Assembly (NCBI GenBank): GCA_003134655.1
Contig: PLBY01000161.1
Location: forward strand, 1 to 64,000
Reading direction: 5' to 3'
DNA from: Acidobacteriaceae bacterium
Lineage (GTDB): Bacteria; Acidobacteriota; Terriglobia; Terriglobales; Acidobacteriaceae
DNA: 64,000 bases
The notes beneath the pieces are model-generated. The model ran no database searches. It was not told the origin of the DNA and saw only the letters and a list, made by a program, of their open reading frames with translations. Positions 1 to 64,000 of the stretch are shown piece by piece; positions within the stretch are counted from its first letter, which is position 1; each line of letters opens with the position of its first letter. The position numbers and the translations under genes were made by a program.

Positions 1-10
1 CTGGTCATGA

Positions 11-33
11 TTGACGATAAATCGCCATTACAC
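11..33. repeat. 23-nt repeat, inverted copy at 5668-5690
   Basis: These 23 bases (beginning TTGACGATAAATCGCC) occur as an exact reverse complement at 5668-5690. A diverged relative lies at 4956-4982. All copies are intergenic or sit at gene ends, so they look like members of a short dispersed repeat family. Identity was judged by reading; no genome-wide copy count is available. Confidence 0.7.
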
Positions 34-35
34 GC

Positions 36-65
36 ATTGAGGTACTCATCATTGAGGTACTCATC
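36..65. repeat. 15-bp tandem duplication
   Basis: The unit ATTGAGGTACTCATC is present twice head to tail (36-50 and 51-65). The second unit overlaps the stop codon of the minus-strand gene that ends at 61, so the duplication leaves its coding sequence unchanged. It looks like a recent replication-slippage event. Confidence 0.8.
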
Positions 66-300
66 GATTGGAATCGAGACCTGCCTCTGGGACCTTGCTC
101 AACGACAGTCTCGCTTTCGCGGCGGAGGCGCAGGCCAACTGGTGCTCTTCCAAGTCGCTCTTGGCGCGCTCCATATCGACGTTCTTCTGGGCCGCAAGCT
201 CCGTGCTGACTTGATAATAGGCAACGGACCGGGCTTCGAAGTACTTGCTACGTCGAAAGTCAAGAGTTCGTTCAAGATCTCTGCAAAACAAACAAGCCAT
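61..300 (-). CDS. Small hypothetical protein (79 aa)
   Basis: I do not recognise this family. The start is ATG at 300 because GGAGGA lies seven bases upstream. An in-frame extension to 333 is possible but has no better ribosome site. The product is small and charged, begins MACLFCRDLERTLDF, has two Cys near the N-terminus, and a middle section rich in Glu, Lys and Ala (about residues 35-65) that is probably helical. It has no signal peptide or membrane segment. The DUF2934 gene upstream at 359-574 runs in the same direction, 58 bases away, so the two may be co-transcribed. Confidence 0.55.
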   Translation of the reverse strand: MACLFCRDLERTLDFRRSKYFEARSVAYYQVSTELAAQKNVDMERAKSDLEEHQLACASAAKARLSLSKVPEAGLDSNR

Positions 301-358
301 AAACGATTCCTCCAGCTTGTCCCCAGACCCCAAGGAGGCTGTGGATGTAAGCTCTTGA

Positions 359-574
359 TTACTTCTGTTTCAGGAGTTCCGTCTCAGCCCGGAGCCAGTC
401 TTGCTCGTCTTGTCCGGCTCCACGACCACGGCCTTCGTACAGCTGGTAGGCCCGCTCTCTGATCTTGCTGTCTGACGGGACGGCGTTCGCCATCATGGTC
501 AACTTGCCTCGGGAGCCTTTTGAGGGAGTGGCAACCGATGCCTTCGGCCGCTTGTTAGCTTTGGGATCAAACAT
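359..574 (-). CDS. DUF2934 domain protein
   Basis: This small basic protein of about 71 residues carries the DUF2934 signature in its C-terminal half: IRERAYQLYEGRGRGAGQ followed by DEQDWLRAETELL. The family has no established function and is abundant in Acidobacteriota and some Proteobacteria. The N-terminal half is rich in Lys, Pro and Ser and probably disordered. The start is ATG at 574, preceded by GGAGGATTCCC; an upstream ATG at 589 overlaps that ribosome site and is less likely. It probably shares a transcript with the hypothetical gene ending at 61. Confidence 0.8.
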   Translation of the reverse strand: MFDPKANKRPKASVATPSKGSRGKLTMMANAVPSDSKIRERAYQLYEGRGRGAGQDEQDWLRAETELLKQK

Positions 575-589
575 GGGAATCCTCCGCAT

Positions 590-1391
590 GCACTAAGAGA
601 AGCGTACTTCAGATGGCCTGACTTAGTTCAGAGGACCTGAAAAGAGGAGAGGAACTGCTCGCTCAGCCTTAAGACTACGCTCAACCCCGAAGCGTGTCCA
701 ATTTCGAAGTCACCGCTTGCGGCACCGGTCCAGTCCTTCTTGTGGGGCGATCCTTCGAGATCTCCCTCACCGCCCCGGGGTCTGCTGGCAGCGCGTCCCC
801 TTCGGTGCAGCAGTTTCCCAGGTCATCCTGTTTTTGAGTACTTCTGACGATGGCTGTTGACCGTTGCGAACGGGTCGCCCGTTGCTTTAAAACAAGCTGG
901 ACACCCCAGCCAGGGGCGGTCCACGCATTCGTGGGCAGGATCAGTCGAATGTAACGACGGTCGATCAAAGCGTGTACTGGATAGCGGCATCACAGCAACT
1001 TTTGGTGTCTTCGGGCTGTCAGGGTCGGGCAGCATCCTTAGCAGGGATGTCAGCAACGATCGCAATAATCGCATAAATCAAACTCCTTGCGAATCAGATG
1101 ACACCGGATGATGAAACGAAACTAACTTGCCATCCGAATCGCGTGACCGAAGTAACCGGCAACAGTAATGCTTCCATGCAGCCATCCTACGCTTAAGGCA
1201 AGGCGGGAGCCTTGTGCGGGCTACCGCACGACTCCAGCGTGCATCCAAGTTCGAAGATCAGGGGGCATTTCCCGAGTCCGCCGCTCGACAGTGTGTCCCC
1301 ACCGCACTCCGGTCTCGTCGCGAACAACCTGAAATGAGGGCACTTTGGTGATCTGGCAAGCGATCAGGGAGAGGATAGAGTTTAGCGATTG
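590..1391. other. Gene-poor interval with one weak small ORF
   Basis: About 800 bases separate the DUF2934 gene from the gene at 1392. The only supportable item is the short minus-strand frame at 823-1074, which has a good ribosome site but no recognisable product. I see no RNA gene, terminator or mobile element here. The last 20 bases (GGGAGAGGATAGAG) supply the ribosome site of the next gene. Confidence 0.4.
823..1074 (-). CDS. Possible small hypothetical protein (83 aa)
   Basis: The only good evidence that this is a gene is the translation signal: AAGGAG lies eight bases upstream of ATG at 1074. The product begins MRLLRSLLTSLLRMLP, weakly amphipathic, and contains a short Cys cluster in WLGCPACFKATG. 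I do not recognise it and its composition is not distinctive. It could equally be a spurious frame downstream of a fortuitous ribosome site, or a small gene whose frame has degraded. Confidence 0.3.
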   Translation of the reverse strand: MRLLRSLLTSLLRMLPDPDSPKTPKVAVMPLSSTRFDRPSLHSTDPAHECVDRPWLGCPACFKATGDPFATVNSHRQKYSKTG

Positions 1392-2453
1392 ATGGCCTTC
1401 CATTTCACCTCTTGGCCCCTGGGGTTTGCCCTTGTCGTATTGGGTGTAGCGTCCTGCTTAGGACAGCCCGCTCCACAGGCGCCTGTGCCTACTCGAGAAA
1501 ACGGTGCGATCCAGCCGGAGATGCCCTCGACCGGCGAGCGGGTGCCCGGAAGCATCAGCGGAACGGTCAAGGACCCAAGCGGAGCGGTCGTCGCCGGGGC
1601 GCGGGTCAAGCTCACTGGCGACGGTCCGTCGGCGAGCCAGGAAGCGCTTTCCGACACGGATGGGGAATTCTCTTTTACTCGTGTTGCTCCGGGACCGTTT
1701 CAGCTCAGCGTTACCGCGTCAGGATTCGCGACGCAGACAACTTCTGGAAACCTGCATTCGGGCGAGAACTACATTGTCCCCGGTTCCGCGTTGGCGGTGG
1801 CTACGACTGAAACAGATGTGGAGGTCGGAGTCACACGGGTCGAAGTCGCAGAAGACCAGATGAAGGTGGAAGAGCAGCAGCGTGTGTTCGGCGTGCTGCC
1901 AAATTTCTACGTCAGCTACGTCCCGAATGCCGCTCCGCTCGATGCGAAACAGAAATTCAAACTGGCCGCGAGGACGGTGGTGGATCCATTCACCTTTGTA
2001 TTTGTGGCGGGCGCGGCGGGAGTGGAGCAGGCGCAGAATCACTTTCGGGGATATGGGCAAGGCGCGCAAGGGTATGCCAAACGCTTTGGCGCCGGCTATG
2101 CCGACACGGTTGCGGGGACGTTCATTGGAGGCGCGATCCTGCCTTCGCTGCTGAAACAGGATCCGCGCTACTTCTACAAAGGGACCGGCAGCACGTCTTC
2201 GCGGTTTCTGTATGCGCTGGCGAGCGCGGTGATCTGCAAGGGAGACAACGGACGCTGGCAGCCGAACTACTCGAATGTCCTGGGAAACTTTGCGGCGGGT
2301 GGCATTTCGAATCTCTATTATCCGCCTCAGGATCGCGATGGAGCGGGGTTGACGCTCGAGAACGGCGCCATCGGAATTGGAGCCACCGCTATTTCTAACA
2401 TCTTTCAGGAATTTATTATCCGGAAGTTGACGCCGAAAATTCCGAACAACTAG
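1392..2453 (+). CDS. Carboxypeptidase-regulatory-like domain outer-surface protein
   Basis: The product is about 353 residues. An N-terminal signal segment (about residues 1-25, ending near ASCLGQ) points to export. Residues about 50-130 form a carboxypeptidase-regulatory-like beta sandwich (GSISGTVKDPSGAVVAGA, then DGEFSFTRVAPGPFQLSV), a fold common in acidobacterial surface proteins and TonB-dependent receptors. The remainder (about 160-353) has alternating small and aromatic residues with repeated Gly-rich stretches, as seen in acidobacterial proteins of unknown function that may be membrane-embedded. No plug or receptor barrel is present. The start is ATG at 1392; a TTG directly before it could also serve. 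The acyltransferase gene follows 72 bases downstream. Confidence 0.75.
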   Translation: MAFHFTSWPLGFALVVLGVASCLGQPAPQAPVPTRENGAIQPEMPSTGERVPGSISGTVKDPSGAVVAGARVKLTGDGPSASQEALSDTDGEFSFTRVAPGPFQLSVTASGFATQTTSGNLHSGENYIVPGSALAVATTETDVEVGVTRVEVAEDQMKVEEQQRVFGVLPNFYVSYVPNAAPLDAKQKFKLAARTVVDPFTFVFVAGAAGVEQAQNHFRGYGQGAQGYAKRFGAGYADTVAGTFIGGAILPSLLKQDPRYFYKGTGSTSSRFLYALASAVICKGDNGRWQPNYSNVLGNFAAGGISNLYYPPQDRDGAGLTLENGAIGIGATAISNIFQEFIIRKLTPKIPNN

Positions 2454-2525
2454 CCTGTCCGCCTCACACCGCCCACAGAGACGTTTGACGCTGCAAATGA
2501 TTTGATATCCAATGGGGCGATCGCC

Positions 2526-3713
2526 ATGCCCTTGGATCCCGCAATCGCCGCACGGTCCACGTCGCCCGCGGAACCGCTTATCCGCCCTTTCATGCCGGAG
2601 CTCGACATGTTGCGGGGCATCGCGGTGCTCGGAGTGGTGCTGCTGCACGGCTTCCATTGGCAATACGCAGGAATGTCATTTGGGCCGTGGGCCCGCAGGT
2701 TCGTTGCCTTCACTCAGCCCGGAGGGCTGGGCGTGAATCTCTTCTTTGTTCTTTCCGGATTCCTGATCACAGGAATCTTGCTGGACTCGAAGGACAAGCC
2801 GTATTTCTATCGCCGCTTTTATACCCGGCGGGCATTGCGCATTCTACCCGCGTACTACCTGCTGCTGATGGTCCTGCTGCTCATGCGCTCGTCCTCGTTG
2901 GCGTTTCTGGGTCTGAGCTTCGTCTACCTGGCGAACATGACCGATTTCTTTGGCGTCGCGTGCGATTACGGGCCGCTGTGGTCTCTGGCTGTGGAAGAGC
3001 ATTTCTACATCGTCTGGCCGACTGTGGTCCACAAGGTGACCGCCCGGCGACTCGCCATCATTTCAGCGGCAATCGTTATTCTCACGCCCGTGTTGCGTGC
3101 GACGTCGTTCGCTCTTGGTCATCGTTCAGGGCTGGACTGGTACACGTGGTTTGTGGCGGACGGTTTGGCGGCAGGGAGCTTGATTGCCATCGTGCTGCGC
3201 TCCGGAATCTTGCGGAAGCAAGTATGGACCCTGTGCTGGATGCTGGTGGCGTCGGCTTCAGTGCTGGTTGCGGCCGGGCGTCCGTTCGGCATCACCACGC
3301 GCAATCGACTGCTGGGCGCGGGTTTGCAGTACACCCTCATTACGGTGGTGTGCGCCGGCATTCTGCTGCTGTTCCTGCTGGTTGGCACCAGCCGCGCAAA
3401 ATCGTTTGTGAACGTCTCTCCCCTTCGCTTTCTCGGATACATCAGCTACGGCCTCTATCTCAATCACTTTCTTGCGTTTCGCGTCTACGACCTGATGTGC
3501 CGGCGGTACTTCCCGAGCCTGCTGCCCTCCAGCGGACACTTCGCCCTGGTAGTGTTGAAGTTTGCGCTGGCCGGGGGCGGAGCAATTGCGGTCGCGTACC
3601 TTTCGCGGAAATATTACGAAGAACGGTTCTTGCGTTTGAAAGATTCGCTCGTCCCGAAGGCGTCGGGGTTCGACGCGAAGAGCGCCGATGCTACGAGCCC
3701 CCAGGCAGCGTAG
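2526..3713 (+). CDS. Acyltransferase 3 family membrane protein
   Basis: This is an integral membrane O-acyltransferase of the acyltransferase-3 (OafA/YrhL-like) family, which transfers acetyl or other acyl groups to sugars on surface polysaccharides or lipids. The family start motif is clear: PELDMLRGIAVLGVVLLHG (about residues 22-40), with the conserved Arg and His. NLFFVLSGFLITGILL and the membrane-edge motif RRFYTRRALRILPAYYL follow. WSLAVEEHFYIVWP (about residue 157) carries the conserved Glu-Glu-His region. About ten hydrophobic segments span the 395 residues, the usual length. The start is ATG at 2526; a TTG at 2502 is in frame. The acceptor is unknown. Confidence 0.88.
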   Translation: MPLDPAIAARSTSPAEPLIRPFMPELDMLRGIAVLGVVLLHGFHWQYAGMSFGPWARRFVAFTQPGGLGVNLFFVLSGFLITGILLDSKDKPYFYRRFYTRRALRILPAYYLLLMVLLLMRSSSLAFLGLSFVYLANMTDFFGVACDYGPLWSLAVEEHFYIVWPTVVHKVTARRLAIISAAIVILTPVLRATSFALGHRSGLDWYTWFVADGLAAGSLIAIVLRSGILRKQVWTLCWMLVASASVLVAAGRPFGITTRNRLLGAGLQYTLITVVCAGILLLFLLVGTSRAKSFVNVSPLRFLGYISYGLYLNHFLAFRVYDLMCRRYFPSLLPSSGHFALVVLKFALAGGGAIAVAYLSRKYYEERFLRLKDSLVPKASGFDAKSADATSPQAA

Positions 3714-3719
3714 GAACTG

Positions 3720-4856
3720 TTATTGCTTAGGTGTCTCCGCGGTTCCCGCCAGCACTTTCAGAATTTCCCAGGCTAGTTTGTCGGGGCCGGCATCTTCCAT
3801 GTTGGTGAGCACGACGACTCCGGCGCGCAACGCGGGTGCGATGAGGAATTGCGTGCTGGTGCCCTGCTGGCCTCCGGAGTGGCCGACGACGGCGAGGTCG
3901 TTCTCGGTCCAGGATCCCCAGCCGAGAGCGTAGTTATCTTTCGAACCGTCGGACGGCTTCAGCGGTGTCCACATCAGATCGCGCGTCGTCCGCTTGATCA
4001 GCTTGTCGTTCAGAATGGCCACCTCAAACTTTGCCATGTCCTCTGCGGAAGAGAGCCATCCGCCACCCGGAATCTTGTAGCTGGAGTCGAGGAAGTCGGT
4101 ATTCTGCACCGTGCCCGACTCGGTCTTGCGATAGAAGCGCGTGCGATAGGGAATGATGGCAAAACGATTGTCGACCTGCGTATGCTCCATGCCGGCGGGC
4201 ACGAAAACATTCTGCCACACGAAGTCGACATACTTTTCGCTCGAGGCTCCTTCGATGACGCAGCCGACGAGCGTGTAGCCCTGGGTCGAGTAGTGAAACT
4301 GCTTTCCCGGGTCCGAGACCAAAGGATCATTCTTGAAGAAGTCGAGTCCGGCCTGGATGGGGTCGTCGAAATGCTTCGTGTTGCCGACTTCGGGATCGTC
4401 CTGCGAACCGGATTTGTAGTGACGGATGCCTGCGAGATGTCCCATCACTTGGCGCGTGGTGATGGGCGACTGCTTCGGCGGAAATGCCGGGCAATATTTC
4501 TGGACGGGCGCGTCGAGATCAAGTTGTCTGCGCTCGACGAGTTGCATCGCGGCCGTGGCCGTGAGCGACTTGGAGATCGAGGCCAGGCGGAAGAGCGTGT
4601 GTTCGCTGGCGGGGGCGTTGTTCTCGGCATCGGCGAGGCCGAAGCCGGCGGCCCACTCGTATTCTCCGTTTTCGACGACGGCGACCGAGAGTCCGGGGAC
4701 GTGGGTTGTCGCCATGTACTTGGTAACCGCGGCTTCGATCTGGGTGCGCTTGGCGGCGGAGAGTTCGGCTTTCTGTGCGGGGGAGGAAGATGCCCAGAGG
4801 ACGAAGGGCAGGATGAGGAGCAGGAGATCGTGTCGACGTTTTGGGAGCGAGAGCAT
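3720..4856 (-). CDS. Serine hydrolase, beta-lactamase class C / esterase family
   Basis: This is a secreted serine hydrolase of the class C beta-lactamase/DD-peptidase fold, 378 residues. A hydrophobic signal segment (LLLLILPFVLWASSS) is followed by the mature domain. The nucleophile motif SISK lies in LFRLASISKSLTATAA. The second motif reads YST (FHYSTQGYTLVG) where YSN or YAN is usual, and the third box is HSG (VVGHSGGQQGTST). The specific substrate cannot be read from sequence: peptidoglycan peptides, esters or beta-lactams are all possible. The start is ATG at 4856 because GGAAGG lies just upstream; the ATG at 4871 contains that ribosome site. The gene converges on the acyltransferase with only six bases between stops. 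Confidence 0.88.
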   Translation of the reverse strand: MLSLPKRRHDLLLLILPFVLWASSSPAQKAELSAAKRTQIEAAVTKYMATTHVPGLSVAVVENGEYEWAAGFGLADAENNAPASEHTLFRLASISKSLTATAAMQLVERRQLDLDAPVQKYCPAFPPKQSPITTRQVMGHLAGIRHYKSGSQDDPEVGNTKHFDDPIQAGLDFFKNDPLVSDPGKQFHYSTQGYTLVGCVIEGASSEKYVDFVWQNVFVPAGMEHTQVDNRFAIIPYRTRFYRKTESGTVQNTDFLDSSYKIPGGGWLSSAEDMAKFEVAILNDKLIKRTTRDLMWTPLKPSDGSKDNYALGWGSWTENDLAVVGHSGGQQGTSTQFLIAPALRAGVVVLTNMEDAGPDKLAWEILKVLAGTAETPKQ

Positions 4857-4955
4857 GACTGTGCCTTCCATGGGGGATGAGGCCCACATTGTAGGCTAAG
4901 TCGCAGACCCTGCGTCAGTGGTGAACCCGGTCAGAATCCCTGTTCCGGGCATTTT

Positions 4956-4982
4956 GAGCGTAATGGCGATGTTACGCCAACC
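4956..4982. repeat. Diverged copy of the short repeat, hairpin-forming
   Basis: GCGTAATGGCGATGTTACGC can fold into a six-base stem. It is similar to the repeat at 5666-5692 (shared GTAATGGCGAT) and, inverted, to 11-33. It lies just past the stop of the membrane-protein gene ending at 4999, where it could also act as a 3-prime stabilising structure. Confidence 0.5.
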
Positions 4983-4998
4983 AGCGCAGTTGCGTTTT

Positions 4999-5521
4999 CT
5001 AACGCACTTGTCTCGGCCCCAACTGTAAAGCGCATTTATCCACCGAACTCGAAATGAACCATTGGACCACGTGCAGGATTAGAAAGATGAAGAACACGTT
5101 AAACGCAAATGCAAAGTGCGGTTCGAAGTCCCTTAGAATAAGCCATCCAACTGGAATATTGCTATTCTCAATCGTGACATAGGACCATTGCAGGCTCAAG
5201 AAGAGCACCATTCCAAAGAGATAGAACGTTGTTCGAATTAGTTTGTCCAACCTCGCAGATCGCTTACGAATTGATAGGACGATTGTTTCAGCATCAGCCG
5301 TGGTTCCGTTGTGGATCGATGCTCTGATCTTTCGGCCCCGTAACACGGTGATCACAGCAGAGAAAAGAACGTAGACACTGAGGCCACCTAAGTGCCACTA
5401 GAAACAGTCTCTCCCAAGTCGAAAAGGCACGCCACGCTGACCAAAAGGGATATGGCGGAATGGGGCTTCCTCCTCCTTCCCTTTGTCCACCCAGAAAGAA
5501 CAAGCTGCAAATCGTATGCAT
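4999..5521 (-). pseudogene. Frameshifted small membrane protein gene
   Basis: Two frames complete each other. The first starts at ATG 5521 behind a strong AAGGAG site and reads through FWSAWRAFSTWERLFLVAL to about 5391. The second, from there to 4999, has no good start and reads GGLSVYVLFSAVITVLRGRK, then two later hydrophobic segments (FYLFGMVLFLSLQ and FNVFFIFLILHVVQWF). Removing one A near 5391 joins them as LVALGGLSVYVLFSAV, a natural membrane helix. The restored protein would have about 173 residues and three or four membrane segments. I do not recognise the family. A single-base sequencing error would give the same picture. A GTG at 5355 could still start a shortened product. Confidence 0.6.
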
Positions 5522-5665
5522 TCTCTCTCCTTCTGATAGCAGACACCAAGATAGGCTTAAAGTTTCCGGCCTGGAAGATCACTGCTGTAATCAGGCCATT
5601 TCACTCAAATTTCGACTGCTTTCGGTTCGGGTTGCATCCGGTCCATCCGTCAGTAATCGAAAGAT

Positions 5666-5692
5666 GAGTGTAATGGCGATTTATCGTCAACA
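5666..5692. repeat. Short dispersed repeat copy
   Basis: The segment beginning GAGTGTAATGGCGATTTATC contains the exact inverted partner of 11-33 and resembles 4956-4982. It overlaps the stop codon of the minus-strand gene ending at 5687, so the repeat supplies the last codons of that gene. Confidence 0.65.
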
Positions 5693-6589
5693 ACCACCCA
5701 CCCCTGCGGCAGGCGCACTAGCAGTTCTTTCAAGCTTCTTTCGATAGAGCACAAAAACAATGGCTGCAATCGGCAAGCCTAGTTTTAGATTCCATGGGCC
5801 GTAGGCCGAACACACCAGATTCGCAGGAAGCGGTGGCAACTTAAAGCCGAATGAGACCGTATCGAACGACCAATCTCCGGTAGTCCAATTCACAGAGACA
5901 AGAATGAAGGTGAACAGCATCGAAAGTATCCACAACCACTTCTTTGGGCCGATCTTTGCAGTAACGCAAAGTGTAATAGCGTAGATCGCGAATGCATTAA
6001 GCAGAATGCCAGCCGCAAACGCGGTGTACTGGGAGACACCTTTGTTTTTGAAAGTAAATGCGTTGATGGCCTCAATCGACTGTTCACTGGTAACCGCATG
6101 GATTCCGGTGATTGAGTTCTCGGTGCTTCGGATGGAAAACGTAACGAACACCCATTTTGCAGGAAGAAGCTCTTTGTCACTGCTGGTTTTCTTCACCGTT
6201 GACGGAAACTCGTAATCCAGCACGATGTTCCTGATTTCTACATCGCCTTTTCCTCGGAACTTCTGTGCATCGATCACCTTGACCGAAACTGGTTCGCGCT
6301 CTGTCAATATGTCATGAATCGCAGTGAGTGACTGACGCGTTTCGGCCCCAACAACGCCCGGTTGCAAAAGCTGTATAACGTCGCTGTATCGGCCCTCCCT
6401 GAGCAGGTCAGCACAATGCCACGCAATGCTCTCCTGCTGCAGCGGTGTGTTGCTTCGCATCAAACCGACGCGGTTATTTCCCGCAAGCTTGAGAAGGTCG
6501 TCGCGGTCACAACACGTCGCAAGGAGTATTGCGAGCCCTGTCAAACAGAGCGTTAAAAATGCAAACAGCCTGATAGGATGTTTTCTCAC
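5687..6589 (-). CDS. Hypothetical membrane protein (300 aa)
   Basis: I do not recognise this family. The product has an N-terminal signal or anchor segment (LFAFLTLCLTGLAILLATC), then a soluble region of about 160 residues predicted to lie outside the membrane. Three further hydrophobic segments follow: AAGILLNAFAIYAITLCV, WLWILSMLFTFILVSVNW, and LGLPIAAIVFVLYRKK near the C-terminus. The layout suggests a periplasmic sensor-like or assembly domain held by C-terminal helices; this is inference. The start is GTG at 6589 without a strong ribosome site. It belongs to a run of small minus-strand membrane-protein genes (4999-6944) with lower GC than the flanking housekeeping genes. The C-terminal residues come from a dispersed repeat. 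Confidence 0.65.
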   Translation of the reverse strand: MRKHPIRLFAFLTLCLTGLAILLATCCDRDDLLKLAGNNRVGLMRSNTPLQQESIAWHCADLLREGRYSDVIQLLQPGVVGAETRQSLTAIHDILTEREPVSVKVIDAQKFRGKGDVEIRNIVLDYEFPSTVKKTSSDKELLPAKWVFVTFSIRSTENSITGIHAVTSEQSIEAINAFTFKNKGVSQYTAFAAGILLNAFAIYAITLCVTAKIGPKKWLWILSMLFTFILVSVNWTTGDWSFDTVSFGFKLPPLPANLVCSAYGPWNLKLGLPIAAIVFVLYRKKLERTASAPAAGVGGC

Positions 6590-6677
6590 AGACTCAGCAA
6601 TTTACGCCCAACCAGCAGGAAATTCCACGATTGTTGTCGTTAACAGGCCGTTTCACTCATTGGCGCTGCTGCGCAAA

Positions 6678-6944
6678 TCAACCCTTCCTGCCGGATTCGA
6701 GAAAGGTCCAGAGCAAGACGAAAGCGGTTGCTGCTGCTGCCGTCCACCCGACGGCGGACCAAGAAATATCCCAACGTGAGTCATGGGGAGAAGAAATCTT
6801 CCCGAGGCTGAAGGCCACGAGGAAAAAGACGACGGTGGCCAATCCAACGCTAGTCCACAGCCGCCATCCGGTCAGTATGTGTGGCCGTCGCATCGCTAGA
6901 ACTTTATACGCTTCTTCCAAGACAACTTCGAGTCGGTTGTCCAA
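6678..6944 (-). CDS. Small hypothetical membrane protein (88 aa)
   Basis: This is a short protein with two hydrophobic segments (LWTSVGLATVVFFLVAFSLG and AVGWTAAAATAFVLLWTFL) and a charged N-terminal stretch. The start is uncertain: TTG at 6944 gives 88 residues, and an in-frame ATG (MRRPHILTGW) gives about 71. Neither has a convincing ribosome site. I do not recognise the family. It is the most upstream member of the minus-strand small membrane-protein cluster. Confidence 0.5.
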   Translation of the reverse strand: MDNRLEVVLEEAYKVLAMRRPHILTGWRLWTSVGLATVVFFLVAFSLGKISSPHDSRWDISWSAVGWTAAAATAFVLLWTFLESGRKG

Positions 6945-7184
6945 ATCAGGCCGTTACACGTTTTGACCCGCTCGCCGCCCCGGAGCCCGGGAGTGCTCGA
7001 AGCTGATGAACAAGCGCTGGAGCGGTTTGGTCACACTTGACAACGGGTAAAGGCTGTCAAAAAGGGAGGCTTGATCGCAGCGCTAAAAGCGCTGCGCCAC
7101 CCAAAAGCAACCCAACCCAGCAGAGCAACTCGGCATTAGCAAACCATTCAATCGAACAGGCAAAGCAAACCAGCAGAGGGAACA

Positions 7185-7661
7185 TCATTGGGTGACGGTG
7201 GCCTGGTAGCTTACGGCCTGCCAGTGGCCGATGCGGCGCACCCAGACGCGCGTGTAACGATAGGGGCCGCTGAAGTCTTCGCCGAGCTGGTGTCCTTTCA
7301 CGTCGGCGCGGGCGGTGACGACGGCGGTGTCGCCGTAGACGCGCACCACCATGTCACTGACATCAATGGCTTCATAGCGGAGCTGGCCGCTCTTGCGGGC
7401 GGAGACGGTGTCCTGCTTGGTCGTGACCTGTCCCAGCGGGGTGATGGCAACGTAATCCTCAGCGAGGGTGCGCTGCGAGAAGTCGGGATCGCGGTGGAGG
7501 CTGGCTTCCTTGGCTTGCCGCTCCATTTCCACGATCTCTTTAATCGTGGACTGGTCCGCGGAGTCCATCGACGTCCGCGGATGCACCGCAACATGCTGGC
7601 CCGCGAAGACCGGCAGGGTTACGAGCAGAGACAACAACAACACTGCACACTTGTTGAGCAC
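7185..7661 (-). CDS. Secreted NTF2-like (SnoaL/DUF4440) protein
   Basis: The product is a 158-residue exported protein. Residues 1-20 form a signal peptide (VLLLSLLVTLPVFAGQ). The rest matches the nuclear-transport-factor-2-like/DUF4440 fold: an N-terminal helix with a run of acidic and basic residues (IKEIVEMERQAKEASLHRD), then LAEDYVAITPLGQVTTKQD and the closing strands of the cone-shaped barrel (TRVWVRRIGHWQAVSYQAT). Members bind small ligands or act as small isomerase-like proteins, but no catalytic residues can be assigned here. The start is GTG at 7661, supported by GGAGGT seven bases upstream. Confidence 0.8.
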   Translation of the reverse strand: MLNKCAVLLLSLLVTLPVFAGQHVAVHPRTSMDSADQSTIKEIVEMERQAKEASLHRDPDFSQRTLAEDYVAITPLGQVTTKQDTVSARKSGQLRYEAIDVSDMVVRVYGDTAVVTARADVKGHQLGEDFSGPYRYTRVWVRRIGHWQAVSYQATVTQ

Positions 7662-8147
7662 GATGAGACCTCCGCGGTTTGCGAGGGGACAGAGATCCGC
7701 CTGACCGAGCTACGCAACCTAGGATGCTGGAGTTCCGTGGAAAAGTTATCCGCTGCGACATTTGTGTCAACATCAACAACGGGCGAGTAAACGTTCTCAA
7801 GTCATAATCGAACGTCTTTTCCTAACAATAAAGACGGTGCCAGAGGCTGTATTGTTTCTTGGAAAATTCCGAGGGCCCCATGTCGTCCAAGATTCCGCCC
7901 CGAAGCGGCGCACACATCCACTACCCCGAGTTACAGCAACTCCGCTTCCAAGCGGGGACGCGCCAAATCCTTGAAATACGGAACCACCCGAGACGGGGAA
8001 CCGCGCCGATTGTCCACTCCGGGACTGGAGTGTCCAGTATCGGACAGGAGTCTTTTCCAGGCCGGCCGCTGAGTCTCGGCCGATATCGGAGCGGGAGGGT
8101 GACCGGTGAGGGGCGGCATCTAGTAGAATCAAACCTCCGATTCATGC
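7662..8147. other. Intergenic interval upstream of cobO
   Basis: About 490 bases lie between the divergent NTF2-like and cobO genes. I see no convincing gene, no cobalamin-riboswitch core and no terminator. The ribosome site of the NTF2-like gene lies at the left edge. Weak frames in this stretch have no ribosome sites and no recognisable products. Confidence 0.4.
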
Positions 8148-8684
8148 ATGGCTGACATCCGTCGTGGTCTGATTATCGTGAACACCGGTCCGGGTAAAGG
8201 CAAGACCACTGCGGCGATGGGAACCGCTCTTCGAGCCGTAGGTCAGGGGATGCGGGTGCTGATGCTGCAGTTCCTGAAGGGCTCGTGGCACTACGGCGAA
8301 CTCGATGCCGTGCAGGCCTTCGGCGACAAGTTTGTGATGAAGCAGATGGGCCGTGGCTTCGTGAAGGTCGGCGCCGAGAAGCCAGACCCGGAAGACATTC
8401 GCATGGTCGAAGAGGCCTGGGCCGAGGCCGATCAGGCGATTCAGTCGGGGAAATGGGATTTGGTCGTTCTCGACGAGATTAACTATGCCATCAGCTACGG
8501 CATGCTGGATCCGGCGAAGGTGGTCGAGAGCCTGAAGAAGAAGCCGGAGATGGTGCACGTCATCTTGACGGGCCGGAACGCGCACCCCACAATTGTCGAG
8601 GCCGCCGATACAGTGACGGAGATGCGCCAGGTGAAGCACGCGTATGAAAAGGGCGTGATGGCGCAGAGAGGAATCGAATACTAA
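8148..8684 (+). CDS. cobO: Cob(I)yrinic acid a,c-diamide adenosyltransferase
   Basis: The enzyme attaches the 5'-deoxyadenosyl group of ATP to the cobalt of corrinoids, making adenosylcobalamin intermediates in the cytoplasm (CobA/CobO/BtuR family). The P-loop is GPGKGKTTAAMGTALRA (residues about 14-30). QFLKGSWHYGE follows, then the Walker B-like segment WDLVVLDEINYAISYG, and ILTGRNAHPTIVEAADTVTE near the end, all in the family order. The length of 178 residues is standard. The start is ATG at 8148. No other cobalamin gene is nearby, which suggests corrinoid salvage, though the rest of the pathway may lie elsewhere. Confidence 0.95.
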   Translation: MADIRRGLIIVNTGPGKGKTTAAMGTALRAVGQGMRVLMLQFLKGSWHYGELDAVQAFGDKFVMKQMGRGFVKVGAEKPDPEDIRMVEEAWAEADQAIQSGKWDLVVLDEINYAISYGMLDPAKVVESLKKKPEMVHVILTGRNAHPTIVEAADTVTEMRQVKHAYEKGVMAQRGIEY

Positions 8685-8689
8685 CGTCG

Positions 8690-8770
8690 AGTACGCAGTA
8701 CTCAGTACTCGGTACCCAGTGGTCGCGGCGTCGGGTTCGAACTGAGTACTGAGTACAGGGTACTGACAAC
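8690..8770. repeat. Palindromic GTAC-rich repeat element
   Basis: The interval is built from repeats of AGTACTCAGTACTCGGTAC and its inverse ACTGAGTACTGAGTACAGG, with a short spacer, giving an inverted-repeat layout. Near-identical sequence occurs inside folC at 10576-10610. It fills the whole gap between cobO and accD, so it may also influence accD expression. Confidence 0.8.
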
Positions 8771-8777
8771 TGTTTTT

Positions 8778-9620
8778 ATGGCTTGGTTTAAACGCGAAGC
8801 CGGCGAGCTCGACACTTCGGGCGAGAAAAAAGTCCGCACCGAAGGGCTGTGGGTGAAGTGTGAGAACTGCCGGCAGATCATCTGGAAGAAGGATCTGGAA
8901 GAGAACATGAACGTCTGTCCGAAGTGCGACAAGCACTTTCGAATCGACGCCCGGACCCGGCTCGCGCAACTGCTCGACAACAACCAGTACGAGACGTTCG
9001 ACGGGGACATTGCCTCGACCGATCCGCTGAAGTTCGTGGACTTGAAGCCGTATTCGTCGCGGCTGAAGCAGGCGCAGGCGGACACGGGCCTGAACGACGC
9101 CGTCATCAATGCTCATGGCAAGCTGATGGGGCGGCCTGTGGTGGCGAGTGTAATGGAGTATGCCTTCATCGGTGGCAGCATGGGCGCGGTTGTGGGCGAG
9201 GCGATTACCCGAGCCGTGGAACGTGCCGCCCATTCGCGTACGCCTCTGATTATTGTGTCGGCATCGGGCGGCGCTCGCATGATGGAGGGCGTGATCAGCC
9301 TGATGCAGCTGGCGAAGATTTCCGCGGCGCTGGCACGGCTCGATAAGGCCAAGGTTCCCTACATCTCTTTGCTCACCGATCCGACCACTGGCGGAGTGAC
9401 CGCGTCGTTTGCCATGCTGGGCGACCTGAATATCGCGGAGCCGGGAGCGCTGATTGGTTTCGCCGGGCCGCGGGTGATTGAGCAGACGATCCGGCAGAAG
9501 CTGCCGCCCGGCTTCCAGCGCAGCGAGTTCCTTCTGCAACACGGGATGCTGGACGCAGTCGTTCCCCGCAAAGAGCTGAAGCCCTATATCGCGCGCGCAC
9601 TGGATTTTATGGTGGCGTGA
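8778..9620 (+). CDS. accD: Acetyl-CoA carboxylase carboxyltransferase subunit beta
   Basis: AccD, with AccA, moves the carboxyl group from carboxybiotin to acetyl-CoA to make malonyl-CoA for fatty-acid synthesis. The N-terminal zinc ribbon is intact: CENC at about residue 28 and CPKC at about residue 47. The crotonase-fold core is recognisable from PVVASVMEYAFIGGSMGAVV, SASGGARMMEGVISLMQLAK and LTDPTTGGVTASFAMLGDL (oxyanion-hole region). The length of 280 residues is typical. The start is ATG at 8778. folC follows 240 bases downstream, a common accD-folC pairing, but repeats have expanded the gap. accA is not in the window. Confidence 0.97.
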   Translation: MAWFKREAGELDTSGEKKVRTEGLWVKCENCRQIIWKKDLEENMNVCPKCDKHFRIDARTRLAQLLDNNQYETFDGDIASTDPLKFVDLKPYSSRLKQAQADTGLNDAVINAHGKLMGRPVVASVMEYAFIGGSMGAVVGEAITRAVERAAHSRTPLIIVSASGGARMMEGVISLMQLAKISAALARLDKAKVPYISLLTDPTTGGVTASFAMLGDLNIAEPGALIGFAGPRVIEQTIRQKLPPGFQRSEFLLQHGMLDAVVPRKELKPYIARALDFMVA

Positions 9621-9858
9621 AGCTATCAGCTATCAGCCGTCAGCTAGCTCCTTAATTTCGATCGTAGAATCGATCCTTCTCTGTGTCCTCCGTGTCCTCT
9701 GTGGTTCGATTAAGCACTAACCACAGAGGACACGGAGTACACAGAGGCCACGGTGAGCTGCGATCCTCAGATTCACTCCCCCACTTTTTCAGTCGTCCCC
9801 AAGGCTGATAATCTGAGAGATCGAGCTGAAAGCTGACCGCTGATAGCTGAGAGCTTCC
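9616..9858. repeat. Nested inverted repeats between accD and folC
   Basis: Two layers are visible. Outer arms rich in AGCTATCAGC (9621-9650) and CTGATAGCTGAGAGCT (9838-9855) are roughly inverted. Inside them, 9680-9706 (CTCTGTGTCCTCCGTGTCC) pairs with 9720-9750 (CCACAGAGGACACGGAG). The inner element belongs to the same family as 32603-32680 and 47977-48012. The arrangement suggests one repeat inserted in another. folC probably depends on a promoter within or beyond this structure. Confidence 0.75.
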
Positions 9859-9860
9859 CC

Positions 9861-11255
9861 ATGTCCTACGAAACCGCCGTCGCGAGCATGTTTGCGCTGG
9901 GGCACGAGTTGGCCCAGACGCCGTCGAACAAGTTCGACCTGGCGCACATGCGTGTGTTGCTTAGGGCGATGAATCATCCCGAGCGGGCGTTTTCCAGCGT
10001 GCTGATTGCAGGGACGAACGGGAAAGGTTCGACGGCGGCGACGCTGGCCTCGATCCTGCAAGCTTCGAGGTTGAAGACTGGCCTCTACACCTCGCCGCAT
10101 CTGGTGCGGATCAACGAACGCATTCGCGTGAACGGAGAAGAAATCAGTGACGATGATTTTGCCCGACTGCATGGAGAAGTGGATCGCGTCGCGGAGAAAC
10201 TCGTCGGCGAGGGACAGCTGCCCTGGCATCCCAGCTTTTTCGAAATGATGACGGCGATTGCGTTTGCGCACTTTGCGGGCGAGCGGGTGGCAATTGCTGT
10301 CCTCGAAGTTGGCATGGGCGGGCGCCTCGATGCGACTAATGTCGTGGAGCCGCTGGTCAGCGTGATTGCCGACATTTCGCTCGACCATCAGAAATTTCTC
10401 GGCAATACCGTGGGCGAGATCGCTCGCGAGAAGGTGGGGATCATCCGCCTTGGTGGCGTGGTCGTGACTCTGCCGCAGCAACCTGAGGCCAACGACGTCA
10501 TCGGCAATACGATTCTCGATCTGGGGGCGAAGGGAGTCAGTGCGGTGCAGTATGTGCCTCCGGTGTCGCCGGGGAGTACTCAGTACTCAGTACTCGGTAC
10601 TCAGAGAACTTCATCTTCCGCTGAGCGCGTGGAGAACGATGACGCTGCTCAGTACCGTCAGGAATATCCGCTGCAGGTGATGGGGACGGAGATTCTTGTG
10701 GAGACGCCTCTGGTGGGGCGGCACCAGTTGCGAAACGTGGCGCTAGCCGTCGCTGCGGCGGAAGAGGTGTCGAAACTGGGATTTGCCGGCATCACGCCGG
10801 AATCGATCGAACGTGGAATCCGCGAGACGCGGTGGCCTGGACGCTTCCACGTACTCGCAGCGCGGGCTGGCTGGCCTGAGATTGTGCTCGATGTGGCTCA
10901 TAATCCGGCGGGTGCGTGGGCCCTCCGCTCCGCCCTTTCGGAGCGCTATGACGACCGTCCGCTGATTTTCGTTTTCGGGGCGATGCGTGACAAGGCAATC
11001 TCAGAGATGACGGACATCCTGTTTCCGCTGGCCGAGCGGGTGATCGCCACGAGGCCTGACAATCCGAGGGCGGCGTCGCCGGAAGAGATTCAGCAAGCCG
11101 GCAGCCGCACAGGGGCTGAGATTGAAGCGGTTGCCGAGGTCGGAGCGGCGCTGGAGCGGGCTCGAGGAGTCGCGGGACCTAAGGCGGTCATGGTGGTAAC
11201 GGGGTCGATCTATCTGGTTGGGGAAGCGATGCGGCTACTCCGAGTGAGGATTTGA
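9861..11255 (+). CDS. folC: Bifunctional folylpolyglutamate/dihydrofolate synthase
   Basis: FolC adds L-glutamate to dihydropteroate and polyglutamate tails to folates, using ATP in the cytoplasm. The N-terminal Mur-ligase-like domain has the P-loop GTNGKGSTAATLASIL (about residues 51-66), the substrate loop LYTSPHLVRINERI and the metal-binding segment EVGMGGRLDATNVV. The C-terminal domain begins near WPGRFHVL and includes LDVAHNPAGAWAL. At 464 residues it is longer than usual (about 430) because a GTAC-type repeat is inserted in frame at about residues 236-250, encoding STQYSVLGTQ. The flanking sequence is intact, so activity is probably kept. The start is ATG at 9861. Confidence 0.95.
   Translation: MSYETAVASMFALGHELAQTPSNKFDLAHMRVLLRAMNHPERAFSSVLIAGTNGKGSTAATLASILQASRLKTGLYTSPHLVRINERIRVNGEEISDDDFARLHGEVDRVAEKLVGEGQLPWHPSFFEMMTAIAFAHFAGERVAIAVLEVGMGGRLDATNVVEPLVSVIADISLDHQKFLGNTVGEIAREKVGIIRLGGVVVTLPQQPEANDVIGNTILDLGAKGVSAVQYVPPVSPGSTQYSVLGTQRTSSSAERVENDDAAQYRQEYPLQVMGTEILVETPLVGRHQLRNVALAVAAAEEVSKLGFAGITPESIERGIRETRWPGRFHVLAARAGWPEIVLDVAHNPAGAWALRSALSERYDDRPLIFVFGAMRDKAISEMTDILFPLAERVIATRPDNPRAASPEEIQQAGSRTGAEIEAVAEVGAALERARGVAGPKAVMVVTGSIYLVGEAMRLLRVRI
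10576..10612. repeat. GTAC-type repeat inserted in folC
   Basis: The stretch AGTACTCAGTACTCAGTAC with the following CGGTACTCAG matches the repeat upstream of accD (8696-8720) over about 20 bases. Here it lies inside the folC reading frame, keeps the frame, and encodes STQYSVLGTQ in a loop between the two folC domains. Confidence 0.8.
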
Positions 11256-11292
11256 GGCTCATCCAGCCAGCAGTTTCCCCTAGAATGGAAGT

Positions 11293-12141
11293 GTGCAGGA
11301 AGTGAAGTCATCTGTCGATCACGTGGAAAGCGGCCAGTATGAGAGCGGTCCCCAGGCTGTGCCGGTCGCTTCGTCGTTGGCCCCAACACGCTTCAGTCCC
11401 CACGCCATTCCACGGTTGAAGCACGGCTGGCTGAGTCGGCTGCGCTCGTACTTCGTCCTCGATCCGCTCATCTGGCTTTACACGCTGGTGATGGGACTGC
11501 TGGCGATCCCCGGCGGCGTGTTTGACCGCAGTGGACGGCGGCTACACTGGTTCTCGTACGCCTGGTCGTGGCTGATCATGAAGACGATCTGGTCGCCCGT
11601 GAAAGTGATCGGGCTCGACAAGATCGACACTTCGAAGTCGCACGTCTATGCCGTGAATCATGCGTCGGCGCTCGACATTCCGGTGCTCTACACGTATCTC
11701 CCGTTTCAGTTCCGGATTGCGTTCAAGAAAGAGTTGTTGGCGTATCCGGTGGTGGGCTGGCAGTTGAAGCGCTCAGGGCAGGTCTGCATCGACCAGCAGA
11801 ACCCTTCCCACTCGATCAGCAGCATCCGCGCGGCGTTGAAGGGACTGAAGGCTGGGTTGCCTCTGGTGATTTATCCAGAGGGTGGTCGCACGCCGGACGG
11901 AGAGATTAAACCATTTTTGTCGGGAGCGTTCTTTCTGGCAATCAAGGCGCAGGTGGACATCGTCCCAGTCGCGCTAGTGGGTACCTACGAATTGCTGCCC
12001 ATGAATACCTACCACATCAAGTGCCGCCCGCTGGAGATGCGGGTAGGAGAGCCGATTTCGACGACGGGGCTGACGATGAAGGATCTGGAATCGCTTTCGG
12101 CGCGAGTGCAGAAGTCAGTTGAGGACTTGTACTACCGCTGA
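11293..12141 (+). CDS. 1-acyl-sn-glycerol-3-phosphate acyltransferase (PlsC family)
   Basis: This membrane-associated enzyme transfers an acyl chain to lysophosphatidate or a similar lysophospholipid, giving phosphatidic acid. Block I is NHASALD (the HX4D catalytic pair) at about residue 116. FKKELLAYPVVGWQL and SGQVCIDQQN follow as blocks II and III, and YPEGGRTPDGEIKPFLSGAF supplies the glycerol-phosphate-binding PEGxR block. A hydrophobic segment (LDPLIWLYTLVMGLLAIPGG) precedes the catalytic part. The N-terminal 45 residues are extra and have no recognisable domain. The start is GTG at 11293, with a second GTG nine bases on. The gene lies 37 bases after folC, probably in the same operon. 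Confidence 0.9.
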   Translation: MQEVKSSVDHVESGQYESGPQAVPVASSLAPTRFSPHAIPRLKHGWLSRLRSYFVLDPLIWLYTLVMGLLAIPGGVFDRSGRRLHWFSYAWSWLIMKTIWSPVKVIGLDKIDTSKSHVYAVNHASALDIPVLYTYLPFQFRIAFKKELLAYPVVGWQLKRSGQVCIDQQNPSHSISSIRAALKGLKAGLPLVIYPEGGRTPDGEIKPFLSGAFFLAIKAQVDIVPVALVGTYELLPMNTYHIKCRPLEMRVGEPISTTGLTMKDLESLSARVQKSVEDLYYR

Positions 12142-12173
12142 TTCTCCCATCCATCGCCTCGGCGGGTATCTGC

Positions 12174-12974
12174 CTAGGCCGCCTTCGAAGCTTCATCGCA
12201 TCGCTGCTGGTAGTGCTCGCGCCCGCGCTGGTAGCCGCGGGTAAACGCTTCTTCGACTTTTTTGCCCGGGTGTTCGCGCTGAACGTCTTCCAGAGCGGCG
12301 TCCATTGCGGCCGAGACCTGGTCGAATTCCATGCAGCGGGTGCGCGCATTGAGCGCCGCCTCGAAGCCACGGCGGAAATATTCTTCGTCCTCGGCGAAGC
12401 TCTTGCCTGATTGCGAGTAGTGGCTTTCTTCGGCGCTGCGCAAGCCGATCCACCATTGCTCGCGGGCGGCATCGATCGACTCGGCGCCTTGCGCCTTCAT
12501 CAGTTCGCGGAGAAGCGACGCCTGCTGTTTGTCCCCGGTGAGGACGATCACCACGCTCCGGCCCTGGCGCAGAGCGTCTTCGTAGACGAAGATTTCATCT
12601 TCCGGCAGTCCCTCGGTGGTGGAGTTCTCCAACTCGTTGCCTGCAACTGCGCCAATCGTGGCCCCTGCCGCTCCGAGGACCGCGGCTCCCAGAAGGCCGA
12701 CCGCCGTGATGGGGCCGAGCCCCGGCACCAGGGCCATCAGGAGCGAGCCGCCAGCGAATCCGACGCCTCCGCCGGCCAGCGCACCAATCGCTTTCCCCAT
12801 GCCCGGCTGCTCGGCAGCATCGCTGGGAACCGCCAGCATCTCTTTATTTACTTGGTCCACGGTGCCGGGAGTCAGGAGCGTGACCCGGTCGGCCGGAATG
12901 CCCGCCTTGAGCACTTCGCTTACCACGTTCTCTGCATGGGCTCGCGTTTTGAAGACTCCACTGATTGCTTCCAT
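12174..12974 (-). CDS. Hypothetical stress-type protein with glycine-zipper segment
   Basis: The product has 266 residues in three parts. Residues 1-60 resemble the short ferredoxin-like domain of general-stress/YflT-like proteins (EAISGVFKTRAHAENVVSEV, with GIPADRVTLLTPG). Residues about 60-125 form a Gly/Ala-rich hydrophobic zipper (ALAGGGVGFAGGSLLMALV and GLLGAAVLGAAGATIGAVAG). The C-terminal 140 residues are soluble, rich in Glu, Arg and Ala, probably helical, with aromatic pairs (REQWWIGLRSAEESHY). Similar layouts occur in proteins annotated only as hypothetical or stress-related, and the function is unknown. The start is ATG at 12974. It converges with the acyltransferase gene upstream. 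Confidence 0.75.
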   Translation of the reverse strand: MEAISGVFKTRAHAENVVSEVLKAGIPADRVTLLTPGTVDQVNKEMLAVPSDAAEQPGMGKAIGALAGGGVGFAGGSLLMALVPGLGPITAVGLLGAAVLGAAGATIGAVAGNELENSTTEGLPEDEIFVYEDALRQGRSVVIVLTGDKQQASLLRELMKAQGAESIDAAREQWWIGLRSAEESHYSQSGKSFAEDEEYFRRGFEAALNARTRCMEFDQVSAAMDAALEDVQREHPGKKVEEAFTRGYQRGREHYQQRCDEASKAA

Positions 12975-13107
12975 AAGTCACCTCTCTACTTTCGACACTA
13001 TAGGATCAAGGTCTTGGATGCCAGGAGCCCCTGCGATAGCTACATGAAATTTTGCACCAATTCTCCCCCCTTCCGTAACCTTTTCGCTGGCCGAAGCGTT
13101 TACCCTA

Positions 13108-13683
13108 ATGCAAGACCAAACCGCGGAGATTTCGTTGAAGGCTCTGAAGAAAGAAGCGGACGAGCGGCTTCTGATCGAGGCTGCGCAGAAGGACCCCGCC
13201 TGCTTTGCCGACCTTTACGAAATCAATTTTGAGCGCGTATATGCCTACGTCGTCAAGCGCGTGCGCGACCGGGCTGAGACGGAAGACCTGACGGCGGAGG
13301 TCTTTCACCAGGCGCTGGCAAACTTGAAGCGGTTTGAATGGCGGGGAATTCCGTTCGCGGCGTGGCTTTTTCGGATCGCGGCGAACCTGATTTCGGACCG
13401 CTGGCAGCGTTCAGGGCGGGAAGTGGCAGACGATTCGGGGATCATCGATTCTGTGCAAGCGAGTCCGGCGGAAATCGAAGAAGTCGAGCGCCGGGCCACC
13501 TTGTTTCGCCTGGTGGATACGTTGCCGGCCGAACAGCGGCGTGTGGTCGTGCTGCGGTTTGTCGAGCAGAAGAGCATTAAAGAAGTGGCGCGCGAGGTCC
13601 GCAAGACTGAGGGTGCGGTGAAACAACTACAGTTCCGCGCGCTCAGCAGCCTGCGGGCGCGTATGGAGGGTGCCGATGCCTAA
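13108..13683 (+). CDS. ECF RNA polymerase sigma factor
   Basis: This is a 191-residue sigma-70-family factor of the extracytoplasmic-function class. Region 2 runs over about residues 30-95: FADLYEINFERVYAYVVKRV, AETEDLTAEVFHQALANL and FAAWLFRIAANLISDRW, covering core binding and -10 recognition. Region 4 runs over about residues 128-185: LPAEQRRVVVLRFVEQKSIK and EVARE with KTEGAVKQLQFRALSSLR, the helix-turn-helix that reads the -35 element. The start is ATG at 13108. The downstream gene begins inside its last codons (ATGCCTAA overlap), so the two products are translationally coupled. No classical anti-sigma factor with a membrane segment is present. Confidence 0.92.
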   Translation: MQDQTAEISLKALKKEADERLLIEAAQKDPACFADLYEINFERVYAYVVKRVRDRAETEDLTAEVFHQALANLKRFEWRGIPFAAWLFRIAANLISDRWQRSGREVADDSGIIDSVQASPAEIEEVERRATLFRLVDTLPAEQRRVVVLRFVEQKSIKEVAREVRKTEGAVKQLQFRALSSLRARMEGADA

Positions 13684-15169
13684 GCGCTCTCTGAACCCGG
13701 GGAATCCCGACACGAAGCAGATTGAACAGCTCAACCAGGCTGTCGAGGCGATGCTGTCGCGGGCGGATGGCAAGGCTCCGAAGGTGGCGGCGGGCATTGA
13801 GCCTCTGCTTCGGATTGCGGCCGGTCTGCGCGACCTGCCGCGCGAGAGCTTCAAGGCCCGATTGAAGTCCGAATTAGAAGGGAAAAAGCGTATGTCGACC
13901 GTTGCTGAACCCGTCCCAGCTGTTCGCATGACGGCATCACCCAGGTTAGCGTTCCGAGACCCCGCAAAAGCGATCGAGTTCTACCAGCGCGCTCTGGGCG
14001 CGAAAGAAACTTTCCGCTTCGAGGTTGGAGGACAAATCCCACACGCCGAAATCATGATCGGCGATTCGACCATCAATATAGCCGGCGAATGGCCCGAGGG
14101 AGGCCGCTTCAGCGCCGAAACGCTAGGGCACTCGCCAGTTTCGATGTCCATCCAGGTCGACGATGTAGATGCGTTTACGGAACATGCCGTGGCGGCCGGG
14201 ATGAAGCTGGTGCGCGCCGCTCAGACCCAGTTCTACGGACATCGCGATGCTCTGCTTCAGGATCCCTTTGGCTACTCGTGGTCCCTGGTCACGGTGATAG
14301 AAGAGATGTCCGTCGACGAGATGCATCGGCGCATGCAGGGGATGACCAAGGGGCCCGAGGGCGGCAAGATGCCAGAACCGAAGAACGCCGTGAGCCCGGT
14401 TCCGAAGGGCTATCGCACGGTCACCCCGTATCTGGTTGTGCCTGACGTCGACGCGGTGATCAACCTGGTGAAGAAGACGTTCGGTGGCGAAGAGATCTTC
14501 CGCGCAGTCGGATCGGCGGGCGGCTACCACTGCGAGGTGCGCGTGGAAGATTCCATGCTGATGATTGGCGGTGGTGGCACAGGAGTGGCGTGGAAGGGCG
14601 AGCCGATGCTGGGTGCGTTCCACGTGTATGTTCGTGATTGCGACGCCGCCTACAAGCGCGCGTTGGAAGCAGGTGGGAAGTCGCTCACCGAACCCGCCGA
14701 CCAGTTCTATGGCGAGCGCTCGGCTGGCGTGATCGATGCGGCGGGCAATCACTGGTACATCGCGACCGCTAAGGCGAGCGGCTACAAGTCGGAGGGCGCG
14801 CCAGCAATTCAGCCCTATATGCACCCGCTGCGAGTGGACCCGGTGATGAACTTCCTGAAGCGCGCTTTCGGGGCAGAAGACTTGGGGCGGTACACGTCGC
14901 CCGATGGTGTTGTGCACCACATGACGATCAACATCGGCGACTCGCACCTGGAGATGGGCGAAGCACAGGGGCCGTATCAGCCGATGAAGTCGATGTTCTA
15001 CCTGTATGTGCCGAACGTGGATGATGTATACCGGACGGCCCTGGCAGCGGGCGCGAAGTCAATGAACGAGCCTGCGGACCAGCCTTACGGCGACCGGGTC
15101 GGCGCAGTGACCGACATCTTTGGCAATCAGTGGTGGATCGCGACGCACGTCAGGGATATGCGAACCTAG
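13676..15169 (+). CDS. Three-domain VOC (glyoxalase/PhnB-like) protein coupled to a sigma factor
   Basis: The product of 497 residues begins with about 75 residues not found in glyoxalases (QIEQLNQAVEAMLSRADGK and LLRIAAGLRDLPRESFKARL), resembling short segments often found after ECF sigma genes. Three vicinal-oxygen-chelate domains of the PhnB/DUF1428-like type follow, at about residues 85-210, 243-370 and 376-495. Each has the pattern AIEFYQRALGA or its equivalent, a GD-S-I/L strand and a closing QFYGxRxxxxxDPFG-like segment. Such domains bind small ligands or metal and may act as resistance or lyase proteins. The ATG at 13676 overlaps the sigma gene stop. A role as ligand-sensing partner of the sigma factor is inference. 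Confidence 0.85.
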   Translation: MPKRSLNPGNPDTKQIEQLNQAVEAMLSRADGKAPKVAAGIEPLLRIAAGLRDLPRESFKARLKSELEGKKRMSTVAEPVPAVRMTASPRLAFRDPAKAIEFYQRALGAKETFRFEVGGQIPHAEIMIGDSTINIAGEWPEGGRFSAETLGHSPVSMSIQVDDVDAFTEHAVAAGMKLVRAAQTQFYGHRDALLQDPFGYSWSLVTVIEEMSVDEMHRRMQGMTKGPEGGKMPEPKNAVSPVPKGYRTVTPYLVVPDVDAVINLVKKTFGGEEIFRAVGSAGGYHCEVRVEDSMLMIGGGGTGVAWKGEPMLGAFHVYVRDCDAAYKRALEAGGKSLTEPADQFYGERSAGVIDAAGNHWYIATAKASGYKSEGAPAIQPYMHPLRVDPVMNFLKRAFGAEDLGRYTSPDGVVHHMTINIGDSHLEMGEAQGPYQPMKSMFYLYVPNVDDVYRTALAAGAKSMNEPADQPYGDRVGAVTDIFGNQWWIATHVRDMRT

Positions 15170-15260
15170 TTGGCGAACGACCCCATGTCCGTTTCCGCAC
15201 AGAGGATTCCCACCACAGAACTGGGGATCGAGGCAAACACAGGGCCGGAAAACCAGACGA

Positions 15261-15425
15261 TTAGGGTTTTTCCGTCGCTTCTCTCACGATCCGGACAGCG
15301 CCTTGGCTGAAGTTCTCGCGCGGCTTGCGCTTGCTGGGACTTTGCTCTGGTCGCGCTTCGGTCCGCTTTTCAACTTGATCGGCCTGTCGCAATGCTTTGT
15401 CGAATTTTGTTCGCTTCTCTGACAT
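15261..15425 (-). CDS. Small basic hypothetical protein (54 aa)
   Basis: This reading frame is short but has good features: AGGA about ten bases before ATG at 15425, and a highly charged product beginning MSEKRTKFDKALRQADQVEK and ending in SQGAVRIVREATEKP. No hydrophobic segment is present. I do not know the family. It lies in the gap after the VOC gene, beside another small minus-strand gene at 15485-15646; both may be small stress-associated proteins, but that is inference. Confidence 0.45.
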   Translation of the reverse strand: MSEKRTKFDKALRQADQVEKRTEARPEQSPSKRKPRENFSQGAVRIVREATEKP

Positions 15426-15484
15426 ACCTGTAGCTTCCTACAGGGCGCACCCGATTGCGCCCCTTGGGGATTTCAAGGAGAGGC

Positions 15485-15646
15485 CTAGTTCGAATCTAAT
15501 TCACGAACTGCTCTGGCGTAATCGTCCGTCGCCTTCCTTAACTCGGTGCCAAGGTGGTTCGGATCTTGCGCACCGGCCTTCTTGAGAGATTCCAGAACCT
15601 CGTTCACCTTCTTCTCGGCTGATCTTACTTCCTCAATGGTTGACAT
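15485..15646 (-). CDS. Small helical hypothetical protein (53 aa)
   Basis: The product begins MSTIEEVRSAEKKVNEVLES and continues through LKKAGAQDPNHLGTELRKAT, ending in YARAVRELDSN. The heptad-like spacing of Val, Leu and Ala suggests a two-helix hairpin. The start is ATG at 15646; a longer in-frame version to 15682 adds 12 residues but is less likely. The function is unknown. The cytochrome gene lies just upstream in the same direction. Confidence 0.6.
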   Translation of the reverse strand: MSTIEEVRSAEKKVNEVLESLKKAGAQDPNHLGTELRKATDDYARAVRELDSN

Positions 15647-15695
15647 GACGATGCCGCTCTTTCCCCTCGGTTGTTCGATCAAAATCGCACGCTAC

Positions 15696-16127
15696 CTATT
15701 TTTGCTGGATCGACTCCATGTGCCTGGTGATTGCGTCCAACCTCACTTCTCCCCAGTCTTGGTCCGATTCGACCTCATGGAAGATTGGTCCCCAAATCGG
15801 CATCTCTCGATCACCTTGGGAGAGCAATCCGGTTCTTTCCCCTTCGATGATTTCCTTTACACGCTGGTACGGAAACTTTCCGCCACTCCTTTGTGAGATT
15901 AGGGTCACATCGGGAACAGCATGCTTGAGGACGACGGAGTCTGGTCCATGCCCTCGTCCATCCGTTCCATGACATACGGCGCAGTGGTATTGAAAAATCC
16001 TCGCTCCCTCGACGGTGTCACGCGCCGACGGCGTCGTCTTATCCTGCTTCTGAGCTGCCGGCAAGAGAACAGCCGGCAGAAGAATCAGGCACAGAATGAG
16101 CATTGACCATCGTTCTTGCCGGTGCAT
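15696..16127 (-). CDS. Secreted c-type cytochrome
   Basis: This is a 143-residue monohaem cytochrome c. The start is ATG at 16127, behind a near-perfect GGAGGTG ribosome site; an in-frame extension to 16271 is not needed. A signal peptide (SMLILCLILLPAVLLPAAQ) directs export. The haem attachment site CAVCHG follows at about residue 48 with GTDGRGHGPDS. The likely sixth ligand is the Met of DREMPIWGPIF, about 65 residues later. The layout matches class I periplasmic electron carriers; the partner is unknown. A Crp/Fnr-type palindrome lies about 155 bases upstream (16281-16294), hinting at redox or energy-state control. Confidence 0.88.
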   Translation of the reverse strand: MHRQERWSMLILCLILLPAVLLPAAQKQDKTTPSARDTVEGARIFQYHCAVCHGTDGRGHGPDSVVLKHAVPDVTLISQRSGGKFPYQRVKEIIEGERTGLLSQGDREMPIWGPIFHEVESDQDWGEVRLDAITRHMESIQQK

Positions 16128-16280
16128 AACGCACCTCCGTGTATAGCCGCTTTCAGTTAAGGACGTTGTGAGAATCCTAGGTCGCCTACGGGGGTGCTGC
16201 ATCCCAATCGGTGGGAACTGCACTTCGGGGAGGCGAGACTGTATTCGAGACAATGCTGCGCGGATGAGCACGTCATGTCA

Positions 16281-16294
16281 GTGACGTGGGTCAC
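16281..16294. promoter_or_regulatory. Crp/Fnr-type palindrome upstream of cytochrome gene
   Basis: GTGACGTGGGTCAC is a 5-4-5 palindrome close to the Crp/Fnr-family half-site pair (TGTGA/TCACA). It lies between the H-box protein gene and the c-type cytochrome gene, upstream of the latter. A close match, GTGACTTAGGTCAC, occurs at 23604-23617; both are preceded by TCA and followed by A. The regulator is not identified in the window. Confidence 0.45.
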
Positions 16295-16386
16295 ATCTGC
16301 TTCGCGGTGAGCGCCAGGAGCCACCACGGTTTCAACTTCGACGATTACGCCGATTGGCTAGATTGCGTTCGGCTGCAAATACTGCG

Positions 16387-16872
16387 CTACCCCTTGCGGC
16401 GCTCGCTAGGCACAATTGCAGCCGGCAAATCCGCATGGTCGCCAAGGGCTGCAGAAACTTCGCGCAATACTGACTCAATACGGAGAACCTCAGCGTTGAC
16501 TTGCTGAATTGCTCGCTCGCTTCGCTCAAGTACGTTGTGATAGGCGATGACCTGTAGGGCATTACGAATGTGGTGGTTCAACTCCGCAACCCGCTGCAGT
16601 CGATCCATCATCGCTTGATAGCGTTCCTGAATGTCAGTCAGAAGCTGGAACACCAACAACCCAACGGCTAAGGCCACCGCGGCTCCAGCCAACATCAATG
16701 ATATTCGGGGAAGATATTGACGAGTCACAAACCAATCGAGCACACCGCCGCTCAAGAATGTGAAGGCTCCAACTGCGCACCCGACCAGTGCCCGCTGTAC
16801 TCGGGAGGTGCGCGCAAACCAAGGCTGTTGGATGGAAATCTGGAACTGAGGTCGCCCGGAGCCGGAAGACAT
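16387..16872 (-). CDS. Membrane protein with histidine-kinase-like H-box, no ATPase domain
   Basis: From ATG at 16872 the product has about 161 residues. Two membrane segments (VGCAVGAFTFLSGGVLDWFV and ISLMLAGAAVALAVGLLVFQ) are followed by a helical region with a phospho-acceptor-like motif, ELNHHIRNALQVI (HHIRN), as in HisKA_2/HWE-like kinases. The protein ends about 60 residues later without any N, G1 or G2 box, so it cannot phosphorylate itself as a normal kinase would. It may be a phosphotransfer or dimerisation partner, or a remnant. A longer in-frame start at 16962 exists. The upstream side (16873-17258) is non-coding and contains a short GC hairpin near 17143-17160. Confidence 0.65.
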   Translation of the reverse strand: MSSGSGRPQFQISIQQPWFARTSRVQRALVGCAVGAFTFLSGGVLDWFVTRQYLPRISLMLAGAAVALAVGLLVFQLLTDIQERYQAMMDRLQRVAELNHHIRNALQVIAYHNVLERSERAIQQVNAEVLRIESVLREVSAALGDHADLPAAIVPSERRKG

Positions 16873-17258
16873 GGGAGAACCTACGTGCAAGCATGTTAGG
16901 CAATCAGATGAACGAGGGCTATGACTCCAATCACACCGCGCAGGAAGGTTCGAGTCTCCCACTCAACACGGTAGACCGGCGACCGTTGCCACATTGTCAG
17001 CGTTAAATCGTCCCATACTCATTGACTCATGGTGATGAAGATCACTGACAGCAGAGGTGGAAGCGCTTGTAATAGAAAGCGGAGGAATCAAAACTGAATA
17101 CCTCTGAATTGGGCCCGGTCCCGCCAAGGTGCGGTTGCACCTATCAGCCGCCGCTCGGCGGCTAGGGGCCGGGCTTCTAGTTCTCAAGTGAGTTCCTCCG
17201 AGCCCCAGGGAAGTGGGAAGCCGCCCGCACTTGGGTTGGAATCCGGCCGAGGTGGTTT
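16873..17258. other. Intergenic interval with GC hairpin
   Basis: This stretch of about 390 bases separates divergent genes. I see one short hairpin (GCCGCCGCTCGGCGGC near 17150) but no T-run after it, no gene and no clear promoter. The end supplies the ribosome site GAGGTGG for the gene at 17259. Confidence 0.4.
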
Positions 17259-17528
17259 ATGACGCTCACTGTTGTAGCGGTGATCTTTGGAGTTTTTGCA
17301 ATTGGTCTGATCATCCTCCTGATCTACAAGAGCACACTCACGATGCACAGGGATGACCAGTTGTTTCTGGACGATGCGAGTTCGCACATGCACGAGGAGC
17401 AGACGGAACTGTTGGCCAAGGTCAACCGGCTGACCATCCCGATGCGCGCGTTTAGCATCGGGTCCGGGGTGTTTCTGCTGGTGCTCGTGGCGATGTTGAT
17501 TTACCAGAAGCTGAACGAAATACAGTAA
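17259..17528 (+). CDS. Small membrane protein (89 aa)
   Basis: The product has two membrane segments, one at the N-terminus (VVAVIFGVFAIGLIILLIY) and one at the C-terminus (IGSGVFLLVLVAMLIYQKL). A charged hairpin of about 40 residues (MHRDDQLFLDDASSHMHEEQ) lies between them, probably in the cytoplasm. The start is ATG at 17259 with GAGGTGG upstream. The family is not recognised. It has no operon partner: the next gene runs the other way. Confidence 0.65.
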   Translation: MTLTVVAVIFGVFAIGLIILLIYKSTLTMHRDDQLFLDDASSHMHEEQTELLAKVNRLTIPMRAFSIGSGVFLLVLVAMLIYQKLNEIQ

Positions 17529-17699
17529 GAGTCGAAAGCGTGGACTTGCGTCGTCCGGCCAAGATGCTCGCGCGGTGCAAGGCGAGGCCGGAACCTGGCT
17601 TGTTGTTGTCGAGAAATCGTCATATCACCTCCCGGCTGGTTCCGAACCATGTCCAGGTGTCCCCGAAGGAAACTCACCCCCTTGACGAAGGCGATACAG

Positions 17700-18077
17700 T
17701 CAAACCGCTCCTCTGCAAAGCTTAGTGATCATCGGTAGCAACTTCCGACTTGCTTCGAGCTTCGGCACAAAGGCATCGACAGAGGCCAACGCGGGCATTG
17801 GTACGTCGCTACCCGACAGCAATATAACCATCAGTTCCGGTCGGACGAGCTTTATCGCGCAGGCAACCTCGTGTCCCTTCATTCCGGGCATCTCGAAGTC
17901 GACGAGCACAGCATCGCAACTACACGTTGTCACCAGTCTGAGGCCTTGTTCCGCCGACGCTGCCGTGAGAACCGCGTATCCAGACCTTTCGAGCAGCGCT
18001 CGCTCGTAGCACAAGATTGCCTCGTCGTCATCAATGCACAGAATGGTTCTCTTGGCAGCCGAATGAATTGGGATCAA
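17700..18077 (-). CDS. Stand-alone response regulator receiver domain
   Basis: The 125-residue product is a single CheY-like receiver. ILCIDDDEAILCYERALLER gives the acidic pocket, VDFEMPGMKGHEVA contains the phospho-acceptor Asp (about residue 60), LLSGSDVPMP contains the switch Ser, and FVPKLEASRKLL the conserved Lys. No output domain follows. The start is TTG at 18077, strongly supported by AGGAGG about six bases upstream. No cognate kinase gene is adjacent; the H-box protein at 16387 is the nearest candidate in function but not in position. Confidence 0.88.
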   Translation of the reverse strand: MIPIHSAAKRTILCIDDDEAILCYERALLERSGYAVLTAASAEQGLRLVTTCSCDAVLVDFEMPGMKGHEVACAIKLVRPELMVILLSGSDVPMPALASVDAFVPKLEASRKLLPMITKLCRGAV

Positions 18078-18287
18078 ATTGGCCTCCTGCCAACATCAGG
18101 CCCGAATCTGACGCGTGCCCTGTGCAGTTCGAAACCTGATACTCAATAAGAGATGGTGATTTGCGGCAACGAAGCGTTTCAACAAAAGTGAGGGCCAAGG
18201 TTACGAACTGTCTCCCCGCTTCCCGTTTGACCCTCCGGAATCCGTTCAATAGACTGAAAGATTCAGAACACCTGCAGGTCCCACATT

Positions 18288-20234
18288 ATGGCTGACAGCA
18301 TTCATGTAAAGCTCCCGGATGGGAGCATCAAGGAAGTTCCCAAAGGTACGACTGCGCTGGAAATTGCGCAGTCAATCAGTCCACGGCTGGCGGATGCGGC
18401 GTTGGCGGCGAAAGCCAACGGCGATCTCATCGACCTGACCCGGCCACTGGAAAAAGACACGGACCTTCGTCTCTTGAAGGAGAAAGACCCCGAGGCGCTC
18501 GAAGTCTACCGGCATTCGTCCGCTCACCTGCTGGCGGCCGCAGTGCTGGAGCTTTTCCCTGAAACCAAACTAGGCCACGGTCCCGCGACCGAAACCGGAT
18601 TCTTCTACGACTTCTACCGGCCCACGCCGTTCACGCCCGAGGATCTCGAGAAGATCGAAAAGAAGATGCAGGAGTTGGTGCAGCAGAACTTGCCGTATGC
18701 GCGCGAGTTTCTGCCCCGCGACCAGGGGCTGGCCGAGTTCAAAAAAGATGGCGATTTCATGAAGTGCCACTTCATCGAGCAATTCACCAAGCCCGATGAA
18801 AAGATTTCGATCTACCGCACCGGCAAGTTCACGGACTTCTGCCGCGGGCCGCACATTCCATCCACCGGCAAGATCAAGGCGTTCAAGCTCTTCAACATTG
18901 CGGGCGCGTACTGGCTCGGCGACGAGAAGAATCCGCAACTGCAGCGCATTTACGGGACGTCGTTCTTCTCGAAGAAGGACCTCGACGATTATCTCAAGCA
19001 GATTGAGGAGACCAAGAAGCGCGACCATCGCGTGCTGGGCCAGCAGTTGGATCTATTTTCGATTCAGGAACTCGCTGGTCCAGGACTGATCTTCTGGCAT
19101 CCCAAGGGCGGGATTATCCGCAAAGAGATGGAAGACTGGATGCGCGAGCAGTACCTGAAGCGCGGCTATTCGCTGGTCTACACGCCGCATGTGGCGCGGC
19201 GGCAGCTGTTCTTCACCTCGGGGCACGAGGGCTATTACTCGCAGAACATGTTCGACGCCATGGAGCTCGACGACGCCGAATATCGCCTGAAGCCGATGAA
19301 CTGTCCGGGCCACATTCTGATTTACAAAGACTCGCTGAAGTCGTATCGCGATCTGCCGGTGCGGCTGGGCGAGTTGGGCACGGTTTACCGTTACGAGCGG
19401 TCCGGCGTGATGCACGGCCTGTTGCGGGTGCGTGGCTTCACGCAGGATGACTCGCACATCTTCTGCACTCCGGAGCAGGTCGAAGGCGAGATTACCGGCT
19501 GTCTCGAGTTTGCCCTGGATGTGTTGAAAGATTTTGGCTTCGAGCAGTTCCAGACTGAGCTTTCAACCTGGGATCCTAACGACCGCAAGAATTTTGTGGG
19601 CAGCGAAGAGCAATGGGTCCACGCCACCGAATCGCTTGAAAATGTGCTGAAGCGCAAGAACGTCGAATACAAAACCATTCCCGGCGAGGCGGCGTTTTAC
19701 GGGCCGAAGATCGATATCAAGCTGGTGGACGCGATCGGGCGGCTGTGGCAACTTTCGACGGTGCAGGTTGACTTCAACCTGCCGCAGCGCTTTGGCTTGG
19801 AGTATGTCGCGGAAGATGGTTCTCGCAAACAGCCGGTGATGGTGCATCGCGCGCTGTTCGGATCGATCGAGCGATTCTTTGGCGTGCTGATCGAGCACTA
19901 CGCGGGCGCGTTCCCGGTATGGCTATCGCCGGTGCAAGCGGTGATGATTCCCATCAGCGAGCGGCACGCGGATTACGCGAACAAAGTCTCTGCACAGCTC
20001 AAAGCGATTGGCGTGCGCGTTGAAGTCGATGCGCGCAACGAGAAGATGAACGCCAAGATCCGCGAGCACGCGATGCAGAAGGTGCCGTTCCTGCTCGTGG
20101 TCGGAGATAAAGAGGCCGAGGCGGGGAAGGTGAACGTGCGCTCGCGCGGGAAAGAGAAGACAGAAGACATGCCGGCGGCGGACTTCGTGGAGAAGATCAG
20201 GAAACTGATCGCGGAGAAGAGCCCGAGCGTGTGA
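18288..20234 (+). CDS. thrS: Threonyl-tRNA synthetase
   Basis: ThrRS charges tRNA-Thr with threonine and edits misacylated serine. All modules are present in 648 residues: the TGS domain (about 1-60), the editing domain with HSSAH (about residue 74) and TDFCRGPH (about 183), the class II catalytic core with MNCPGHILIY (zinc Cys) and RVRGFTQDDSHIF (motif 2), PVMVHRALFGSIERFFGVLI (motif 3), and the C-terminal anticodon-binding domain (from about 545, AVMIPISERHADYANKV). The length is typical. The start is ATG at 18288. The next gene overlaps the stop. Confidence 0.97.
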   Translation: MADSIHVKLPDGSIKEVPKGTTALEIAQSISPRLADAALAAKANGDLIDLTRPLEKDTDLRLLKEKDPEALEVYRHSSAHLLAAAVLELFPETKLGHGPATETGFFYDFYRPTPFTPEDLEKIEKKMQELVQQNLPYAREFLPRDQGLAEFKKDGDFMKCHFIEQFTKPDEKISIYRTGKFTDFCRGPHIPSTGKIKAFKLFNIAGAYWLGDEKNPQLQRIYGTSFFSKKDLDDYLKQIEETKKRDHRVLGQQLDLFSIQELAGPGLIFWHPKGGIIRKEMEDWMREQYLKRGYSLVYTPHVARRQLFFTSGHEGYYSQNMFDAMELDDAEYRLKPMNCPGHILIYKDSLKSYRDLPVRLGELGTVYRYERSGVMHGLLRVRGFTQDDSHIFCTPEQVEGEITGCLEFALDVLKDFGFEQFQTELSTWDPNDRKNFVGSEEQWVHATESLENVLKRKNVEYKTIPGEAAFYGPKIDIKLVDAIGRLWQLSTVQVDFNLPQRFGLEYVAEDGSRKQPVMVHRALFGSIERFFGVLIEHYAGAFPVWLSPVQAVMIPISERHADYANKVSAQLKAIGVRVEVDARNEKMNAKIREHAMQKVPFLLVVGDKEAEAGKVNVRSRGKEKTEDMPAADFVEKIRKLIAEKSPSV

Positions 20235-20236
20235 GC

Positions 20237-21274
20237 ATGACGCAAGTGGAAGAACTCGGCGTCGTGACAACCCGTTCCGGCATTCTGACCGTAATCGACA
20301 CCGGCTATTTAAGTCTGTGGTCGCATGATCACGCTCCGATGTTGCCGCCTGGCTCGCTCAGTAGCGAAGAACAGACCGAGAGAGCCAATTCGTTTGTCGA
20401 TCTGCACATTGTTGGCGCGGACGCAGAACGAGCCGGGACTCTCCTCGACATGTCCTGGCATCCCTCCTACGTGTATGACCAACCGCCAGATCATCCGGAA
20501 CTCCAAAACAAGTTGGATGAATTAGTACGCACGCATAAATTAGATGCACGCTTTGAAATGATCAGCCCCCGAATCCCGCACCGGCGGCGCGTTGACTTGG
20601 CCTTGGAGCATGGAAAGGGCGTAGGCGAATTCCAGTTCCACGGAATCTGGGCAGTCGTGCTGAGTGGAGTCCCGCAACTCCAGCCGCTGCGAATTCTTGG
20701 ACAGCGCTCAACGGAGCCTTACGCCGATCGATGGAAACAGGTGTTTGTTGAGTGCCGACCGCACGGGCAGATCGTCCGCTCAGAAAGAGTGGGCTTGGTC
20801 GGGGTTGACTACGCTCGCCTCTTGGTCGCAGATGTCGATGCCCTCGGTATGTGGCAGCACGAGGAATCTCGCGATGGGAAGGCTGACTATGTTTTCTGGG
20901 GGCGCGACGCGGAAAGGGCCGCTTCAGCAACGAATGCACCCAGGTTGCCGACCGGCGAATTCGGGTGGCTGGATCTACCTGAGGATTCCGCTCAGGAGCA
21001 TGGATGCGCTGTGCAAGAGTATAGGGACCAACAATCGCTGAAATTTGCGGTTGACTATCGTCCTCACTCCGATCATTGGCGTGTGATGTCGCCAACACGG
21101 AAGAGTAGTACCGAATCCGCTTCGGTGGAACTGGCGGGAGTGACAATTTGCAACTTCATGACTACGTGGGGTGACGGTCTGTTCGAAGTCCATCGCGATC
21201 TCGGGGAGTCAGGTGAACTGCTAAGAATACGGATCGAAATGGAGCAGGAGCCCCGGAATGGCCAGCCATCTTAA
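20237..21274 (+). CDS. Hypothetical protein coupled to thrS (345 aa)
   Basis: I do not recognise this family. The first ATG lies two bases after the thrS stop; a GTG at 20231 overlaps it, so translation is probably coupled. The product is soluble and has no signal peptide or membrane segment. Early residues suggest beta structure (SGILTVIDTGYLSLWSHD), with a repeated theme of aromatic and acidic residues and DGLFEVHRDLGESGELLRI at the end, a strand pattern also seen in bacterial immunity or DUF4241-like proteins; that similarity is only an impression. Base composition is lower in GC than in thrS and tilS, which suggests later acquisition. Confidence 0.6.
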   Translation: MTQVEELGVVTTRSGILTVIDTGYLSLWSHDHAPMLPPGSLSSEEQTERANSFVDLHIVGADAERAGTLLDMSWHPSYVYDQPPDHPELQNKLDELVRTHKLDARFEMISPRIPHRRRVDLALEHGKGVGEFQFHGIWAVVLSGVPQLQPLRILGQRSTEPYADRWKQVFVECRPHGQIVRSERVGLVGVDYARLLVADVDALGMWQHEESRDGKADYVFWGRDAERAASATNAPRLPTGEFGWLDLPEDSAQEHGCAVQEYRDQQSLKFAVDYRPHSDHWRVMSPTRKSSTESASVELAGVTICNFMTTWGDGLFEVHRDLGESGELLRIRIEMEQEPRNGQPS

Positions 21275-21301
21275 TTCTGCGGTCCCCCCATTCTTTTCAG
21301 G

Positions 21302-23026
21302 TTGTACCATGTTCCCGTGCATCTACTCGCGGAGCGCGTGCTTTCCCACATTCGGCGGCAGGAGCTGCTGAACGCCGGGGATCGGGTCGGCGTAGCCGTT
21401 TCTGGCGGGATTGATTCCGTGGCGCTGCTGTGCGTTTTGCTGGAATTGCGCGGCGAGTTGGGGATTGTCCTTTCTGTTGTTCATTTCAATCACAAGCTGC
21501 GCGGGGCGGAATCCGACGCTGATCAGGAATTCGTGACAAAGCTGGCGCGCGATTTCGATCTGGAGTTTCACGTCAATGGCGATGACGTGGCGGAACGTGC
21601 GCGCGAGGATGGCGTGAGCGTCGAAACGGCGGCTCGCGAGATGCGGTATGGATTCTTCCGTTCCTTGATTGGAGAAGGTGCCGGTGATGAACCTCAGGGG
21701 CTAAAGCCCGATCACGAGAAGGCGCCTTTTCGCGGCCCTAAAGGGCCGCTCTTCCACGGCGCGGGTTCGGGCTCTGAAGGGGCACCCGCCCACGATGCTG
21801 TCCGGATCCATGAGGCAGAGCTCTTCCGCGGTGCTGCTCTGACCAAGGTCGTGACCGGGCACACGCTCGACGATCAGGCGGAAACTGTGCTCATGCGGAT
21901 GATTCGCGGGGCAGGACTGCGGGGGCTCGGCGGAATTCATCCCCGAATCTTCGTCGAGGACGACGACAGGGAAATTTCTGGCGAAATCGTGCGGCCTCTG
22001 CTCGGGGTGCGCCGGCGCGACCTGGAGCAGTATCTCAAGGACATCGGTCAATCCTGGCGCGAAGATTCCTCCAACGCTGACGAGCACTTCACGCGCAACC
22101 GCGTGCGCAAGCTCGTGGTCCCGCTGCTGGAGCAGGAGTTCAATCCTGCCGTCGCGGAGAATCTTGCCGAGTTGGCCGAGATTGCGCGCGGCGAAGAAGA
22201 TTACTGGGAGAACGAAGTCTCCGGCTGGCTGGGAACGATCGTGCAGTGGTCGCAGCCGGAATGGGCCCGCGTCGTGTCGCCGACTTTCGTTCAGATCTCC
22301 CTGGCTGGCCCCAAGGCGGTATCTTCTCAGGATCCTGATCTGCACGTGAAAATCGACAGTGCCCCCTGGCTGGTCATGAACGCGTCCGTCAGCCGAATGT
22401 GGTTTCTCGGCGAGCCCATTGCCGTGCAACGCCGGCTAGTCAAGGCGATAGGCGAGAATGCCGGGATCCCGCTGGAGTTCAAGCACGTGGAAGAAATCCT
22501 GCGTGTCGCCGCCGAAGACGGTCCATCGGGCAAGGAGTTGTCGCTCCCTCTGGGGTGGAAGGTCGTGCGGGAGCCCGAGGATCTGGTGTTCGTAACGCCC
22601 GATCTGCGCGAGTCGGCGCCCCCTCAGGACTACGACTACGACCTCCCGGTACCCGGGCGAATCATCGTTTACGAAGCAGGCTCCTCGATCGAAGCGCGGG
22701 CCATTCCAGCGGGCGCAGATGCGGGGTATAATCCTGAGCACCTTCTGGATGCGGAATCTCTGCCCGGACCGTTCAGGGTGCGGAACTGGCGTCCCGGAGA
22801 CCGGTTCTGGCCGGCTCATACGAAGTCCCCCAAGAAGATCAAGGAACTGTTGCAGGAGCGTCATGTGGCCCAGCCGGAGCGCAAGGCCTGGCCGGTAGTC
22901 GTGAGCGGCAACGAAATCGTGTGGCTGCGAGGATTTCCGGTGCCAGCGAAATGTCGAGCGAAGCCGGGCCGGGCTGCAGTTCTGATTGCAGAGGTACCCC
23001 TGGCAGACGAGCCGGCGGAAGAGTAA
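21302..23026 (+). CDS. tilS: tRNA(Ile)-lysidine synthetase
   Basis: TilS attaches lysine to C34 of the CAU-anticodon tRNA-Ile, turning it into an isoleucine reader. The PP-loop SGGIDSVALLCVLLE (about residues 34-48) binds ATP, and HFNHKLRGAESDADQEFV and GHTLDDQAETVLMRMIRGAG are the other hallmark segments. C-terminal TilS domains follow (FRVRNWRPGDRFWPAH). The product of 574 residues exceeds the usual 430-480 because a dispersed repeat is inserted in frame at about residues 128-170 (PQGLKPDHEKAPFRGPKGPL), between two catalytic segments. The start is TTG at 21302 or GTG at 21317; no ATG is in frame. hpt and ftsH follow, a classic gene order. Confidence 0.93.
   Translation: MYHVPVHLLAERVLSHIRRQELLNAGDRVGVAVSGGIDSVALLCVLLELRGELGIVLSVVHFNHKLRGAESDADQEFVTKLARDFDLEFHVNGDDVAERAREDGVSVETAAREMRYGFFRSLIGEGAGDEPQGLKPDHEKAPFRGPKGPLFHGAGSGSEGAPAHDAVRIHEAELFRGAALTKVVTGHTLDDQAETVLMRMIRGAGLRGLGGIHPRIFVEDDDREISGEIVRPLLGVRRRDLEQYLKDIGQSWREDSSNADEHFTRNRVRKLVVPLLEQEFNPAVAENLAELAEIARGEEDYWENEVSGWLGTIVQWSQPEWARVVSPTFVQISLAGPKAVSSQDPDLHVKIDSAPWLVMNASVSRMWFLGEPIAVQRRLVKAIGENAGIPLEFKHVEEILRVAAEDGPSGKELSLPLGWKVVREPEDLVFVTPDLRESAPPQDYDYDLPVPGRIIVYEAGSSIEARAIPAGADAGYNPEHLLDAESLPGPFRVRNWRPGDRFWPAHTKSPKKIKELLQERHVAQPERKAWPVVVSGNEIVWLRGFPVPAKCRAKPGRAAVLIAEVPLADEPAEE
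21693..21790. repeat. Dispersed repeat inserted in tilS
   Basis: Two small hairpins, GGGCTAAAGCCC and CGGCCCTAAAGGGCCG, followed by CTCTTCCACGG, match in order and spacing the inverse of 55373-55435. Here the element is in frame and read as protein. The copy at 55.4 kb is intergenic and abuts a stop codon. This shows that the element is mobile or at least dispersed. Confidence 0.8.
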
Positions 23027-23057
23027 GCAGCGATGCGCCGGGAGGCGCACAAACTTC

Positions 23058-23612
23058 ATGAACGGTCCGCGAATCGAGCCCCTTCGCCCTGTCATCACGA
23101 CCGATCAGATCCAGAAGCGAGTGAAGGAACTGGCCCGGCAGATCTCCGACGACTACAAGGGCCAGACCATCCAGATGCTGGCGGTTCTGGAGAACGCCTT
23201 CATGTTTCTGGCCGACCTGGTGCGGGCCCTCGAGGTACCCGTCGTGTGCCAGTTCATCAAGCCCAAATACACGCCTCCGCAGAGCGGAGCGGCGCACGAG
23301 GCGATGGAGATTTTTTTCAGCCACGAACCCGACATCCGGGGGCAGCACATTTTGCTGGTGGAAGGCCTGGTGCATTCCGGCGTGACCAGCGAATTCCTGA
23401 TGGGTGACCTGCGTTCGCGCGGGGCAGCCTCGGTGAAGCTGGTCACCCTACTCGACCGCCAGTCGGCGCGCCGCGTGCCCTTGCAGCCCGATTATTTCGG
23501 CTTCCTCGTTGATGAAACCTTTCTTGTCGGCTACGGACTGGGAGCGGTCGAACAGACCAACCGCAACCTGCCATACCTGGCGGCTGCAAATCCAAAGGCC
23601 TCAGTGACTTAG
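23058..23612 (+). CDS. Hypoxanthine phosphoribosyltransferase homologue with altered PRPP loop
   Basis: The gene sits between tilS and ftsH, exactly where hpt usually lies. Family features are clear: FLADLVRALEVPVVCQFIK, then SVKLVTLLDRQSARRVPLQP, DYFGFLVDETFLVGYGLG and NLPYL. The PRPP-binding loop, normally EDxxDTG, instead reads EGLVHSG, so both conserved Asp residues (pyrophosphate/ribose contact and catalytic base) are replaced by Gly and His. The upstream KG loop reads EN (AVLENAFMF). The enzyme may be inactive, altered in substrate or purely regulatory. The start is ATG at 23058. The length (184 residues) is normal and nothing suggests a frameshift. Confidence 0.85.
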   Translation: MNGPRIEPLRPVITTDQIQKRVKELARQISDDYKGQTIQMLAVLENAFMFLADLVRALEVPVVCQFIKPKYTPPQSGAAHEAMEIFFSHEPDIRGQHILLVEGLVHSGVTSEFLMGDLRSRGAASVKLVTLLDRQSARRVPLQPDYFGFLVDETFLVGYGLGAVEQTNRNLPYLAAANPKASVT

Positions 23613-23617
23613 GTCAC
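23604..23617. promoter_or_regulatory. Crp/Fnr-type palindrome between hpt-like gene and ftsH
   Basis: GTGACTTAGGTCAC (5-4-5 palindrome) overlaps the end of the hpt-like gene and lies about 155 bases upstream of ftsH. It matches the site at 16281-16294 except in the centre. A possible -10 (TAGAAT, 23653-23658) follows at a distance compatible with activation from about -54, but no convincing -35 accompanies it. Confidence 0.4.
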
Positions 23618-23773
23618 AGCGTCTTGAACGCGCCTTTTTGTCGGGGAAAAGGTAGAATAAAGTCCTTAGGGAGTTTTTCCAATCGAAATTCGTCGATGGG
23701 CATCTAACCGCTGTAGGAGCCTCGGGAGTTGGTGTAGGCAGCTGCCCGTGTCCGGAATTTAGGAGTCTTCTAG

Positions 23774-25687
23774 GTGAACTCAACTGTAAAGACCGCGCTG
23801 TTCTGGTTGCTGATTATCGTTTCTGCGTTCCTCTTGTGGCAGGTGGTCAAGAGCGCGCGTGACGGCCAGAAGGATGCCGAGTTAAACGTCAGCCAGTTCA
23901 TGACTGACGTGGACCAGAACAATATTCAGGAAATTACGGTCAACGGGATGGAAGTCCGGGGCAAGCTCCGCAACAATACCCTGTTTCATGCCACCGTCCC
24001 CGCCAACTATTTCACCCCAGAGATGCTGAAAGCCCTGCAGGGCAAGGGGGTCGGCTTGGGCTTCCGCGACCGAGACAGTGGAAGCTTACCGCTGCAACTG
24101 CTAGGCACCTGGGCACCGCTGATTCTGCTGGGCGCTCTGTGGTTCTTTATGATCCGCCAGATGCAGACCGGCGGGAATAAGGCTTTGTCGTTCGGCAAGA
24201 GCCGGGCGCGACTGCTCTCGATGCAGCAGAAGAAAGTCACGTTCAAAGACGTGGCGGGCGTGGAGGAGGCCAAGGAAGAACTGCGCGAGATTATCGAGTT
24301 CCTGCGCGAGGCGCAGAAATTCCAGAAACTGGGCGGACGCATTCCCAAGGGCGTGCTGCTGGTCGGTCCTCCGGGAACTGGCAAGACGCTGCTGGCCCGC
24401 GCGGTTGCGGGCGAAGCGAACGTTCCCTTCTTCTCGATTTCGGGCTCGGACTTCGTAGAAATGTTCGTCGGCGTGGGCGCGAGCCGCGTACGCGATCTTT
24501 TCGAGCAGGGCAAGAAGAATGCTCCCTGCATCATTTTCATCGACGAAATCGATGCCGTTGGACGCCATCGTGGGGCTGGCCTCGGCGGCGGGCACGACGA
24601 ACGTGAACAGACCTTGAATCAACTGCTGGTCGAGATGGACGGCTTCGAATCGAACGAAGGCGTCATTCTGATGGCGGCGACCAACCGTCCAGACGTGCTG
24701 GATCCCGCGTTGCTGCGGCCTGGCCGTTTTGACCGGCGCGTCGTGGTGAGCCGTCCAGATGTGCGTGGCCGCGAAGAAATCCTCCGCGTGCATACCCGCA
24801 AGATTCCTTTGGCAGAAGATGTTGATCTCTCCGTGCTGGCCCGCGGAACCCCGGGATTCTCCGGTGCCGACCTGGCCAACATGGTCAACGAAGCGGCTCT
24901 GGCAGCAGCACGGCAGAATCGCAAAGCTGTTCTGCACTACGACTTCGAACTGGCCAAGGACAAAGTCCTGATGGGCGTGGAGCGCAAGTCTCTGCTGCTC
25001 ACCGATGCCGAGAAGAAGAATACGGCTTATCACGAGGCGGGACACGCACTCGTGGCGGCAAAGATGCCCAACTCCGATCCTTTGCACAAGGTGACGATTA
25101 TTCCTCGCGGAATGGCGCTGGGCGTCACCATGCAGTTGCCCACTGACGACCGGCACAACTACTACAAGAACTATCTCGAGACCGAGATCGCGATCCTGAT
25201 GGGCGGACGCATCGCGGAAGAGTTGTTCCTGAACGTGTTGAGCACAGGCGCCGGCAACGACATTGAGCGGGCCACCGAAATGGCGCGCAAGATGGTCTGC
25301 GAATGGGGCATGAGCGATCTTGGTCCCATGACGTTCGGCAAAAAGGAAGAGCAGATTTTCCTGGGCCGCGAGATTGCGCAGCATCGCGATTACAGCGAAG
25401 ACACGGCAATCAAGATCGACCAGGAAGTCCGCAAGCTTGTGAACGCGGGTTACACCACGGCCAAGCAGGTCATTTCCGACAATCGCGATGTGCTCGAGCG
25501 CATTGCCCGGGCCTTGATTGAGCGCGAAGTTCTCGACGCGAACGAGATCAAGATGCTCGTCGAAGGCCAGGAACTGCCGCCGGTGCAGCCGCCGCCGACG
25601 TCCAAGGACGACGGTGTGCAGCACGTCATCAAGCCGGAGTTGCAACCGGGACGCGCCAAGGGCGGAGAACGGCCAGCGACAGCGTAA
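23774..25687 (+). CDS. ftsH: ATP-dependent zinc metalloprotease FtsH
   Basis: FtsH is a membrane-bound hexameric AAA+ protease that degrades misfolded membrane proteins and regulators. It has 637 residues with two membrane segments ([18 protein letters not shown] near the start and [19 protein letters not shown] at about 110-130) around a periplasmic domain. Walker A GPPGTGKT (about 196), Walker [12 protein letters not shown] (about 255), the second region of homology [20 protein letters not shown] and the zinc motif HEAGH (about 420) are intact. The C-terminal Pro-rich and Lys/Gly tail is typical. The start is GTG at 23774. A strong terminator follows. Confidence 0.98.
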
Positions 25688-25704
25688 AACGGACTTAGAT
25701 GAGC

Positions 25705-25739
25705 CTTAAGGGCGGCCCCAGTGGCCGCCCTTAGTTTTT
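25705..25739 (+). terminator. Rho-independent terminator after ftsH
   Basis: The ten-base arms AAGGGCGGCC and GGCCGCCCTT, with CCAGT in the loop, are followed by AGTTTTTG. The strong GC stem and T run mark a typical intrinsic terminator, 18 bases past the ftsH stop. Confidence 0.85.
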
Positions 25740-25827
25740 GTAGCGCCGGCGTCCCGCCGGCTGTCGCGGGGGCGTCTCGCCCGCGCACCCGGCCAGCGAT
25801 CTAACGCCGGCGGGACGCCAGCGCTAC
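25740..25827. repeat. 88-bp inverted-repeat element
   Basis: The ends, GTAGCGCCGGCGTCCCGCC (25740 on) and GGCGGGACGCCAGCGCTAC (to 25827), are inverted copies over 22 bases with one mismatch. A hairpin-rich core lies between them. The element starts immediately after the ftsH terminator. It has the size and terminal structure of a MITE or REP-type unit; no coding capacity is present. Confidence 0.75.
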
Positions 25828-25880
25828 TTTCATGCTGAAAATGCCCTGTTACTCACTCGATTCAACGCTTTTCGAGAGGC

Positions 25881-25907
25881 TCAAGACCCGCCGTTTTGTG
25901 GTATAAT
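25881..25907 (+). promoter_or_regulatory. Likely gyrB promoter
   Basis: An extended -10 TGGTATAAT (hexamer at 25902-25907) lies about 160 bases upstream of the gyrB ATG. The -35 is weak (around 25879-25886, TCAAGA). The AT-rich leader that follows contains no obvious structured RNA. Confidence 0.45.
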
Positions 25908-26042
25908 TTGAACAGTTGCAATACGACCCTAAGTATTAGGAATTTCAATAACTTGAAGTCTTTTACAGGGGCTTCAGAGTGCTCGGGTCAGGGCGAAAAT
26001 TCCAGCCGAATTCCAGGGATTGGTAACACCAGATTCACATAA

Positions 26043-28715
<2,673 letters not shown>

Positions 28716-28771
28716 AAATTCCTTCGCCAGGGATCTTCACGGATTCACACGGATAGAAAATACAAAACTCT

Positions 28772-28800
28772 CGGGCGGCCTTCGGGTCGCCCGTTTTGTT
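28772..28800 (+). terminator. Rho-independent terminator after gyrB
   Basis: CGGGCGGCC-TTCG-GGTCGCCCG is followed by TTTTGTTT. The stem of nine pairs includes one G-T pair and a stable TTCG loop. It lies 57 bases after the gyrB stop. Confidence 0.8.
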
Positions 28801-28842
28801 TGCGGGCCGCGATCAGGCTCTGACGGCTTACAATGTGCCGTT

Positions 28843-30177
28843 ATGATTCGACTCCGCGCTCTCTTTTGCCTTCTGTCTATCGCCATCCTGACGCCCACAC
28901 TGCACGCAGTTGATCCCTCCGCCCCCACTCCGCCGATGGGCTGGAACAGTTGGGATTCCTATGGCACCACAGTGCGCGAAGCGCAGGTCAAAGCCAACGC
29001 CGACTGGATGGCCGACCATCTCGCGAAGTACGGATGGAAATACATCGTCGTCGACATTCAGTGGTACGAACCCAACGCGCAGGGGCACGACTACAAGCCC
29101 GGCGCGCCGCTGACCATGGACGAGTTCGGTCGCCTGATGCCCGCGGTGAATCGCTTTCCTTCTTCCGCGAATGGCGCAGGGTTCAAGCCGCTGGCGGATT
29201 ACGTTCACAGCAAGGGCCTGAAGTTCGGCATTCACATCATGCGCGGCATTCCGCGGCAGGCGGTTGAGAAGAACCTTCCGATCAAAGGCACGTCGTATCA
29301 CGCAGCCGACATTGCCGACAAAGACAATGCATGCCGCTGGAATCCCGATATGTGGGGTGTGGACACAACCAAGCCGGGCGCTCAGGGCTATTACGATTCC
29401 ATCGCAGAGCTGTATGCCTCGTGGGGCGTCGATTTCATCAAAGCCGACGACATGGGCAGCCACCTCTACCAGCCCGCCGAGATGAAGGCGCTGAGTCTCG
29501 CGATTCGCAAGACCGGGCGGACGATGGTGCTCAGCATTTCGCCGGGGCCCGCGCCAGTTTCGGAAGCTGAGTTCTTCGAGAAGTATGCCCAGATGTGGCG
29601 CGTCTCCGACGATTTCTGGGACGACTGGAAACTGCTGCTCCAGCAGTTCGACTTCACGCATGACTGGGCGCAGTTCGTGGGCAAGAACGGAACCTGGCCC
29701 GATGCAGACATGCTTCCACTCGGCAAATTGAAGGTGACCGACAAAGAGGGCGGAGGCACGCCCACCAACTTCACGCCCGATGAGCAGCGAACGGTCATGA
29801 CGCTGTGGAGCATCTTCCGCTCGCCTCTGATTTTCGGCGGCGACCTGCCCAGCAACGACGCCGCGACGACCGCGCTCATCACGAACGAAGAAGTACTCGA
29901 GGTCAACCAGCACAGCAGCGGAGGACATCAGTCGCTCGATCGGGGAAACATCCGCGTCTGGGTCGCCGATAGCGCGAAGCCCGGAGAGCACTACGTTGCC
30001 GTCTTCAATCTCGGAGATTCGGCCCAGAAAGTAGAACTGCAGTGGAGCGATGTCGGGCTCCCCGCGAAAGCCGTCGCTATCCGCGACCTGTGGACGCATA
30101 AGGACCTGGGAAGAGCTGATGGCATGCAAGTCCAGTTGCCCGCACACGCCAGCGTTCTGTATCGCCTCGACGAGTAA
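28843..30177 (+). CDS. Secreted alpha-galactosidase, GH27 family
   Basis: This exported glycoside hydrolase should release terminal alpha-galactosyl residues (or related alpha-linked sugars) from plant oligosaccharides. A signal peptide (LFCLLSIAILTPTLHA) precedes the catalytic barrel, which begins TPPMGWNSWDSYGTTV, the GH27 entry motif. The strand YIVVDIQWYEPNAQG, the likely nucleophile segment VDFIKADDMGSH (about residue 200) and the acid/base segment MWRVSDDFWDDW (about 250) follow in order, with a C-terminal beta domain (about 360-444). The length fits the family. The start is ATG at 28843. Other glycoside hydrolases lie downstream, forming a carbohydrate-use region. Substrate specificity is not settled by sequence. 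Confidence 0.9.
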   Translation: MIRLRALFCLLSIAILTPTLHAVDPSAPTPPMGWNSWDSYGTTVREAQVKANADWMADHLAKYGWKYIVVDIQWYEPNAQGHDYKPGAPLTMDEFGRLMPAVNRFPSSANGAGFKPLADYVHSKGLKFGIHIMRGIPRQAVEKNLPIKGTSYHAADIADKDNACRWNPDMWGVDTTKPGAQGYYDSIAELYASWGVDFIKADDMGSHLYQPAEMKALSLAIRKTGRTMVLSISPGPAPVSEAEFFEKYAQMWRVSDDFWDDWKLLLQQFDFTHDWAQFVGKNGTWPDADMLPLGKLKVTDKEGGGTPTNFTPDEQRTVMTLWSIFRSPLIFGGDLPSNDAATTALITNEEVLEVNQHSSGGHQSLDRGNIRVWVADSAKPGEHYVAVFNLGDSAQKVELQWSDVGLPAKAVAIRDLWTHKDLGRADGMQVQLPAHASVLYRLDE

Positions 30178-30342
30178 GCGAGTTCTTCTCCATACCGGAC
30201 AACCCCATTTCAAATCACTCGCAAACTCGCGCCCATGGCGCGTTCCATGCGCGGCCACCGCAATCTGCGGGAACAAAATCGCGAGCCCGACGCTCTATAC
30301 CCAGCAGGGGACAGCATTCGGAATGGGTGCGAAAGGACATAT

Positions 30343-31404
30343 ATGCCGGTGACCTTGGGACGTTGGAGATCGTTCTTGACCAGTGGCAGGAATTTGAAGA
30401 CGGGATGGCTCGTAACTGCAGGAATTGTGGCCCTCTATGTGGGAGTGATTCGACCGCACGAGAGCCTGCGCGGCATCAACAATCCGAGAGCCGCCGGTCT
30501 TGCGGAGCAGAGAGTGGATCCCCTCGGCCTGTGGCACCAGGCGCGATTCGCGCGGCTGGCACAGGTATCGCGGGATCAGATCCCAGATGCCGACAAATCT
30601 TTCGAGGAACCGCCTCGGATCCAGACGATGGCCATGTTGAGCGCGTCTGTGGCTCCCGCGGAGGAGTCTCAGGATGCGGATAGCGACCGGAAGATGGTCC
30701 GCACGAGTTCGATCGACCTCATTGTTCAGAGGCCGGCTGAGGCGGCGGAAAAAATTCGCAAACTGGCGGAGAGCGTGGGCGGCTTCCTGGTGAGTTCCCA
30801 AGTTAGCGGTGGCCCCGATTCCACCGGTGGCTCACTCACCGTTCGCGTGCCGGCTGCACGCTTCGAAGAGGCGCGTGCGGAGATTCTCAAGCTGGGTCTG
30901 CGAGTGGAAAACGAAAGACTCGAAGCGCAGGACGTGACCCGGCAGTACGTGGATCAGGCCGCGAACCTGCGCAATCTGCGGGCGGAAGAAGCGCAGTACT
31001 TGACGATCCTGAAGCAAGCCCGGACGGTAAAGGATACACTCGACGTGAGCGAGAAACTCAGCGCAGGGCGCGGACAAATCGAGCAGCAGCAGGCAGAGTT
31101 CGCCGCTCTCTCGAAGCAGATTGACACCGTGGCCATCAACATCTTGCTGCGGGCAGAGGCCGAAGCGCGAGTCTTCGGGTTGAACTGGCGACCGCTCTAC
31201 CAGATGAAGCTAGGGCTCCGCGACGGACTTAACGGCCTGGCGGACTATGCGTCGACGATGACAGCGATTGTTTTCTATCTGCCGGCGGTAGCGCTGTGGC
31301 TGACGACGATCATGGTGGGTGCCGCGTTGGGCTGGAGGATATTGCGATGGGCGGGGCGGCGGGCATTTGGAGCAAAGATCACTGCGACTGCGCCGCAAGG
31401 ATGA
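30343..31404 (+). CDS. DUF4349 membrane protein
   Basis: The product has about 353 residues, starting at ATG 30343 with AAAGGA upstream; a longer in-frame version to 30235 lacks a good site. A first membrane segment (TGWLVTAGIVALYVGVI) anchors it. The DUF4349 domain covers about residues 115-290: RTSSIDLIVQRPAEAAEKIR, SVGGFLVSSQVSGG and LTVRVPAARFEEARAEIL, then a coiled coil (QYVDQAANLRNLRAEEAQYL). Two C-terminal membrane helices end the protein (IVFYLPAVALWLTTIMVGAA). DUF4349 proteins are widespread lipoprotein-like or membrane proteins of unknown role. The gene may share an operon with the alpha-galactosidase gene 165 bases upstream. Confidence 0.82.
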   Translation: MPVTLGRWRSFLTSGRNLKTGWLVTAGIVALYVGVIRPHESLRGINNPRAAGLAEQRVDPLGLWHQARFARLAQVSRDQIPDADKSFEEPPRIQTMAMLSASVAPAEESQDADSDRKMVRTSSIDLIVQRPAEAAEKIRKLAESVGGFLVSSQVSGGPDSTGGSLTVRVPAARFEEARAEILKLGLRVENERLEAQDVTRQYVDQAANLRNLRAEEAQYLTILKQARTVKDTLDVSEKLSAGRGQIEQQQAEFAALSKQIDTVAINILLRAEAEARVFGLNWRPLYQMKLGLRDGLNGLADYASTMTAIVFYLPAVALWLTTIMVGAALGWRILRWAGRRAFGAKITATAPQG

Positions 31405-31422
31405 TGGCTGATCGGGGCTGGT

Positions 31423-32580
31423 CTACGTGCCCTCAGGAGGTTTCGCTTCCACCTCCGCCTTCTCCCCGCGAAACACCCGCGAGATGCCGCGAACGATACG
31501 GCGCATGGGCAGTTCACCTTTCGCATCGGCGAAGAATATTTCGCCGATGCGGCTCCCGCGGTAATACCAGCGCTTGAGTATGGCAAGGTGTTCCATATTC
31601 TCCAGCGCAGACTTTGCTTTCGCCGGAGAGAACGCTTGCAGAATTTCCTGCACTCGCCCCTCCATTGACTGCGACTTCGCATGCTCGGTCGGTTGAATGC
31701 TGAACGCGATTGGCCCGTCGATCCGCCCACCTTCGACGCGGAAAAACGCAACGCAGCCCGGGACCGAACTCGGCTGAATCATGAGCGCCGAGAGCCGGTC
31801 GAGTCGCTGCACGATCTCGGGAAGCTGGCTCACGATGGGCTTGAGCTTTTCCACGCGCACGTGAATGGCCGCCGCGTCTTCAAACGCCAGTCTGGCAGAC
31901 GCCGCTTCCCGCTCGGCTGAGAGTTCGCGGCTCAAAGAATCTCCGCCGGAGTCAAAATAGGCCTGCACCCGGCTGACTTCCGCCGTGTATTCTTCATCGC
32001 TGCATCCTTTGAAACACGGAGCCAGGCACATCTTCATCTCGGAATAAATGCAACCGGGAAACTGCGGGTCGGGATGCAGATCGTCGACGCAGCGCCGCAT
32101 CTTGAAAAAGTCCAGCGAGTCATTCATGAACTTCTCGGCGGCCACCCGCGAGACAAACGGCCCGTAGTAAAGAGAGCCTCCTCCGAGCCGGCCTAGCCGG
32201 GTCGTGATCGAAGCGCGCGGGTATTCGTTCTCCAGATGCAGCTTTACCAGTGGCGCGAATCGGAAGCGCATGCGGTCAGAATACGTTTTGGGAAACGCAG
32301 CCCGCAGAACACTGTAGAGGAGAAATCCCGACTCAAAATCAGATCCCGTCGGTGAGTACTCGACGACACGAACGCGATCGCGCAGGTTGAGCTTCTTAGT
32401 GCGCTCTTCGACTGGGCCCAGCAAACGCTGCAACCGCCGTCGCAGATTCGCCGTCTTGCTGATGTACGGCTCGGCCTGAACGTCCGCGGCTCGCAGCAGG
32501 AACACGGCCGGGGCCGCCGGGACCGCGGCGAACACCTCCGCATCTCGCTCAGGCGCGAATTCCAAGCGTTCAGTTAGCAC
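31423..32580 (-). CDS. UvrC-like GIY-YIG/UVR protein lacking the C-terminal nuclease
   Basis: From GTG at 32580 the product has 385 residues and resembles the N-terminal half of excinuclease subunit C. An aberrant GIY-YIG module is present: APAVFLLRAADV and PYISKTANLRRRLQRLL, where GIY is replaced but the Tyr and Arg of the second half remain. The Cys-rich region (KMRRCVDDLH, GCIYSEMKMCLAPCFKGCS) and a UVR coiled coil (about 225-270, LSRELSAEREAASARLAFED) follow. The RNase-H-like nuclease and helix-hairpin-helix of true UvrC are absent. It may be a Cho-like repair nuclease or an accessory protein. The start is uncertain: the upstream frame runs into a dispersed repeat (32603-32680), so the 444-residue reading is not credible. 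Confidence 0.75.
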   Translation of the reverse strand: MLTERLEFAPERDAEVFAAVPAAPAVFLLRAADVQAEPYISKTANLRRRLQRLLGPVEERTKKLNLRDRVRVVEYSPTGSDFESGFLLYSVLRAAFPKTYSDRMRFRFAPLVKLHLENEYPRASITTRLGRLGGGSLYYGPFVSRVAAEKFMNDSLDFFKMRRCVDDLHPDPQFPGCIYSEMKMCLAPCFKGCSDEEYTAEVSRVQAYFDSGGDSLSRELSAEREAASARLAFEDAAAIHVRVEKLKPIVSQLPEIVQRLDRLSALMIQPSSVPGCVAFFRVEGGRIDGPIAFSIQPTEHAKSQSMEGRVQEILQAFSPAKAKSALENMEHLAILKRWYYRGSRIGEIFFADAKGELPMRRIVRGISRVFRGEKAEVEAKPPEGT

Positions 32581-32602
32581 AGAATCATTGTAAGCAAACC
32601 CT

Positions 32603-32680
32603 TCACCACGGAGACACAGAGGCACGGAGAACTTCCCGTGATTTGGTTTTTCTCGGTGTCTCCGTGCCTCGGTGGTGAGG
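32603..32680. repeat. Inverted repeat, CTCTGTGTCTCCGTG family
   Basis: CACCACGGAGACACAGAGGC (32603 on) pairs with CTCGGTGTCTCCGTGCCTCG and GTGGTG (to 32680) around a loop of about 24 bases. The same words occur at 9680-9750 and 47977-48012. It fills the gap between the DnaC-like and UvrC-like genes. Confidence 0.8.
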
Positions 32681-32683
32681 CCT

Positions 32684-33481
32684 TTACCGGAAGTTCGCGT
32701 TGCGAAATTTTTGGCGGAAGTCCGTGCCTTCCAGGGTGACGATCCGGCACATCTCATGCAGCCGCGACCGCATACGCTCGCCGATGCGGTCTCCTAGCGT
32801 CTCGCCGCGCGAAGCAGCCCGTGCGGGCGAAATGGACCCCGCAGTTCCCGCCGCCGGCTGATCATCAAAGTTCGTGGTGATGATCGTGGTGCGGTTGTCG
32901 TTGTACCGCGTGTTCAGGATCAAGCTGACCGTGTCCCACACCCACTCCGTCGGTTTCACCGCGCCCAGTTCGTCCAGCACCAGCACATCCGTTTCGAACA
33001 CTGGACGCAGCACGTCCAACTCCGTAGTCTGCACGGTCGAGTTGTACGAGTTCTGGATCTCCTTGAGCAGTTCGCGGTAGTCGTAAAACAGGCACGGAAT
33101 GCCCCGGTTGACGATCAATTCTTTGAGGATCCCGACCGCCAGGTGAGTCTTGCCCGTGCCGATCTTGCCGATGATCAGCAGGCCCTTGTCGCCACGGGGA
33201 TCGCACTTCTTGGCGAAGCCGGACGCTATAAAGTGTGCTTCCTCCAGCGAAGGATGAGCGCCGGGAAAGTCAGTATCGTAGTTCGAAAGCTCGCAGTGCT
33301 CATATCTCTTCGGAATGCGGGCCGCCGTCAGCAGCGATTCGCCTCGAGCCCGTAGGCGGCAGTCGCAGCGCGTGACGCGGCGGTCGTTCGGGCTGCCGCC
33401 GGCTGCTGCCGTCTTCCATCCTGTACCCTCGCAAAGGGGGCAAACCGCTACTGGAGCCTTGACTACCTGGGACCCTTGCAT
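32684..33481 (-). CDS. DnaC/IstB-like AAA+ ATPase (helicase loader type)
   Basis: The 265-residue product starts at ATG 33481 with GAGGAG upstream. An N-terminal four-Cys zinc-binding segment (CPLCEGTGWK and RCDC, about residues 14-40) precedes an AAA+ core: Walker A GKIGTGKTHLAVGILKEL (about 133), Walker B DVLVLDELGAVKPTEW (about 195) and sensor 1 TTIITTNFDD. This layout is typical of primosomal helicase loaders (DnaC/DnaI). No transposase is adjacent, so an IS21-type IstB role is unlikely. The C-terminus ends in RSRLHEMCRIVTLEGTDFRQ. Confidence 0.88.
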   Translation of the reverse strand: MQGSQVVKAPVAVCPLCEGTGWKTAAAGGSPNDRRVTRCDCRLRARGESLLTAARIPKRYEHCELSNYDTDFPGAHPSLEEAHFIASGFAKKCDPRGDKGLLIIGKIGTGKTHLAVGILKELIVNRGIPCLFYDYRELLKEIQNSYNSTVQTTELDVLRPVFETDVLVLDELGAVKPTEWVWDTVSLILNTRYNDNRTTIITTNFDDQPAAGTAGSISPARAASRGETLGDRIGERMRSRLHEMCRIVTLEGTDFRQKFRNANFR

Positions 33482-33808
33482 CTTCAAACAAATTCTCCTC
33501 TTTCGACTTTGCACCCGCGGGCGGCTTTCGCGCAAGCCGGAAACCATGTCTCCCTGTGTACATCCTGTGAAGGAAGGCAGCGCCCTGTGGAGGGCGTAGG
33601 AAAAACCCTCCCGGGGAGGCTGAAAAGCCGCCCGGGTCGCCCCGATTCGGCACTAAGGAGTGCGAAACAGGCTTCCGGCGCGGATTTTCACAGTTGACTT
33701 TCCCCACAGACGGAGGAGAATACGAGCCGTCAGGTTTCCCAACTCAGCCATAGCCAGTTTTCTGCCGTTATAGGCTGCGTATGCAATGAGACCTGCGAGG
33801 AGAGTCTA
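33482..33808. other. Divergent promoter interval between helicase loader and HU genes
   Basis: This gap of about 330 bases contains a GC hairpin region near 33600-33640 and the ribosome site (GAGGAGAG) for HU at its right end. I see no gene. It must hold the promoters of both divergent genes, but no -35/-10 pair stands out. Confidence 0.4.
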
Positions 33809-34087
33809 ATGAATAAGGCTGATCTGGTTGACAAAATTTCAGGCGCTTGCGAAATCAGCAAAGCGCAGGCCACGACTGCCATTGATACCGCTGTCGATAG
33901 CATTACTGGTGCCCTTCGCAAAGGGGATCGGGTAGCGTTGATTGGCTTCGGAACGTTCTCGGTGTCGCAGAGAAAAGCGCGCAACGGCCGCAATCCACAA
34001 ACCGGCGCGACCATTAAGATCGCCGCCCGCAAAGTCGCGAAGTTTAGCCCTGGGGCCGAACTCAAGAAATCCGTCAACAAGAAGTAG
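33809..34087 (+). CDS. HU-family DNA-binding protein
   Basis: This 92-residue protein is a bacterial HU/IHF-type nucleoid protein that bends DNA as a dimer. The sequence follows the family: MNKADLVDKISGACEISKAQ, dimerisation helices, GFGTFSVSQRKARNGRNPQT (the flexible DNA-binding arm with the conserved Arg/Pro tip) and a Lys-rich C-terminus. The start is ATG at 33809 behind GGAGAG. A clean terminator follows, so the gene is monocistronic. Whether it is HU or IHF-like cannot be decided; the name hup is therefore withheld. Confidence 0.95.
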   Translation: MNKADLVDKISGACEISKAQATTAIDTAVDSITGALRKGDRVALIGFGTFSVSQRKARNGRNPQTGATIKIAARKVAKFSPGAELKKSVNKK

Positions 34088-34114
34088 TCCGAACCAGCAA
34101 TGCAAGATCGCCAG

Positions 34115-34145
34115 AACGGCAGGGGGTCGGCCCTGCCGTTTTTCT
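34115..34145 (+). terminator. Rho-independent terminator after HU gene
   Basis: AACGGCAGGG-GGTCGG-CCCTGCCGTT is a stem of ten pairs followed by TTTCTT, 28 bases past the HU stop. It is a strong intrinsic terminator. Confidence 0.9.
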
Positions 34146-34185
34146 TGCTTGCTAGAAGAATTGGCGGTTCGACGAAGTGATCTCG

Positions 34186-35166
34186 ATGCTCCGCTTCATG
34201 CCTAGAAAATTATTGACAGTGCTTGCGCTGCTCGTCATCGTGGCCGCGCAGGGCAGTCGCCCCTTGCCGTTTGGCGCATGGCATCGTTTGTCCAAGGCTC
34301 CCGTGATTGCTCCGCGCGGCAACGGATGGGAAGCGGCCGGGACCTTTAATCCGGCGGTCATCATACGCGGCGATAAGACTGTGATGCTCTACCGCGCCCA
34401 GGACAAGCAAGGGACCTCACGTCTCGGATATGCCGAGAGCAAAGACGGCGTTCATTTTACGCGCCGAGACGAGCCGGTTCTAAGTCCCACCGAAGCATAC
34501 GAGAAAGACGGTGGCGTCGAGGACCCGCGCTTGGTTCAATTCGGCGAGACGTATTACCTGACATACACCGGCTACAACAAGAAAGATGCGCAGCTCTGCC
34601 TGGCAACGTCCACCGACCTGATTCACTGGGACCGCAAAGGCGTCATCCTTCCAGCCTACAAAGGGAACTGGAATGTGAGGTGGACGAAGTCGGGCGCAAT
34701 CGTCCCCGAGAAGATCGACGGAAAATACTGGATGTACTTCCTGGGCACAACTGCCGACAACAAAGATCAGGGCGGCTTGGCATCCTCCACCGACTTACTT
34801 CACTGGACGGAAGCTACTCCGGTCCCGGCGCTTCCCGTGAGGCCCGGCCATTTCGATTCGCGAGTTGCCGAACCGGGCCCGGCGCCGATCATCACACCGG
34901 ACGGCATTGTCCTGGTATACAACGGTGCCGACGACAAGCTCGTCTATCGCACCGGAATCGCGATCTTTGATCGCAACGATCCGCGCAAGCTCGTCTGGCG
35001 GAGCGATGAGCCGATATTCTCTCCCGAGAAGGATTGGGAGAAAGTCGGGCAAGTGCCAAACGTAGTCTTCGTGGAAGGCATGGTGAAGCAGGCTGGTCGA
35101 TATCTCTTTTACTATGGAGGCGCCGACACCTACGTCGGCGTGGCGGACGCTCCGATCCTTCGTTGA
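34186..35166 (+). CDS. GH130-like five-bladed propeller glycosidase/phosphorylase, secreted
   Basis: The product has about 326 residues, with a signal segment (LTVLALLVIVAAQGS) so it is exported. The body is a five-bladed propeller with the GH130/GH43-type signature: NPAVIIRGDKTVMLYRAQDK, GVEDPRLVQFGETYYLTYTG (the GVEDPR motif typical of GH130) and later LLHWTEATPVPALPVRPG. GH130 enzymes cleave or phosphorolyse beta-mannosides. Being secreted, this one is more likely a hydrolase or a binding protein than a phosphorylase, but that is inference. The start is ATG at 34186; a GTG at 34177 and an ATG at 34198 are alternatives. Confidence 0.8.
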   Translation: MLRFMPRKLLTVLALLVIVAAQGSRPLPFGAWHRLSKAPVIAPRGNGWEAAGTFNPAVIIRGDKTVMLYRAQDKQGTSRLGYAESKDGVHFTRRDEPVLSPTEAYEKDGGVEDPRLVQFGETYYLTYTGYNKKDAQLCLATSTDLIHWDRKGVILPAYKGNWNVRWTKSGAIVPEKIDGKYWMYFLGTTADNKDQGGLASSTDLLHWTEATPVPALPVRPGHFDSRVAEPGPAPIITPDGIVLVYNGADDKLVYRTGIAIFDRNDPRKLVWRSDEPIFSPEKDWEKVGQVPNVVFVEGMVKQAGRYLFYYGGADTYVGVADAPILR

Positions 35167-35219
35167 TCGGCGTCAGCTTGACCCTCCGCCCTCGCCGACC
35201 CTACCATCGACTGGGGCCC

Positions 35220-36983
35220 ATGCAATTTCAGATTCCTTCTTTCTCCCCGAGCCGCCGCATCCAACGCATGCTCGCCTGCGGGGCTTTCCTGCTTCTTGCG
35301 ATGCCGCTGCACGCGCAGCAAGCGAAGCCGCCCGCGCTTCCGCCCGCTCCCATCGCGACGTTTACTGATATTGCCGAAAAAGCCGGCCTGACCGCGCAGA
35401 ATGTTTTCGGTGGACTCGACACCAAGAAATACATCATCGAAACCACCGGAACCGGCGTCGCCATCTTCGACTACGACAACGACGGATGGCCCGACATCTT
35501 CCTGGTGAACGGCACCAAACTCGAAGGATTTCCCGCCGGGCAAGGCTCCACGAACCACCTCTATCGCAACAATCACGACGGCACCTTCACCGACGTCACC
35601 GCCAAAGCGGGCCTAACCGCAACCGGATGGGGCCAGGGCGTCTGCGTCGGCGACTACGACAACGACGGTTGGGAAGATCTCTACATCACTTATTACGGCA
35701 AGAATCGCCTCTACCACAATCAGAATGGAGTCTTCACCGAAGTTGCCGACAAAGCCGGCGTCGCGGGTTCGGGCAAAGCATGGGGCACTGGGTGCGCGTT
35801 CGTGGACTACGATCGCGACGGCCGACTCGATCTCGTCGTGGCGAATTATGTGGATTTTGATTTAGCAACCGCTCCAGCGCCTGGAGACCGTCCCACGTGC
35901 ATCTGGAAGGGCGTTCCGGTCATGTGCGGTCCGCGCGGCCTGCCCGGGGCGAAGAACATTCTCTACCACAACCGCGGCGACGGCACGTTTGAAGACGTCA
36001 CTACGAAAGCGCACATCGACCGCACCGACGGCCACTACGCCTTCAGCGTCTCGACCCTCGATTTCGACGAAGACGGATGGCCCGATATCTTCATCGCCTG
36101 CGACAGCACGCCCAGCATCCTCTATCGCAACAACCACGACGGAACGTTCACCGACGTAGCCGTAACTTCCGGCGCCGCCTTCAACGAAGATGGCCGCGAG
36201 CAGGCGGGCATGGGCTCGACTGTCGCGGATTACAACGGCGACGGCCACCTCGACATCTTCAAGACCAATTTTTCTGACGACACCTCCACGCTTTACAAAA
36301 ACAATGGCGACGGCACGTTTACCGACGCCACTGCCGCCGCCGGGTTGGGCCTCTACACGCAATATCTGGGATGGGGAACGATGTTCTTCGACATGGACAA
36401 TGATGGCTGGCCCGACCTGATTCTGGTGAACGGTCACGTCTATCCCGAAGTCGACAGCCAGCACTTAGGCAGCAGCTACAAAGAGCCGCGCATTCTTTTT
36501 CGCAACAACGGCGATGGAACGTTCACCGACATCTCCGTCTCTGCCGGCGCCGGCATCACCGCTGCGGCCTCTTCGCGCGGCCTCGCAGTGGGTGACCTTT
36601 GGAACGACGGCAAGATTTCGATCGTCATCAGCAATATGAACTCCGAGCCCAGCCTACTGGTAAATCAGATTCCCAATGCGAATCACTGGGTCGCGATTCA
36701 TACGGTGGGAACGAAGTCGAATCGCGACGGCATCGGCGCGCGCATTCGCGTGAAAACAGCGGCGCGCACCCTTGTCAACGAAGTTCGCAGTGGATCGAGC
36801 TACATCTCCAATAGCGACATGCGCGTGCACTTCGGCCTGGGATCGGCCGCGAAAATCGAGTGGGTCGAGATCCGCTGGCCCAGCGGCCTGACCGAGCGCT
36901 TTGCGAATCTACCGGTGGATCAGATTCACACGCTCAAAGAAGGGTTGGGAGCCGCAGTCGAACCGGACACAAAAAAGCAGTAG
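35220..36983 (+). CDS. Secreted CRTAC1-family protein (FG-GAP repeats plus ASPIC/UnbV)
   Basis: The 587-residue exported protein has a signal peptide (LACGAFLLLAMPLHAQQ) and a seven-bladed integrin-like propeller. Each blade carries a calcium-loop repeat such as DYDNDGWPDIF, DYDRDGRLDLVV, DFDEDGWPDIFIA or DMDNDGWPDLIL. The C-terminal ASPIC/UnbV domain (about 510-570) includes NRDGIGARIRVK and VRSGSSYISNSDMRVHFGLG. Such proteins are common in Acidobacteriota and may bind polysaccharide or other ligands; no enzyme activity is known. The start is ATG at 35220; a longer frame to 35034 overlaps the previous gene and is not needed. It faces a paralogue tail to tail. Confidence 0.9.
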   Translation: MQFQIPSFSPSRRIQRMLACGAFLLLAMPLHAQQAKPPALPPAPIATFTDIAEKAGLTAQNVFGGLDTKKYIIETTGTGVAIFDYDNDGWPDIFLVNGTKLEGFPAGQGSTNHLYRNNHDGTFTDVTAKAGLTATGWGQGVCVGDYDNDGWEDLYITYYGKNRLYHNQNGVFTEVADKAGVAGSGKAWGTGCAFVDYDRDGRLDLVVANYVDFDLATAPAPGDRPTCIWKGVPVMCGPRGLPGAKNILYHNRGDGTFEDVTTKAHIDRTDGHYAFSVSTLDFDEDGWPDIFIACDSTPSILYRNNHDGTFTDVAVTSGAAFNEDGREQAGMGSTVADYNGDGHLDIFKTNFSDDTSTLYKNNGDGTFTDATAAAGLGLYTQYLGWGTMFFDMDNDGWPDLILVNGHVYPEVDSQHLGSSYKEPRILFRNNGDGTFTDISVSAGAGITAAASSRGLAVGDLWNDGKISIVISNMNSEPSLLVNQIPNANHWVAIHTVGTKSNRDGIGARIRVKTAARTLVNEVRSGSSYISNSDMRVHFGLGSAAKIEWVEIRWPSGLTERFANLPVDQIHTLKEGLGAAVEPDTKKQ

Positions 36984-36984
36984 A

Positions 36985-38814
36985 TTATTTTCCGGCCTTA
37001 GGAGTTTTCGCGAACTGCTGCGTACGGGTAATCCCCTCTCCTTCCTTGACGAAGATCACCTGGTTCACTTTGATGTCTTTCAGCGTATCGACCTGCCCGC
37101 TCGGCCAGTGCACTTCCAACAGATCGACCTTCTCGGCCTTCCCCAGCCCGAAGTGAACCCGCAGATCATTCTGCGAAAAATAACCGCCGCCGCTACGCAC
37201 TTCGTCAATCTGCCGGTGCGGCTTCGTTTCTCCGGGCGCATGCGTCACGCACGCCAGCCGCGCACCAATTCCGCTGCGGTTCGATTTCGTTCCAATGGTG
37301 CGAATCTTGATCCAGTTGTGGTCGAGTTTCGAGTCGCAGCGCAACAACTGCGGATAATCGTTGACGGTGTTCACCACCACGTCGATGTCGCCGTCGTTGT
37401 CGAAATCCCCAAACGCCGCGCCCCGCGACGGACTCGGTTCCGAAATGCCCGGTCCTGCCTGAAACGACACATCCGCAAAATGCCCGTTGTGCAGGTTCTG
37501 ATAAAGCAGCTTACGCTGAGCGTACCCAGCTTCAGTCTTGAGCTGCTCGACCTCTGGATACACATGGCCGTTGCAGATCAGAATATCCGCCCAGCCATCG
37601 TTGTCCATGTCGAAGAAGCCACAACCCCAGCCCAGGTATTGCGTGTGCGCGCCCAGTCCCGCAGTGAACGTGGCATCTTCGAAATTCGCGCCACCTTGAT
37701 TGTGGTAGAGAGAGGGCGTGTCGCCGGCAAAGTTGGTCTTGACCAGATCGAGGTTCCCATCCAGATCGTAATCCGCGGCCGAGATACCCATGCCAGCCTG
37801 CGGTTTCCCATCCGGGCTCAATGCGCATCCGGCCTCGATGGCGATGTCCTGAAACTTCCCGTTCTTCTTGTTCTGATAGAGGATGCTTGCGGTGGAATCG
37901 TTGGCCACATAAATGTCGGGCCAGCCGTCGTTGTCTAGATCCGCAGTCAGCACGCCCAAACCGTACGTGCCGTTCGCGCTGAGAATTCCCGACGCGTCCG
38001 AAACGTCCGTGAATGTCCCATCCGCGTTGTTGTGGTACAAGATATTCTTGCCGCCTTGTAGTCCCGGCGGCCCGCACGCGACCATCACGCTCTTGTACAG
38101 GCACGGGCCCGATTCCGGCACAGGCGCCGTCGCCAGATCGAGATCAATGTAATTAGCCACGAATAGATCGAGCCGCCCGTCGCGATCGTAGTCGACAAAC
38201 GCGCAGCCCGTGTTCCACCGCGCCACTTTGCCCGCCACACCAGCCTTCTGGCTGACATCGGTGAATGTCCCGTCGCCGTTATTGTGGTACAAAACGTTCT
38301 TGCCGAAGTACGTGACGAACAGATCGTCCCAGCCGTCGTTGTCGTAGTCGCCGATGCAAACGCCCTGCCCCCAGCCCGAGTGCGCGACGCCGGCCTTCGC
38401 GGTCACGTCGGTGAACGTGCCGTCCCGATTGTTGCGGAAGAGATGCGAAGTCGGTTCGCTCCCCGCCGGAAAGCCCTCGAGCCGCGTCCCGTTCACAAGG
38501 AAAATGTCGAGCCATCCGTCGTTGTCGTAGTCGTAGAAGGCCACGCCGCAGCCGGTCGTTTCCAGCAGATACTTGTTTTTGTGTTCGCCGCCAAAAATAG
38601 TTTTCGCGGTCAGTCCAGATTCGCGCGCGACATTGAGAAAGCTGACGCCCAGATCGCCGCCGTCGCCCTTCGCTTCATCTTTCGGCAGCGCGGCTTTCTG
38701 CTGCGCGCTAGCTCGCGACCAAAGCGGACGCGCCATCCCCAGCACGCTTTCCAGCGAAAGCACCAGTGCCGAACGGCTAAGAGATTTCAGAAAAACGCGG
38801 CGTGAAGGGAACAA
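36985..38814 (-). CDS. CRTAC1-family protein, Tat-type signal
   Basis: This paralogue of the preceding gene has 609 residues on the opposite strand, with one base between the two stops. The N-terminus SRRVFLKSLSRSALVLSLES looks like a twin-arginine export signal, unlike its partner. Propeller repeats (DYDNDGWLDIFLVNG, DYDRDGRLDLFVANY, DLDNDGWPDIYVANDS) and the C-terminal UnbV part (NRSGIGARLACV and VRSGGGYFSQNDLRVHFGLG) align with those of the partner. The start is TTG at 38814, without a strong ribosome site; no ATG fits. Shared repeats and near-identical domain order indicate an inverted duplication followed by divergence. Confidence 0.9.
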   Translation of the reverse strand: MFPSRRVFLKSLSRSALVLSLESVLGMARPLWSRASAQQKAALPKDEAKGDGGDLGVSFLNVARESGLTAKTIFGGEHKNKYLLETTGCGVAFYDYDNDGWLDIFLVNGTRLEGFPAGSEPTSHLFRNNRDGTFTDVTAKAGVAHSGWGQGVCIGDYDNDGWDDLFVTYFGKNVLYHNNGDGTFTDVSQKAGVAGKVARWNTGCAFVDYDRDGRLDLFVANYIDLDLATAPVPESGPCLYKSVMVACGPPGLQGGKNILYHNNADGTFTDVSDASGILSANGTYGLGVLTADLDNDGWPDIYVANDSTASILYQNKKNGKFQDIAIEAGCALSPDGKPQAGMGISAADYDLDGNLDLVKTNFAGDTPSLYHNQGGANFEDATFTAGLGAHTQYLGWGCGFFDMDNDGWADILICNGHVYPEVEQLKTEAGYAQRKLLYQNLHNGHFADVSFQAGPGISEPSPSRGAAFGDFDNDGDIDVVVNTVNDYPQLLRCDSKLDHNWIKIRTIGTKSNRSGIGARLACVTHAPGETKPHRQIDEVRSGGGYFSQNDLRVHFGLGKAEKVDLLEVHWPSGQVDTLKDIKVNQVIFVKEGEGITRTQQFAKTPKAGK

Positions 38815-38931
38815 GAGGTCGCTACCTGGCCCACTCGGCTCGTGCTAGAATTCGCCCCTACTCCTTATATTCAGGGAACCGCGACTTTGCAAGCCGCGGC
38901 GCACAAATCCCCGTTCCGTGAGAAGGCCGCA

Positions 38932-41517
38932 ATGAATCCTTATCTTGTTGGTGTTCGGCATCTTGGCTTCCTGTCCCGCATTTTGTGTGGCGTCTACCTC
39001 TTGGGGATCTCCCCGCTGTGCATGGTTCCTTCCGCAGCCCAGCAAGCTCCTCCAGCGCTCGAACTGTCGAGGACCATTCGCACCTGGGAGTTCCTTCCCG
39101 TCGTGGGTACTCGGGCCGGACTGTTCGGCAGCGAGACGGGGCGGTTCGAAGCCTGGGTCTATCCGCTGAAAATCTTCCGTGACTTCCACCTGACCTTTTA
39201 CGTCGGCGATCGCGCCCTGCCCGCAGAGAGTCTCGCGCGCACGCTGACCGTTCGTCCCGAATCCGCGTCGATCCTGTACGTCGGCGATTCCTTTCGCGTT
39301 CGCGAAACCCTCTGTGTCCCGGTGAACGAAGCGGGCGCCATCGTCCTGCTCGACGTCGAGACCGAGCAACCGCTGGAAGTCGAAGCCGCATTCACCGGAG
39401 ACTTTCAACTGGAGTGGCCCGCAGCACTGGGCGGAACCTATGTGGAGTGGGATTCGAAGCAGCGAGCCTTTGAGTTCGGCGAAGAGGCGCGCAAGTATGC
39501 CGCTTTGGTGGGATCGCCCACCGGGGCAGACGCCCGGCTCTCGTATCAAACGAACTACTCCTCGTCGGACCAGAACTCTCTGCGTTTGGGCGTGACCCAA
39601 AAAGGCAAAGAAACCAAGGCAATCGTGATCGCCGCGTCCGTTGCGGGGCTCTCCGATGCCGAGAAGACGTACCAGCATCTGCTGACTTCGTACGCAGATT
39701 CCATGCGCGAATCGTCGGCCTACTACCGCGCCTATCTCGACAAGACCGTGAGCCTCGAATTGCCCGACGCCGCTTTGCAGCAGGCTTACGACTGGGCGCG
39801 CATCAGCACGATTCAGGGCCTGGTGAACAATCCGTACTTGGGCTCCGGGTTGGTCGCGGGCTACCGAACTTCCGGAACCGGACAGCGACCGGGATTCGCG
39901 TGGTTCTTTGGCCGCGATTCTTTGTGGACCTCATTTGCCCTCAACGCCGAGGGAGATTATTCAACGACGCGCACCGCTCTCGACTTCATCAGCAAATATC
40001 AGCGGGAAGACGGCAAGGTGCCACACGAGATTTCGCAAAGCGCAAGTCTGGTGCCGTGGTTCAAGGATTATCCCTACGCGTACGTTTCTGCCGACGCGAC
40101 TCCGCTGTTCGTCATCGCAATGAATGATTATGCAGTGCAGAGCGGAGACTTCGCTTTCGCGCGCGACAAATGGGACAACGTCTGGCGCGCCTACCAGTTT
40201 CTGAAGTCCACGTACGACACACAGGGCTTCGCGCAGAACGCGGGCATTGGCCATGGCTGGGTCGAAGGCGGACCGCTGCTTCCGGTGAAGAACGAGTATT
40301 ACCAGGCGGGGCTCGGCGTGGAAGCGCTGCGGGCCCTATCGAATCTGGCTCGACTCGTGGGCAAAGACGACGTTAGCAAGCAGCTCGCGGCGGAGTTCGA
40401 TCGCAGCAATCCCGCGCTCGATCAAGCCTTCTGGTCGCCTGAAATGAAAAGCTATGCATTTGCCTTGAAGCAAGATAACCAGCGCGCGAACGAGGCGACC
40501 GTGCTCGCGACCGTTCCCATGTGGTTCGGTCTGCCCACCGCGGACCATGCCGACCAGACCATCACCCGACTCGCTGCAGACGATCATCAGACCGATTGGG
40601 GCATGCGCATCATCTCGCAGAACTCAAAAGTCTATGATGGCTCCGGCTATCACTACGGCTCGGTCTGGCCTCTGTTCACCGGATGGGCCTCTGTCGGCGA
40701 ATACCGCTACCACCGCGCGTTTCCGGCGTACTCAAATCTGCGGGCCAACGCGCTGCTTGGTGCGGACGGCGCGCTCGGGCACTTCACCGAAGTTTTGTCG
40801 GGAGACTACTACCAGTCGTTCGCCACCAGTTCACCGCACCAGATCTGGTCATCGGCCATGGTTGTCAGTCCGATCTTGCGCGGCATGTTTGGCCTCCAGA
40901 CTGACGCGGAAAAGCATGAGATCACGCTAGCTCCCCACGTCCCCGCCGACTGGACCACGTTTGCGATTCGGAATGTTCACGTCGCTGGCGTCTCCGTCGA
41001 TTTCCGATATCAAAAAACGGAAGACGGCATAACGCTGGAAGCCAAGCGTACGGGCACCGGCGATTGCTGGGTCGAATTCTCTCTCGCGTTCAGTCTGCGC
41101 ACACAGGTGGTCAGCGTCCAAATGAAGGGCCGACCTTTGCCTTTCAAAACGGAGCCCAACGGCAATGACCAGCATTTAGCTGCCAGATTTCCCGTCAACG
41201 ACGGAACGAGCAATCTGGTCATTCGCGTAAAGAACGATTTTGGCCTGGTGCTTTCGAATGAACTCCCGGCTCTGGGCAGCGCCAGCCGGAGCCTGCGCGT
41301 TCTCTCTGAGTCGTGGAATGCCTCGAAGACGCAGTTGACGCTTGAAGTGTCTGGCCGTGCGGGAATGAGCTATCAGATGGACGTTTGGAGTCCCGGCCAG
41401 ATCTCCTCCGTAGAGGGCGCAGTCCTCACCAAACTCGGCAAACTGGAATTTCAGATGCCACAAGGGGCGGACGGCTACGTGCAGCGAAAGGTCGTGATTC
41501 ATTTCGGACGGTCCTAA
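38932..41517 (+). CDS. Secreted six-hairpin glycosidase, amylo-1,6-glucosidase-like
   Basis: The product of about 861 residues starts at ATG 38932 with GAGAAGG upstream. A signal peptide (ILCGVYLLGISPLCMVPSAA) is followed by a beta-sandwich domain (about 40-250) and an alpha/alpha six-hairpin catalytic domain (about 260-640) with WFFGRDSLWTSFALNAEGDY, GKVPHEISQSASLVPW, GHGWVEGGPLLPVKNEYY and GSVWPLFTGWASVGEYRYH, as in bacterial debranching-enzyme-like (GDE_C, GH15/GH63-related) enzymes. A C-terminal beta domain ends it. It probably removes glucose or another sugar from branched oligosaccharides, but specificity is not clear. It lies upstream of a GH13 enzyme and may share its substrate. Confidence 0.82.
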   Translation: MNPYLVGVRHLGFLSRILCGVYLLGISPLCMVPSAAQQAPPALELSRTIRTWEFLPVVGTRAGLFGSETGRFEAWVYPLKIFRDFHLTFYVGDRALPAESLARTLTVRPESASILYVGDSFRVRETLCVPVNEAGAIVLLDVETEQPLEVEAAFTGDFQLEWPAALGGTYVEWDSKQRAFEFGEEARKYAALVGSPTGADARLSYQTNYSSSDQNSLRLGVTQKGKETKAIVIAASVAGLSDAEKTYQHLLTSYADSMRESSAYYRAYLDKTVSLELPDAALQQAYDWARISTIQGLVNNPYLGSGLVAGYRTSGTGQRPGFAWFFGRDSLWTSFALNAEGDYSTTRTALDFISKYQREDGKVPHEISQSASLVPWFKDYPYAYVSADATPLFVIAMNDYAVQSGDFAFARDKWDNVWRAYQFLKSTYDTQGFAQNAGIGHGWVEGGPLLPVKNEYYQAGLGVEALRALSNLARLVGKDDVSKQLAAEFDRSNPALDQAFWSPEMKSYAFALKQDNQRANEATVLATVPMWFGLPTADHADQTITRLAADDHQTDWGMRIISQNSKVYDGSGYHYGSVWPLFTGWASVGEYRYHRAFPAYSNLRANALLGADGALGHFTEVLSGDYYQSFATSSPHQIWSSAMVVSPILRGMFGLQTDAEKHEITLAPHVPADWTTFAIRNVHVAGVSVDFRYQKTEDGITLEAKRTGTGDCWVEFSLAFSLRTQVVSVQMKGRPLPFKTEPNGNDQHLAARFPVNDGTSNLVIRVKNDFGLVLSNELPALGSASRSLRVLSESWNASKTQLTLEVSGRAGMSYQMDVWSPGQISSVEGAVLTKLGKLEFQMPQGADGYVQRKVVIHFGRS

Positions 41518-41657
41518 CGCGTCTCACCACTTCGCAGGCCGAACCCAAAAAGGTTTACACTCAGGCAAATCGCACAAACGAATCGCCGATCCGACAACTG
41601 GGCGAATGGTTTATCGCATCCACTGAATGTTTCGAAACGAACATCAAGGAGTCGCCT

Positions 41658-43355
41658 ATGCCACGTAAGTCCTCTTGGATTTTGCTGGTTGCGTTCCTCT
41701 CTCTATCGTTGCTCGCTGGGATTGCGCAGAATGCGAACAAGCCAGTCGATGCGGAAGGCCATCAATGGTGGCAGCATGCGGTTTTTTACGAGATCTATCC
41801 CCGCAGCTTTGCCGACAGCAACAACGACGGCGTTGGCGATCTCAAGGGCATTGCTTCGAAGCTGGATTACTTGAAGGATCTCGGCGTGGATGCCATCTGG
41901 ATCTCACCCTGCTTCCCGTCGCCCCAGGTGGACTTTGGCTACGACGTCTCCGACTACGAAAATATCGATCCCATGTACGGGACCTTGGCCGACTTCGACG
42001 CCTTGGCCAGCGAGGCCAAGAAGCACGGCATTCACATCATCCTCGACTTCGTGGTGAATCACACCTCCGACCAGCACAAATGGTTCCTCGATTCGAAGTC
42101 GTCACGTACGTCGGAACATCGCGACTGGTACATATGGCGTGACGGCAAGGCGCCGGGACAGCCTCCGAACAACTGGATCTCCGACTTCGGCGGTTCGGCG
42201 TGGAAGTTCGACTCCACGACAAATCAGTACTATTACCATTACTTCGCCGCCGAGCAGCCCGACCTGAACTGGCGCAATCCGGCTGTGAAGGACGCGATGT
42301 TCGATGTAACGCGCTGGTGGTACAAGCGCGGCGTGTCGGGGTTTCGGCTGGATGCCGTCGACACCTTGTTCGAAGATCCCAGTCTGCATGACAACCCTAT
42401 CCTGCCCGGCAAGAATGCCTTTGGCGATTCGATTGAGGAGAACAAGTACAACGACAAGCTGCCCGAGGTGCACGACACGCTGCGCGAACTGCGCAAAGTG
42501 GCCGACGAATACAACGCCGTGCTGATCGGCGAAACCTGGACGGCCAACATCGCGGAGCTGAACTTGTATTACGGCAAAGGCAACAACGAACTGCAGATGC
42601 CCATGGATTTTCTATTTACCACGGTCAACAAGCTCTCGCCCGCCGACTTCCGTAAGCAGATTGCTGCCGTCGACTCCGCTTCGGGCTGGCCCACATTTGT
42701 CGTTAGCAATCACGACATCGCCCGCTCTTACGACCGCTATGGCGATGGCCAGCACAATGATCAGATCGCGAAGTTAATGGCAGGTCTGTACCTGACGCTG
42801 CGCGGAACGCCGATCATGTATTACGGCGAAGAGATTGGGATGAAGACCACGCCGCCCACGCGCAAGGAGGATGTAAAAGACCCGATCGGCCGCACCGGTT
42901 GGCCTAAAGAAAAAGGACGCGACGGCGAGCGCACGCCCATGCAATGGGATGAGGGCGCGAATGCCGGCTTCTCGACGGCCGCGCCGTGGCTTCCCGTGCC
43001 TCCGACGGCCAAGACCCACAATGTCGCTGACGAATCCAAAGATCCGGAGTCGGTGCTCGCGTTCTATAAGAAGGTTTTGAAACTGCGCCACACGAACCGG
43101 GCCCTGCTCGATGGCAGCTATGTTCCGCTCAATGAGAACGATCAGAACGTGCTGTCGTACCTGCGGGCGTACAAAGATCAGATGGTTCTGGTCGCGTTGA
43201 ACATGTCAGGCGCGGAGCGGAAGGTAAACTTTGAAATGAGCAAGAACGGCTTCACGTCGACCAAGAGTCTGGTGGCAACCGGAAAGTCTTCGGTGAATGG
43301 AGACGTGGTCACGCTCGAGCCCTACGGAGTTTTCATCGGCCAGTTGGTGAAGTGA
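41658..43355 (+). CDS. Secreted GH13 alpha-glucosidase-type enzyme
   Basis: This is a 565-residue alpha-amylase-family hydrolase acting on alpha-1,4/1,6-glucosides. The signal peptide (WILLVAFLSLSLLAGIAQ) indicates export. Conserved regions: FYEIYPRSFADSNNDGVGDL, DFVVNHTSDQHKWF (region I), GFRLDAVDTLFED (region II, nucleophile Asp), IGETWTA (region III, acid/base Glu) and VVSNHDIARSYDR (region IV). The QPDLNW segment is typical of oligo-1,6-glucosidase/alpha-glucosidase members. A C-terminal beta domain ends GVFIGQLVK. The start is ATG at 41658 behind AAGGAG. It lies 140 bases after the six-hairpin glycosidase, probably in one operon for starch or glycogen-like oligosaccharides. Confidence 0.92.
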   Translation: MPRKSSWILLVAFLSLSLLAGIAQNANKPVDAEGHQWWQHAVFYEIYPRSFADSNNDGVGDLKGIASKLDYLKDLGVDAIWISPCFPSPQVDFGYDVSDYENIDPMYGTLADFDALASEAKKHGIHIILDFVVNHTSDQHKWFLDSKSSRTSEHRDWYIWRDGKAPGQPPNNWISDFGGSAWKFDSTTNQYYYHYFAAEQPDLNWRNPAVKDAMFDVTRWWYKRGVSGFRLDAVDTLFEDPSLHDNPILPGKNAFGDSIEENKYNDKLPEVHDTLRELRKVADEYNAVLIGETWTANIAELNLYYGKGNNELQMPMDFLFTTVNKLSPADFRKQIAAVDSASGWPTFVVSNHDIARSYDRYGDGQHNDQIAKLMAGLYLTLRGTPIMYYGEEIGMKTTPPTRKEDVKDPIGRTGWPKEKGRDGERTPMQWDEGANAGFSTAAPWLPVPPTAKTHNVADESKDPESVLAFYKKVLKLRHTNRALLDGSYVPLNENDQNVLSYLRAYKDQMVLVALNMSGAERKVNFEMSKNGFTSTKSLVATGKSSVNGDVVTLEPYGVFIGQLVK

Positions 43356-43391
43356 ACTGGTGAAGTGAGCTGGTGAAGTGAGGAGCCGCGC

Positions 43392-44363
43392 TCACTCGCC
43401 GCTGAGAATTCTCCAGGCTTCTTTGCCCGTGAGCACGACGTTCTGGATACCCTTGACTGCGTTCACATACTGAGCTCGCTCAAACGCAGCCGGATCCTTG
43501 CAGCGCAGTTGGCTGAGATTTCCTTGGAAATCCGCGACTGACTTGTATTCGTGCTTCTCCATCCAGCGGCGCAGGCCCACTTCCAGGTCACTCAGGTGCC
43601 CGATCCCATGGCGTAACAGGGCCGAGCACACCATCGTGACGTCGGCGCCAACCAGCAGCAACTTCACGACGTCGTCGGGACTGTGAACGCCGCTCGATCC
43701 CGCAAGATCCGCCTTGATGCGGCCGTAGAGCATGCCAATCCATGTGAATGGCAGCCGAAGCGCCTCAGAGGTGCTGAGCAGAACGTTGGGCTGGATGTCG
43801 AGTGCGTCGAGGTTCATGTCGGGCTGGTAGAAGCGATTGAACAGGACCAGGCCATCCGCTCCGGCGGCGTCAAAACGCCTGGCCATGTTGGCCATGCTAG
43901 TGAAGAACGGTGTCAGCTTGGCCGCGACGGGAATCTTCACCGCGGATTTCGACAGCGTTACCACCTGCACATACTCGTCTTCCAGAACACAGCCGGCAAC
44001 ATCCGCCTGGCTTGGCACCTGGTACAGATTGAGTTCGAGCGCGCTGGCTCCGGCCTGCTCGATCTGCTGCGCGTACTCGGTCCAGCCTTTGGGAGTTGCC
44101 GCGCACAGGCTGGCAATCACCGGGACTCGGACGGCCTCTCTGGCCTTGCGAAGAAGGCCCAGGTAGCGATCGAGCGCGGGGCGAGTTGCCGCCGACTGCG
44201 CGTCTTGAGCCACCTCTTCGAAGAGAGAATGAAACACAATGGCGGAAGCCCCAGCATCTTCCAGCCGGCGGATGCTGTCGATGTCCTGCGTCAAAGGCGA
44301 CGCCGAGGAAACCAGCGGAGTGCGGAGCTTCAGTCCAAGGTAAGTAGTGGAGAGATCAAGCAT
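43392..44363 (-). CDS. Dihydroorotate dehydrogenase-like FMN protein
   Basis: This is a 323-residue TIM-barrel protein of the dihydroorotate dehydrogenase superfamily, of the branch usually annotated 'DHOD-like' and often found beside pyruvate:ferredoxin oxidoreductase genes. Family features: TTYLGLKLRTPLVSSASPLT (N-terminal strand and FMN region), ALELNLYQVPSQADVAG, PVAAKLTPFFTSMANMARRF (the conserved Lys near FMN), GADGLVLFNRFYQPDMNLDA and GVHSPDDVVKLLLVGADVTM. It lacks the classical C-terminal signature of PyrD enzymes, so pyrimidine synthesis is not its probable job. The start is ATG at 44363. No neighbour of that redox pathway is in the window. Confidence 0.85.
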   Translation of the reverse strand: MLDLSTTYLGLKLRTPLVSSASPLTQDIDSIRRLEDAGASAIVFHSLFEEVAQDAQSAATRPALDRYLGLLRKAREAVRVPVIASLCAATPKGWTEYAQQIEQAGASALELNLYQVPSQADVAGCVLEDEYVQVVTLSKSAVKIPVAAKLTPFFTSMANMARRFDAAGADGLVLFNRFYQPDMNLDALDIQPNVLLSTSEALRLPFTWIGMLYGRIKADLAGSSGVHSPDDVVKLLLVGADVTMVCSALLRHGIGHLSDLEVGLRRWMEKHEYKSVADFQGNLSQLRCKDPAAFERAQYVNAVKGIQNVVLTGKEAWRILSGE

Positions 44364-44524
44364 TGAGTCCTCATCAGGAGTCTGGTCGACTCAGCGAAAA
44401 GCGGCTATCCGCGCGTTCTCTGGAGCTAAAGAGAACAGCGGATCATACTCTTCGCGGCGCAACTCGTCTATGACTCGGCGCACAGCCTCTTCGCGATCGG
44501 GTATAGAATACGCACGGCGAGCGG

Positions 44525-44869
44525 ATGCACGAACTGTCGATTGCGATGGGCATAGTCGAGGCTGCGATAGAAGAATCGCAGCGCCGCGGGGTGAAGGTCA
44601 GCGCCGTACATCTCAGGCTGGGCGCGCTTTCTGGCGTGGTCAAGGATGCGCTGCTGTTCTGCTATGAGGTCACGTGTCAGGACACGCCGCTGCAGGGATC
44701 GCAACTGATCGTCGAGGACATGCCTGTAATTGTGTTTTGCGCGCAGTGCGAGGACATGCGGACGCTGGAGTCGGTGCAGCTTTTTCAGTGTCCGGAGTGT
44801 GGCACGCCGACGATGGACGTGCGTCAGGGCAAAGAACTTGAGGTGTTTGCATTGGAGGTCGAGGAATGA
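44525..44869 (+). CDS. hypA: Hydrogenase/urease nickel maturation protein HypA
   Basis: HypA delivers nickel during [NiFe]-hydrogenase assembly. The N-terminus MHELSIAMGIVEAAIEESQR has the invariant Met-His-Glu nickel site, so the start at ATG 44525 is certain. The zinc site is built from two CxxC pairs (FCAQCEDM and QCPECGTP, about residues 72-96). The length (114 residues) is normal. hypB overlaps by four bases (ATGA). No hypC, hypD, hypE, hypF or hydrogenase structural genes are visible. Confidence 0.96.
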   Translation: MHELSIAMGIVEAAIEESQRRGVKVSAVHLRLGALSGVVKDALLFCYEVTCQDTPLQGSQLIVEDMPVIVFCAQCEDMRTLESVQLFQCPECGTPTMDVRQGKELEVFALEVEE

Positions 44870-45546
44870 GCGAGCCGCGTCTGGTGGAAGTGCGAAGAAA
44901 TGTGTTGAAGCAAAACGACATCATCGCGCGCGCTCTTCGCGAACAGTTCCGCGCGGCGGGAGTCTTCGTCGTGAGCCTGGTCTCGAGTCCGGGCTCGGGC
45001 AAGACCACCTTTCTGGAAAAGACGCTCACGCAACTGCAGCCTCGCTATCGCGTCGCCGCGCTGGTGGGCGATCTTGCCACCGAGAACGATGCCGTCCGTC
45101 TGGCGCGCAGCAAAGCGCCCGTCAAGCAAATCACAACCGGAACGTTATGCCATCTAGAGGCCGCGATGGTGCAGAATGCGCTGCAGGAATGGGATCTGCA
45201 TCAACTGGACTTCCTGTTCATCGAGAACGTGGGGAACCTGGTTTGTCCGTCGTCCTACGATCTGGGGGAGAATCTTCGGCTGGTGTTGATGTCGGTGACC
45301 GAGGGAGAAGATAAGCCGCTGAAGTATCCCACGATCTTCAACAGCGCCGATGTCGCCGTCATCAGCAAGAACGAACTCGCGGCCGCCGTGGAGTTCGATT
45401 GGGATGCTGCACGGACAAGCATCCAGTCCGTGCGCCCGGGAATGCAAATCTTTCGCCTCTCGGCGAAAACCGGTGAGGGTATGGAAGAGTATCTGAATTT
45501 TCTTTCCCGGCAGTTGGCAGAACAAAGAGCGGTCGCTCAGATCTAG
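44866..45546 (+). CDS. hypB: Hydrogenase nickel incorporation GTPase HypB
   Basis: HypB is a GTPase that works with HypA to insert nickel. The 226 residues include the P-loop SSPGSGKTTFLEK (about 41-53), VGDLATENDAVRLARS, and the metal-binding stretch TGTLCHLEAAMVQNAL (Cys-His-Leu) and FIENVGNLVCPSSYDLGE. The base-recognition segment VISKNEL follows. The N-terminal Cys- or His-rich nickel-storage part of some HypB proteins is absent. The start ATG overlaps the hypA stop, so translation is coupled. Confidence 0.95.
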   Translation: MSEPRLVEVRRNVLKQNDIIARALREQFRAAGVFVVSLVSSPGSGKTTFLEKTLTQLQPRYRVAALVGDLATENDAVRLARSKAPVKQITTGTLCHLEAAMVQNALQEWDLHQLDFLFIENVGNLVCPSSYDLGENLRLVLMSVTEGEDKPLKYPTIFNSADVAVISKNELAAAVEFDWDAARTSIQSVRPGMQIFRLSAKTGEGMEEYLNFLSRQLAEQRAVAQI

Positions 45547-45606
45547 AGTCGCGCGGGACGTCTACCAATGCGTCGACGCTGATCATCTGCACAGGGAGCG
45601 CGAGGC

Positions 45607-46920
45607 CTACTTCTTCACCGCCTCGAACGCCTGCTTCGCCGCCGCAATCGTTCGCTGCACATCGTCTTCCGTGTGCGCCGCGCCCAGAAACGCCGCCTCG
45701 TACTGCGAAGGCGGCAGATACACGCCACTGTCGAGCATGCTGCGAAAGAATTTCCCGAACGCTTCGGTATTCGACTTCGACGCCGAATCCCAATCCGTCA
45801 CCGGCCCCTTGTTGAAGAACCAGGTAAACATCGATCCCACGCGGTTGTGGCAGAGCGGAACTCCAGCTTCCTTCGCGGCCGCTGCCACGCCCTCGACTAA
45901 CTCCCCACTCAACTTCTCCAGCCGCGGATAAATCTCGCCCTTGCGGTCCCGCAACTGCTTCAACATCGCGCACCCCGCGGCCATCGCCAGCGGATTCCCC
46001 GACAGCGTCCCCGCCTGGTACATCGGCCCGAGCGGCGCAACCATATCCATAATCTCATTCGGCCCGCCATACGCGCCGACCGGCAATCCTCCGCCAATAA
46101 TCTTCCCCATCGTCGTCAGATCGGGGCGAATGTTGTACAACTCCTGCGCCCCCCCAAACGACACGCGGAATCCCGTCATCACTTCATCAAAAATCAGCAC
46201 CGACCGCTCGCGCTCGGTCAGCATCCGCAAGCCCACGAGATAATCGTCCGCGGCCGGCACACACCCCATGTTCCCGACGACAGGCTCAACAATCACGCAG
46301 GCAATCTGGTGCTTGAATTTCTGAAACGCGTGCTCGACGACCGAAAGATTATTGAACGGCAACGCCAGCGTGAACTGCGTGAACTCCTCGGGAACGCCTG
46401 CCGATCCTGGAATCCCCAGCGTCGCCACGCCCGACCCCGCCTTCACCAGCAGCGCGTCCGCGTGCCCGTGATAGCACCCTTCAAACTTCACAATGTATTT
46501 GCGTTTTGTATAAGCCCGCGCCAAACGGATCGCCGACATGGTCGCTTCCGTCCCCGAACTGACGAAGCGCACCTTCTGGATGTGCGGAAACGCGCCCAGC
46601 ACCAACTCAGCAAGATCTGCCTCAGAAGGCGTGGAGGCTCCAAAGCTCGTACCGTTGCACGCCGCGGCCACAATCGCGTCGAGCACGTTCGGCTCCGCGT
46701 GCCCCAGAATCAGCGGTCCCCACGATCCGATGTAGTCGATGAATTCGTTCTCGTCGGCGTCCCAGATGTGCGACCCTTTGCCGCGCACAATGAATAGAGG
46801 ATCTCCTCCCACCGATCGAAACGCCCGCACCGGAGAATTCACCCCGCCCGGAATCATGCTCTCCGCCCGCTGCTGCAGGCGCCGTGACTGCTCAGTCTTT
46901 CGCGACGTAGTGGACGGCAT
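45607..46920 (-). CDS. hemL: Glutamate-1-semialdehyde 2,1-aminomutase
   Basis: HemL converts glutamate-1-semialdehyde to 5-aminolevulinate in the C5 haem pathway, using PLP. It has 437 residues. Conserved features: [85 protein letters not shown] and the PLP lysine in [19 protein letters not shown]. Its start at ATG 46920 is preceded by GAGAGGA. It runs convergently with hypB and is unrelated to it in function. The upstream gap holds a possible small RNA on the other strand. Confidence 0.97.
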
Positions 46921-46982
46921 CGAATCCTCTCAGCAAGGAGATAAAGGATGTCTACACATGGATGAATTCAAACGAATACTAT

Positions 46983-47130
46983 AGCAGTGCCCGCCTGCCG
47001 GAATTCATCAGATATTCATCGTTCTGCAATCCCATTGCAACATGCCCACAGTACCTTAAGGTCATCAAGTTACCCTTCTAACCGGGAGGGTTTTGAGGGA
47101 CAGTCTCGGGGGCTCCGGACTGTCCTTTTT
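46983..47130 (+). ncRNA. Candidate small RNA ending at an orphan terminator
   Basis: Between hemL and the DtxR-type gene, a strong plus-strand terminator (47098-47130) closes no visible gene. A TACTAT hexamer at 46977-46982 could be a -10 (no good -35), giving a transcript of about 140 bases. No reading frame in this stretch is convincing. This is a candidate only; expression is unknown. Confidence 0.25.
47098..47130 (+). terminator. Orphan Rho-independent terminator
   Basis: GGACAGTC and GACTGTCC flank a loop of about 12 bases, followed by TTTTT. The stem of eight pairs and the T run are typical. No plus-strand gene ends here; hemL lies on the other strand and starts upstream. Confidence 0.7.
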
Positions 47131-47190
47131 GCTTTTGCCGAGCAAATCGTGTGGGGCGGGTCCGGCTCGTATAGGTTCGGTTTTGAATGT

Positions 47191-47249
47191 GTGGGGCCGG
47201 GTCTCTGACCCGGCCGCGGCGCGTAGCGCCGCGGGTTTCCCGTCCCCAC
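47191..47249. repeat. Paired-hairpin intergenic repeat
   Basis: GGCCGGGTC-TCT-GACCCGGCC is followed by CGGCGCG-TAG-CGCCGC, with outer GTGGGG and CCCCAC pairing around both. This double-hairpin form is seen again, with different sequence, at 57742-57792. It has no coding capacity. Confidence 0.6.
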
Positions 47250-47260
47250 GCACCCACTAA

Positions 47261-47290
47261 TTAACCACAATTAACTCCCCATCGTATAAT
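47261..47290 (+). promoter_or_regulatory. Promoter/operator of DtxR-type regulator
   Basis: TTAACCACAATTAA (47261-47274) is followed by TATAAT (47285-47290), an ideal -10. The ATG at 47299 is only eight bases past the -10, so the transcript is probably leaderless. The box resembles TTAACCATAGTTTA at 53536-53549, with the same 24-base spacing to its -10 (TATACT), upstream of the Nramp-related gene. It covers the -35 region, as expected of a repressor site. Confidence 0.5.
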
Positions 47291-47298
47291 CACCCTCA

Positions 47299-47967
47299 AT
47301 GATCACCGTCTCCAAGGAGGACTACCTCAAGTCGATCCTCGAAGCGGAGAGCGAAGGCGAAGCGGTCATCTCCGCGCGCCTCGCCGACCTGCTGAAGGTC
47401 TCTCCGCCCGCGGTAACCATGGCCCTGCGCCGCCTGAAGAAAGACGGCCTGGTCCGCGTGGAAACGAGCGGCGAAGTCAGCCTCACCCCTGCCGGACGCA
47501 AAATCGCCCGCAAACTCACTCTCCGCCACCATCTCATCGAACGCATGCTCTCCGAACTCTTTGGGATGGAATGGTGGAAGGTCCACGACGAGGCCGAGCG
47601 CCTCGAGCACGCCGTTTCTCCCGACTTCGAAGCGAAACTCCTGGCGAAACTGGGCTCCGGCGGCGCGTGCCCACACGGAAATCTCAGTGAACTCGAAGGC
47701 CCCGCCAGCCGCCGCCGCCGTGGCTTGGTTCTTCTTGCCGACGCCGAACTCGACATCGTCTACACCGTAAGCGGAATCTACGAACGCGACCGCCAACTCC
47801 TGGAATTTCTAGAACACCGCGGCGTTCGTCCCGGAGCCAAGCTGCGCCTGATCGAGCGCAACTACGATCAGACCCTGACTCTCTCCACTCCCTCGGGCAC
47901 CGTGTCTCTAGGCCCCGCCGCTTCCGAGCGAGTGTGGCTCTCCCCCGCCCCCCGCCCCAAACGCTAA
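47299..47967 (+). CDS. DtxR/MntR-family metal-dependent transcriptional regulator
   Basis: The 222-residue regulator has the DtxR layout. An N-terminal winged helix-turn-helix (about 1-65) contains ISARLADLLKVSPPAVTMAL and RRLKKDGLVRVE. A metal-binding and dimerisation domain (about 66-140) includes LRHHLIERMLSELFGMEWWK and the ligand-rich HDEAERLEHAVSPDFE and GACPHGN. A C-terminal FeoA/SH3-like domain (about 150-215) ends it. Such proteins repress manganese or iron uptake when metal is bound. The gene probably represses itself and the Nramp-related transporter at 53603 through similar boxes (inference). The start is ATG at 47299. Confidence 0.93.
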   Translation: MITVSKEDYLKSILEAESEGEAVISARLADLLKVSPPAVTMALRRLKKDGLVRVETSGEVSLTPAGRKIARKLTLRHHLIERMLSELFGMEWWKVHDEAERLEHAVSPDFEAKLLAKLGSGGACPHGNLSELEGPASRRRRGLVLLADAELDIVYTVSGIYERDRQLLEFLEHRGVRPGAKLRLIERNYDQTLTLSTPSGTVSLGPAASERVWLSPAPRPKR

Positions 47968-47976
47968 AGCTGTTGT

Positions 47977-48012
47977 CCTGCTTCCTCCGTGCCTCAGTGC
48001 CCTCTGTGGTTG
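47977..48012. repeat. Half copy of the CTCTGTG-type dispersed repeat
   Basis: CCTCCGTGCCTCAGTGCCC followed by TCTGTGGTT matches the arms at 9680-9706 and 32652-32680. Only one arm is seen here, so it may be a truncated copy. Confidence 0.65.
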
Positions 48013-48102
48013 ATTCGTCGTGCCGCCACGATCACCAAGCGGGGAGTATCCATCTTGAGGACGGATATTACCGTGCATCCGCCGCCCTGTCATAATCACG
48101 CC

Positions 48103-50574
48103 ATGCCCTCGACGGTACTGCAGGACGTGACCTTCGCCGTGCGCCAGTTTCGTCGCAGTCCAGGATTCGCTGCGACCGCAGTCCTCACTCTAGCGCTCGG
48201 CGTCGGAGCAACGACCGCCATCTTCAGTTTGGTCGATGGCATTCTCTTGCGGCCGCTGCTGTTCCCTCACGCGGATCAGCTTGTCGCGATCGATACCCTG
48301 GAGTTCCCGCCCGGAGTCGCCCCCACCAACGTCGCCGCCGCGAACCAGCTTGGCAGTTCCTATCCCAACTTTTTCGATTGGCAGCGCCAAAGCCATGCCT
48401 TCGAGTCGCTCGCTTCTTACGACAATATTTCCCGTCTCTTTAGTAAGGCGAATGGTGAAGGCGCTCGAGTTCTGGAAGGTGGCCGCGTCTCCGCGAACCT
48501 GTTTTCGCTGCTCGGCGTAGCTCCCGCACTCGGTCGCGCATTCACCGCGGACGAGCAACTGCCTGGTCATCGCGTCGCCATTCTCAGTCACGAACTCTGG
48601 GTATCAGATTTTGCTTCGTCGCCCAACGTTCTTGGTCAAACGGTGAAGATCAGTGATGAACCGTACACCATCGTTGGAGTCATGCCCGCGACCTTCCACT
48701 ATCCCATCGCCCAGCCATCCTCCTACTGGTCGACCTACGCGATCGACGCGGAAGGTAAGGCTCCGGTCACTTCTTTCCGCGACGACGAACGCCTCTCCAT
48801 TGTCGGGCGCCTCAAGCGCGGTGTCGGCATCAAGCAAGCCCTCGCCGAACTAAACTCCATCCAACTTGGACTGGCACAGCAGTATTCCGAGGATCGCTAC
48901 CGCCTGGCCGTCTCGATCAACCCATTGTTGTACGAAGCAGTCTCCGATATTCGTCCCGTGCTCTCGCTTTTGTTCTCTGCGGTTGGAGTCGTCCTGCTCA
49001 TCGCCTGCGCCAACGTTGCCGGACTCCTCCTTGCCCGCGCCAACGGACGCCGTCCAGAAGTGGCTTTGCGCACGGCGCTCGGTGCGAGCCGAATTCGCGT
49101 CGTGCGTCAACTGCTGGTCGAAGCGATGCTCCTCGCCTTGGCGGGCGGCGCTGCGGGCATTCTCGCCTCGTTCGCACTATTGCGCGCTGGACTTCACTTC
49201 ATCCCCAGTGACGTACCTCGCTTGTGCAACACCTCCATCGATGGCCGCGTGCTGGCATTCGCGCTCGTCCTTTCTGCCGGCACGGCTCTCATCTTTGGTC
49301 TGCTTCCAGCGTGGCGAATGTCGCAATCAGACCCCGCCACTGCCCTACGAGAAGGTGGCCTCAATACCACCTCTGGCCGCAACCGGAATCGTCTTCAGCA
49401 CGCGCTCGTCGTGGCGCAAACCGCTCTCGGCTTCGCCCTGCTCATCGGATCTGGATTGCTCATCCGCAGCATGCTCAATGTCCTTCACATTGACCCCGGC
49501 TTTGACACCACACACACCGTCTACTTCGACATCGCGTTGACCAACAAACTCTATCCCGTGCCAGCCAAGTTCCATTTCATCGACAAACTTCTCCCGGAGA
49601 TCGCAGCGCTCCCCGGTGTCGAGCGGGTGGGCGCCGGACATCCTGTACCCATCCTCTGGGGACCCGGCGCCTTCACCAACTTCACAATCGCAAATCATCT
49701 GAACTCGCCTGATCATCTTCCGGGTGCTGGGGCTGCCATCGCGATGCCCGGCTACTTTGAAACTCTATCGATCCCTCTTCTCCGCGGCCGCACTTTCGCA
49801 CCCCGCGACAACGATCCGAAAGGCACGCCAGTCGCGGTGATCAACCAAGCCTTCGTAAGGAAGTATTTCCCGAATGAAGATCCGATCGGCCAGTACTTCA
49901 CACCGAAGTTTGAGCATTCCGACGAACCGGTCATCGCTCGGCAGATCATCGGAGTCGTTGGCGATACCAGAGTCGATGACACGTGGGAGCCCTATCAGCC
50001 GCAGTTCTTTATGCCGTATGGCCAAGATCCCAGTCATCAGCGCACGCTTGTCGTGATGAAGGTTGCAGGAGATCCCGCAGCTTACGAGAACGCGGTTCGC
50101 AAAATCGTTGCGACTATGACGGACGCTCCCGTCTTCGGCTACCGCACCTTCACTGACAGCATCACAGTGCAGGCCGCGCAACCACGCTTCGAAGCTGTTC
50201 TGGTTTCCGGTTTCGCCGGAATCGCGCTCTTGCTCTCCGCTCTCGGTCTCTATGCGATTCTCTCGTACGTCGTCTCCGAAAGAACCCGTGAACTCGGACT
50301 GAGAATCGCGCTCGGCGCCTCGCGCTCCGAGATCTTGGGCCTCGTCCTGCGACGCGCCTCGATCCTCGCATCGGTTGGGATCGGGATCGGAATGCTCACT
50401 TCGATCTTCGCCACCCGACTCATCACGGACACTTTATTCAAAGTCATGCCACTCGATCGATCCGTCTTCCTGATCGTGACGCTAGTGCTGATGTTCGTTT
50501 CGATGCTTGCCGCTCTAGCGCCCGCGTTACGAGCCGCCAACGTCGATCCAATGCGCACGCTGCGCGAGCAATAA
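48103..50574 (+). CDS. ADOP-type permease, MacB/FtsX family
   Basis: This acidobacterial duplicated orphan permease has 823 residues. An N-terminal segment (QFRRSPGFAATAVLTLALGV) with a membrane helix is followed by a MacB-like periplasmic core domain, then FtsX modules. Three membrane helices around 295-420 contain LLFSAVGVVLLIACANVAGL and VALRTALGASRIRVVRQLLV. A second helix pair and core domain follow (about 440-700), then three C-terminal helices with LGLRIALGASRSEILGLVLR and ending AALAPALRAANVDPMRTLRE. ADOPs are thought to act with separate ATPases in efflux or export; no ATPase gene is adjacent. The start is ATG at 48103; an in-frame extension to 47989 runs through a repeat. Confidence 0.92.
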   Translation: MPSTVLQDVTFAVRQFRRSPGFAATAVLTLALGVGATTAIFSLVDGILLRPLLFPHADQLVAIDTLEFPPGVAPTNVAAANQLGSSYPNFFDWQRQSHAFESLASYDNISRLFSKANGEGARVLEGGRVSANLFSLLGVAPALGRAFTADEQLPGHRVAILSHELWVSDFASSPNVLGQTVKISDEPYTIVGVMPATFHYPIAQPSSYWSTYAIDAEGKAPVTSFRDDERLSIVGRLKRGVGIKQALAELNSIQLGLAQQYSEDRYRLAVSINPLLYEAVSDIRPVLSLLFSAVGVVLLIACANVAGLLLARANGRRPEVALRTALGASRIRVVRQLLVEAMLLALAGGAAGILASFALLRAGLHFIPSDVPRLCNTSIDGRVLAFALVLSAGTALIFGLLPAWRMSQSDPATALREGGLNTTSGRNRNRLQHALVVAQTALGFALLIGSGLLIRSMLNVLHIDPGFDTTHTVYFDIALTNKLYPVPAKFHFIDKLLPEIAALPGVERVGAGHPVPILWGPGAFTNFTIANHLNSPDHLPGAGAAIAMPGYFETLSIPLLRGRTFAPRDNDPKGTPVAVINQAFVRKYFPNEDPIGQYFTPKFEHSDEPVIARQIIGVVGDTRVDDTWEPYQPQFFMPYGQDPSHQRTLVVMKVAGDPAAYENAVRKIVATMTDAPVFGYRTFTDSITVQAAQPRFEAVLVSGFAGIALLLSALGLYAILSYVVSERTRELGLRIALGASRSEILGLVLRRASILASVGIGIGMLTSIFATRLITDTLFKVMPLDRSVFLIVTLVLMFVSMLAALAPALRAANVDPMRTLREQ

Positions 50575-50615
50575 GGAACGGTGGAGTTGGAAACGCGCCG
50601 GTCGTCGGGAAGGAG

Positions 50616-53309
50616 CTATTTCTTCAGTTCGCTGGTCCAACTCGTCACCAGCACCATCGGCGTGGACACGCCTTCCGGAAAAGTGCTGACGACCAAACGC
50701 TGGCCATCCGAAGATACGTCGTAGGGATATCCAACCGGAGCGACATAGTTGATCTGGAAGATGTCGCGCACCGGATCCAATTCAAACTCTTCGCTCTTCG
50801 CGTTTACCCCGGCTGCGTGCAGTGAGCCATCCACGCCGAAGTACCAGATCTCTTTGCTATCGCCTCGCCACGCCGGAAAGGTCCCGCCATTCTGCGAAAC
50901 CTGCCACCGGCCCTGGCCGCTCGGAAAATGGGTGACGTACACTTCTTCCCGTCCTGACTCGGTCGAGCTGTAAGCCAGCCAGCGGCCGTCGGGAGACAAG
51001 CGGTACTGAACTACTCGCGATTGAGGAACTTGTGGCTGCACTACCGGGAACGGTTTTTTCTCTCCGGTCAGCGGCAACGCCCACACGCCCGCACCGGTCG
51101 GCCCGCTTTGCTCCATGTGGACGAGGTAACGCCCGTCCGGCGACCACTGCGGCGACAGCAAAGTGACGGGTGTGGAGGGATTCGTCTCCATCAAGACTTC
51201 TTCCTGCCCGCCGCCGTTGGCCACCCGCGCGCGCAGCGAAGTCCCGGTCATCACCGTGGTGCCGTTCTGCCGCGTGTAACAAACCCGCTGCCCGTCTGCC
51301 GACCACGATGGCTCTAGGTGCGTGGCGCCGCCAAACGTTAGCCGCGTTCGCGATCCACGGGCCAGGTCCAACACCCAGATGTCGGCCTGCGGATCTCCCA
51401 TCGATATGGCCAGCCTCTTGCCGTCCGGAGAGATTCGTCCCGCGCCCTTGTAAAATGCCCGCTCCGCGACTTTGCTCAAGGTCTTGCCGCTGCGGTCCAT
51501 CCAGACCACGTCCGTTCCCAGCGTCTTCGATCCCGGTTCGTATACCAACAGGCCGTTCTGGCTCGCGGTGAATGTGGTGTGCCACGTTCCCGTGTCGTAT
51601 TCCACCAGATTGGCCAGCGTCACTGGTTCCCCGGAAACTGTTCCCGTCGCATCGTCGAACTTCTGCGCCTGCAATTGCGACTGCAGATGGTAGATCAGAT
51701 ACCCTGACGCATACTGGCCACCGGAATCCGCGTCGAGCACGTGCTTGTAAGTGCCATCGGCCAGAGAGCCGAAATAAATCCCGTGCTCCGAATCGCCGGA
51801 GTGATTGGTCGCGAAGAACAGAAAATGCTTGCCATCCGGCAGGAACTGCGGCCAGCGGTGCGTGGTGTGCTTGTCGTTCTCAAACTTGGTCAGGCGCACC
51901 GGCGATCCACCCGCCGCGCTGATGCGCCACAGCGTATCGCGGTAATCCGGTTCGTAGATGATGACGTTGTCCTGGTTCCACGATCCTCCTCGCGGATTCG
52001 GTGCCTCCGCCAGAATTGTCACCGGCCCACCCGCTGCCGGAACTTTCTTCAGATGGCTGTCTGCGAAGAATCCCAGAAACTTCCCGTCCGCCGACCAGAA
52101 AGGAAACGAAGCGCCCTCGGTGCCATCGATCTTCTTGGGCGCGAGGTCGCCCAACGACTGTACCCAAATTACGTCCCGTTCCCTCTGCGTCCGCGCGCAA
52201 AATGCGACCGCCGTGCCATCGGCCGAGATTGCCGGAGGGCCTGAAAAGTCCCCCGTGAAATCGAAACTCATTTGCGCCGGCGGAGGCAGAAACGACCGCA
52301 GCGTTCGTTCCGTCTCGTGTCCACGCAGAAGAGACCACGCAAGCGCCGCCAGCAGAGCCGCAGCCACCGTAGCCCAAATTACGTGCTCGCGCCACCGCGG
52401 CCCCACCTTCACTGGAGGCGCTGCGCCCACGCCGGAACCACCACTCGCAATCCAGCGCAACTCGCGCGCGATGTCAGCGGCACTCTGCCAGCGCGCTTCC
52501 GGATCCTTCGCCAAACATCCCTGGACGACGTGATCGAGCCCGGCGGGCGACGTCGGCTGCACCGTCGAAATCGGAGCTGGATCGCGCTCCAGCACCGCCG
52601 CCATCGCGCTGGCCGCCGTCTTGCCCCCGAACGCTCTCTTCGCCGTCGCCATTTCGTACAGCACCGCTCCCAGCGCGAAAATGTCCGAGCGGGCGTCGGC
52701 TTCTTTGCCTTCCACCTGCTCCGGCGCCATGTACTGGAACGTCCCCACCACCGTGCCCTGCGCCGTCAGCGGATGGCTCCCCACCGGCGTCGTCATCGTG
52801 ACCGTGAGTCCCGATGTTGCATCCGCCCGCGCCACGAACGCCTTCGCCAAACCGAAGTCCATCAGCTTCGCCCCGGTCTTGGTCAGCATGATGTTGCCCG
52901 GTTTCAGATCGCGGTGCGTCACCCCGCTGCGGTGCGCCTTTTCGAGTCCTTCACAAATCTCGATTCCGTACTTCAAAACCTGCGCCACCGGCAGCGGCCC
53001 CTTGCGCAAACGGTCCGCCAGAGTCTCGCCCTCCAGGTATTCCATCACCAGGTAGTCGACGCCATCCTGGCGGCCGACATCGTGCAGAGTGCAGATGTTG
53101 GGATGGTTCAACGACGAAATCGTGCGCGCTTCCCGATCGAAGCGCTGCTTGGCCTCGGCGTTCTCGGAAAGATGAGAGGGAAGAATCTTGACGGCGACAG
53201 TTCGATCGAGCCGCGTGTCCCGCGCCCGATACACCTCTCCCATCCCGCCCGCCCCGAGCGGCGATTGAATCTCATATGGACCGAGTCTCGTGCCAGAGGT
53301 AAGCCCCAT
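50616..53309 (-). CDS. Membrane Ser/Thr protein kinase with PD40/TolB-like sensor repeats
   Basis: The product has 897 residues from ATG 53309. The cytoplasmic Hanks-type kinase domain (about 8-285) has P-loop GAGGMGEVYRARDTRLDRTV, the lysine in VAVKILPSH, catalytic loop THRDLKPGNIMLT, MDFGLAK and APEQVEGKEADARSDIFALG. A membrane segment follows (VIWATVAAALLAALAWSLL, about 312-331). The extracellular part is a propeller of PD40/WD40-like repeats such as ISPDGKRLAISMGDPQADIW, WSPDGRYLVHMEQSGPTG and LSPDGRWLAYSSTESGREEV, probably ligand-binding. This fusion is abundant in Acidobacteriota. The substrate is unknown. It converges on the ADOP permease and may be regulated separately from it. A TTG at 53321 is an alternative start. 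Confidence 0.95.
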   Translation of the reverse strand: MGLTSGTRLGPYEIQSPLGAGGMGEVYRARDTRLDRTVAVKILPSHLSENAEAKQRFDREARTISSLNHPNICTLHDVGRQDGVDYLVMEYLEGETLADRLRKGPLPVAQVLKYGIEICEGLEKAHRSGVTHRDLKPGNIMLTKTGAKLMDFGLAKAFVARADATSGLTVTMTTPVGSHPLTAQGTVVGTFQYMAPEQVEGKEADARSDIFALGAVLYEMATAKRAFGGKTAASAMAAVLERDPAPISTVQPTSPAGLDHVVQGCLAKDPEARWQSAADIARELRWIASGGSGVGAAPPVKVGPRWREHVIWATVAAALLAALAWSLLRGHETERTLRSFLPPPAQMSFDFTGDFSGPPAISADGTAVAFCARTQRERDVIWVQSLGDLAPKKIDGTEGASFPFWSADGKFLGFFADSHLKKVPAAGGPVTILAEAPNPRGGSWNQDNVIIYEPDYRDTLWRISAAGGSPVRLTKFENDKHTTHRWPQFLPDGKHFLFFATNHSGDSEHGIYFGSLADGTYKHVLDADSGGQYASGYLIYHLQSQLQAQKFDDATGTVSGEPVTLANLVEYDTGTWHTTFTASQNGLLVYEPGSKTLGTDVVWMDRSGKTLSKVAERAFYKGAGRISPDGKRLAISMGDPQADIWVLDLARGSRTRLTFGGATHLEPSWSADGQRVCYTRQNGTTVMTGTSLRARVANGGGQEEVLMETNPSTPVTLLSPQWSPDGRYLVHMEQSGPTGAGVWALPLTGEKKPFPVVQPQVPQSRVVQYRLSPDGRWLAYSSTESGREEVYVTHFPSGQGRWQVSQNGGTFPAWRGDSKEIWYFGVDGSLHAAGVNAKSEEFELDPVRDIFQINYVAPVGYPYDVSSDGQRLVVSTFPEGVSTPMVLVTSWTSELKK

Positions 53310-53535
53310 GTGTGCGCGCAATTATATTCCATGCTCCGTCTTCCGTGGAGGGTGGGGATTTTGACTTCGCGCGTGCCGACCCCGACATGCCGTCCGGAGC
53401 CGCTTTTCAGCGAAGGGAAGCATCTCGCGACGCCGGGTGCCCCATTTCTCGCGCGGCCTTTTGCGCGAGAAAGCCTGCCCCTGAGCGAAGTCGAAGGGTG
53501 GGAAGTTCGCCCAACACCTTCACCCCAGAAAATAG

Positions 53536-53565
53536 TTAACCATAGTTTATATTTTGCTATATACT
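53536..53565 (+). promoter_or_regulatory. Promoter/operator of Nramp-related gene
   Basis: TTAACCATAGTTTA (53536-53549) lies 24 bases (start to start) before the -10 TATACT (53560-53565), the same spacing as upstream of the DtxR-type gene at 47299. The surroundings are AT-rich and different from the GC-rich neighbours. The predicted leader to ATG 53603 is about 30 bases. A shared metal-dependent regulator is the simplest reading. Confidence 0.5.
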
Positions 53566-53602
53566 TACGCTAACATTCTGGGCCCTGAGCTCCTCCTTCT
53601 GC

Positions 53603-55024
53603 ATGAACGACACGACCACAAGTTCGAAATCCCAGAGGGAATTGCCGTCGCACGTCTTAGCCGAATCAATGACCGCGCCCGACGGCGTGGTCATCACCCA
53701 CGAAGACATCGACCGCGCCCACGACCGCGAGCGCGTCCGCACCATCCGCTCCCAGCGCGGCCCCTGGTCCCGCGCCCGCCTGCTCTGGCTGCTGGTTGGC
53801 CCCGGCATCCTGGTCATGCTCGGCGAAAACGACGGCCCCAGCATGCTGTCGTACGCCGCCACTGGAGCCCGCTTCGGCATCGGCTTCTTCCTCCCCTTCG
53901 TCGTCCTTACCTTCCTCATGGCCTGCGTCGTGCAGGAAATGACTGTGCGCCTCGGCGCCGCCACCCACCGCGGTCACGCCGAACTCATCTTCGACCGCTT
54001 CGGCCCCTTCTGGGGATGGTTCTCCATGATCGACCTCATGGTGGGCAACTTCCTCACGCTGGTCACCGAGTTCATCGCCATCCGCGCCGGCCTGGGATTC
54101 TTCGGCGTCCCCCCCGCCGTCTCCGTTCTCGGAGCCTGGCTCGTCCTCTTCGTCGCGCTGATGGCCCACCGCTACTGGACCTGGGAGCGCATCACCCTCG
54201 TCGCCGCCATGTTCAACCTGGTGTTCATCCCGGTCGCGCTGCTCAGCCATCCCCATTGGGGCGCGATCGGCAGCGCACTGTTCACCTTCAAGCCACTCCC
54301 CGGCGGCCTCACGCAGGAAACGGTTCTCATTCTCCTCTCCAATATCGGAGCCACCGTCACCCCCTGGATGCTTTTCTTCCAGCAGAGCGCCATCGCCGAC
54401 AAAGGACTCACCACCCACGACATCCGCTTCGGCCGCATCGACACCGTGCTGGGCGCCGCGTTGGCAGCCCTCGCCGCTCTCGCCACCATCGTCGCCACCG
54501 CCCCGCTCTTCGCCCACGGCATGTCCGTCGCCAACTTCGAAGGAGCCCAGTTCGCGCAAGCCCTCCAGCCCTTCGTCGGACACTGGGGTTCCGCGCTCTT
54601 CGCTCTCGGCATGTTTGAAGCCGGCATGGTCGCCGCCATCACCATCTCAACCTCCTCCGCCTATGCCTTCGGAGAAGTCGCCCATCGCCCGCACAGCCTG
54701 AATCTCCCCTTCCAGCAGGGAAAATCTTTTTACCTCGTTCTGATTTTCGAAGCCGCCGCCGCCGCCGGACTCGTCCTGATCCCCGGCATCCCCCTCGTCT
54801 ACATCGTGCTTGTCGTGAACGTGATCGCGGTCCTCGCCATGCCGCCCGCTCTGCTCTTTCTGTACATGCTGGTCAACGACCGCGAAATCATGGGAGACCT
54901 CGTCAGCCCGTTGTGGGCCAACATCCTCGCGCTCGGAGTAGTAGTCGTTCTTGTCGCCGCCGGAGTCCTCTTCGGCATCAGCGTAGTCGCGCCCCACGCC
55001 CTCGCGCTCGTCGGAGGTAAATAG
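53603..55024 (+). CDS. Nramp-related divalent metal transporter with non-canonical site
   Basis: The product has 473 residues, about 11 membrane helices and the LeuT-like Nramp fold, preceded by a soluble N-terminal segment of about 60 residues. In the first helix the canonical DPGN metal motif is replaced: [20 protein letters not shown]. In helix six the canonical MPH is replaced by TPWM ([20 protein letters not shown]). Both differences lie at the metal-binding site, as in Nramp-related proteins that carry other ions such as magnesium. The ion carried here is therefore uncertain. The start is ATG at 53603. The small gene at 55026 follows after one base and probably encodes a partner. Confidence 0.87.
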
Positions 55025-55025
55025 A

Positions 55026-55253
55026 ATGGATCCCCGCTTCAATTCCGCCCCAAGCGCCGAAGTGCCGCGCGAAGACCTCGCCTCGGTCGTCGCGTCTCTA
55101 GAACCCGACCAACTGATCTCCGCCAAAGCAAAGCATCACTGCCCCCGCCGCCAGCTGACCACTACGGAAATGGTCCTCTTCTGGGCCCTGAGGTTCTATC
55201 TCGTCTTCATGTTCGGAGTGGTGATCTATCAGGTCTGGACTGGGTCTCGCTAG
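55026..55253 (+). CDS. Small membrane protein next to Nramp-related transporter (75 aa)
   Basis: The start ATG is one base after the transporter stop, so the two are almost certainly co-translated. The N-terminal 50 residues are soluble and charged ([20 protein letters not shown]). A single C-terminal membrane helix follows ([20 protein letters not shown]). No family is recognised. It may be a regulatory or assembly subunit of the transporter, by position only. Confidence 0.7.
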
Positions 55254-55372
55254 TTGCTTGAACACGGTCGGATCGCCACGGCACCGCGAAGAACCCACAA
55301 ACATCGCATCGCGTTTATCCAGATCAACGCTATCCACACCGCCCGTGATCATTGCTATTGGCCAACCGTGGA

Positions 55373-55435
55373 AGAGCGGCCCTTCGAGGGCCGCGTTACG
55401 GCACCCAGACTCGAAACGGGCTTTAGCCCGGTGGT
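55373..55435. repeat. Intergenic copy of the tilS-type repeat
   Basis: CCGTGGAAGAGCGGCCCTTC, then GAGGGCCGCG and later GGGCTTTAGCCC, is the inverse of 21693-21790 in tilS. Its end touches the stop codon of the CPBP protease gene on the minus strand. It has no coding role at this location. Confidence 0.75.
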
Positions 55436-56388
55436 TAAATCGGACGATCCGGATAAATCGCCTTCGGAAATCGCAAATGAATCAGCAGCGCACAAAGTAG
55501 AAGAACGCAAAATGCAAACACGCTGCCCTCCGGCCCCGCAGACCCTCCTGTAAGCCAATTCGGCCCTCGCACAGAGCTGTTCAGGAACCGCCCCGCGCCG
55601 AGTAACCCGCTGTCGGGCGTGCCATAGAAAAAGGTCTCCGCCCAATCCCACGCCGCATGAAATCCAATGGCGAACCACAGATTCCCCGTGCGCCGGATCA
55701 TCAGGCAAAACAACAAGCCCGTCGCCACCACCTGCACAACGCCGAGCACGTTCTCTCCCTTGTTTCCGAGGTGAGCGACCCCGAACACCGCAGAAAGAAA
55801 TAACGCCGCCGGCCAGAAGCGCAAACGCCTCGCCATCGAGAACAGCCAGTATCCGCGGAACGCTAACTCTTCGCTCAGCGACACAGCCAGAAACGTCACG
55901 CCCCACGCCACTGCCCACCGCACGATCGCGCCTCCGGCCAGCGCCACGGAATCAATTTGAAAGTGGCCCAACGCGCGCAGCACTAGCAGAATCGTCGAGA
56001 GCATCGCAAAGCCCCAAACCGTCCCTTCCCAGAATCGCCATCCAAACGCCTGTCCCAGCGGAATCCCGTACTCGTCGAGCGAGCGTTTCTCGATGCGCGA
56101 CACGATCCAGGTCGCTAGAGAAACAAAGAACACCATCACTGCTTTGACCGGCAACTCACTCCGCACGCTGAACGCGGAGCTCCCCCCGCCCCCGGCCAGA
56201 CGCACCGCCAAAAGCAGAATTCCCGGACCACCGAACGCGATTCCCACCCAGATCAGCAGACGCTTTCGATCGATGCGCGCCCAGGCCTGTGGTGGCGCGC
56301 CAGGTGGTTCGTTCCGCCGATCGGTTCCATCGGCCGGCACGTGTTCGTCGCGTAGCTCTTCGGTGAGCCTGGGACCAGGTTCAGTCAA
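55435..56388 (-). CDS. CPBP-family intramembrane glutamic protease
   Basis: The product has 317 residues with eight hydrophobic segments. The catalytic pair of the CPBP (Rce1/CaaX-like) family is visible: SEELAFRGYWLFSMARRLRF (EExxxR, about residue 170), then SAVFGVAHLGNKGENVLG and IGFHAAWDWAETFFYGT with the second and third His-containing motifs. Members cleave membrane peptides or act in bacteriocin immunity; the substrate is unknown. The start is TTG at 56388, chosen because AGGAGG lies about eight bases upstream; there is no in-frame ATG nearby. The N-terminal 45 residues are soluble and Pro/Glu-rich. Confidence 0.86.
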   Translation of the reverse strand: MTEPGPRLTEELRDEHVPADGTDRRNEPPGAPPQAWARIDRKRLLIWVGIAFGGPGILLLAVRLAGGGGSSAFSVRSELPVKAVMVFFVSLATWIVSRIEKRSLDEYGIPLGQAFGWRFWEGTVWGFAMLSTILLVLRALGHFQIDSVALAGGAIVRWAVAWGVTFLAVSLSEELAFRGYWLFSMARRLRFWPAALFLSAVFGVAHLGNKGENVLGVVQVVATGLLFCLMIRRTGNLWFAIGFHAAWDWAETFFYGTPDSGLLGAGRFLNSSVRGPNWLTGGSAGPEGSVFAFCVLLLCALLIHLRFPKAIYPDRPI

Positions 56389-56707
56389 GGGAATGCCTCC
56401 TGCAGGGGAAACAGGAGTATGACAGCCGCCCCTCAACGGTGCTACAGTATTCGCCCACCGGCGGCGCACTGGCGGTGTGAACCGGCTGGACCGTTACTGA
56501 CAAGATCGTCACTGACAAGACCGTCACTCACAAGACCCGCGAATCATCTCACCGGTTACAGGAAACACTGTATGTGCCTGTCTTCCGCTGCACAGCTAAC
56601 ATGCAGCGGGGCGTGGTCGAAAGGCATCAAGCTTTGCGTCCATCGCACCGGGTTACGGTCGCGGAGATCATCGCAGCTGAAAGGAATGGGTTCGTTCGGG
56701 AGAATCG
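56389..56707. other. Divergent intergenic interval with a triple tandem repeat
   Basis: About 320 bases between the protease gene and the two-component remnant. A 15-bp unit is repeated three times at 56493-56537 (see separate entry). I see no complete gene and no clear promoter. The weak plus-strand frames here have no ribosome site. Confidence 0.4.
56493..56537. repeat. Three 15-bp tandem repeats
   Basis: CGTTACTGACAAGAT, CGTCACTGACAAGAC and CGTCACTCACAAGAC follow one another without spacing. Two differences separate each from the next. The array is upstream of the response-regulator remnant. It may be a binding array or slippage product. Confidence 0.8.
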
Positions 56708-56926
56708 ATGTCGGGAAATATCCTCATCGTCGATGACCATGAAATCGTGCGGCGCGGACTGCGTTCCTTGCTCTCCGCCCGCCCCGAGTGGCAGATCTGC
56801 GGCGAGGCCGAAGACGGTCTTCAGGGTGTCGAACGAGCGAAGGCTTTGCGCCCATCTCTCGTCTTGATGGACATCTCCATGCCTCGCATGAATGGACTCG
56901 AGGCCACTCGCCCGTCTGTCTCGTGA
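56708..56926 (+). pseudogene. Truncated response regulator (receiver domain only, damaged)
   Basis: From ATG 56708 the frame reads a LuxR/NarL-type receiver: ILIVDDHEIVRRGLRSLLSA (acidic pocket) and LVLMDISMPRMNGLEATR with the phospho-acceptor Asp. It then runs into PSVS and a stop at 56924-56926. The second half of the receiver and the helix-turn-helix are missing. At the break, the frame of a histidine kinase tail begins (see next). A deletion joining two genes explains both. Confidence 0.8.
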
Positions 56927-57290
56927 AATGGAGTTGGTGATATTCCGTCTGGTCCAGGAATCTCTCACCAACATCCATCGCCACAGCGGCAGCAAGAGCG
57001 CGGTCATCCGTCTCGCCTGCAACGGCGACAGCGTCTCCCTCGAGGTTCAGGACAGCGGCAAAGGCATTTCGGCAGAAAAACTTTCTGAGATTCAATCGCA
57101 GGGCTCTGGTGTTGGCATACGGGGCATGCGCGAGCGGGCCCGCCACTTTGGCGGCCATATGATGATTGAATCCAATCACAAGGGAACAAAGATTTCCTTC
57201 CAGTTCCCCCTGTCCGAAAATTCCCCCGCCCAACCGAACGAGACCAGTGACCAGGAAAATTCGAATGAACCCACCCCGATCATTGGGTGA
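56913..57290 (+). pseudogene. C-terminal fragment of a NarX/DegS-type histidine kinase
   Basis: In the other frame, from about 56913, the sequence reads ARLSREMELVIFRLVQESLT with NIHRHSGSKSA (N box), DSGKGI (G1 box) and GVGIRGMRERARHFGGHM (G2 region). This is the ATP-binding domain of a HisKA_3-type kinase. The phospho-acceptor and sensor parts are absent. An ATG at 56892 could start a 132-residue product, but it overlaps the receiver remnant. The fragment is followed by a complete receiver gene at 57328. Confidence 0.8.
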
Positions 57291-57327
57291 TACTCTCTCT
57301 GGTACGGGGGCAAGTTCACCGACAATC

Positions 57328-57687
57328 ATGCGAATTCTCATCGCCGATGACAGCGAAGTCGTCCGGCGTGGCGTAAGGAATATCCTCGCGCCGACGAGTT
57401 GGGAAATCTGTGGCGAAGCGATCGATGGCCCGGACGCAATTCAGAAAGCGACCGAACTTCTCCCCGATCTCGTCCTGCTCGATATCAGCATGCCGGGCTT
57501 AAGCGGGCTGGACGTGGCGCGTCTTCTCCGTGAGAAAGTTCCCGCTACCAACATATTGGTCATGAGCCAGCACGACCCGGCCGTGCTCCTGCCCCGCGCG
57601 CTCGAAGCGGGCGCCCACGCCTGCATCGACAAAAGCCGCCTCGCCCTCGACCTCGTCCCCGCCATCGAGCGCATCCAGGCCGCCTGA
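57328..57687 (+). CDS. Response regulator receiver protein without output domain
   Basis: This 119-residue CheY-like protein begins MRILIADDSEVVRRGVRNIL. It contains LPDLVLLDISMPGLSGLDVA (phospho-Asp), ILVMSQHDPAVLLPRAL (switch residue Ser) and GAHACIDKSRLALDLVP (conserved Lys). It ends 20 residues later without a helix-turn-helix. It resembles the truncated regulator upstream and the receivers of NarL-type proteins. The start is ATG at 57328; an in-frame extension to 57166 overlaps the kinase fragment. It may have lost its DNA-binding domain. Confidence 0.85.
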   Translation: MRILIADDSEVVRRGVRNILAPTSWEICGEAIDGPDAIQKATELLPDLVLLDISMPGLSGLDVARLLREKVPATNILVMSQHDPAVLLPRALEAGAHACIDKSRLALDLVPAIERIQAA

Positions 57688-57741
57688 CCGCACTACTCAA
57701 TTCCCGCCCCAACGCATTACACTAATAGGTTGCAATCCGCA

Positions 57742-57792
57742 TGTGGGGACAGCCGCCTTCGGCTGTCCGGCGGAGCTTCGCTCCGCGGCGTG
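57742..57792. repeat. Paired-hairpin intergenic repeat upstream of acnA
   Basis: GGACAGCCG-CCTT-CGGCTGTCC is followed by GCGGAGC-TTC-GCTCCGC. The two stable hairpins lie 28-80 bases before the acnA start. The form resembles 47191-47249. It could affect acnA expression or be a passive repeat. Confidence 0.7.
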
Positions 57793-57819
57793 CCCGAATT
57801 CATTCCTAGGAAGGCCATC

Positions 57820-60615
57820 ATGTCTGTGAATAGTTTCAACAGCAAATCCACCCTCAAAGTCGGAAAAAAAGAATACGAAATCTACCGCCTCGACGCGCTC
57901 GACAAGCAAGGCATCTCGACGAAACACCTGCCGTTCTCGCTGCGCATCCTGCTCGAAAACCTGCTGCGTACCGAAGACGGACGCAACGTCACCAAAGAAG
58001 AAGTCCGCGCGCTCGCGAACTGGAACAGCCAGTCGAAGCCCGAAAAAGAAATCGCCTTCACTCCCAGCCGCGTCCTCCTGCAGGATTTCACCGGCGTCCC
58101 CTGCGTAGTCGACCTCGCCGCCATGCGCGACGCCATGAAAACTCTCGGCGGCGACCCGTCGCTGATCAACCCACTGCAACCGGTAGAGCTAGTCATCGAT
58201 CACTCCGTGCAAGTCGACGAATTCGGCACGGCCCAAGCGTTCGACATGAATGCCCTGCTCGAATTCCAGCGCAACAAAGAGCGCTACTCCTTCCTCCGTT
58301 GGGGCCAAACCGGTTTCCGCAATCTAGCCATCGTCCCTCCCGACACCGGCATCGTCCACCAAGTGAATCTCGAATACCTCGCGCGCGTAGTCTTCGTCCA
58401 CGAAAGCCCCGGCAAACGCACCGCCTACCCAGACACATTAGTAGGCACCGACAGTCACACCGTCATGGTGAATGGGTTGGGGGTTTTGGGGTGGGGCGTG
58501 GGTGGAATTGAGGCTGAGGCGGCGATGTTGGGGCAGCCTGTGTCCATGCTCATTCCGCTAGTTGTTGGTGTGAAGCTCACTGGGCGGTTGCGGGAGGGGG
58601 CTACTGCTACGGATTTTGTTCTCACTGTCACTGAGATGTTGCGGAAGCATGGGGTTGTCGGAAAATTTGTGGAGTACTTTGGGCCGGGGCTTAAGGATCT
58701 GTCGCTGGCCGATCGCGCTACTGTTGCGAACATGGCGCCCGAGTATGGCGCTACTTGCGGCATCTTCCCCATCGATAAGGAGACGCTGCGCTATCTGCGG
58801 CTCACGGGACGTTCGGAAGAGCAGATTGCTTTGGTCGAGGCTTACAGCCGCGAGCAGGGACTGTTCCACGACGAGAAGACTCCGGAGGCAGAATACTCGG
58901 AACTGCTCACGCTCGATCTCGCGACCGTCGAGCCCAGTCTGGCGGGGCCGAAGCGTCCGCAGGATCGCGTTGTGCTGTCGCAGGCGGGCGAGTCGTTCAA
59001 CAAGGCACTGCCTTCACTGATCAAGCCGAAGTCTGCGAAGACTGCGGCAACGACGACCACTGCTGCAAACAGCGCGAAGTGGGAGCAGGAAGGCGGAAGT
59101 CCTACTGCCATCGGCGTAGAAGATCCTAATGTGCACGAGCATGTTTCTGCTTCGGTGAGAGATTCGCTGAAGCACGGCAGCGTCGTCATCGCGGCGATCA
59201 CTTCCTGCACCAACACTTCGAATCCGTCGGTGCTCATCGGCGCCGGACTGCTCGCGAAGAAAGCCGTCGAGAAAGGTCTGTCGGTCCCGTCGTGGGTCAA
59301 GACCTCGCTGGCTCCGGGATCGAAGACCGTGACCGACTATCTGGCGAAGGCCGGATTGACGCCGTATCTCGAGAAGCTGAAGTTTCATCTCGTCGGCTAC
59401 GGATGCACCACCTGCATCGGCAACTCCGGACCGCTGCCCGAGGAGGTGTCGAAGGCCATCGACGAGAAAGAGTTGGTCGTCGCCTCGGTGCTTTCCGGGA
59501 ACCGCAACTTTGAGGGACGCATCAACTCCGAAGTGCGCGCCAACTACCTGATGTCACCGCCGCTGGTGGTGGCGTTCGCGCTGGCGGGCCGCATCGACAT
59601 CGACTTGCGCAAGGATCCTCTCGGCAAGGGCCGCGACGGGCAGCCCGTCTACATGGCCGACATCTGGCCCTCGTCGCGCGAGATCGAAGAGACCATGGAG
59701 CAGTCGATTACCTCCGAAATGTTTTCCAAGTCGTACGCCGATGTGTTTCAAGGTGACGAGCGCTGGCGCGGTCTCTCCGTTCCCAAGGGCCAGACCTACG
59801 CGTGGGAAAAGGATTCGACCTACATCCGGCAGGCTCCGTACTTCGACGACATGTCGGTGAAGCCCGCGCCGGTGCACGACATCAAGAAGGCGCGGGTGCT
59901 GGCCATTCTCGGCGACAGCGTCACCACCGACCACATCTCGCCCGCCGGATCGATCAAGAAAGACGGTCCCGCCGGAAAATATCTGCAGGAACATGGCGTG
60001 AAGCCGGGGGACTTCAACTCCTACGGATCGCGCCGCGGCAATCATGAAGTGATGGTGCGCGGCACGTTCGCCAACGTCCGCCTGCGCAATAAGCTGGTCG
60101 CGACCGAAGGTGGATTCACGCGGCACCTGCCGACGAACACCGAAATGTCGATCTTCGACGCGTCGGAAAAGTATCGCGCCGCAGGCACGCCGCTCATCGT
60201 TCTCGCGGGCAAGGAATACGGATCGGGTTCGTCGCGCGACTGGGCGGCCAAAGGTCCGGCGCTGCTGGGCGTGCGCGCAGTGATCGCCGAGAGCTACGAA
60301 CGCATTCACCGCTCGAACCTGGTGGGCATGGGAGTGCTGCCGCTGCAGTTCCTCGCGGGCCAGAACGCGGAATCGCTCAAGCTGACGGGCGAGGAAGTGT
60401 TCGAGATCAGCGGCGTCCGCGACCTGGTCGAGCACTTCGCCGCCGGACGGCAAGTGAAAGTGCGCGCCACCGTGAAAGGCCAGCCGGATATCGAGTTCGA
60501 GGCGCTGGTCCGCATCGACACGCCGCAGGAAGCCCTGTACTACGCGAACGGCGGGATTCTGCAGTATGTGCTGCGGCAGTTGCTGGCGACGAAGAAGGAG
60601 CCGGTGGGCGTGTGA
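57820..60615 (+). CDS. acnA: Aconitate hydratase A
   Basis: AcnA interconverts citrate and isocitrate in the TCA cycle, using a [4Fe-4S] cluster. It has 931 residues with the conserved sequence [20 protein letters not shown], the cluster Cys in [18 protein letters not shown] and [15 protein letters not shown], and the C-terminal swivel domain with [20 protein letters not shown] and [15 protein letters not shown]. The start is ATG at 57820 behind GGAAGG. Residues about 385-465 contain a low-complexity linker ([15 protein letters not shown]) not usual in the family. Codon use and G/C skew change abruptly near 58465 although the protein is continuous. Confidence 0.97.
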
Positions 60616-60660
60616 ACGCCGTCTAGTCCTCCCACCATAGCGAAAATAACGGCGGACAAG

Positions 60661-60740
60661 GCGGTATTGACGAGTCGGGCTACCTGTGGAAATTTCTGTT
60701 GATAGTAGGTACTAATGCACAGAAAATGCGGCATTGACGA
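60661..60740. promoter_or_regulatory. Direct repeat upstream of deaminase module
   Basis: GCGGTATTGACGA (60661-60673) and GCGGCATTGACGA (60728-60740) differ at one position. The second copy lies just upstream of the first gene of the module. Each contains TTGACG, a possible -35. They may be paired operators or duplicated promoters; a -10 is not clear for either. Confidence 0.35.
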
Positions 60741-60751
60741 AGAAGGTACAC

Positions 60752-61066
60752 GTGAATAGAGTGTTACAAGTTCCGAGTCTTTACGATCAATTTCAATCTG
60801 CGCGTCAAAAGGGGACTGCCACAGTGCCTAGCGTCTTCGTCGTACCAGTGTACGTGGAAGTACCGTCTGGGTTTGAACGATCTATCGCCACGCTCGAAGC
60901 GACGTTACGGCGGGCAGGCTACACCTTCCATACCGGGGAGCCAACGACAGAGACGCTAGAGGAGTACAGGAAGGCTATCGATGGACACATCCGAACGGAA
61001 CGCCCTACGGAGCTTGGCGGACATGAACGTGTGCCCGAACTGCGGAGCGACGATAGCGCCGGGTAA
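60752..61066 (+). CDS. Hypothetical protein, first gene of deaminase module (104 aa)
   Basis: The likely start is GTG at 60752 with AAGAAGG about five bases upstream; a TTG at 60734 is the alternative. The product has a strand-like centre (VPSVFVVPVYVEVPSGFE), then a helix (RSIATLEATLRRAGYTFHTG) and a basic end (YRKAIDGHIRTERPTELGG). I do not recognise it. Its last 86 bases overlap the next gene in another frame, so its C-terminal residues are constrained by, or arise from, that gene. GC content is lower than in acnA, as for the whole module. Confidence 0.55.
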   Translation: MNRVLQVPSLYDQFQSARQKGTATVPSVFVVPVYVEVPSGFERSIATLEATLRRAGYTFHTGEPTTETLEEYRKAIDGHIRTERPTELGGHERVPELRSDDSAG

Positions 61067-61190
61067 ACGTCAAGTGTACGGAGACGGCGTCTTTTGTAGT
61101 CTTGACTGCGTTGCGCTGTACAACGGAGCGCAATTGATAGAGCGGCATAAAAGGCTGCTAGACGCAGCCAAGAAACACCGGGATTCATAA
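60981..61190 (+). CDS. Small zinc-ribbon protein (69 aa)
   Basis: The start is ATG at 60981, supported by AGGAAGG six bases upstream, within the previous gene. The four Cys of VCPNCGATIAPGKRQVYGDG and VFCSLDC form a CxxC...CxxxC-type zinc ribbon/FCS-like finger (about residues 18-43). A helical tail follows (GAQLIERHKRLLDAAKKHRD). It may bind nucleic acid or mediate protein contact. It lies 23 bases before the two-domain deaminase gene, with which it probably shares a transcript. Confidence 0.65.
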   Translation: MDTSERNALRSLADMNVCPNCGATIAPGKRQVYGDGVFCSLDCVALYNGAQLIERHKRLLDAAKKHRDS

Positions 61191-61213
61191 ATTCTACGGC
61201 AGGACTATTGAGA

Positions 61214-62431
61214 GTGGGCATCGTCGAGCGATCGCTGTTTCCAGAATTAGACGCACTAGAAGGGCGCAAAGGAATCTTGCCATGTCAAGACATTCGCCGC
61301 ATGGTAGCGACCGGTCAGATCAGTGCGTCGCTGGAGGTACTCCCCAGCCAGATTCAGCCTGCAAGTATTGACTTGCGATTAGGCCCCGTAGCGTATCGCG
61401 TGCGCGCCAGTTTTCTTCGTGGTCGCTCTGCGACACTGATGACGAAAGTCAAGGAGTTATCGTTTGGCTCAATAGCCTTAGATGCTGATGCTCCGACCCA
61501 GCTAGAGCCAGGCGCGGTGTACATCATTCCGTTATTGGAGAATCTGCGGCTGCCAAGTGATGTGCAGGGTGTGGCCAACCCGAAGAGTACCACGGGCAGG
61601 CTCGATCTATTTACGCGCTTGATTACCGAGCATGGGGACCAGTTTGACCGTGTTCCCTTGGCATACAAGGGCGGTCTCTTTGTGGAGGTATCCTCGCGCA
61701 CCTTCCCGATACGACTGAGAGCTGGGATGACTCTTAACCAACTGCGATTCATTCGTGGAGCGTCTCTCGATCCAATTCGGAATGGCGAACTAAGAGCCTT
61801 GGCAACACGCGAAAATTTGGTGTTTTCCTCGGACGGCACCCCGACCCTGGATCGCGTGGGCGAGGGAGTTGAATTGACGGCAGATTTGGTTGGGGATGAC
61901 AACGGCATTGTTGCATATAGAGCGAAAGTGGCTGCGCCGCTTATCGAGATGGATAAGATTAACTACTACGATCCAGCCGACTACTGGGATATCATTTTTC
62001 GCAGCAAGCACCAGCGTCTGATCCTCGACAAGGGCGCTTTTTACCTTTTGGCCTCAAAAGCGCTAGTCAGTGTTCCTCTGGAGTGGTCCGCGGAGATGGT
62101 GGCCCATGACCCAAGCATGGGTGAATTTCGCGTTCATTACGCTGGCTTTTTTGATCCTGGTTTCGGATACGGTTCCAAGAAGGGGGACATTAGCGGAACC
62201 AAGGCCGTCTTGGAAGTCAGGGCTTATGAGGTCCCGATCTTGCTAGAAGATAATGATGTCGTTGGAAGGCTTCACTATTACCGCATGGCGGATGCCCCCG
62301 ATAAGGTTTATGGATCTGGAATTGGCTCTTCGTACCAGCGGCAAGGGTTGAAGCTAAGTAAGCAGTTCAAGGCACCTGTGGCCCCGGAGCAGATGCATGC
62401 TATTACTCGTCCTGCTCTGGTGGCTCACTAA
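61214..62431 (+). CDS. Two-domain dCTP deaminase (long Dcd type)
   Basis: The 405-residue product matches the long 2'-deoxycytidine 5'-triphosphate deaminase family, which carries two Dcd-type jelly-roll domains. The first (about 25-180) has QIQPASIDLRLGPVAYRV, DVQGVANPKSTTGRLDLFTR and GLFVEVSSRTFPIRLRAGMT. The second (about 220-385) has DKGAFYLLASKALVSVPLEW, FFDPGFGYGSKKGDISGT and AVLEVRAYEVPILLEDNDVV. The reaction is dCTP to dUTP with release of ammonia. The start is GTG at 61214, with AGGA nine bases upstream; a TTG at 61208 is too close to that site. It is the largest gene of a low-GC module with further members of the superfamily. Confidence 0.85.
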   Translation: MGIVERSLFPELDALEGRKGILPCQDIRRMVATGQISASLEVLPSQIQPASIDLRLGPVAYRVRASFLRGRSATLMTKVKELSFGSIALDADAPTQLEPGAVYIIPLLENLRLPSDVQGVANPKSTTGRLDLFTRLITEHGDQFDRVPLAYKGGLFVEVSSRTFPIRLRAGMTLNQLRFIRGASLDPIRNGELRALATRENLVFSSDGTPTLDRVGEGVELTADLVGDDNGIVAYRAKVAAPLIEMDKINYYDPADYWDIIFRSKHQRLILDKGAFYLLASKALVSVPLEWSAEMVAHDPSMGEFRVHYAGFFDPGFGYGSKKGDISGTKAVLEVRAYEVPILLEDNDVVGRLHYYRMADAPDKVYGSGIGSSYQRQGLKLSKQFKAPVAPEQMHAITRPALVAH

Positions 62432-62462
62432 CCCCCGAGTATAGCGCTCTTAATTCCCCCCA

Positions 62463-62616
62463 CTGGCGGGTAGCCCGGCTTTTGATCTCGCTGAAAACAC
62501 AATGGGCTCGTCTCTTGGACTCTGCTCAGGACAGGCTCCTCGCGCAATCTGCGATTCCTGTGCAAGCAGCATCGCTTCCCGCCCTTCGAAAACTGCGAGG
62601 GACGGGCCACCCGCCC
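62463..62616. repeat. Inverted-end repeat element, first copy
   Basis: The left end GGCGGGTAGCCCGGC and the right end ACGGGCCACCCGCCCC are inverted copies, spanning about 150 bases. The interior (CTTTTGATCTCGCTG, ACACAATGGG, CTGCTCAGGACAGGCTC) recurs at 63905-64000. It lies between the deaminase and the membrane-anchored gene and has no credible gene of its own. Confidence 0.7.
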
Positions 62617-62734
62617 CAATGGGAACGATGCCTTCAAGAAGCCTACGCTTTAGCGGGCCAAGTCGTTCTGGAGCAGTCCGCGGATCTCAGCTACACTCGA
62701 TTGAGCTCAAGATCCAATCTGGGTGCAGACCGCC

Positions 62735-63376
62735 ATGCCAATTGTTGATTTGGAAGCGCGACTTACAAACGATTTCGATCTTTACATGCAGTCAGCTCGA
62801 CAACCCAACAGCCTTATCTACATGAGCGCACCGGTGAGCCTTGAGGACGGTCCGTCGTCGGTTGAGTTACACGTCGGCGATGCGTTCTCCTCATGCTCGG
62901 AAGATGCGTATATTCAGGTCGGGGCGGACGGAATCAAACTACGCTCCGGTGAGTCGGTCGTCGTGGACTCGCAAGAAAAGGTTGGGCTACCAGCGAACAT
63001 TTTTGGCTTCGTCTCGGGCAAAGGGCGTTACATTTTTATGGGCGTCATGTTGTCACCCGGCAAGATAGACCCTCTATTCTGTGATCATCTGCGGATCGGC
63101 TTGTTCAACGGCGGTAAGAGCACAGCTGTCCTTCAGCGTGGAGAGCCGCTATGCACATGCGCTTTCGTCTCCATGGAGGGATATTCCAAACGCGGCTTGA
63201 AGACGCGCCCCAGTCCCGCGCCCAAGTTACAGACATTGCCGTTCTCGAAGCGCGTCATGGCGAGTTGGAGCCGAGAATACTATAAACTCGCCCCAGTTAT
63301 TGGCGGAATCGTTGGAGCGCTGATCACGTCAGCAATGGCGTATTACATCTTCAAGCTTACTCACACAGCGAAATGA
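62735..63376 (+). CDS. Membrane-anchored dUTPase/Dcd-fold protein
   Basis: The product has 213 residues from ATG 62735 (a GTG at 62723 is also in frame). Residues about 20-155 resemble the dUTPase/dCTP deaminase jelly roll: DGIKLRSGESVVVDSQEKVG, GFVSGKGRYIFMGVMLSPGK and IDPLFCDHLRIGLFNGGKST, then VLQRGEPLCTCAFVSME. A single membrane helix near the C-terminus (LAPVIGGIVGALITSAMAYY) is followed by a short Lys-rich tail. The conserved Arg and Glu of true deaminases are not obvious, so it may bind nucleotides or partner the next protein. Its stop overlaps the next start by ATGA. Tethering this fold to a membrane is unusual. Confidence 0.7.
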   Translation: MPIVDLEARLTNDFDLYMQSARQPNSLIYMSAPVSLEDGPSSVELHVGDAFSSCSEDAYIQVGADGIKLRSGESVVVDSQEKVGLPANIFGFVSGKGRYIFMGVMLSPGKIDPLFCDHLRIGLFNGGKSTAVLQRGEPLCTCAFVSMEGYSKRGLKTRPSPAPKLQTLPFSKRVMASWSREYYKLAPVIGGIVGALITSAMAYYIFKLTHTAK

Positions 63377-63900
63377 TTATCACGGGCGACAGACTATTGG
63401 CGCTGATCCAGCGGGACGGGATTGTCTCAAACCCCGACAGCTATGACGTCAACTCCATCACCCTTACCCTTGGGCGAGAGATACTGAGAGTCGAGAACGA
63501 GGGGCAGGAGCACGTATATGGCCAGCCCATTCGACCAGAATGGGTAAAGAGATTAGAAGTACCCGAGGAAGGAATACTGCTAGAACCCCACTCGGCATTT
63601 CTTGCGATGTCTGAAGAAAGTGTATCCATGCCTCCCGGCCATTTGGGACTGTTGCAAACGAAGGGTTCTTTGGCGAGGCTGTTCATAACTGTCTCGTGCT
63701 GCGATGCGCAAATAGACCCTGGCTATCAAGGGAGGATCACCTTCGAGATAGTGAATCTTGCTGGGCTTCGCGTACGACTTCTCCCAGGAACTGCGATCGC
63801 TCAGCTCTTCATCGCAGAGTGCACCGCCAAGAACGGAGCACTATATCGGGGCAGGTATCAGGGCGCGCAGCGACCCACTATTCAAGCTCCTGAAAAATGA
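63373..63900 (+). CDS. dCTP deaminase-family protein (Dcd)
   Basis: The 175-residue product matches the short Dcd family: SYDVNSITLTLGREILRV, then LLEPHSAFLAMSEESVSMP, the signature KGSLARLFITVSCCDAQIDP and GYQGRITFEIVNLAGLRVRL with the conserved Ser, Arg and Glu of the active site, and LLPGTAIAQLFIAEC. Length is typical. It should deaminate dCTP, or hydrolyse dUTP as well if bifunctional. The ATG at 63373 overlaps the stop of the membrane-anchored protein, so the two are translationally coupled. It ends just before a repeat copy at the window edge. Confidence 0.85.
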   Translation: MIITGDRLLALIQRDGIVSNPDSYDVNSITLTLGREILRVENEGQEHVYGQPIRPEWVKRLEVPEEGILLEPHSAFLAMSEESVSMPPGHLGLLQTKGSLARLFITVSCCDAQIDPGYQGRITFEIVNLAGLRVRLLPGTAIAQLFIAECTAKNGALYRGRYQGAQRPTIQAPEK

Positions 63901-63904
63901 CCGC

Positions 63905-64000
63905 TGTGGGCGGTGGCCCACCTTTGATCTCACCGACACCAGCAACACAATGGGTGCCCTGTCGCTTCGACTGCGCTCAGGGCGGGCTCTTCGCGCAGTT
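63905..64000. repeat. Inverted-end repeat element, second copy (runs off the window)
   Basis: GGGCGGTGGCCCACCTTTG, ACACAATGGG, CTGCGCTCAGGGCGGGCTC and TCGCGCA match 62463-62555 in order and spacing. The right end lies beyond the window. The pair flanks the last two genes of the module in direct orientation. Confidence 0.7.

Follow-up and report, generated by a model that had tools for sequence, protein, structure and literature searches.

Why should a single bacterial genome hold three proteins of the dCTP deaminase (DCD) superfamily side by side, and what might such a group do? The question is raised by five genes, g1 to g5, that sit behind acnA on one strand of the window, by which we mean the whole 64,000-nucleotide stretch of Acidobacteriaceae DNA analyzed here (Table 1). 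The original prediction was that three superfamily members together are abnormal, and this was borne out, as were the coordinates and strand it gave: PF22769 is recognized in each of g3, g4 and g5 (61208-63900), and the source genome gives six PF22769 domain matches in five genes, versus zero to three matches in each of 109 further genomes from the same family. A canonical Dcd is also encoded in the source genome, on contig C157.

The locus behind acnA

Table 1. Features of the g1-g5 region, in window positions.
Feature	Positions	Strand	Basis or remark
g1, unknown 104-aa ORF	60752..61066	+	start uncertain: GTG 60752 or TTG 60734
g2, 69-aa ORF, four-Cys zinc-ribbon-like pattern	60981..61190	+	86-nt overlap with g1
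g3, two-domain dCTP deaminase type (activity predicted)	61208..62431	+	TTG start; NF005734, PF06559, PF22569, PF22769
Repeat copy, 69 nt, between g3 and g4	62546..62614	+	sequence comparison
g4, predicted DCD-fold pseudoenzyme with C-terminal hydrophobic helix	62735..63376	+	PF22769, model
g5, one-domain DCD	63373..63900	+	PF22769; 4-nt overlap with g4
Terminator-like hairpin after g5	63906..63921	+	consensus match only

The five genes may not form one unit. Between g3 and g4 lies a gap of 303 nt that contains the repeat copy, and therefore g1-g3 and g4-g5 may be separate units, the latter two being intact reading frames whose overlap is the tetranucleotide ATGA. A second copy of the repeat, 83% identical, is found just beyond the window (contig positions 64036-64104) and related pieces occur on contigs C49 and C87 of the genome. 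Terminator-like sites number eight in the region, versus a mean of 3.2 (sd 1.8) in shuffled sequences; the window matched no Rfam family, and no tRNA was detected in it.

The expected drop in G+C relative to the flank is present as a modest shift (54.0% at 60734-63900 versus 59.1% at 1-60700), and the DNA looks somewhat foreign. GC3 of g1-g5 is not extreme (6 to 17 of 46 upstream genes are lower), and in codon score they lie between -0.090 and 0.071, which is low beside 31 upstream genes (mean 0.211, sd 0.123), those of g2 and g5 being slightly higher in a reverse frame. Contamination of the genome is listed as 5.23%. Among 38 other genomes with an acnA match we fetched the acnA flanks of five relatives, none of which holds g1-g5; the flank varies among the five and shows no clean empty site. 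In one of them alone (G084) a PD-(D/E)XK gene lies beside acnA in the same relative orientation. We conclude that g1-g5 are probably a small, horizontally acquired cassette.

The original prediction also treated the five genes as a putative nucleotide-pool module, and stated that absence of the order elsewhere would refute it; the order was found nowhere else in the genomes searched, and a recurrent module is thus not supported. For g1 there was no match in Pfam, NCBIfam, PHROG or PADLOC, and the Pfam zinc-finger matches of g2 are all sub-threshold. Neither gene had a convincing relative in the 199 genomes searched (best other E 0.0029 for g1 and 0.0024 for g2), and coding support is weak for both.

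The deaminase-fold proteins g3, g5 and g4

Judged from its sequence, g3 is of the ordinary two-domain dCTP deaminase type, with predicted activity. It scores 440 bits against NF005734 (cut-off 283) and 330.8 bits against the Agrobacterium 2'-deoxycytidine 5'-triphosphate deaminase 2r9q, it matches DCD_N and DCD_C at full length (PF06559, 209 bits; PF22569, 225 bits), and the equivalents of S111, R115 and E138 are all present in its N domain. From the NF005734/PRK07559 enzymes it differs only in genomic setting, in that the copies of four congeners lie at a lon site whereas g3 lies elsewhere. The protein is probably foreign in origin, because it is closer to that of another genus (G319, 65% identity) than to those of the congeners G084 and G367 (53 and 49%), a pair that share 86% identity between themselves; for acnA, identity to the G084 copy is 87%. 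An early impression that two-domain DCDs are rare, based on three strong matches in 294 genomes of the phylum, was overturned by the family sample, in which such a protein is the sole DCD-family gene in 11 of the 109 other genomes.

Could the locus therefore serve ordinary nucleotide metabolism, g3 having been acquired to back up or replace another enzyme, and g4 and g5 being decaying or passenger genes that have no joint role? The 11 genomes that manage with a g3-type protein alone agree with this explanation, as do the distance between g3 and g4 and the failure of the five-gene order to recur, and we consider it a serious possibility, if short of probable. It has to contend with the canonical Dcd that the genome already has. 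A different role for g3 would be in defence, with g3 and g5 destroying dCTP upon infection and g4 assisting. Depletion of dNTPs by deaminases is a known defence in other systems, and the N-domain active-site residues of g3 are intact, but the known dCTP-deaminase defence enzymes have a different, zinc-dependent deaminase fold. Moreover, no PADLOC model matched any of g1-g5 better than E 0.051 (an unrelated candidate model), no regulator was identified at the locus, and the two-domain enzyme is compatible with normal growth, since 11 other genomes have no DCD besides it. We regard a depletion defence of this kind as distinctly unlikely.

The second soluble protein, g5, resembles the one-domain Dcd enzymes (TIGR02274; E. 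coli 1xs1) in its fold and in keeping R115 and E138, and departs from them in a score that is too low (88.2 bits, under the TIGR02274 cut-off of 92.8) and in an incomplete active-site set. It passes the PF22769 cut-off of 27 with 90.1 bits. Its S111G change and its replacement of the motif-1 Asp by Thr are each unique among 35 aligned soluble DCDs, the 34 others of which keep both residues.

A further match of g5, to PHROG 1663 (dCTP deaminase, 96.3 bits), together with matches to 125 phage records at E 1e-3, each below 60% identity, brings up the possibility that the DCD genes are a remnant of a phage or mobile element whose own nucleotides they once supplied. The reduced G+C and the repeat copies would fit such an origin, and a membrane-anchored DCD of the kind described below sits in what appears by eye to be a prophage of another genome (G113). 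Against it, inspection by eye revealed no genes of phage structure or replication and no integrase gene beside g1-g5, a search of 50,697 phage records with g3 yielded nothing at E 1e-20, g4 had only three weak phage matches at E 0.01, and no viral contig was confirmed as a match to g4, to g5 or to the profile of the membrane DCD family. We consider a phage remnant very unlikely, and the prophage setting envisaged in the original prediction found no support.

The remaining protein, g4, matches PF22769 at 32.4 bits (cut-off 27), and its structure model (mean pLDDT 77.8) has E. coli Dcd as its top Foldseek matches. The fold is thus predicted to be that of the one-domain Dcd enzymes (TIGR02274; 1xs1), from which g4 differs by R115F, E138G and an extra C-terminal helix (172-212) with a hydrophobic part at approximately residues 188-206 (hydropathy 1.84 at 188). 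In the model, at least, the membrane-anchored dUTPase-fold protein of the original prediction is upheld. S111 is also changed, to Gly, while K110, D128, P129 and N141 are retained. Having lost both catalytic residues, g4 does not qualify on catalytic grounds as a one-domain dCTP deaminase. Does this mean that it can no longer bind nucleotides? The best PDB sequence match of g4 is 1xs4, titled as the E138A mutant of Dcd in complex with dCTP, and the title of 2j4q describes the same mutant with dTTP, so that a deaminase lacking this Glu is still able to bind dNTPs. E138 is lost as well in 12 of the 35 soluble DCDs, so its loss is by itself no mark of a sensor. A pattern scan for g4 relatives in genome contigs returned 20 pattern matches, none of which was confirmed. 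That conserved residues have gone from both g4 and g5 could be taken as the decay expected of passengers in an ordinary metabolic locus; their intact, overlapping frames argue otherwise.

A family of putative membrane-anchored, catalytically dead DCD proteins

We identified 184 confirmed relatives in a widespread family of membrane-anchored proteins with a dead DCD fold. The counts that follow derive from 80 loci listed among these relatives, of which 74 had an ORF that covered the match, 71 of these ORFs being 150-330 aa long; five further members brought the alignment to 76 rows, and G121 and G103 were added for the residue counts (78 rows). Neither R115 nor E138 is kept in any of the 78 rows, whereas K/R110 and D128 are kept in 77 and P129 and N141 in all 78, and 75 of the 76 family rows have a hydrophobic C-terminal stretch. 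The residues that g4 has lost and kept, and its C-terminal helix, match this pattern, one that random decay would not yield, and this is a further point against g4 as a passenger of ordinary metabolism.

As for the genes near family members, a nucleotide-modification gene recognized by Pfam lies within 8 kb in 66 of the 80 loci listed, or in 78 if a helical partner protein of unproven function is counted; 8 kb was available on both sides in only 47 of the 80, a core partner being present in 39 of them. A gene like HMUDK_hel is within 8 kb in 58 of the 80 loci listed; in the sample of the window's phylum, by comparison, only 7 of 294 genomes have one anywhere. Six genomes of that sample have a membrane DCD, and only two of these (G281 and G259) also have HMUDK_hel. 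The coupled helical partner gives a confident all-helical model (mean pLDDT 93.3) that matched no PDB fold below E 0.04, and a profile search did not identify g1 or g2 as this partner. Another neighbor, of 285 aa, had been labeled "TS-like" by eye, a label we withdrew after none of three representatives matched Pfam. No second DCD-fold gene was found near family members in the 80 loci listed, and the pairing of g4 with g5 is thus without precedent there.

Is g4 a member of this family? It shares the fold, the loss of R115 and E138, the retained K110, D128, P129 and N141, and the C-terminal hydrophobic helix, but its identity to 33 members is only 17-24% and it is coupled to a DCD, unlike any of the 80 loci listed. 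None of HMUDK_hel, MazG_C, ThyA or Nmad2 was seen beside g4, and the HMUDK_hel gene of the source genome is on contig C20, away from g1-g5. On the family profile g4 scores 41.2 bits, inside the range of soluble DCDs (24.6-54.0). Our trees drew on 26 of the 78 membrane rows and on as many soluble DCDs: 22 of the 35 aligned (the 13 omitted being mostly near-copies), three from plasmid records and one from a phage record. A third build was made without three long rows. In these trees g4 takes a basal position among the membrane rows, with node values of 78/94, 93/89 and 72/90 (none starred, not significant), and sits on a long branch whose nearest rows by path and identity are soluble DCDs. These data weakly suggest that g4 may have descended from the membrane-anchored family.

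We found no description of a membrane-anchored DCD in the literature searched, although earlier mention is possible (Iyer 2013; Burroughs 2015). In the part of the DefensePredictor report drawn on here, 5-hydroxymethyluracil kinase and thymidylate synthase are among the domains newly validated in defence, and MazG, MazG-C and a dUTPase are predicted to be defensive (PMC13092281). The islands of the membrane-anchored family share with the systems in that part of the report 5hmdU kinase, thymidylate synthase, MazG, MazG-C and nucleotide-modification-associated domains, none of which is present in g1-g5.

A possible role for g4 and g5

What, then, might g4 and g5 do? The explanation we prefer, and advance tentatively as possible rather than probable, is that the acquired cassette combines a g3 of working type with a translationally coupled pair, in which g4 is a membrane-tethered pseudoenzyme while g5 is soluble and has an active site that is altered in part. 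We infer that g4 would have kept a nucleotide-binding fold after losing deamination and would act at the inner membrane as a dNTP sensor or effector, either by itself or joined with g5 in a mixed assembly, such that a shift in the dCTP/dUTP/dTTP pool, caused for example by a phage, would alter its state. The wider family may be read in the same way. The role of g4-g5 is possibly defensive: of the defence claim in the original prediction, what endures is an indirect link of g4-type proteins to nucleotide-centred islands, while the PADLOC models lend it nothing. A bolder version, which we think unlikely, is that tail-anchored dUTPase-fold pseudoenzymes are the dNTP-sensing membrane arm of nucleotide-modification immunity, and that g4-g5 is a form rewired to soluble dCTP deaminases, in which a mixed membrane assembly would read the dCTP/dUTP/dTTP balance and, once a phage upsets that balance, would damage the membrane.

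The genomes searched yielded the five-gene module only once, and the distribution is patchy; for the idea of a defence module this is sobering. The interesting find of this analysis is instead the membrane-anchored family. Proteins called dCTP deaminase from their fold alone may be non-enzymes, because four of nine plasmid records with a family member bear the name "deoxycytidine triphosphate deaminase", yet none of the 78 family rows keeps R115 or E138; in the Bradyrhizobium elkanii plasmid member, one of the four so named, both catalytic residues are absent by eye. If the family does bind nucleotides, it would connect nucleotide pools to the membrane in suspected immune islands in a way that can be tested, with g4-g5 as a compact pair for the purpose.

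The cassette downstream of acnA

Five same-strand open reading frames, g1 to g5, lie at 60752–63900 downstream of acnA, in a window that covers the initial 64 kb of its 326-kb contig, from a genome of 8.05 Mb (99.5% complete, contamination 5.23%). The products of g3, g4 and g5 each score above the curated cut-off of PF22769, the dCTP deaminase-like (DCD) family. The original prediction was right that three such proteins together are unusual, because this genome has six PF22769 matches in five genes whereas the 109 other sampled genomes of the same family have between zero and three matches each. The lower G+C content it described was also borne out by computation (54.0% in the cassette versus 59.1% in the 60.7 kb upstream). 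The five genes have low codon scores when compared with 31 genes upstream, and for g2 and g5 a reverse frame scores slightly higher. Neither g1 nor g2, which overlap by 86 nt, had convincing relatives in sequence searches. The genes g4 and g5 overlap via ATGA. The 303-nt gap between g3 and g4 contains one copy of a 69-nt direct repeat, the second copy (83% identical) lies 3′ of g5, and two further contigs of the genome carry related fragments.

Coordinates of the genes, repeats and additional loci discussed
Feature	Source	Positions	Description
g1	window	60752–61066	(+) strand
g2	window	60981–61190	(+) strand
g3	window	61208–62431	(+) strand, two-domain DCD
g4	window	62735–63376	(+) strand, predicted membrane-anchored dead DCD
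g5	window	63373–63900	(+) strand, one-domain DCD
Repeat, first copy	window	62546–62614	after g3
Repeat, second copy	contig	64036–64104	after g5
HMUDK_hel locus	L193 (G000:C20:4000-23000)	4186–10706	window genome
Third extra DCD	L003 (G000:C137)	~11120–14420	window genome
Divergent two-domain DCD	L055 (G172)	4993–7356	
709-aa protein	L196 (G107)	7212–9341	
G121 gene set	L194	5486–10117	operon-like
G103 gene set	L195	5776–10550	operon-like
All-helical partner	L129	7829–8422	
Plasmid family member	L209 (NZ_CP126030.1)	8049–8714	

The original interpretation was sustained only in part: the five genes, proposed as a putative nucleotide-pool module, were a one-off within the searches made here, and g3 proved to be of an ordinary type. 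In none of five fetched relatives is acnA followed by any of g1 to g5; the congener G084 has a PD-(D/E)XK endonuclease gene farther downstream of acnA, in the same relative orientation as in the window and with other genes between. We read the site as variable, with flanks too different for a clean empty-site comparison. A PADLOC search with the g1 to g5 proteins gave no match better than E 0.051, and on that basis nothing at the window locus itself indicates defense.

The soluble enzymes g3 and g5

The g3 protein matches the two-domain dCTP deaminase model NF005734 (440 bits) and, over residues 21–389, PDB 2r9q, with active-site residues in place in its N domain. It is an ordinary enzyme type, because a two-domain protein is the sole DCD-family gene in 11 of the 109 other family genomes (G084, G367, G300, G304, G319, G321, G335, G338, G343, G354 and G378). 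In four congeners (G084, G367, G392 and G393) this gene adjoins lon; it is absent from that position in the window genome, G391 and G394, and none was seen in G395, where 2.3 kb of contig remain at lon. The G084 and G367 proteins are 86% identical to each other, and g3 shares 53% and 49% identity with them, respectively, versus 65% with that of G319, from another genus. Because g3 is thus closer to G319 than to its congeners, while acnA is 87% identical between the window genome and G084, it was probably acquired from outside the genus, as judged by these identities. The neighbor of a divergent two-domain DCD in G172 (28–33% identity to the others) has one domain like acetyltransferases and one like ASCH.

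One-domain g5 (PF22769, 90.1 bits; PHROG 1663, 96.3 bits) retains R115 and E138, and has Gly for S111 and Thr for the motif-1 Asp, both losses being unique to it among 35 soluble rows. Of 247 phylum genomes, only seven others had a match to it at E 1e-8, the best at 32% identity, and it is uncertain whether g5 would be an active enzyme.

The third extra DCD of the window genome, on contig C137 (PF22769, 111.9 bits), has on one side a 449-aa protein in which an HExxH motif can be seen by eye, and on the other an E1/ThiF-like protein encoded on the opposite strand. A 709-aa protein of G107, with a DCD domain at 542–689 and an HExxH region (by eye) N-terminal to it, looks as if those two C137 genes (HExxH and DCD) had fused.

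g4 and the predicted membrane-anchored dead-DCD proteins

The g4 protein matches PF22769 partially (positions 64–150, 32.4 bits). In E. coli Dcd numbering, which we assume throughout, it has Phe for R115 and Gly for both E138 and S111, and retains the conserved K110, D128, P129 and N141; we take the lost residues to be catalytic, and PDB titles name E138 mutants. Its best PDB sequence match (1xs4, E 1.5e-4) is titled as the E138A mutant of E. coli Dcd with dCTP, and 2j4q as the same mutant with dTTP. In a structure model from an alignment of 34 rows (mean pLDDT 77.8) the beta core is predicted with confidence, and the hydrophobic stretch falls within a C-terminal helix (172–212). Because catalytic residues are lost and the model combines this core with a hydrophobic helix, g4 is very probably, by prediction, a membrane-anchored deaminase that has lost its catalytic function, and because basic residues precede the helix we infer that its DCD domain would be cytosolic.

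When 297 genomes of the phylum were searched with g4, 16 others had matches, mainly soluble DCDs, and a C-terminal hydrophobic segment was found in the proteins of G167, G281, G259 and G113 and in a Qipengyuania plasmid protein. A profile built from three of these membrane proteins confirmed 184 relatives in genome_contigs and none in viral contigs; the analysis covered 80 of the 184. None of 78 family rows has Arg at 115 or Glu at 138, whereas K/R110 is retained in 77, as is D128, and both P129 and N141 in every row; a TM-like C-terminal stretch is present in 75 of 76 rows, the exception being cut by a contig end. In 35 soluble control rows R115 is always R. E138 loss is not diagnostic by itself, because it occurs in 12 of those rows; these (including the L012, L015, L016 and L024 type) have Ser or Ala for the catalytic Glu and retain R115. 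Four of nine plasmid records name their family member "deoxycytidine triphosphate deaminase" (NZ_CP126030.1, NZ_CP133481.1, CP140872.1 and NZ_CP024308.1), and the one sequence of these inspected by eye is without R115 and E138.

Does g4 descend from this family? Three tree builds made without the three catalytic columns place the selected membrane rows together on one side of a branch (97/82, 98/83 and 92/74), and g4 joins at their base (78/94, 93/89 and 72/90, none starred), its closest rows by path and identity being soluble DCDs. In a phmmer search with g4 four family members rank first (36.9–32.1 bits), with soluble DCDs level thereafter, and the family profile gives g4 41.2 bits versus 24.6–54.0 for soluble DCDs. 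The g4 locus is without the family's partner genes. Thus g4 shares the family's anatomy and, with placement weakly supported, may belong to it by descent.

Company of the family and a possible role

Among genes no more than 8 kb from the 80 loci, using profiles seeded from Pfam-named members (a single seed each for M78 and AcpS was instead chosen by similarity), we counted HMUDK_hel-like (58), M78 peptidase-like (45), MazG_C-like (38), AcpS-like (28), Nmad2-like (12), ThyA-like (11) and ThsB-TIR-like (8) neighbors, together with a coupled all-helical protein (35). One or more of HMUDK_hel, MazG_C, ThyA and Nmad2 occur at 66 of the 80, and 11 of the remaining 14 have the helical protein; a second DCD gene was found at none of the 80. 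The helical protein (L129 and 34 further loci), usually coupled to the membrane DCD, contains His, Asp and Glu residues that are invariant; it matched nothing in Pfam, and a fold search gave nothing below E 0.04. On a Bradyrhizobium elkanii plasmid, ~6 kb separate the family member from a gene annotated as a Shedu nuclease.

Across whole genomes in the phylum sample, 7 of 294 have HMUDK_hel. It adjoins the membrane DCD in G281 and G259, the two genomes there with a strong family match, and is absent from the other four genomes with a membrane DCD (G121, G167, G113 and G103); the five other HMUDK_hel genomes, the window genome included, have no strong family match. In the window genome the HMUDK_hel gene adjoins a thymidylate-kinase-like gene, with XRE, M78, C1-peptidase, AcpS and conjugation-like genes seen by eye; its contig, C20, yielded no gene of the DCD fold. 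G121 and G103 belong to the same taxonomic family as the window genome, and in both the membrane DCD comes last, after RNaseH_2, kinase-like and adenylosuccinate-synthetase-like genes (the second and third scanned in G121 only). Both sets look operon-like, with an RNaseH_2/DUF429-like first gene and an HTH gene on the opposite strand.

The best-supported picture is that g4 would be a membrane-tethered, non-catalytic, nucleotide-binding DCD fold coupled to g5. Such a protein may sense dNTP imbalance, which fits because catalysis is lost, other conserved residues are kept and E138A structures are titled as dCTP- and dTTP-bound. In a comparable published proposal, a nucleotide kinase domain of DndF would sense phage-derived nucleotides (PMC10853773). 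The DefensePredictor paper places 5-hydroxymethyluracil kinase and thymidylate synthase among newly validated defense domains and MazG, MazG-C and dUTPase among predicted ones (PMC13092281). Only the company of the wider family and the DefensePredictor results suggest a role in defense. Of lasting value are the identification of g4 as probably a dead deaminase anchored in the membrane and that of the large family which it resembles.
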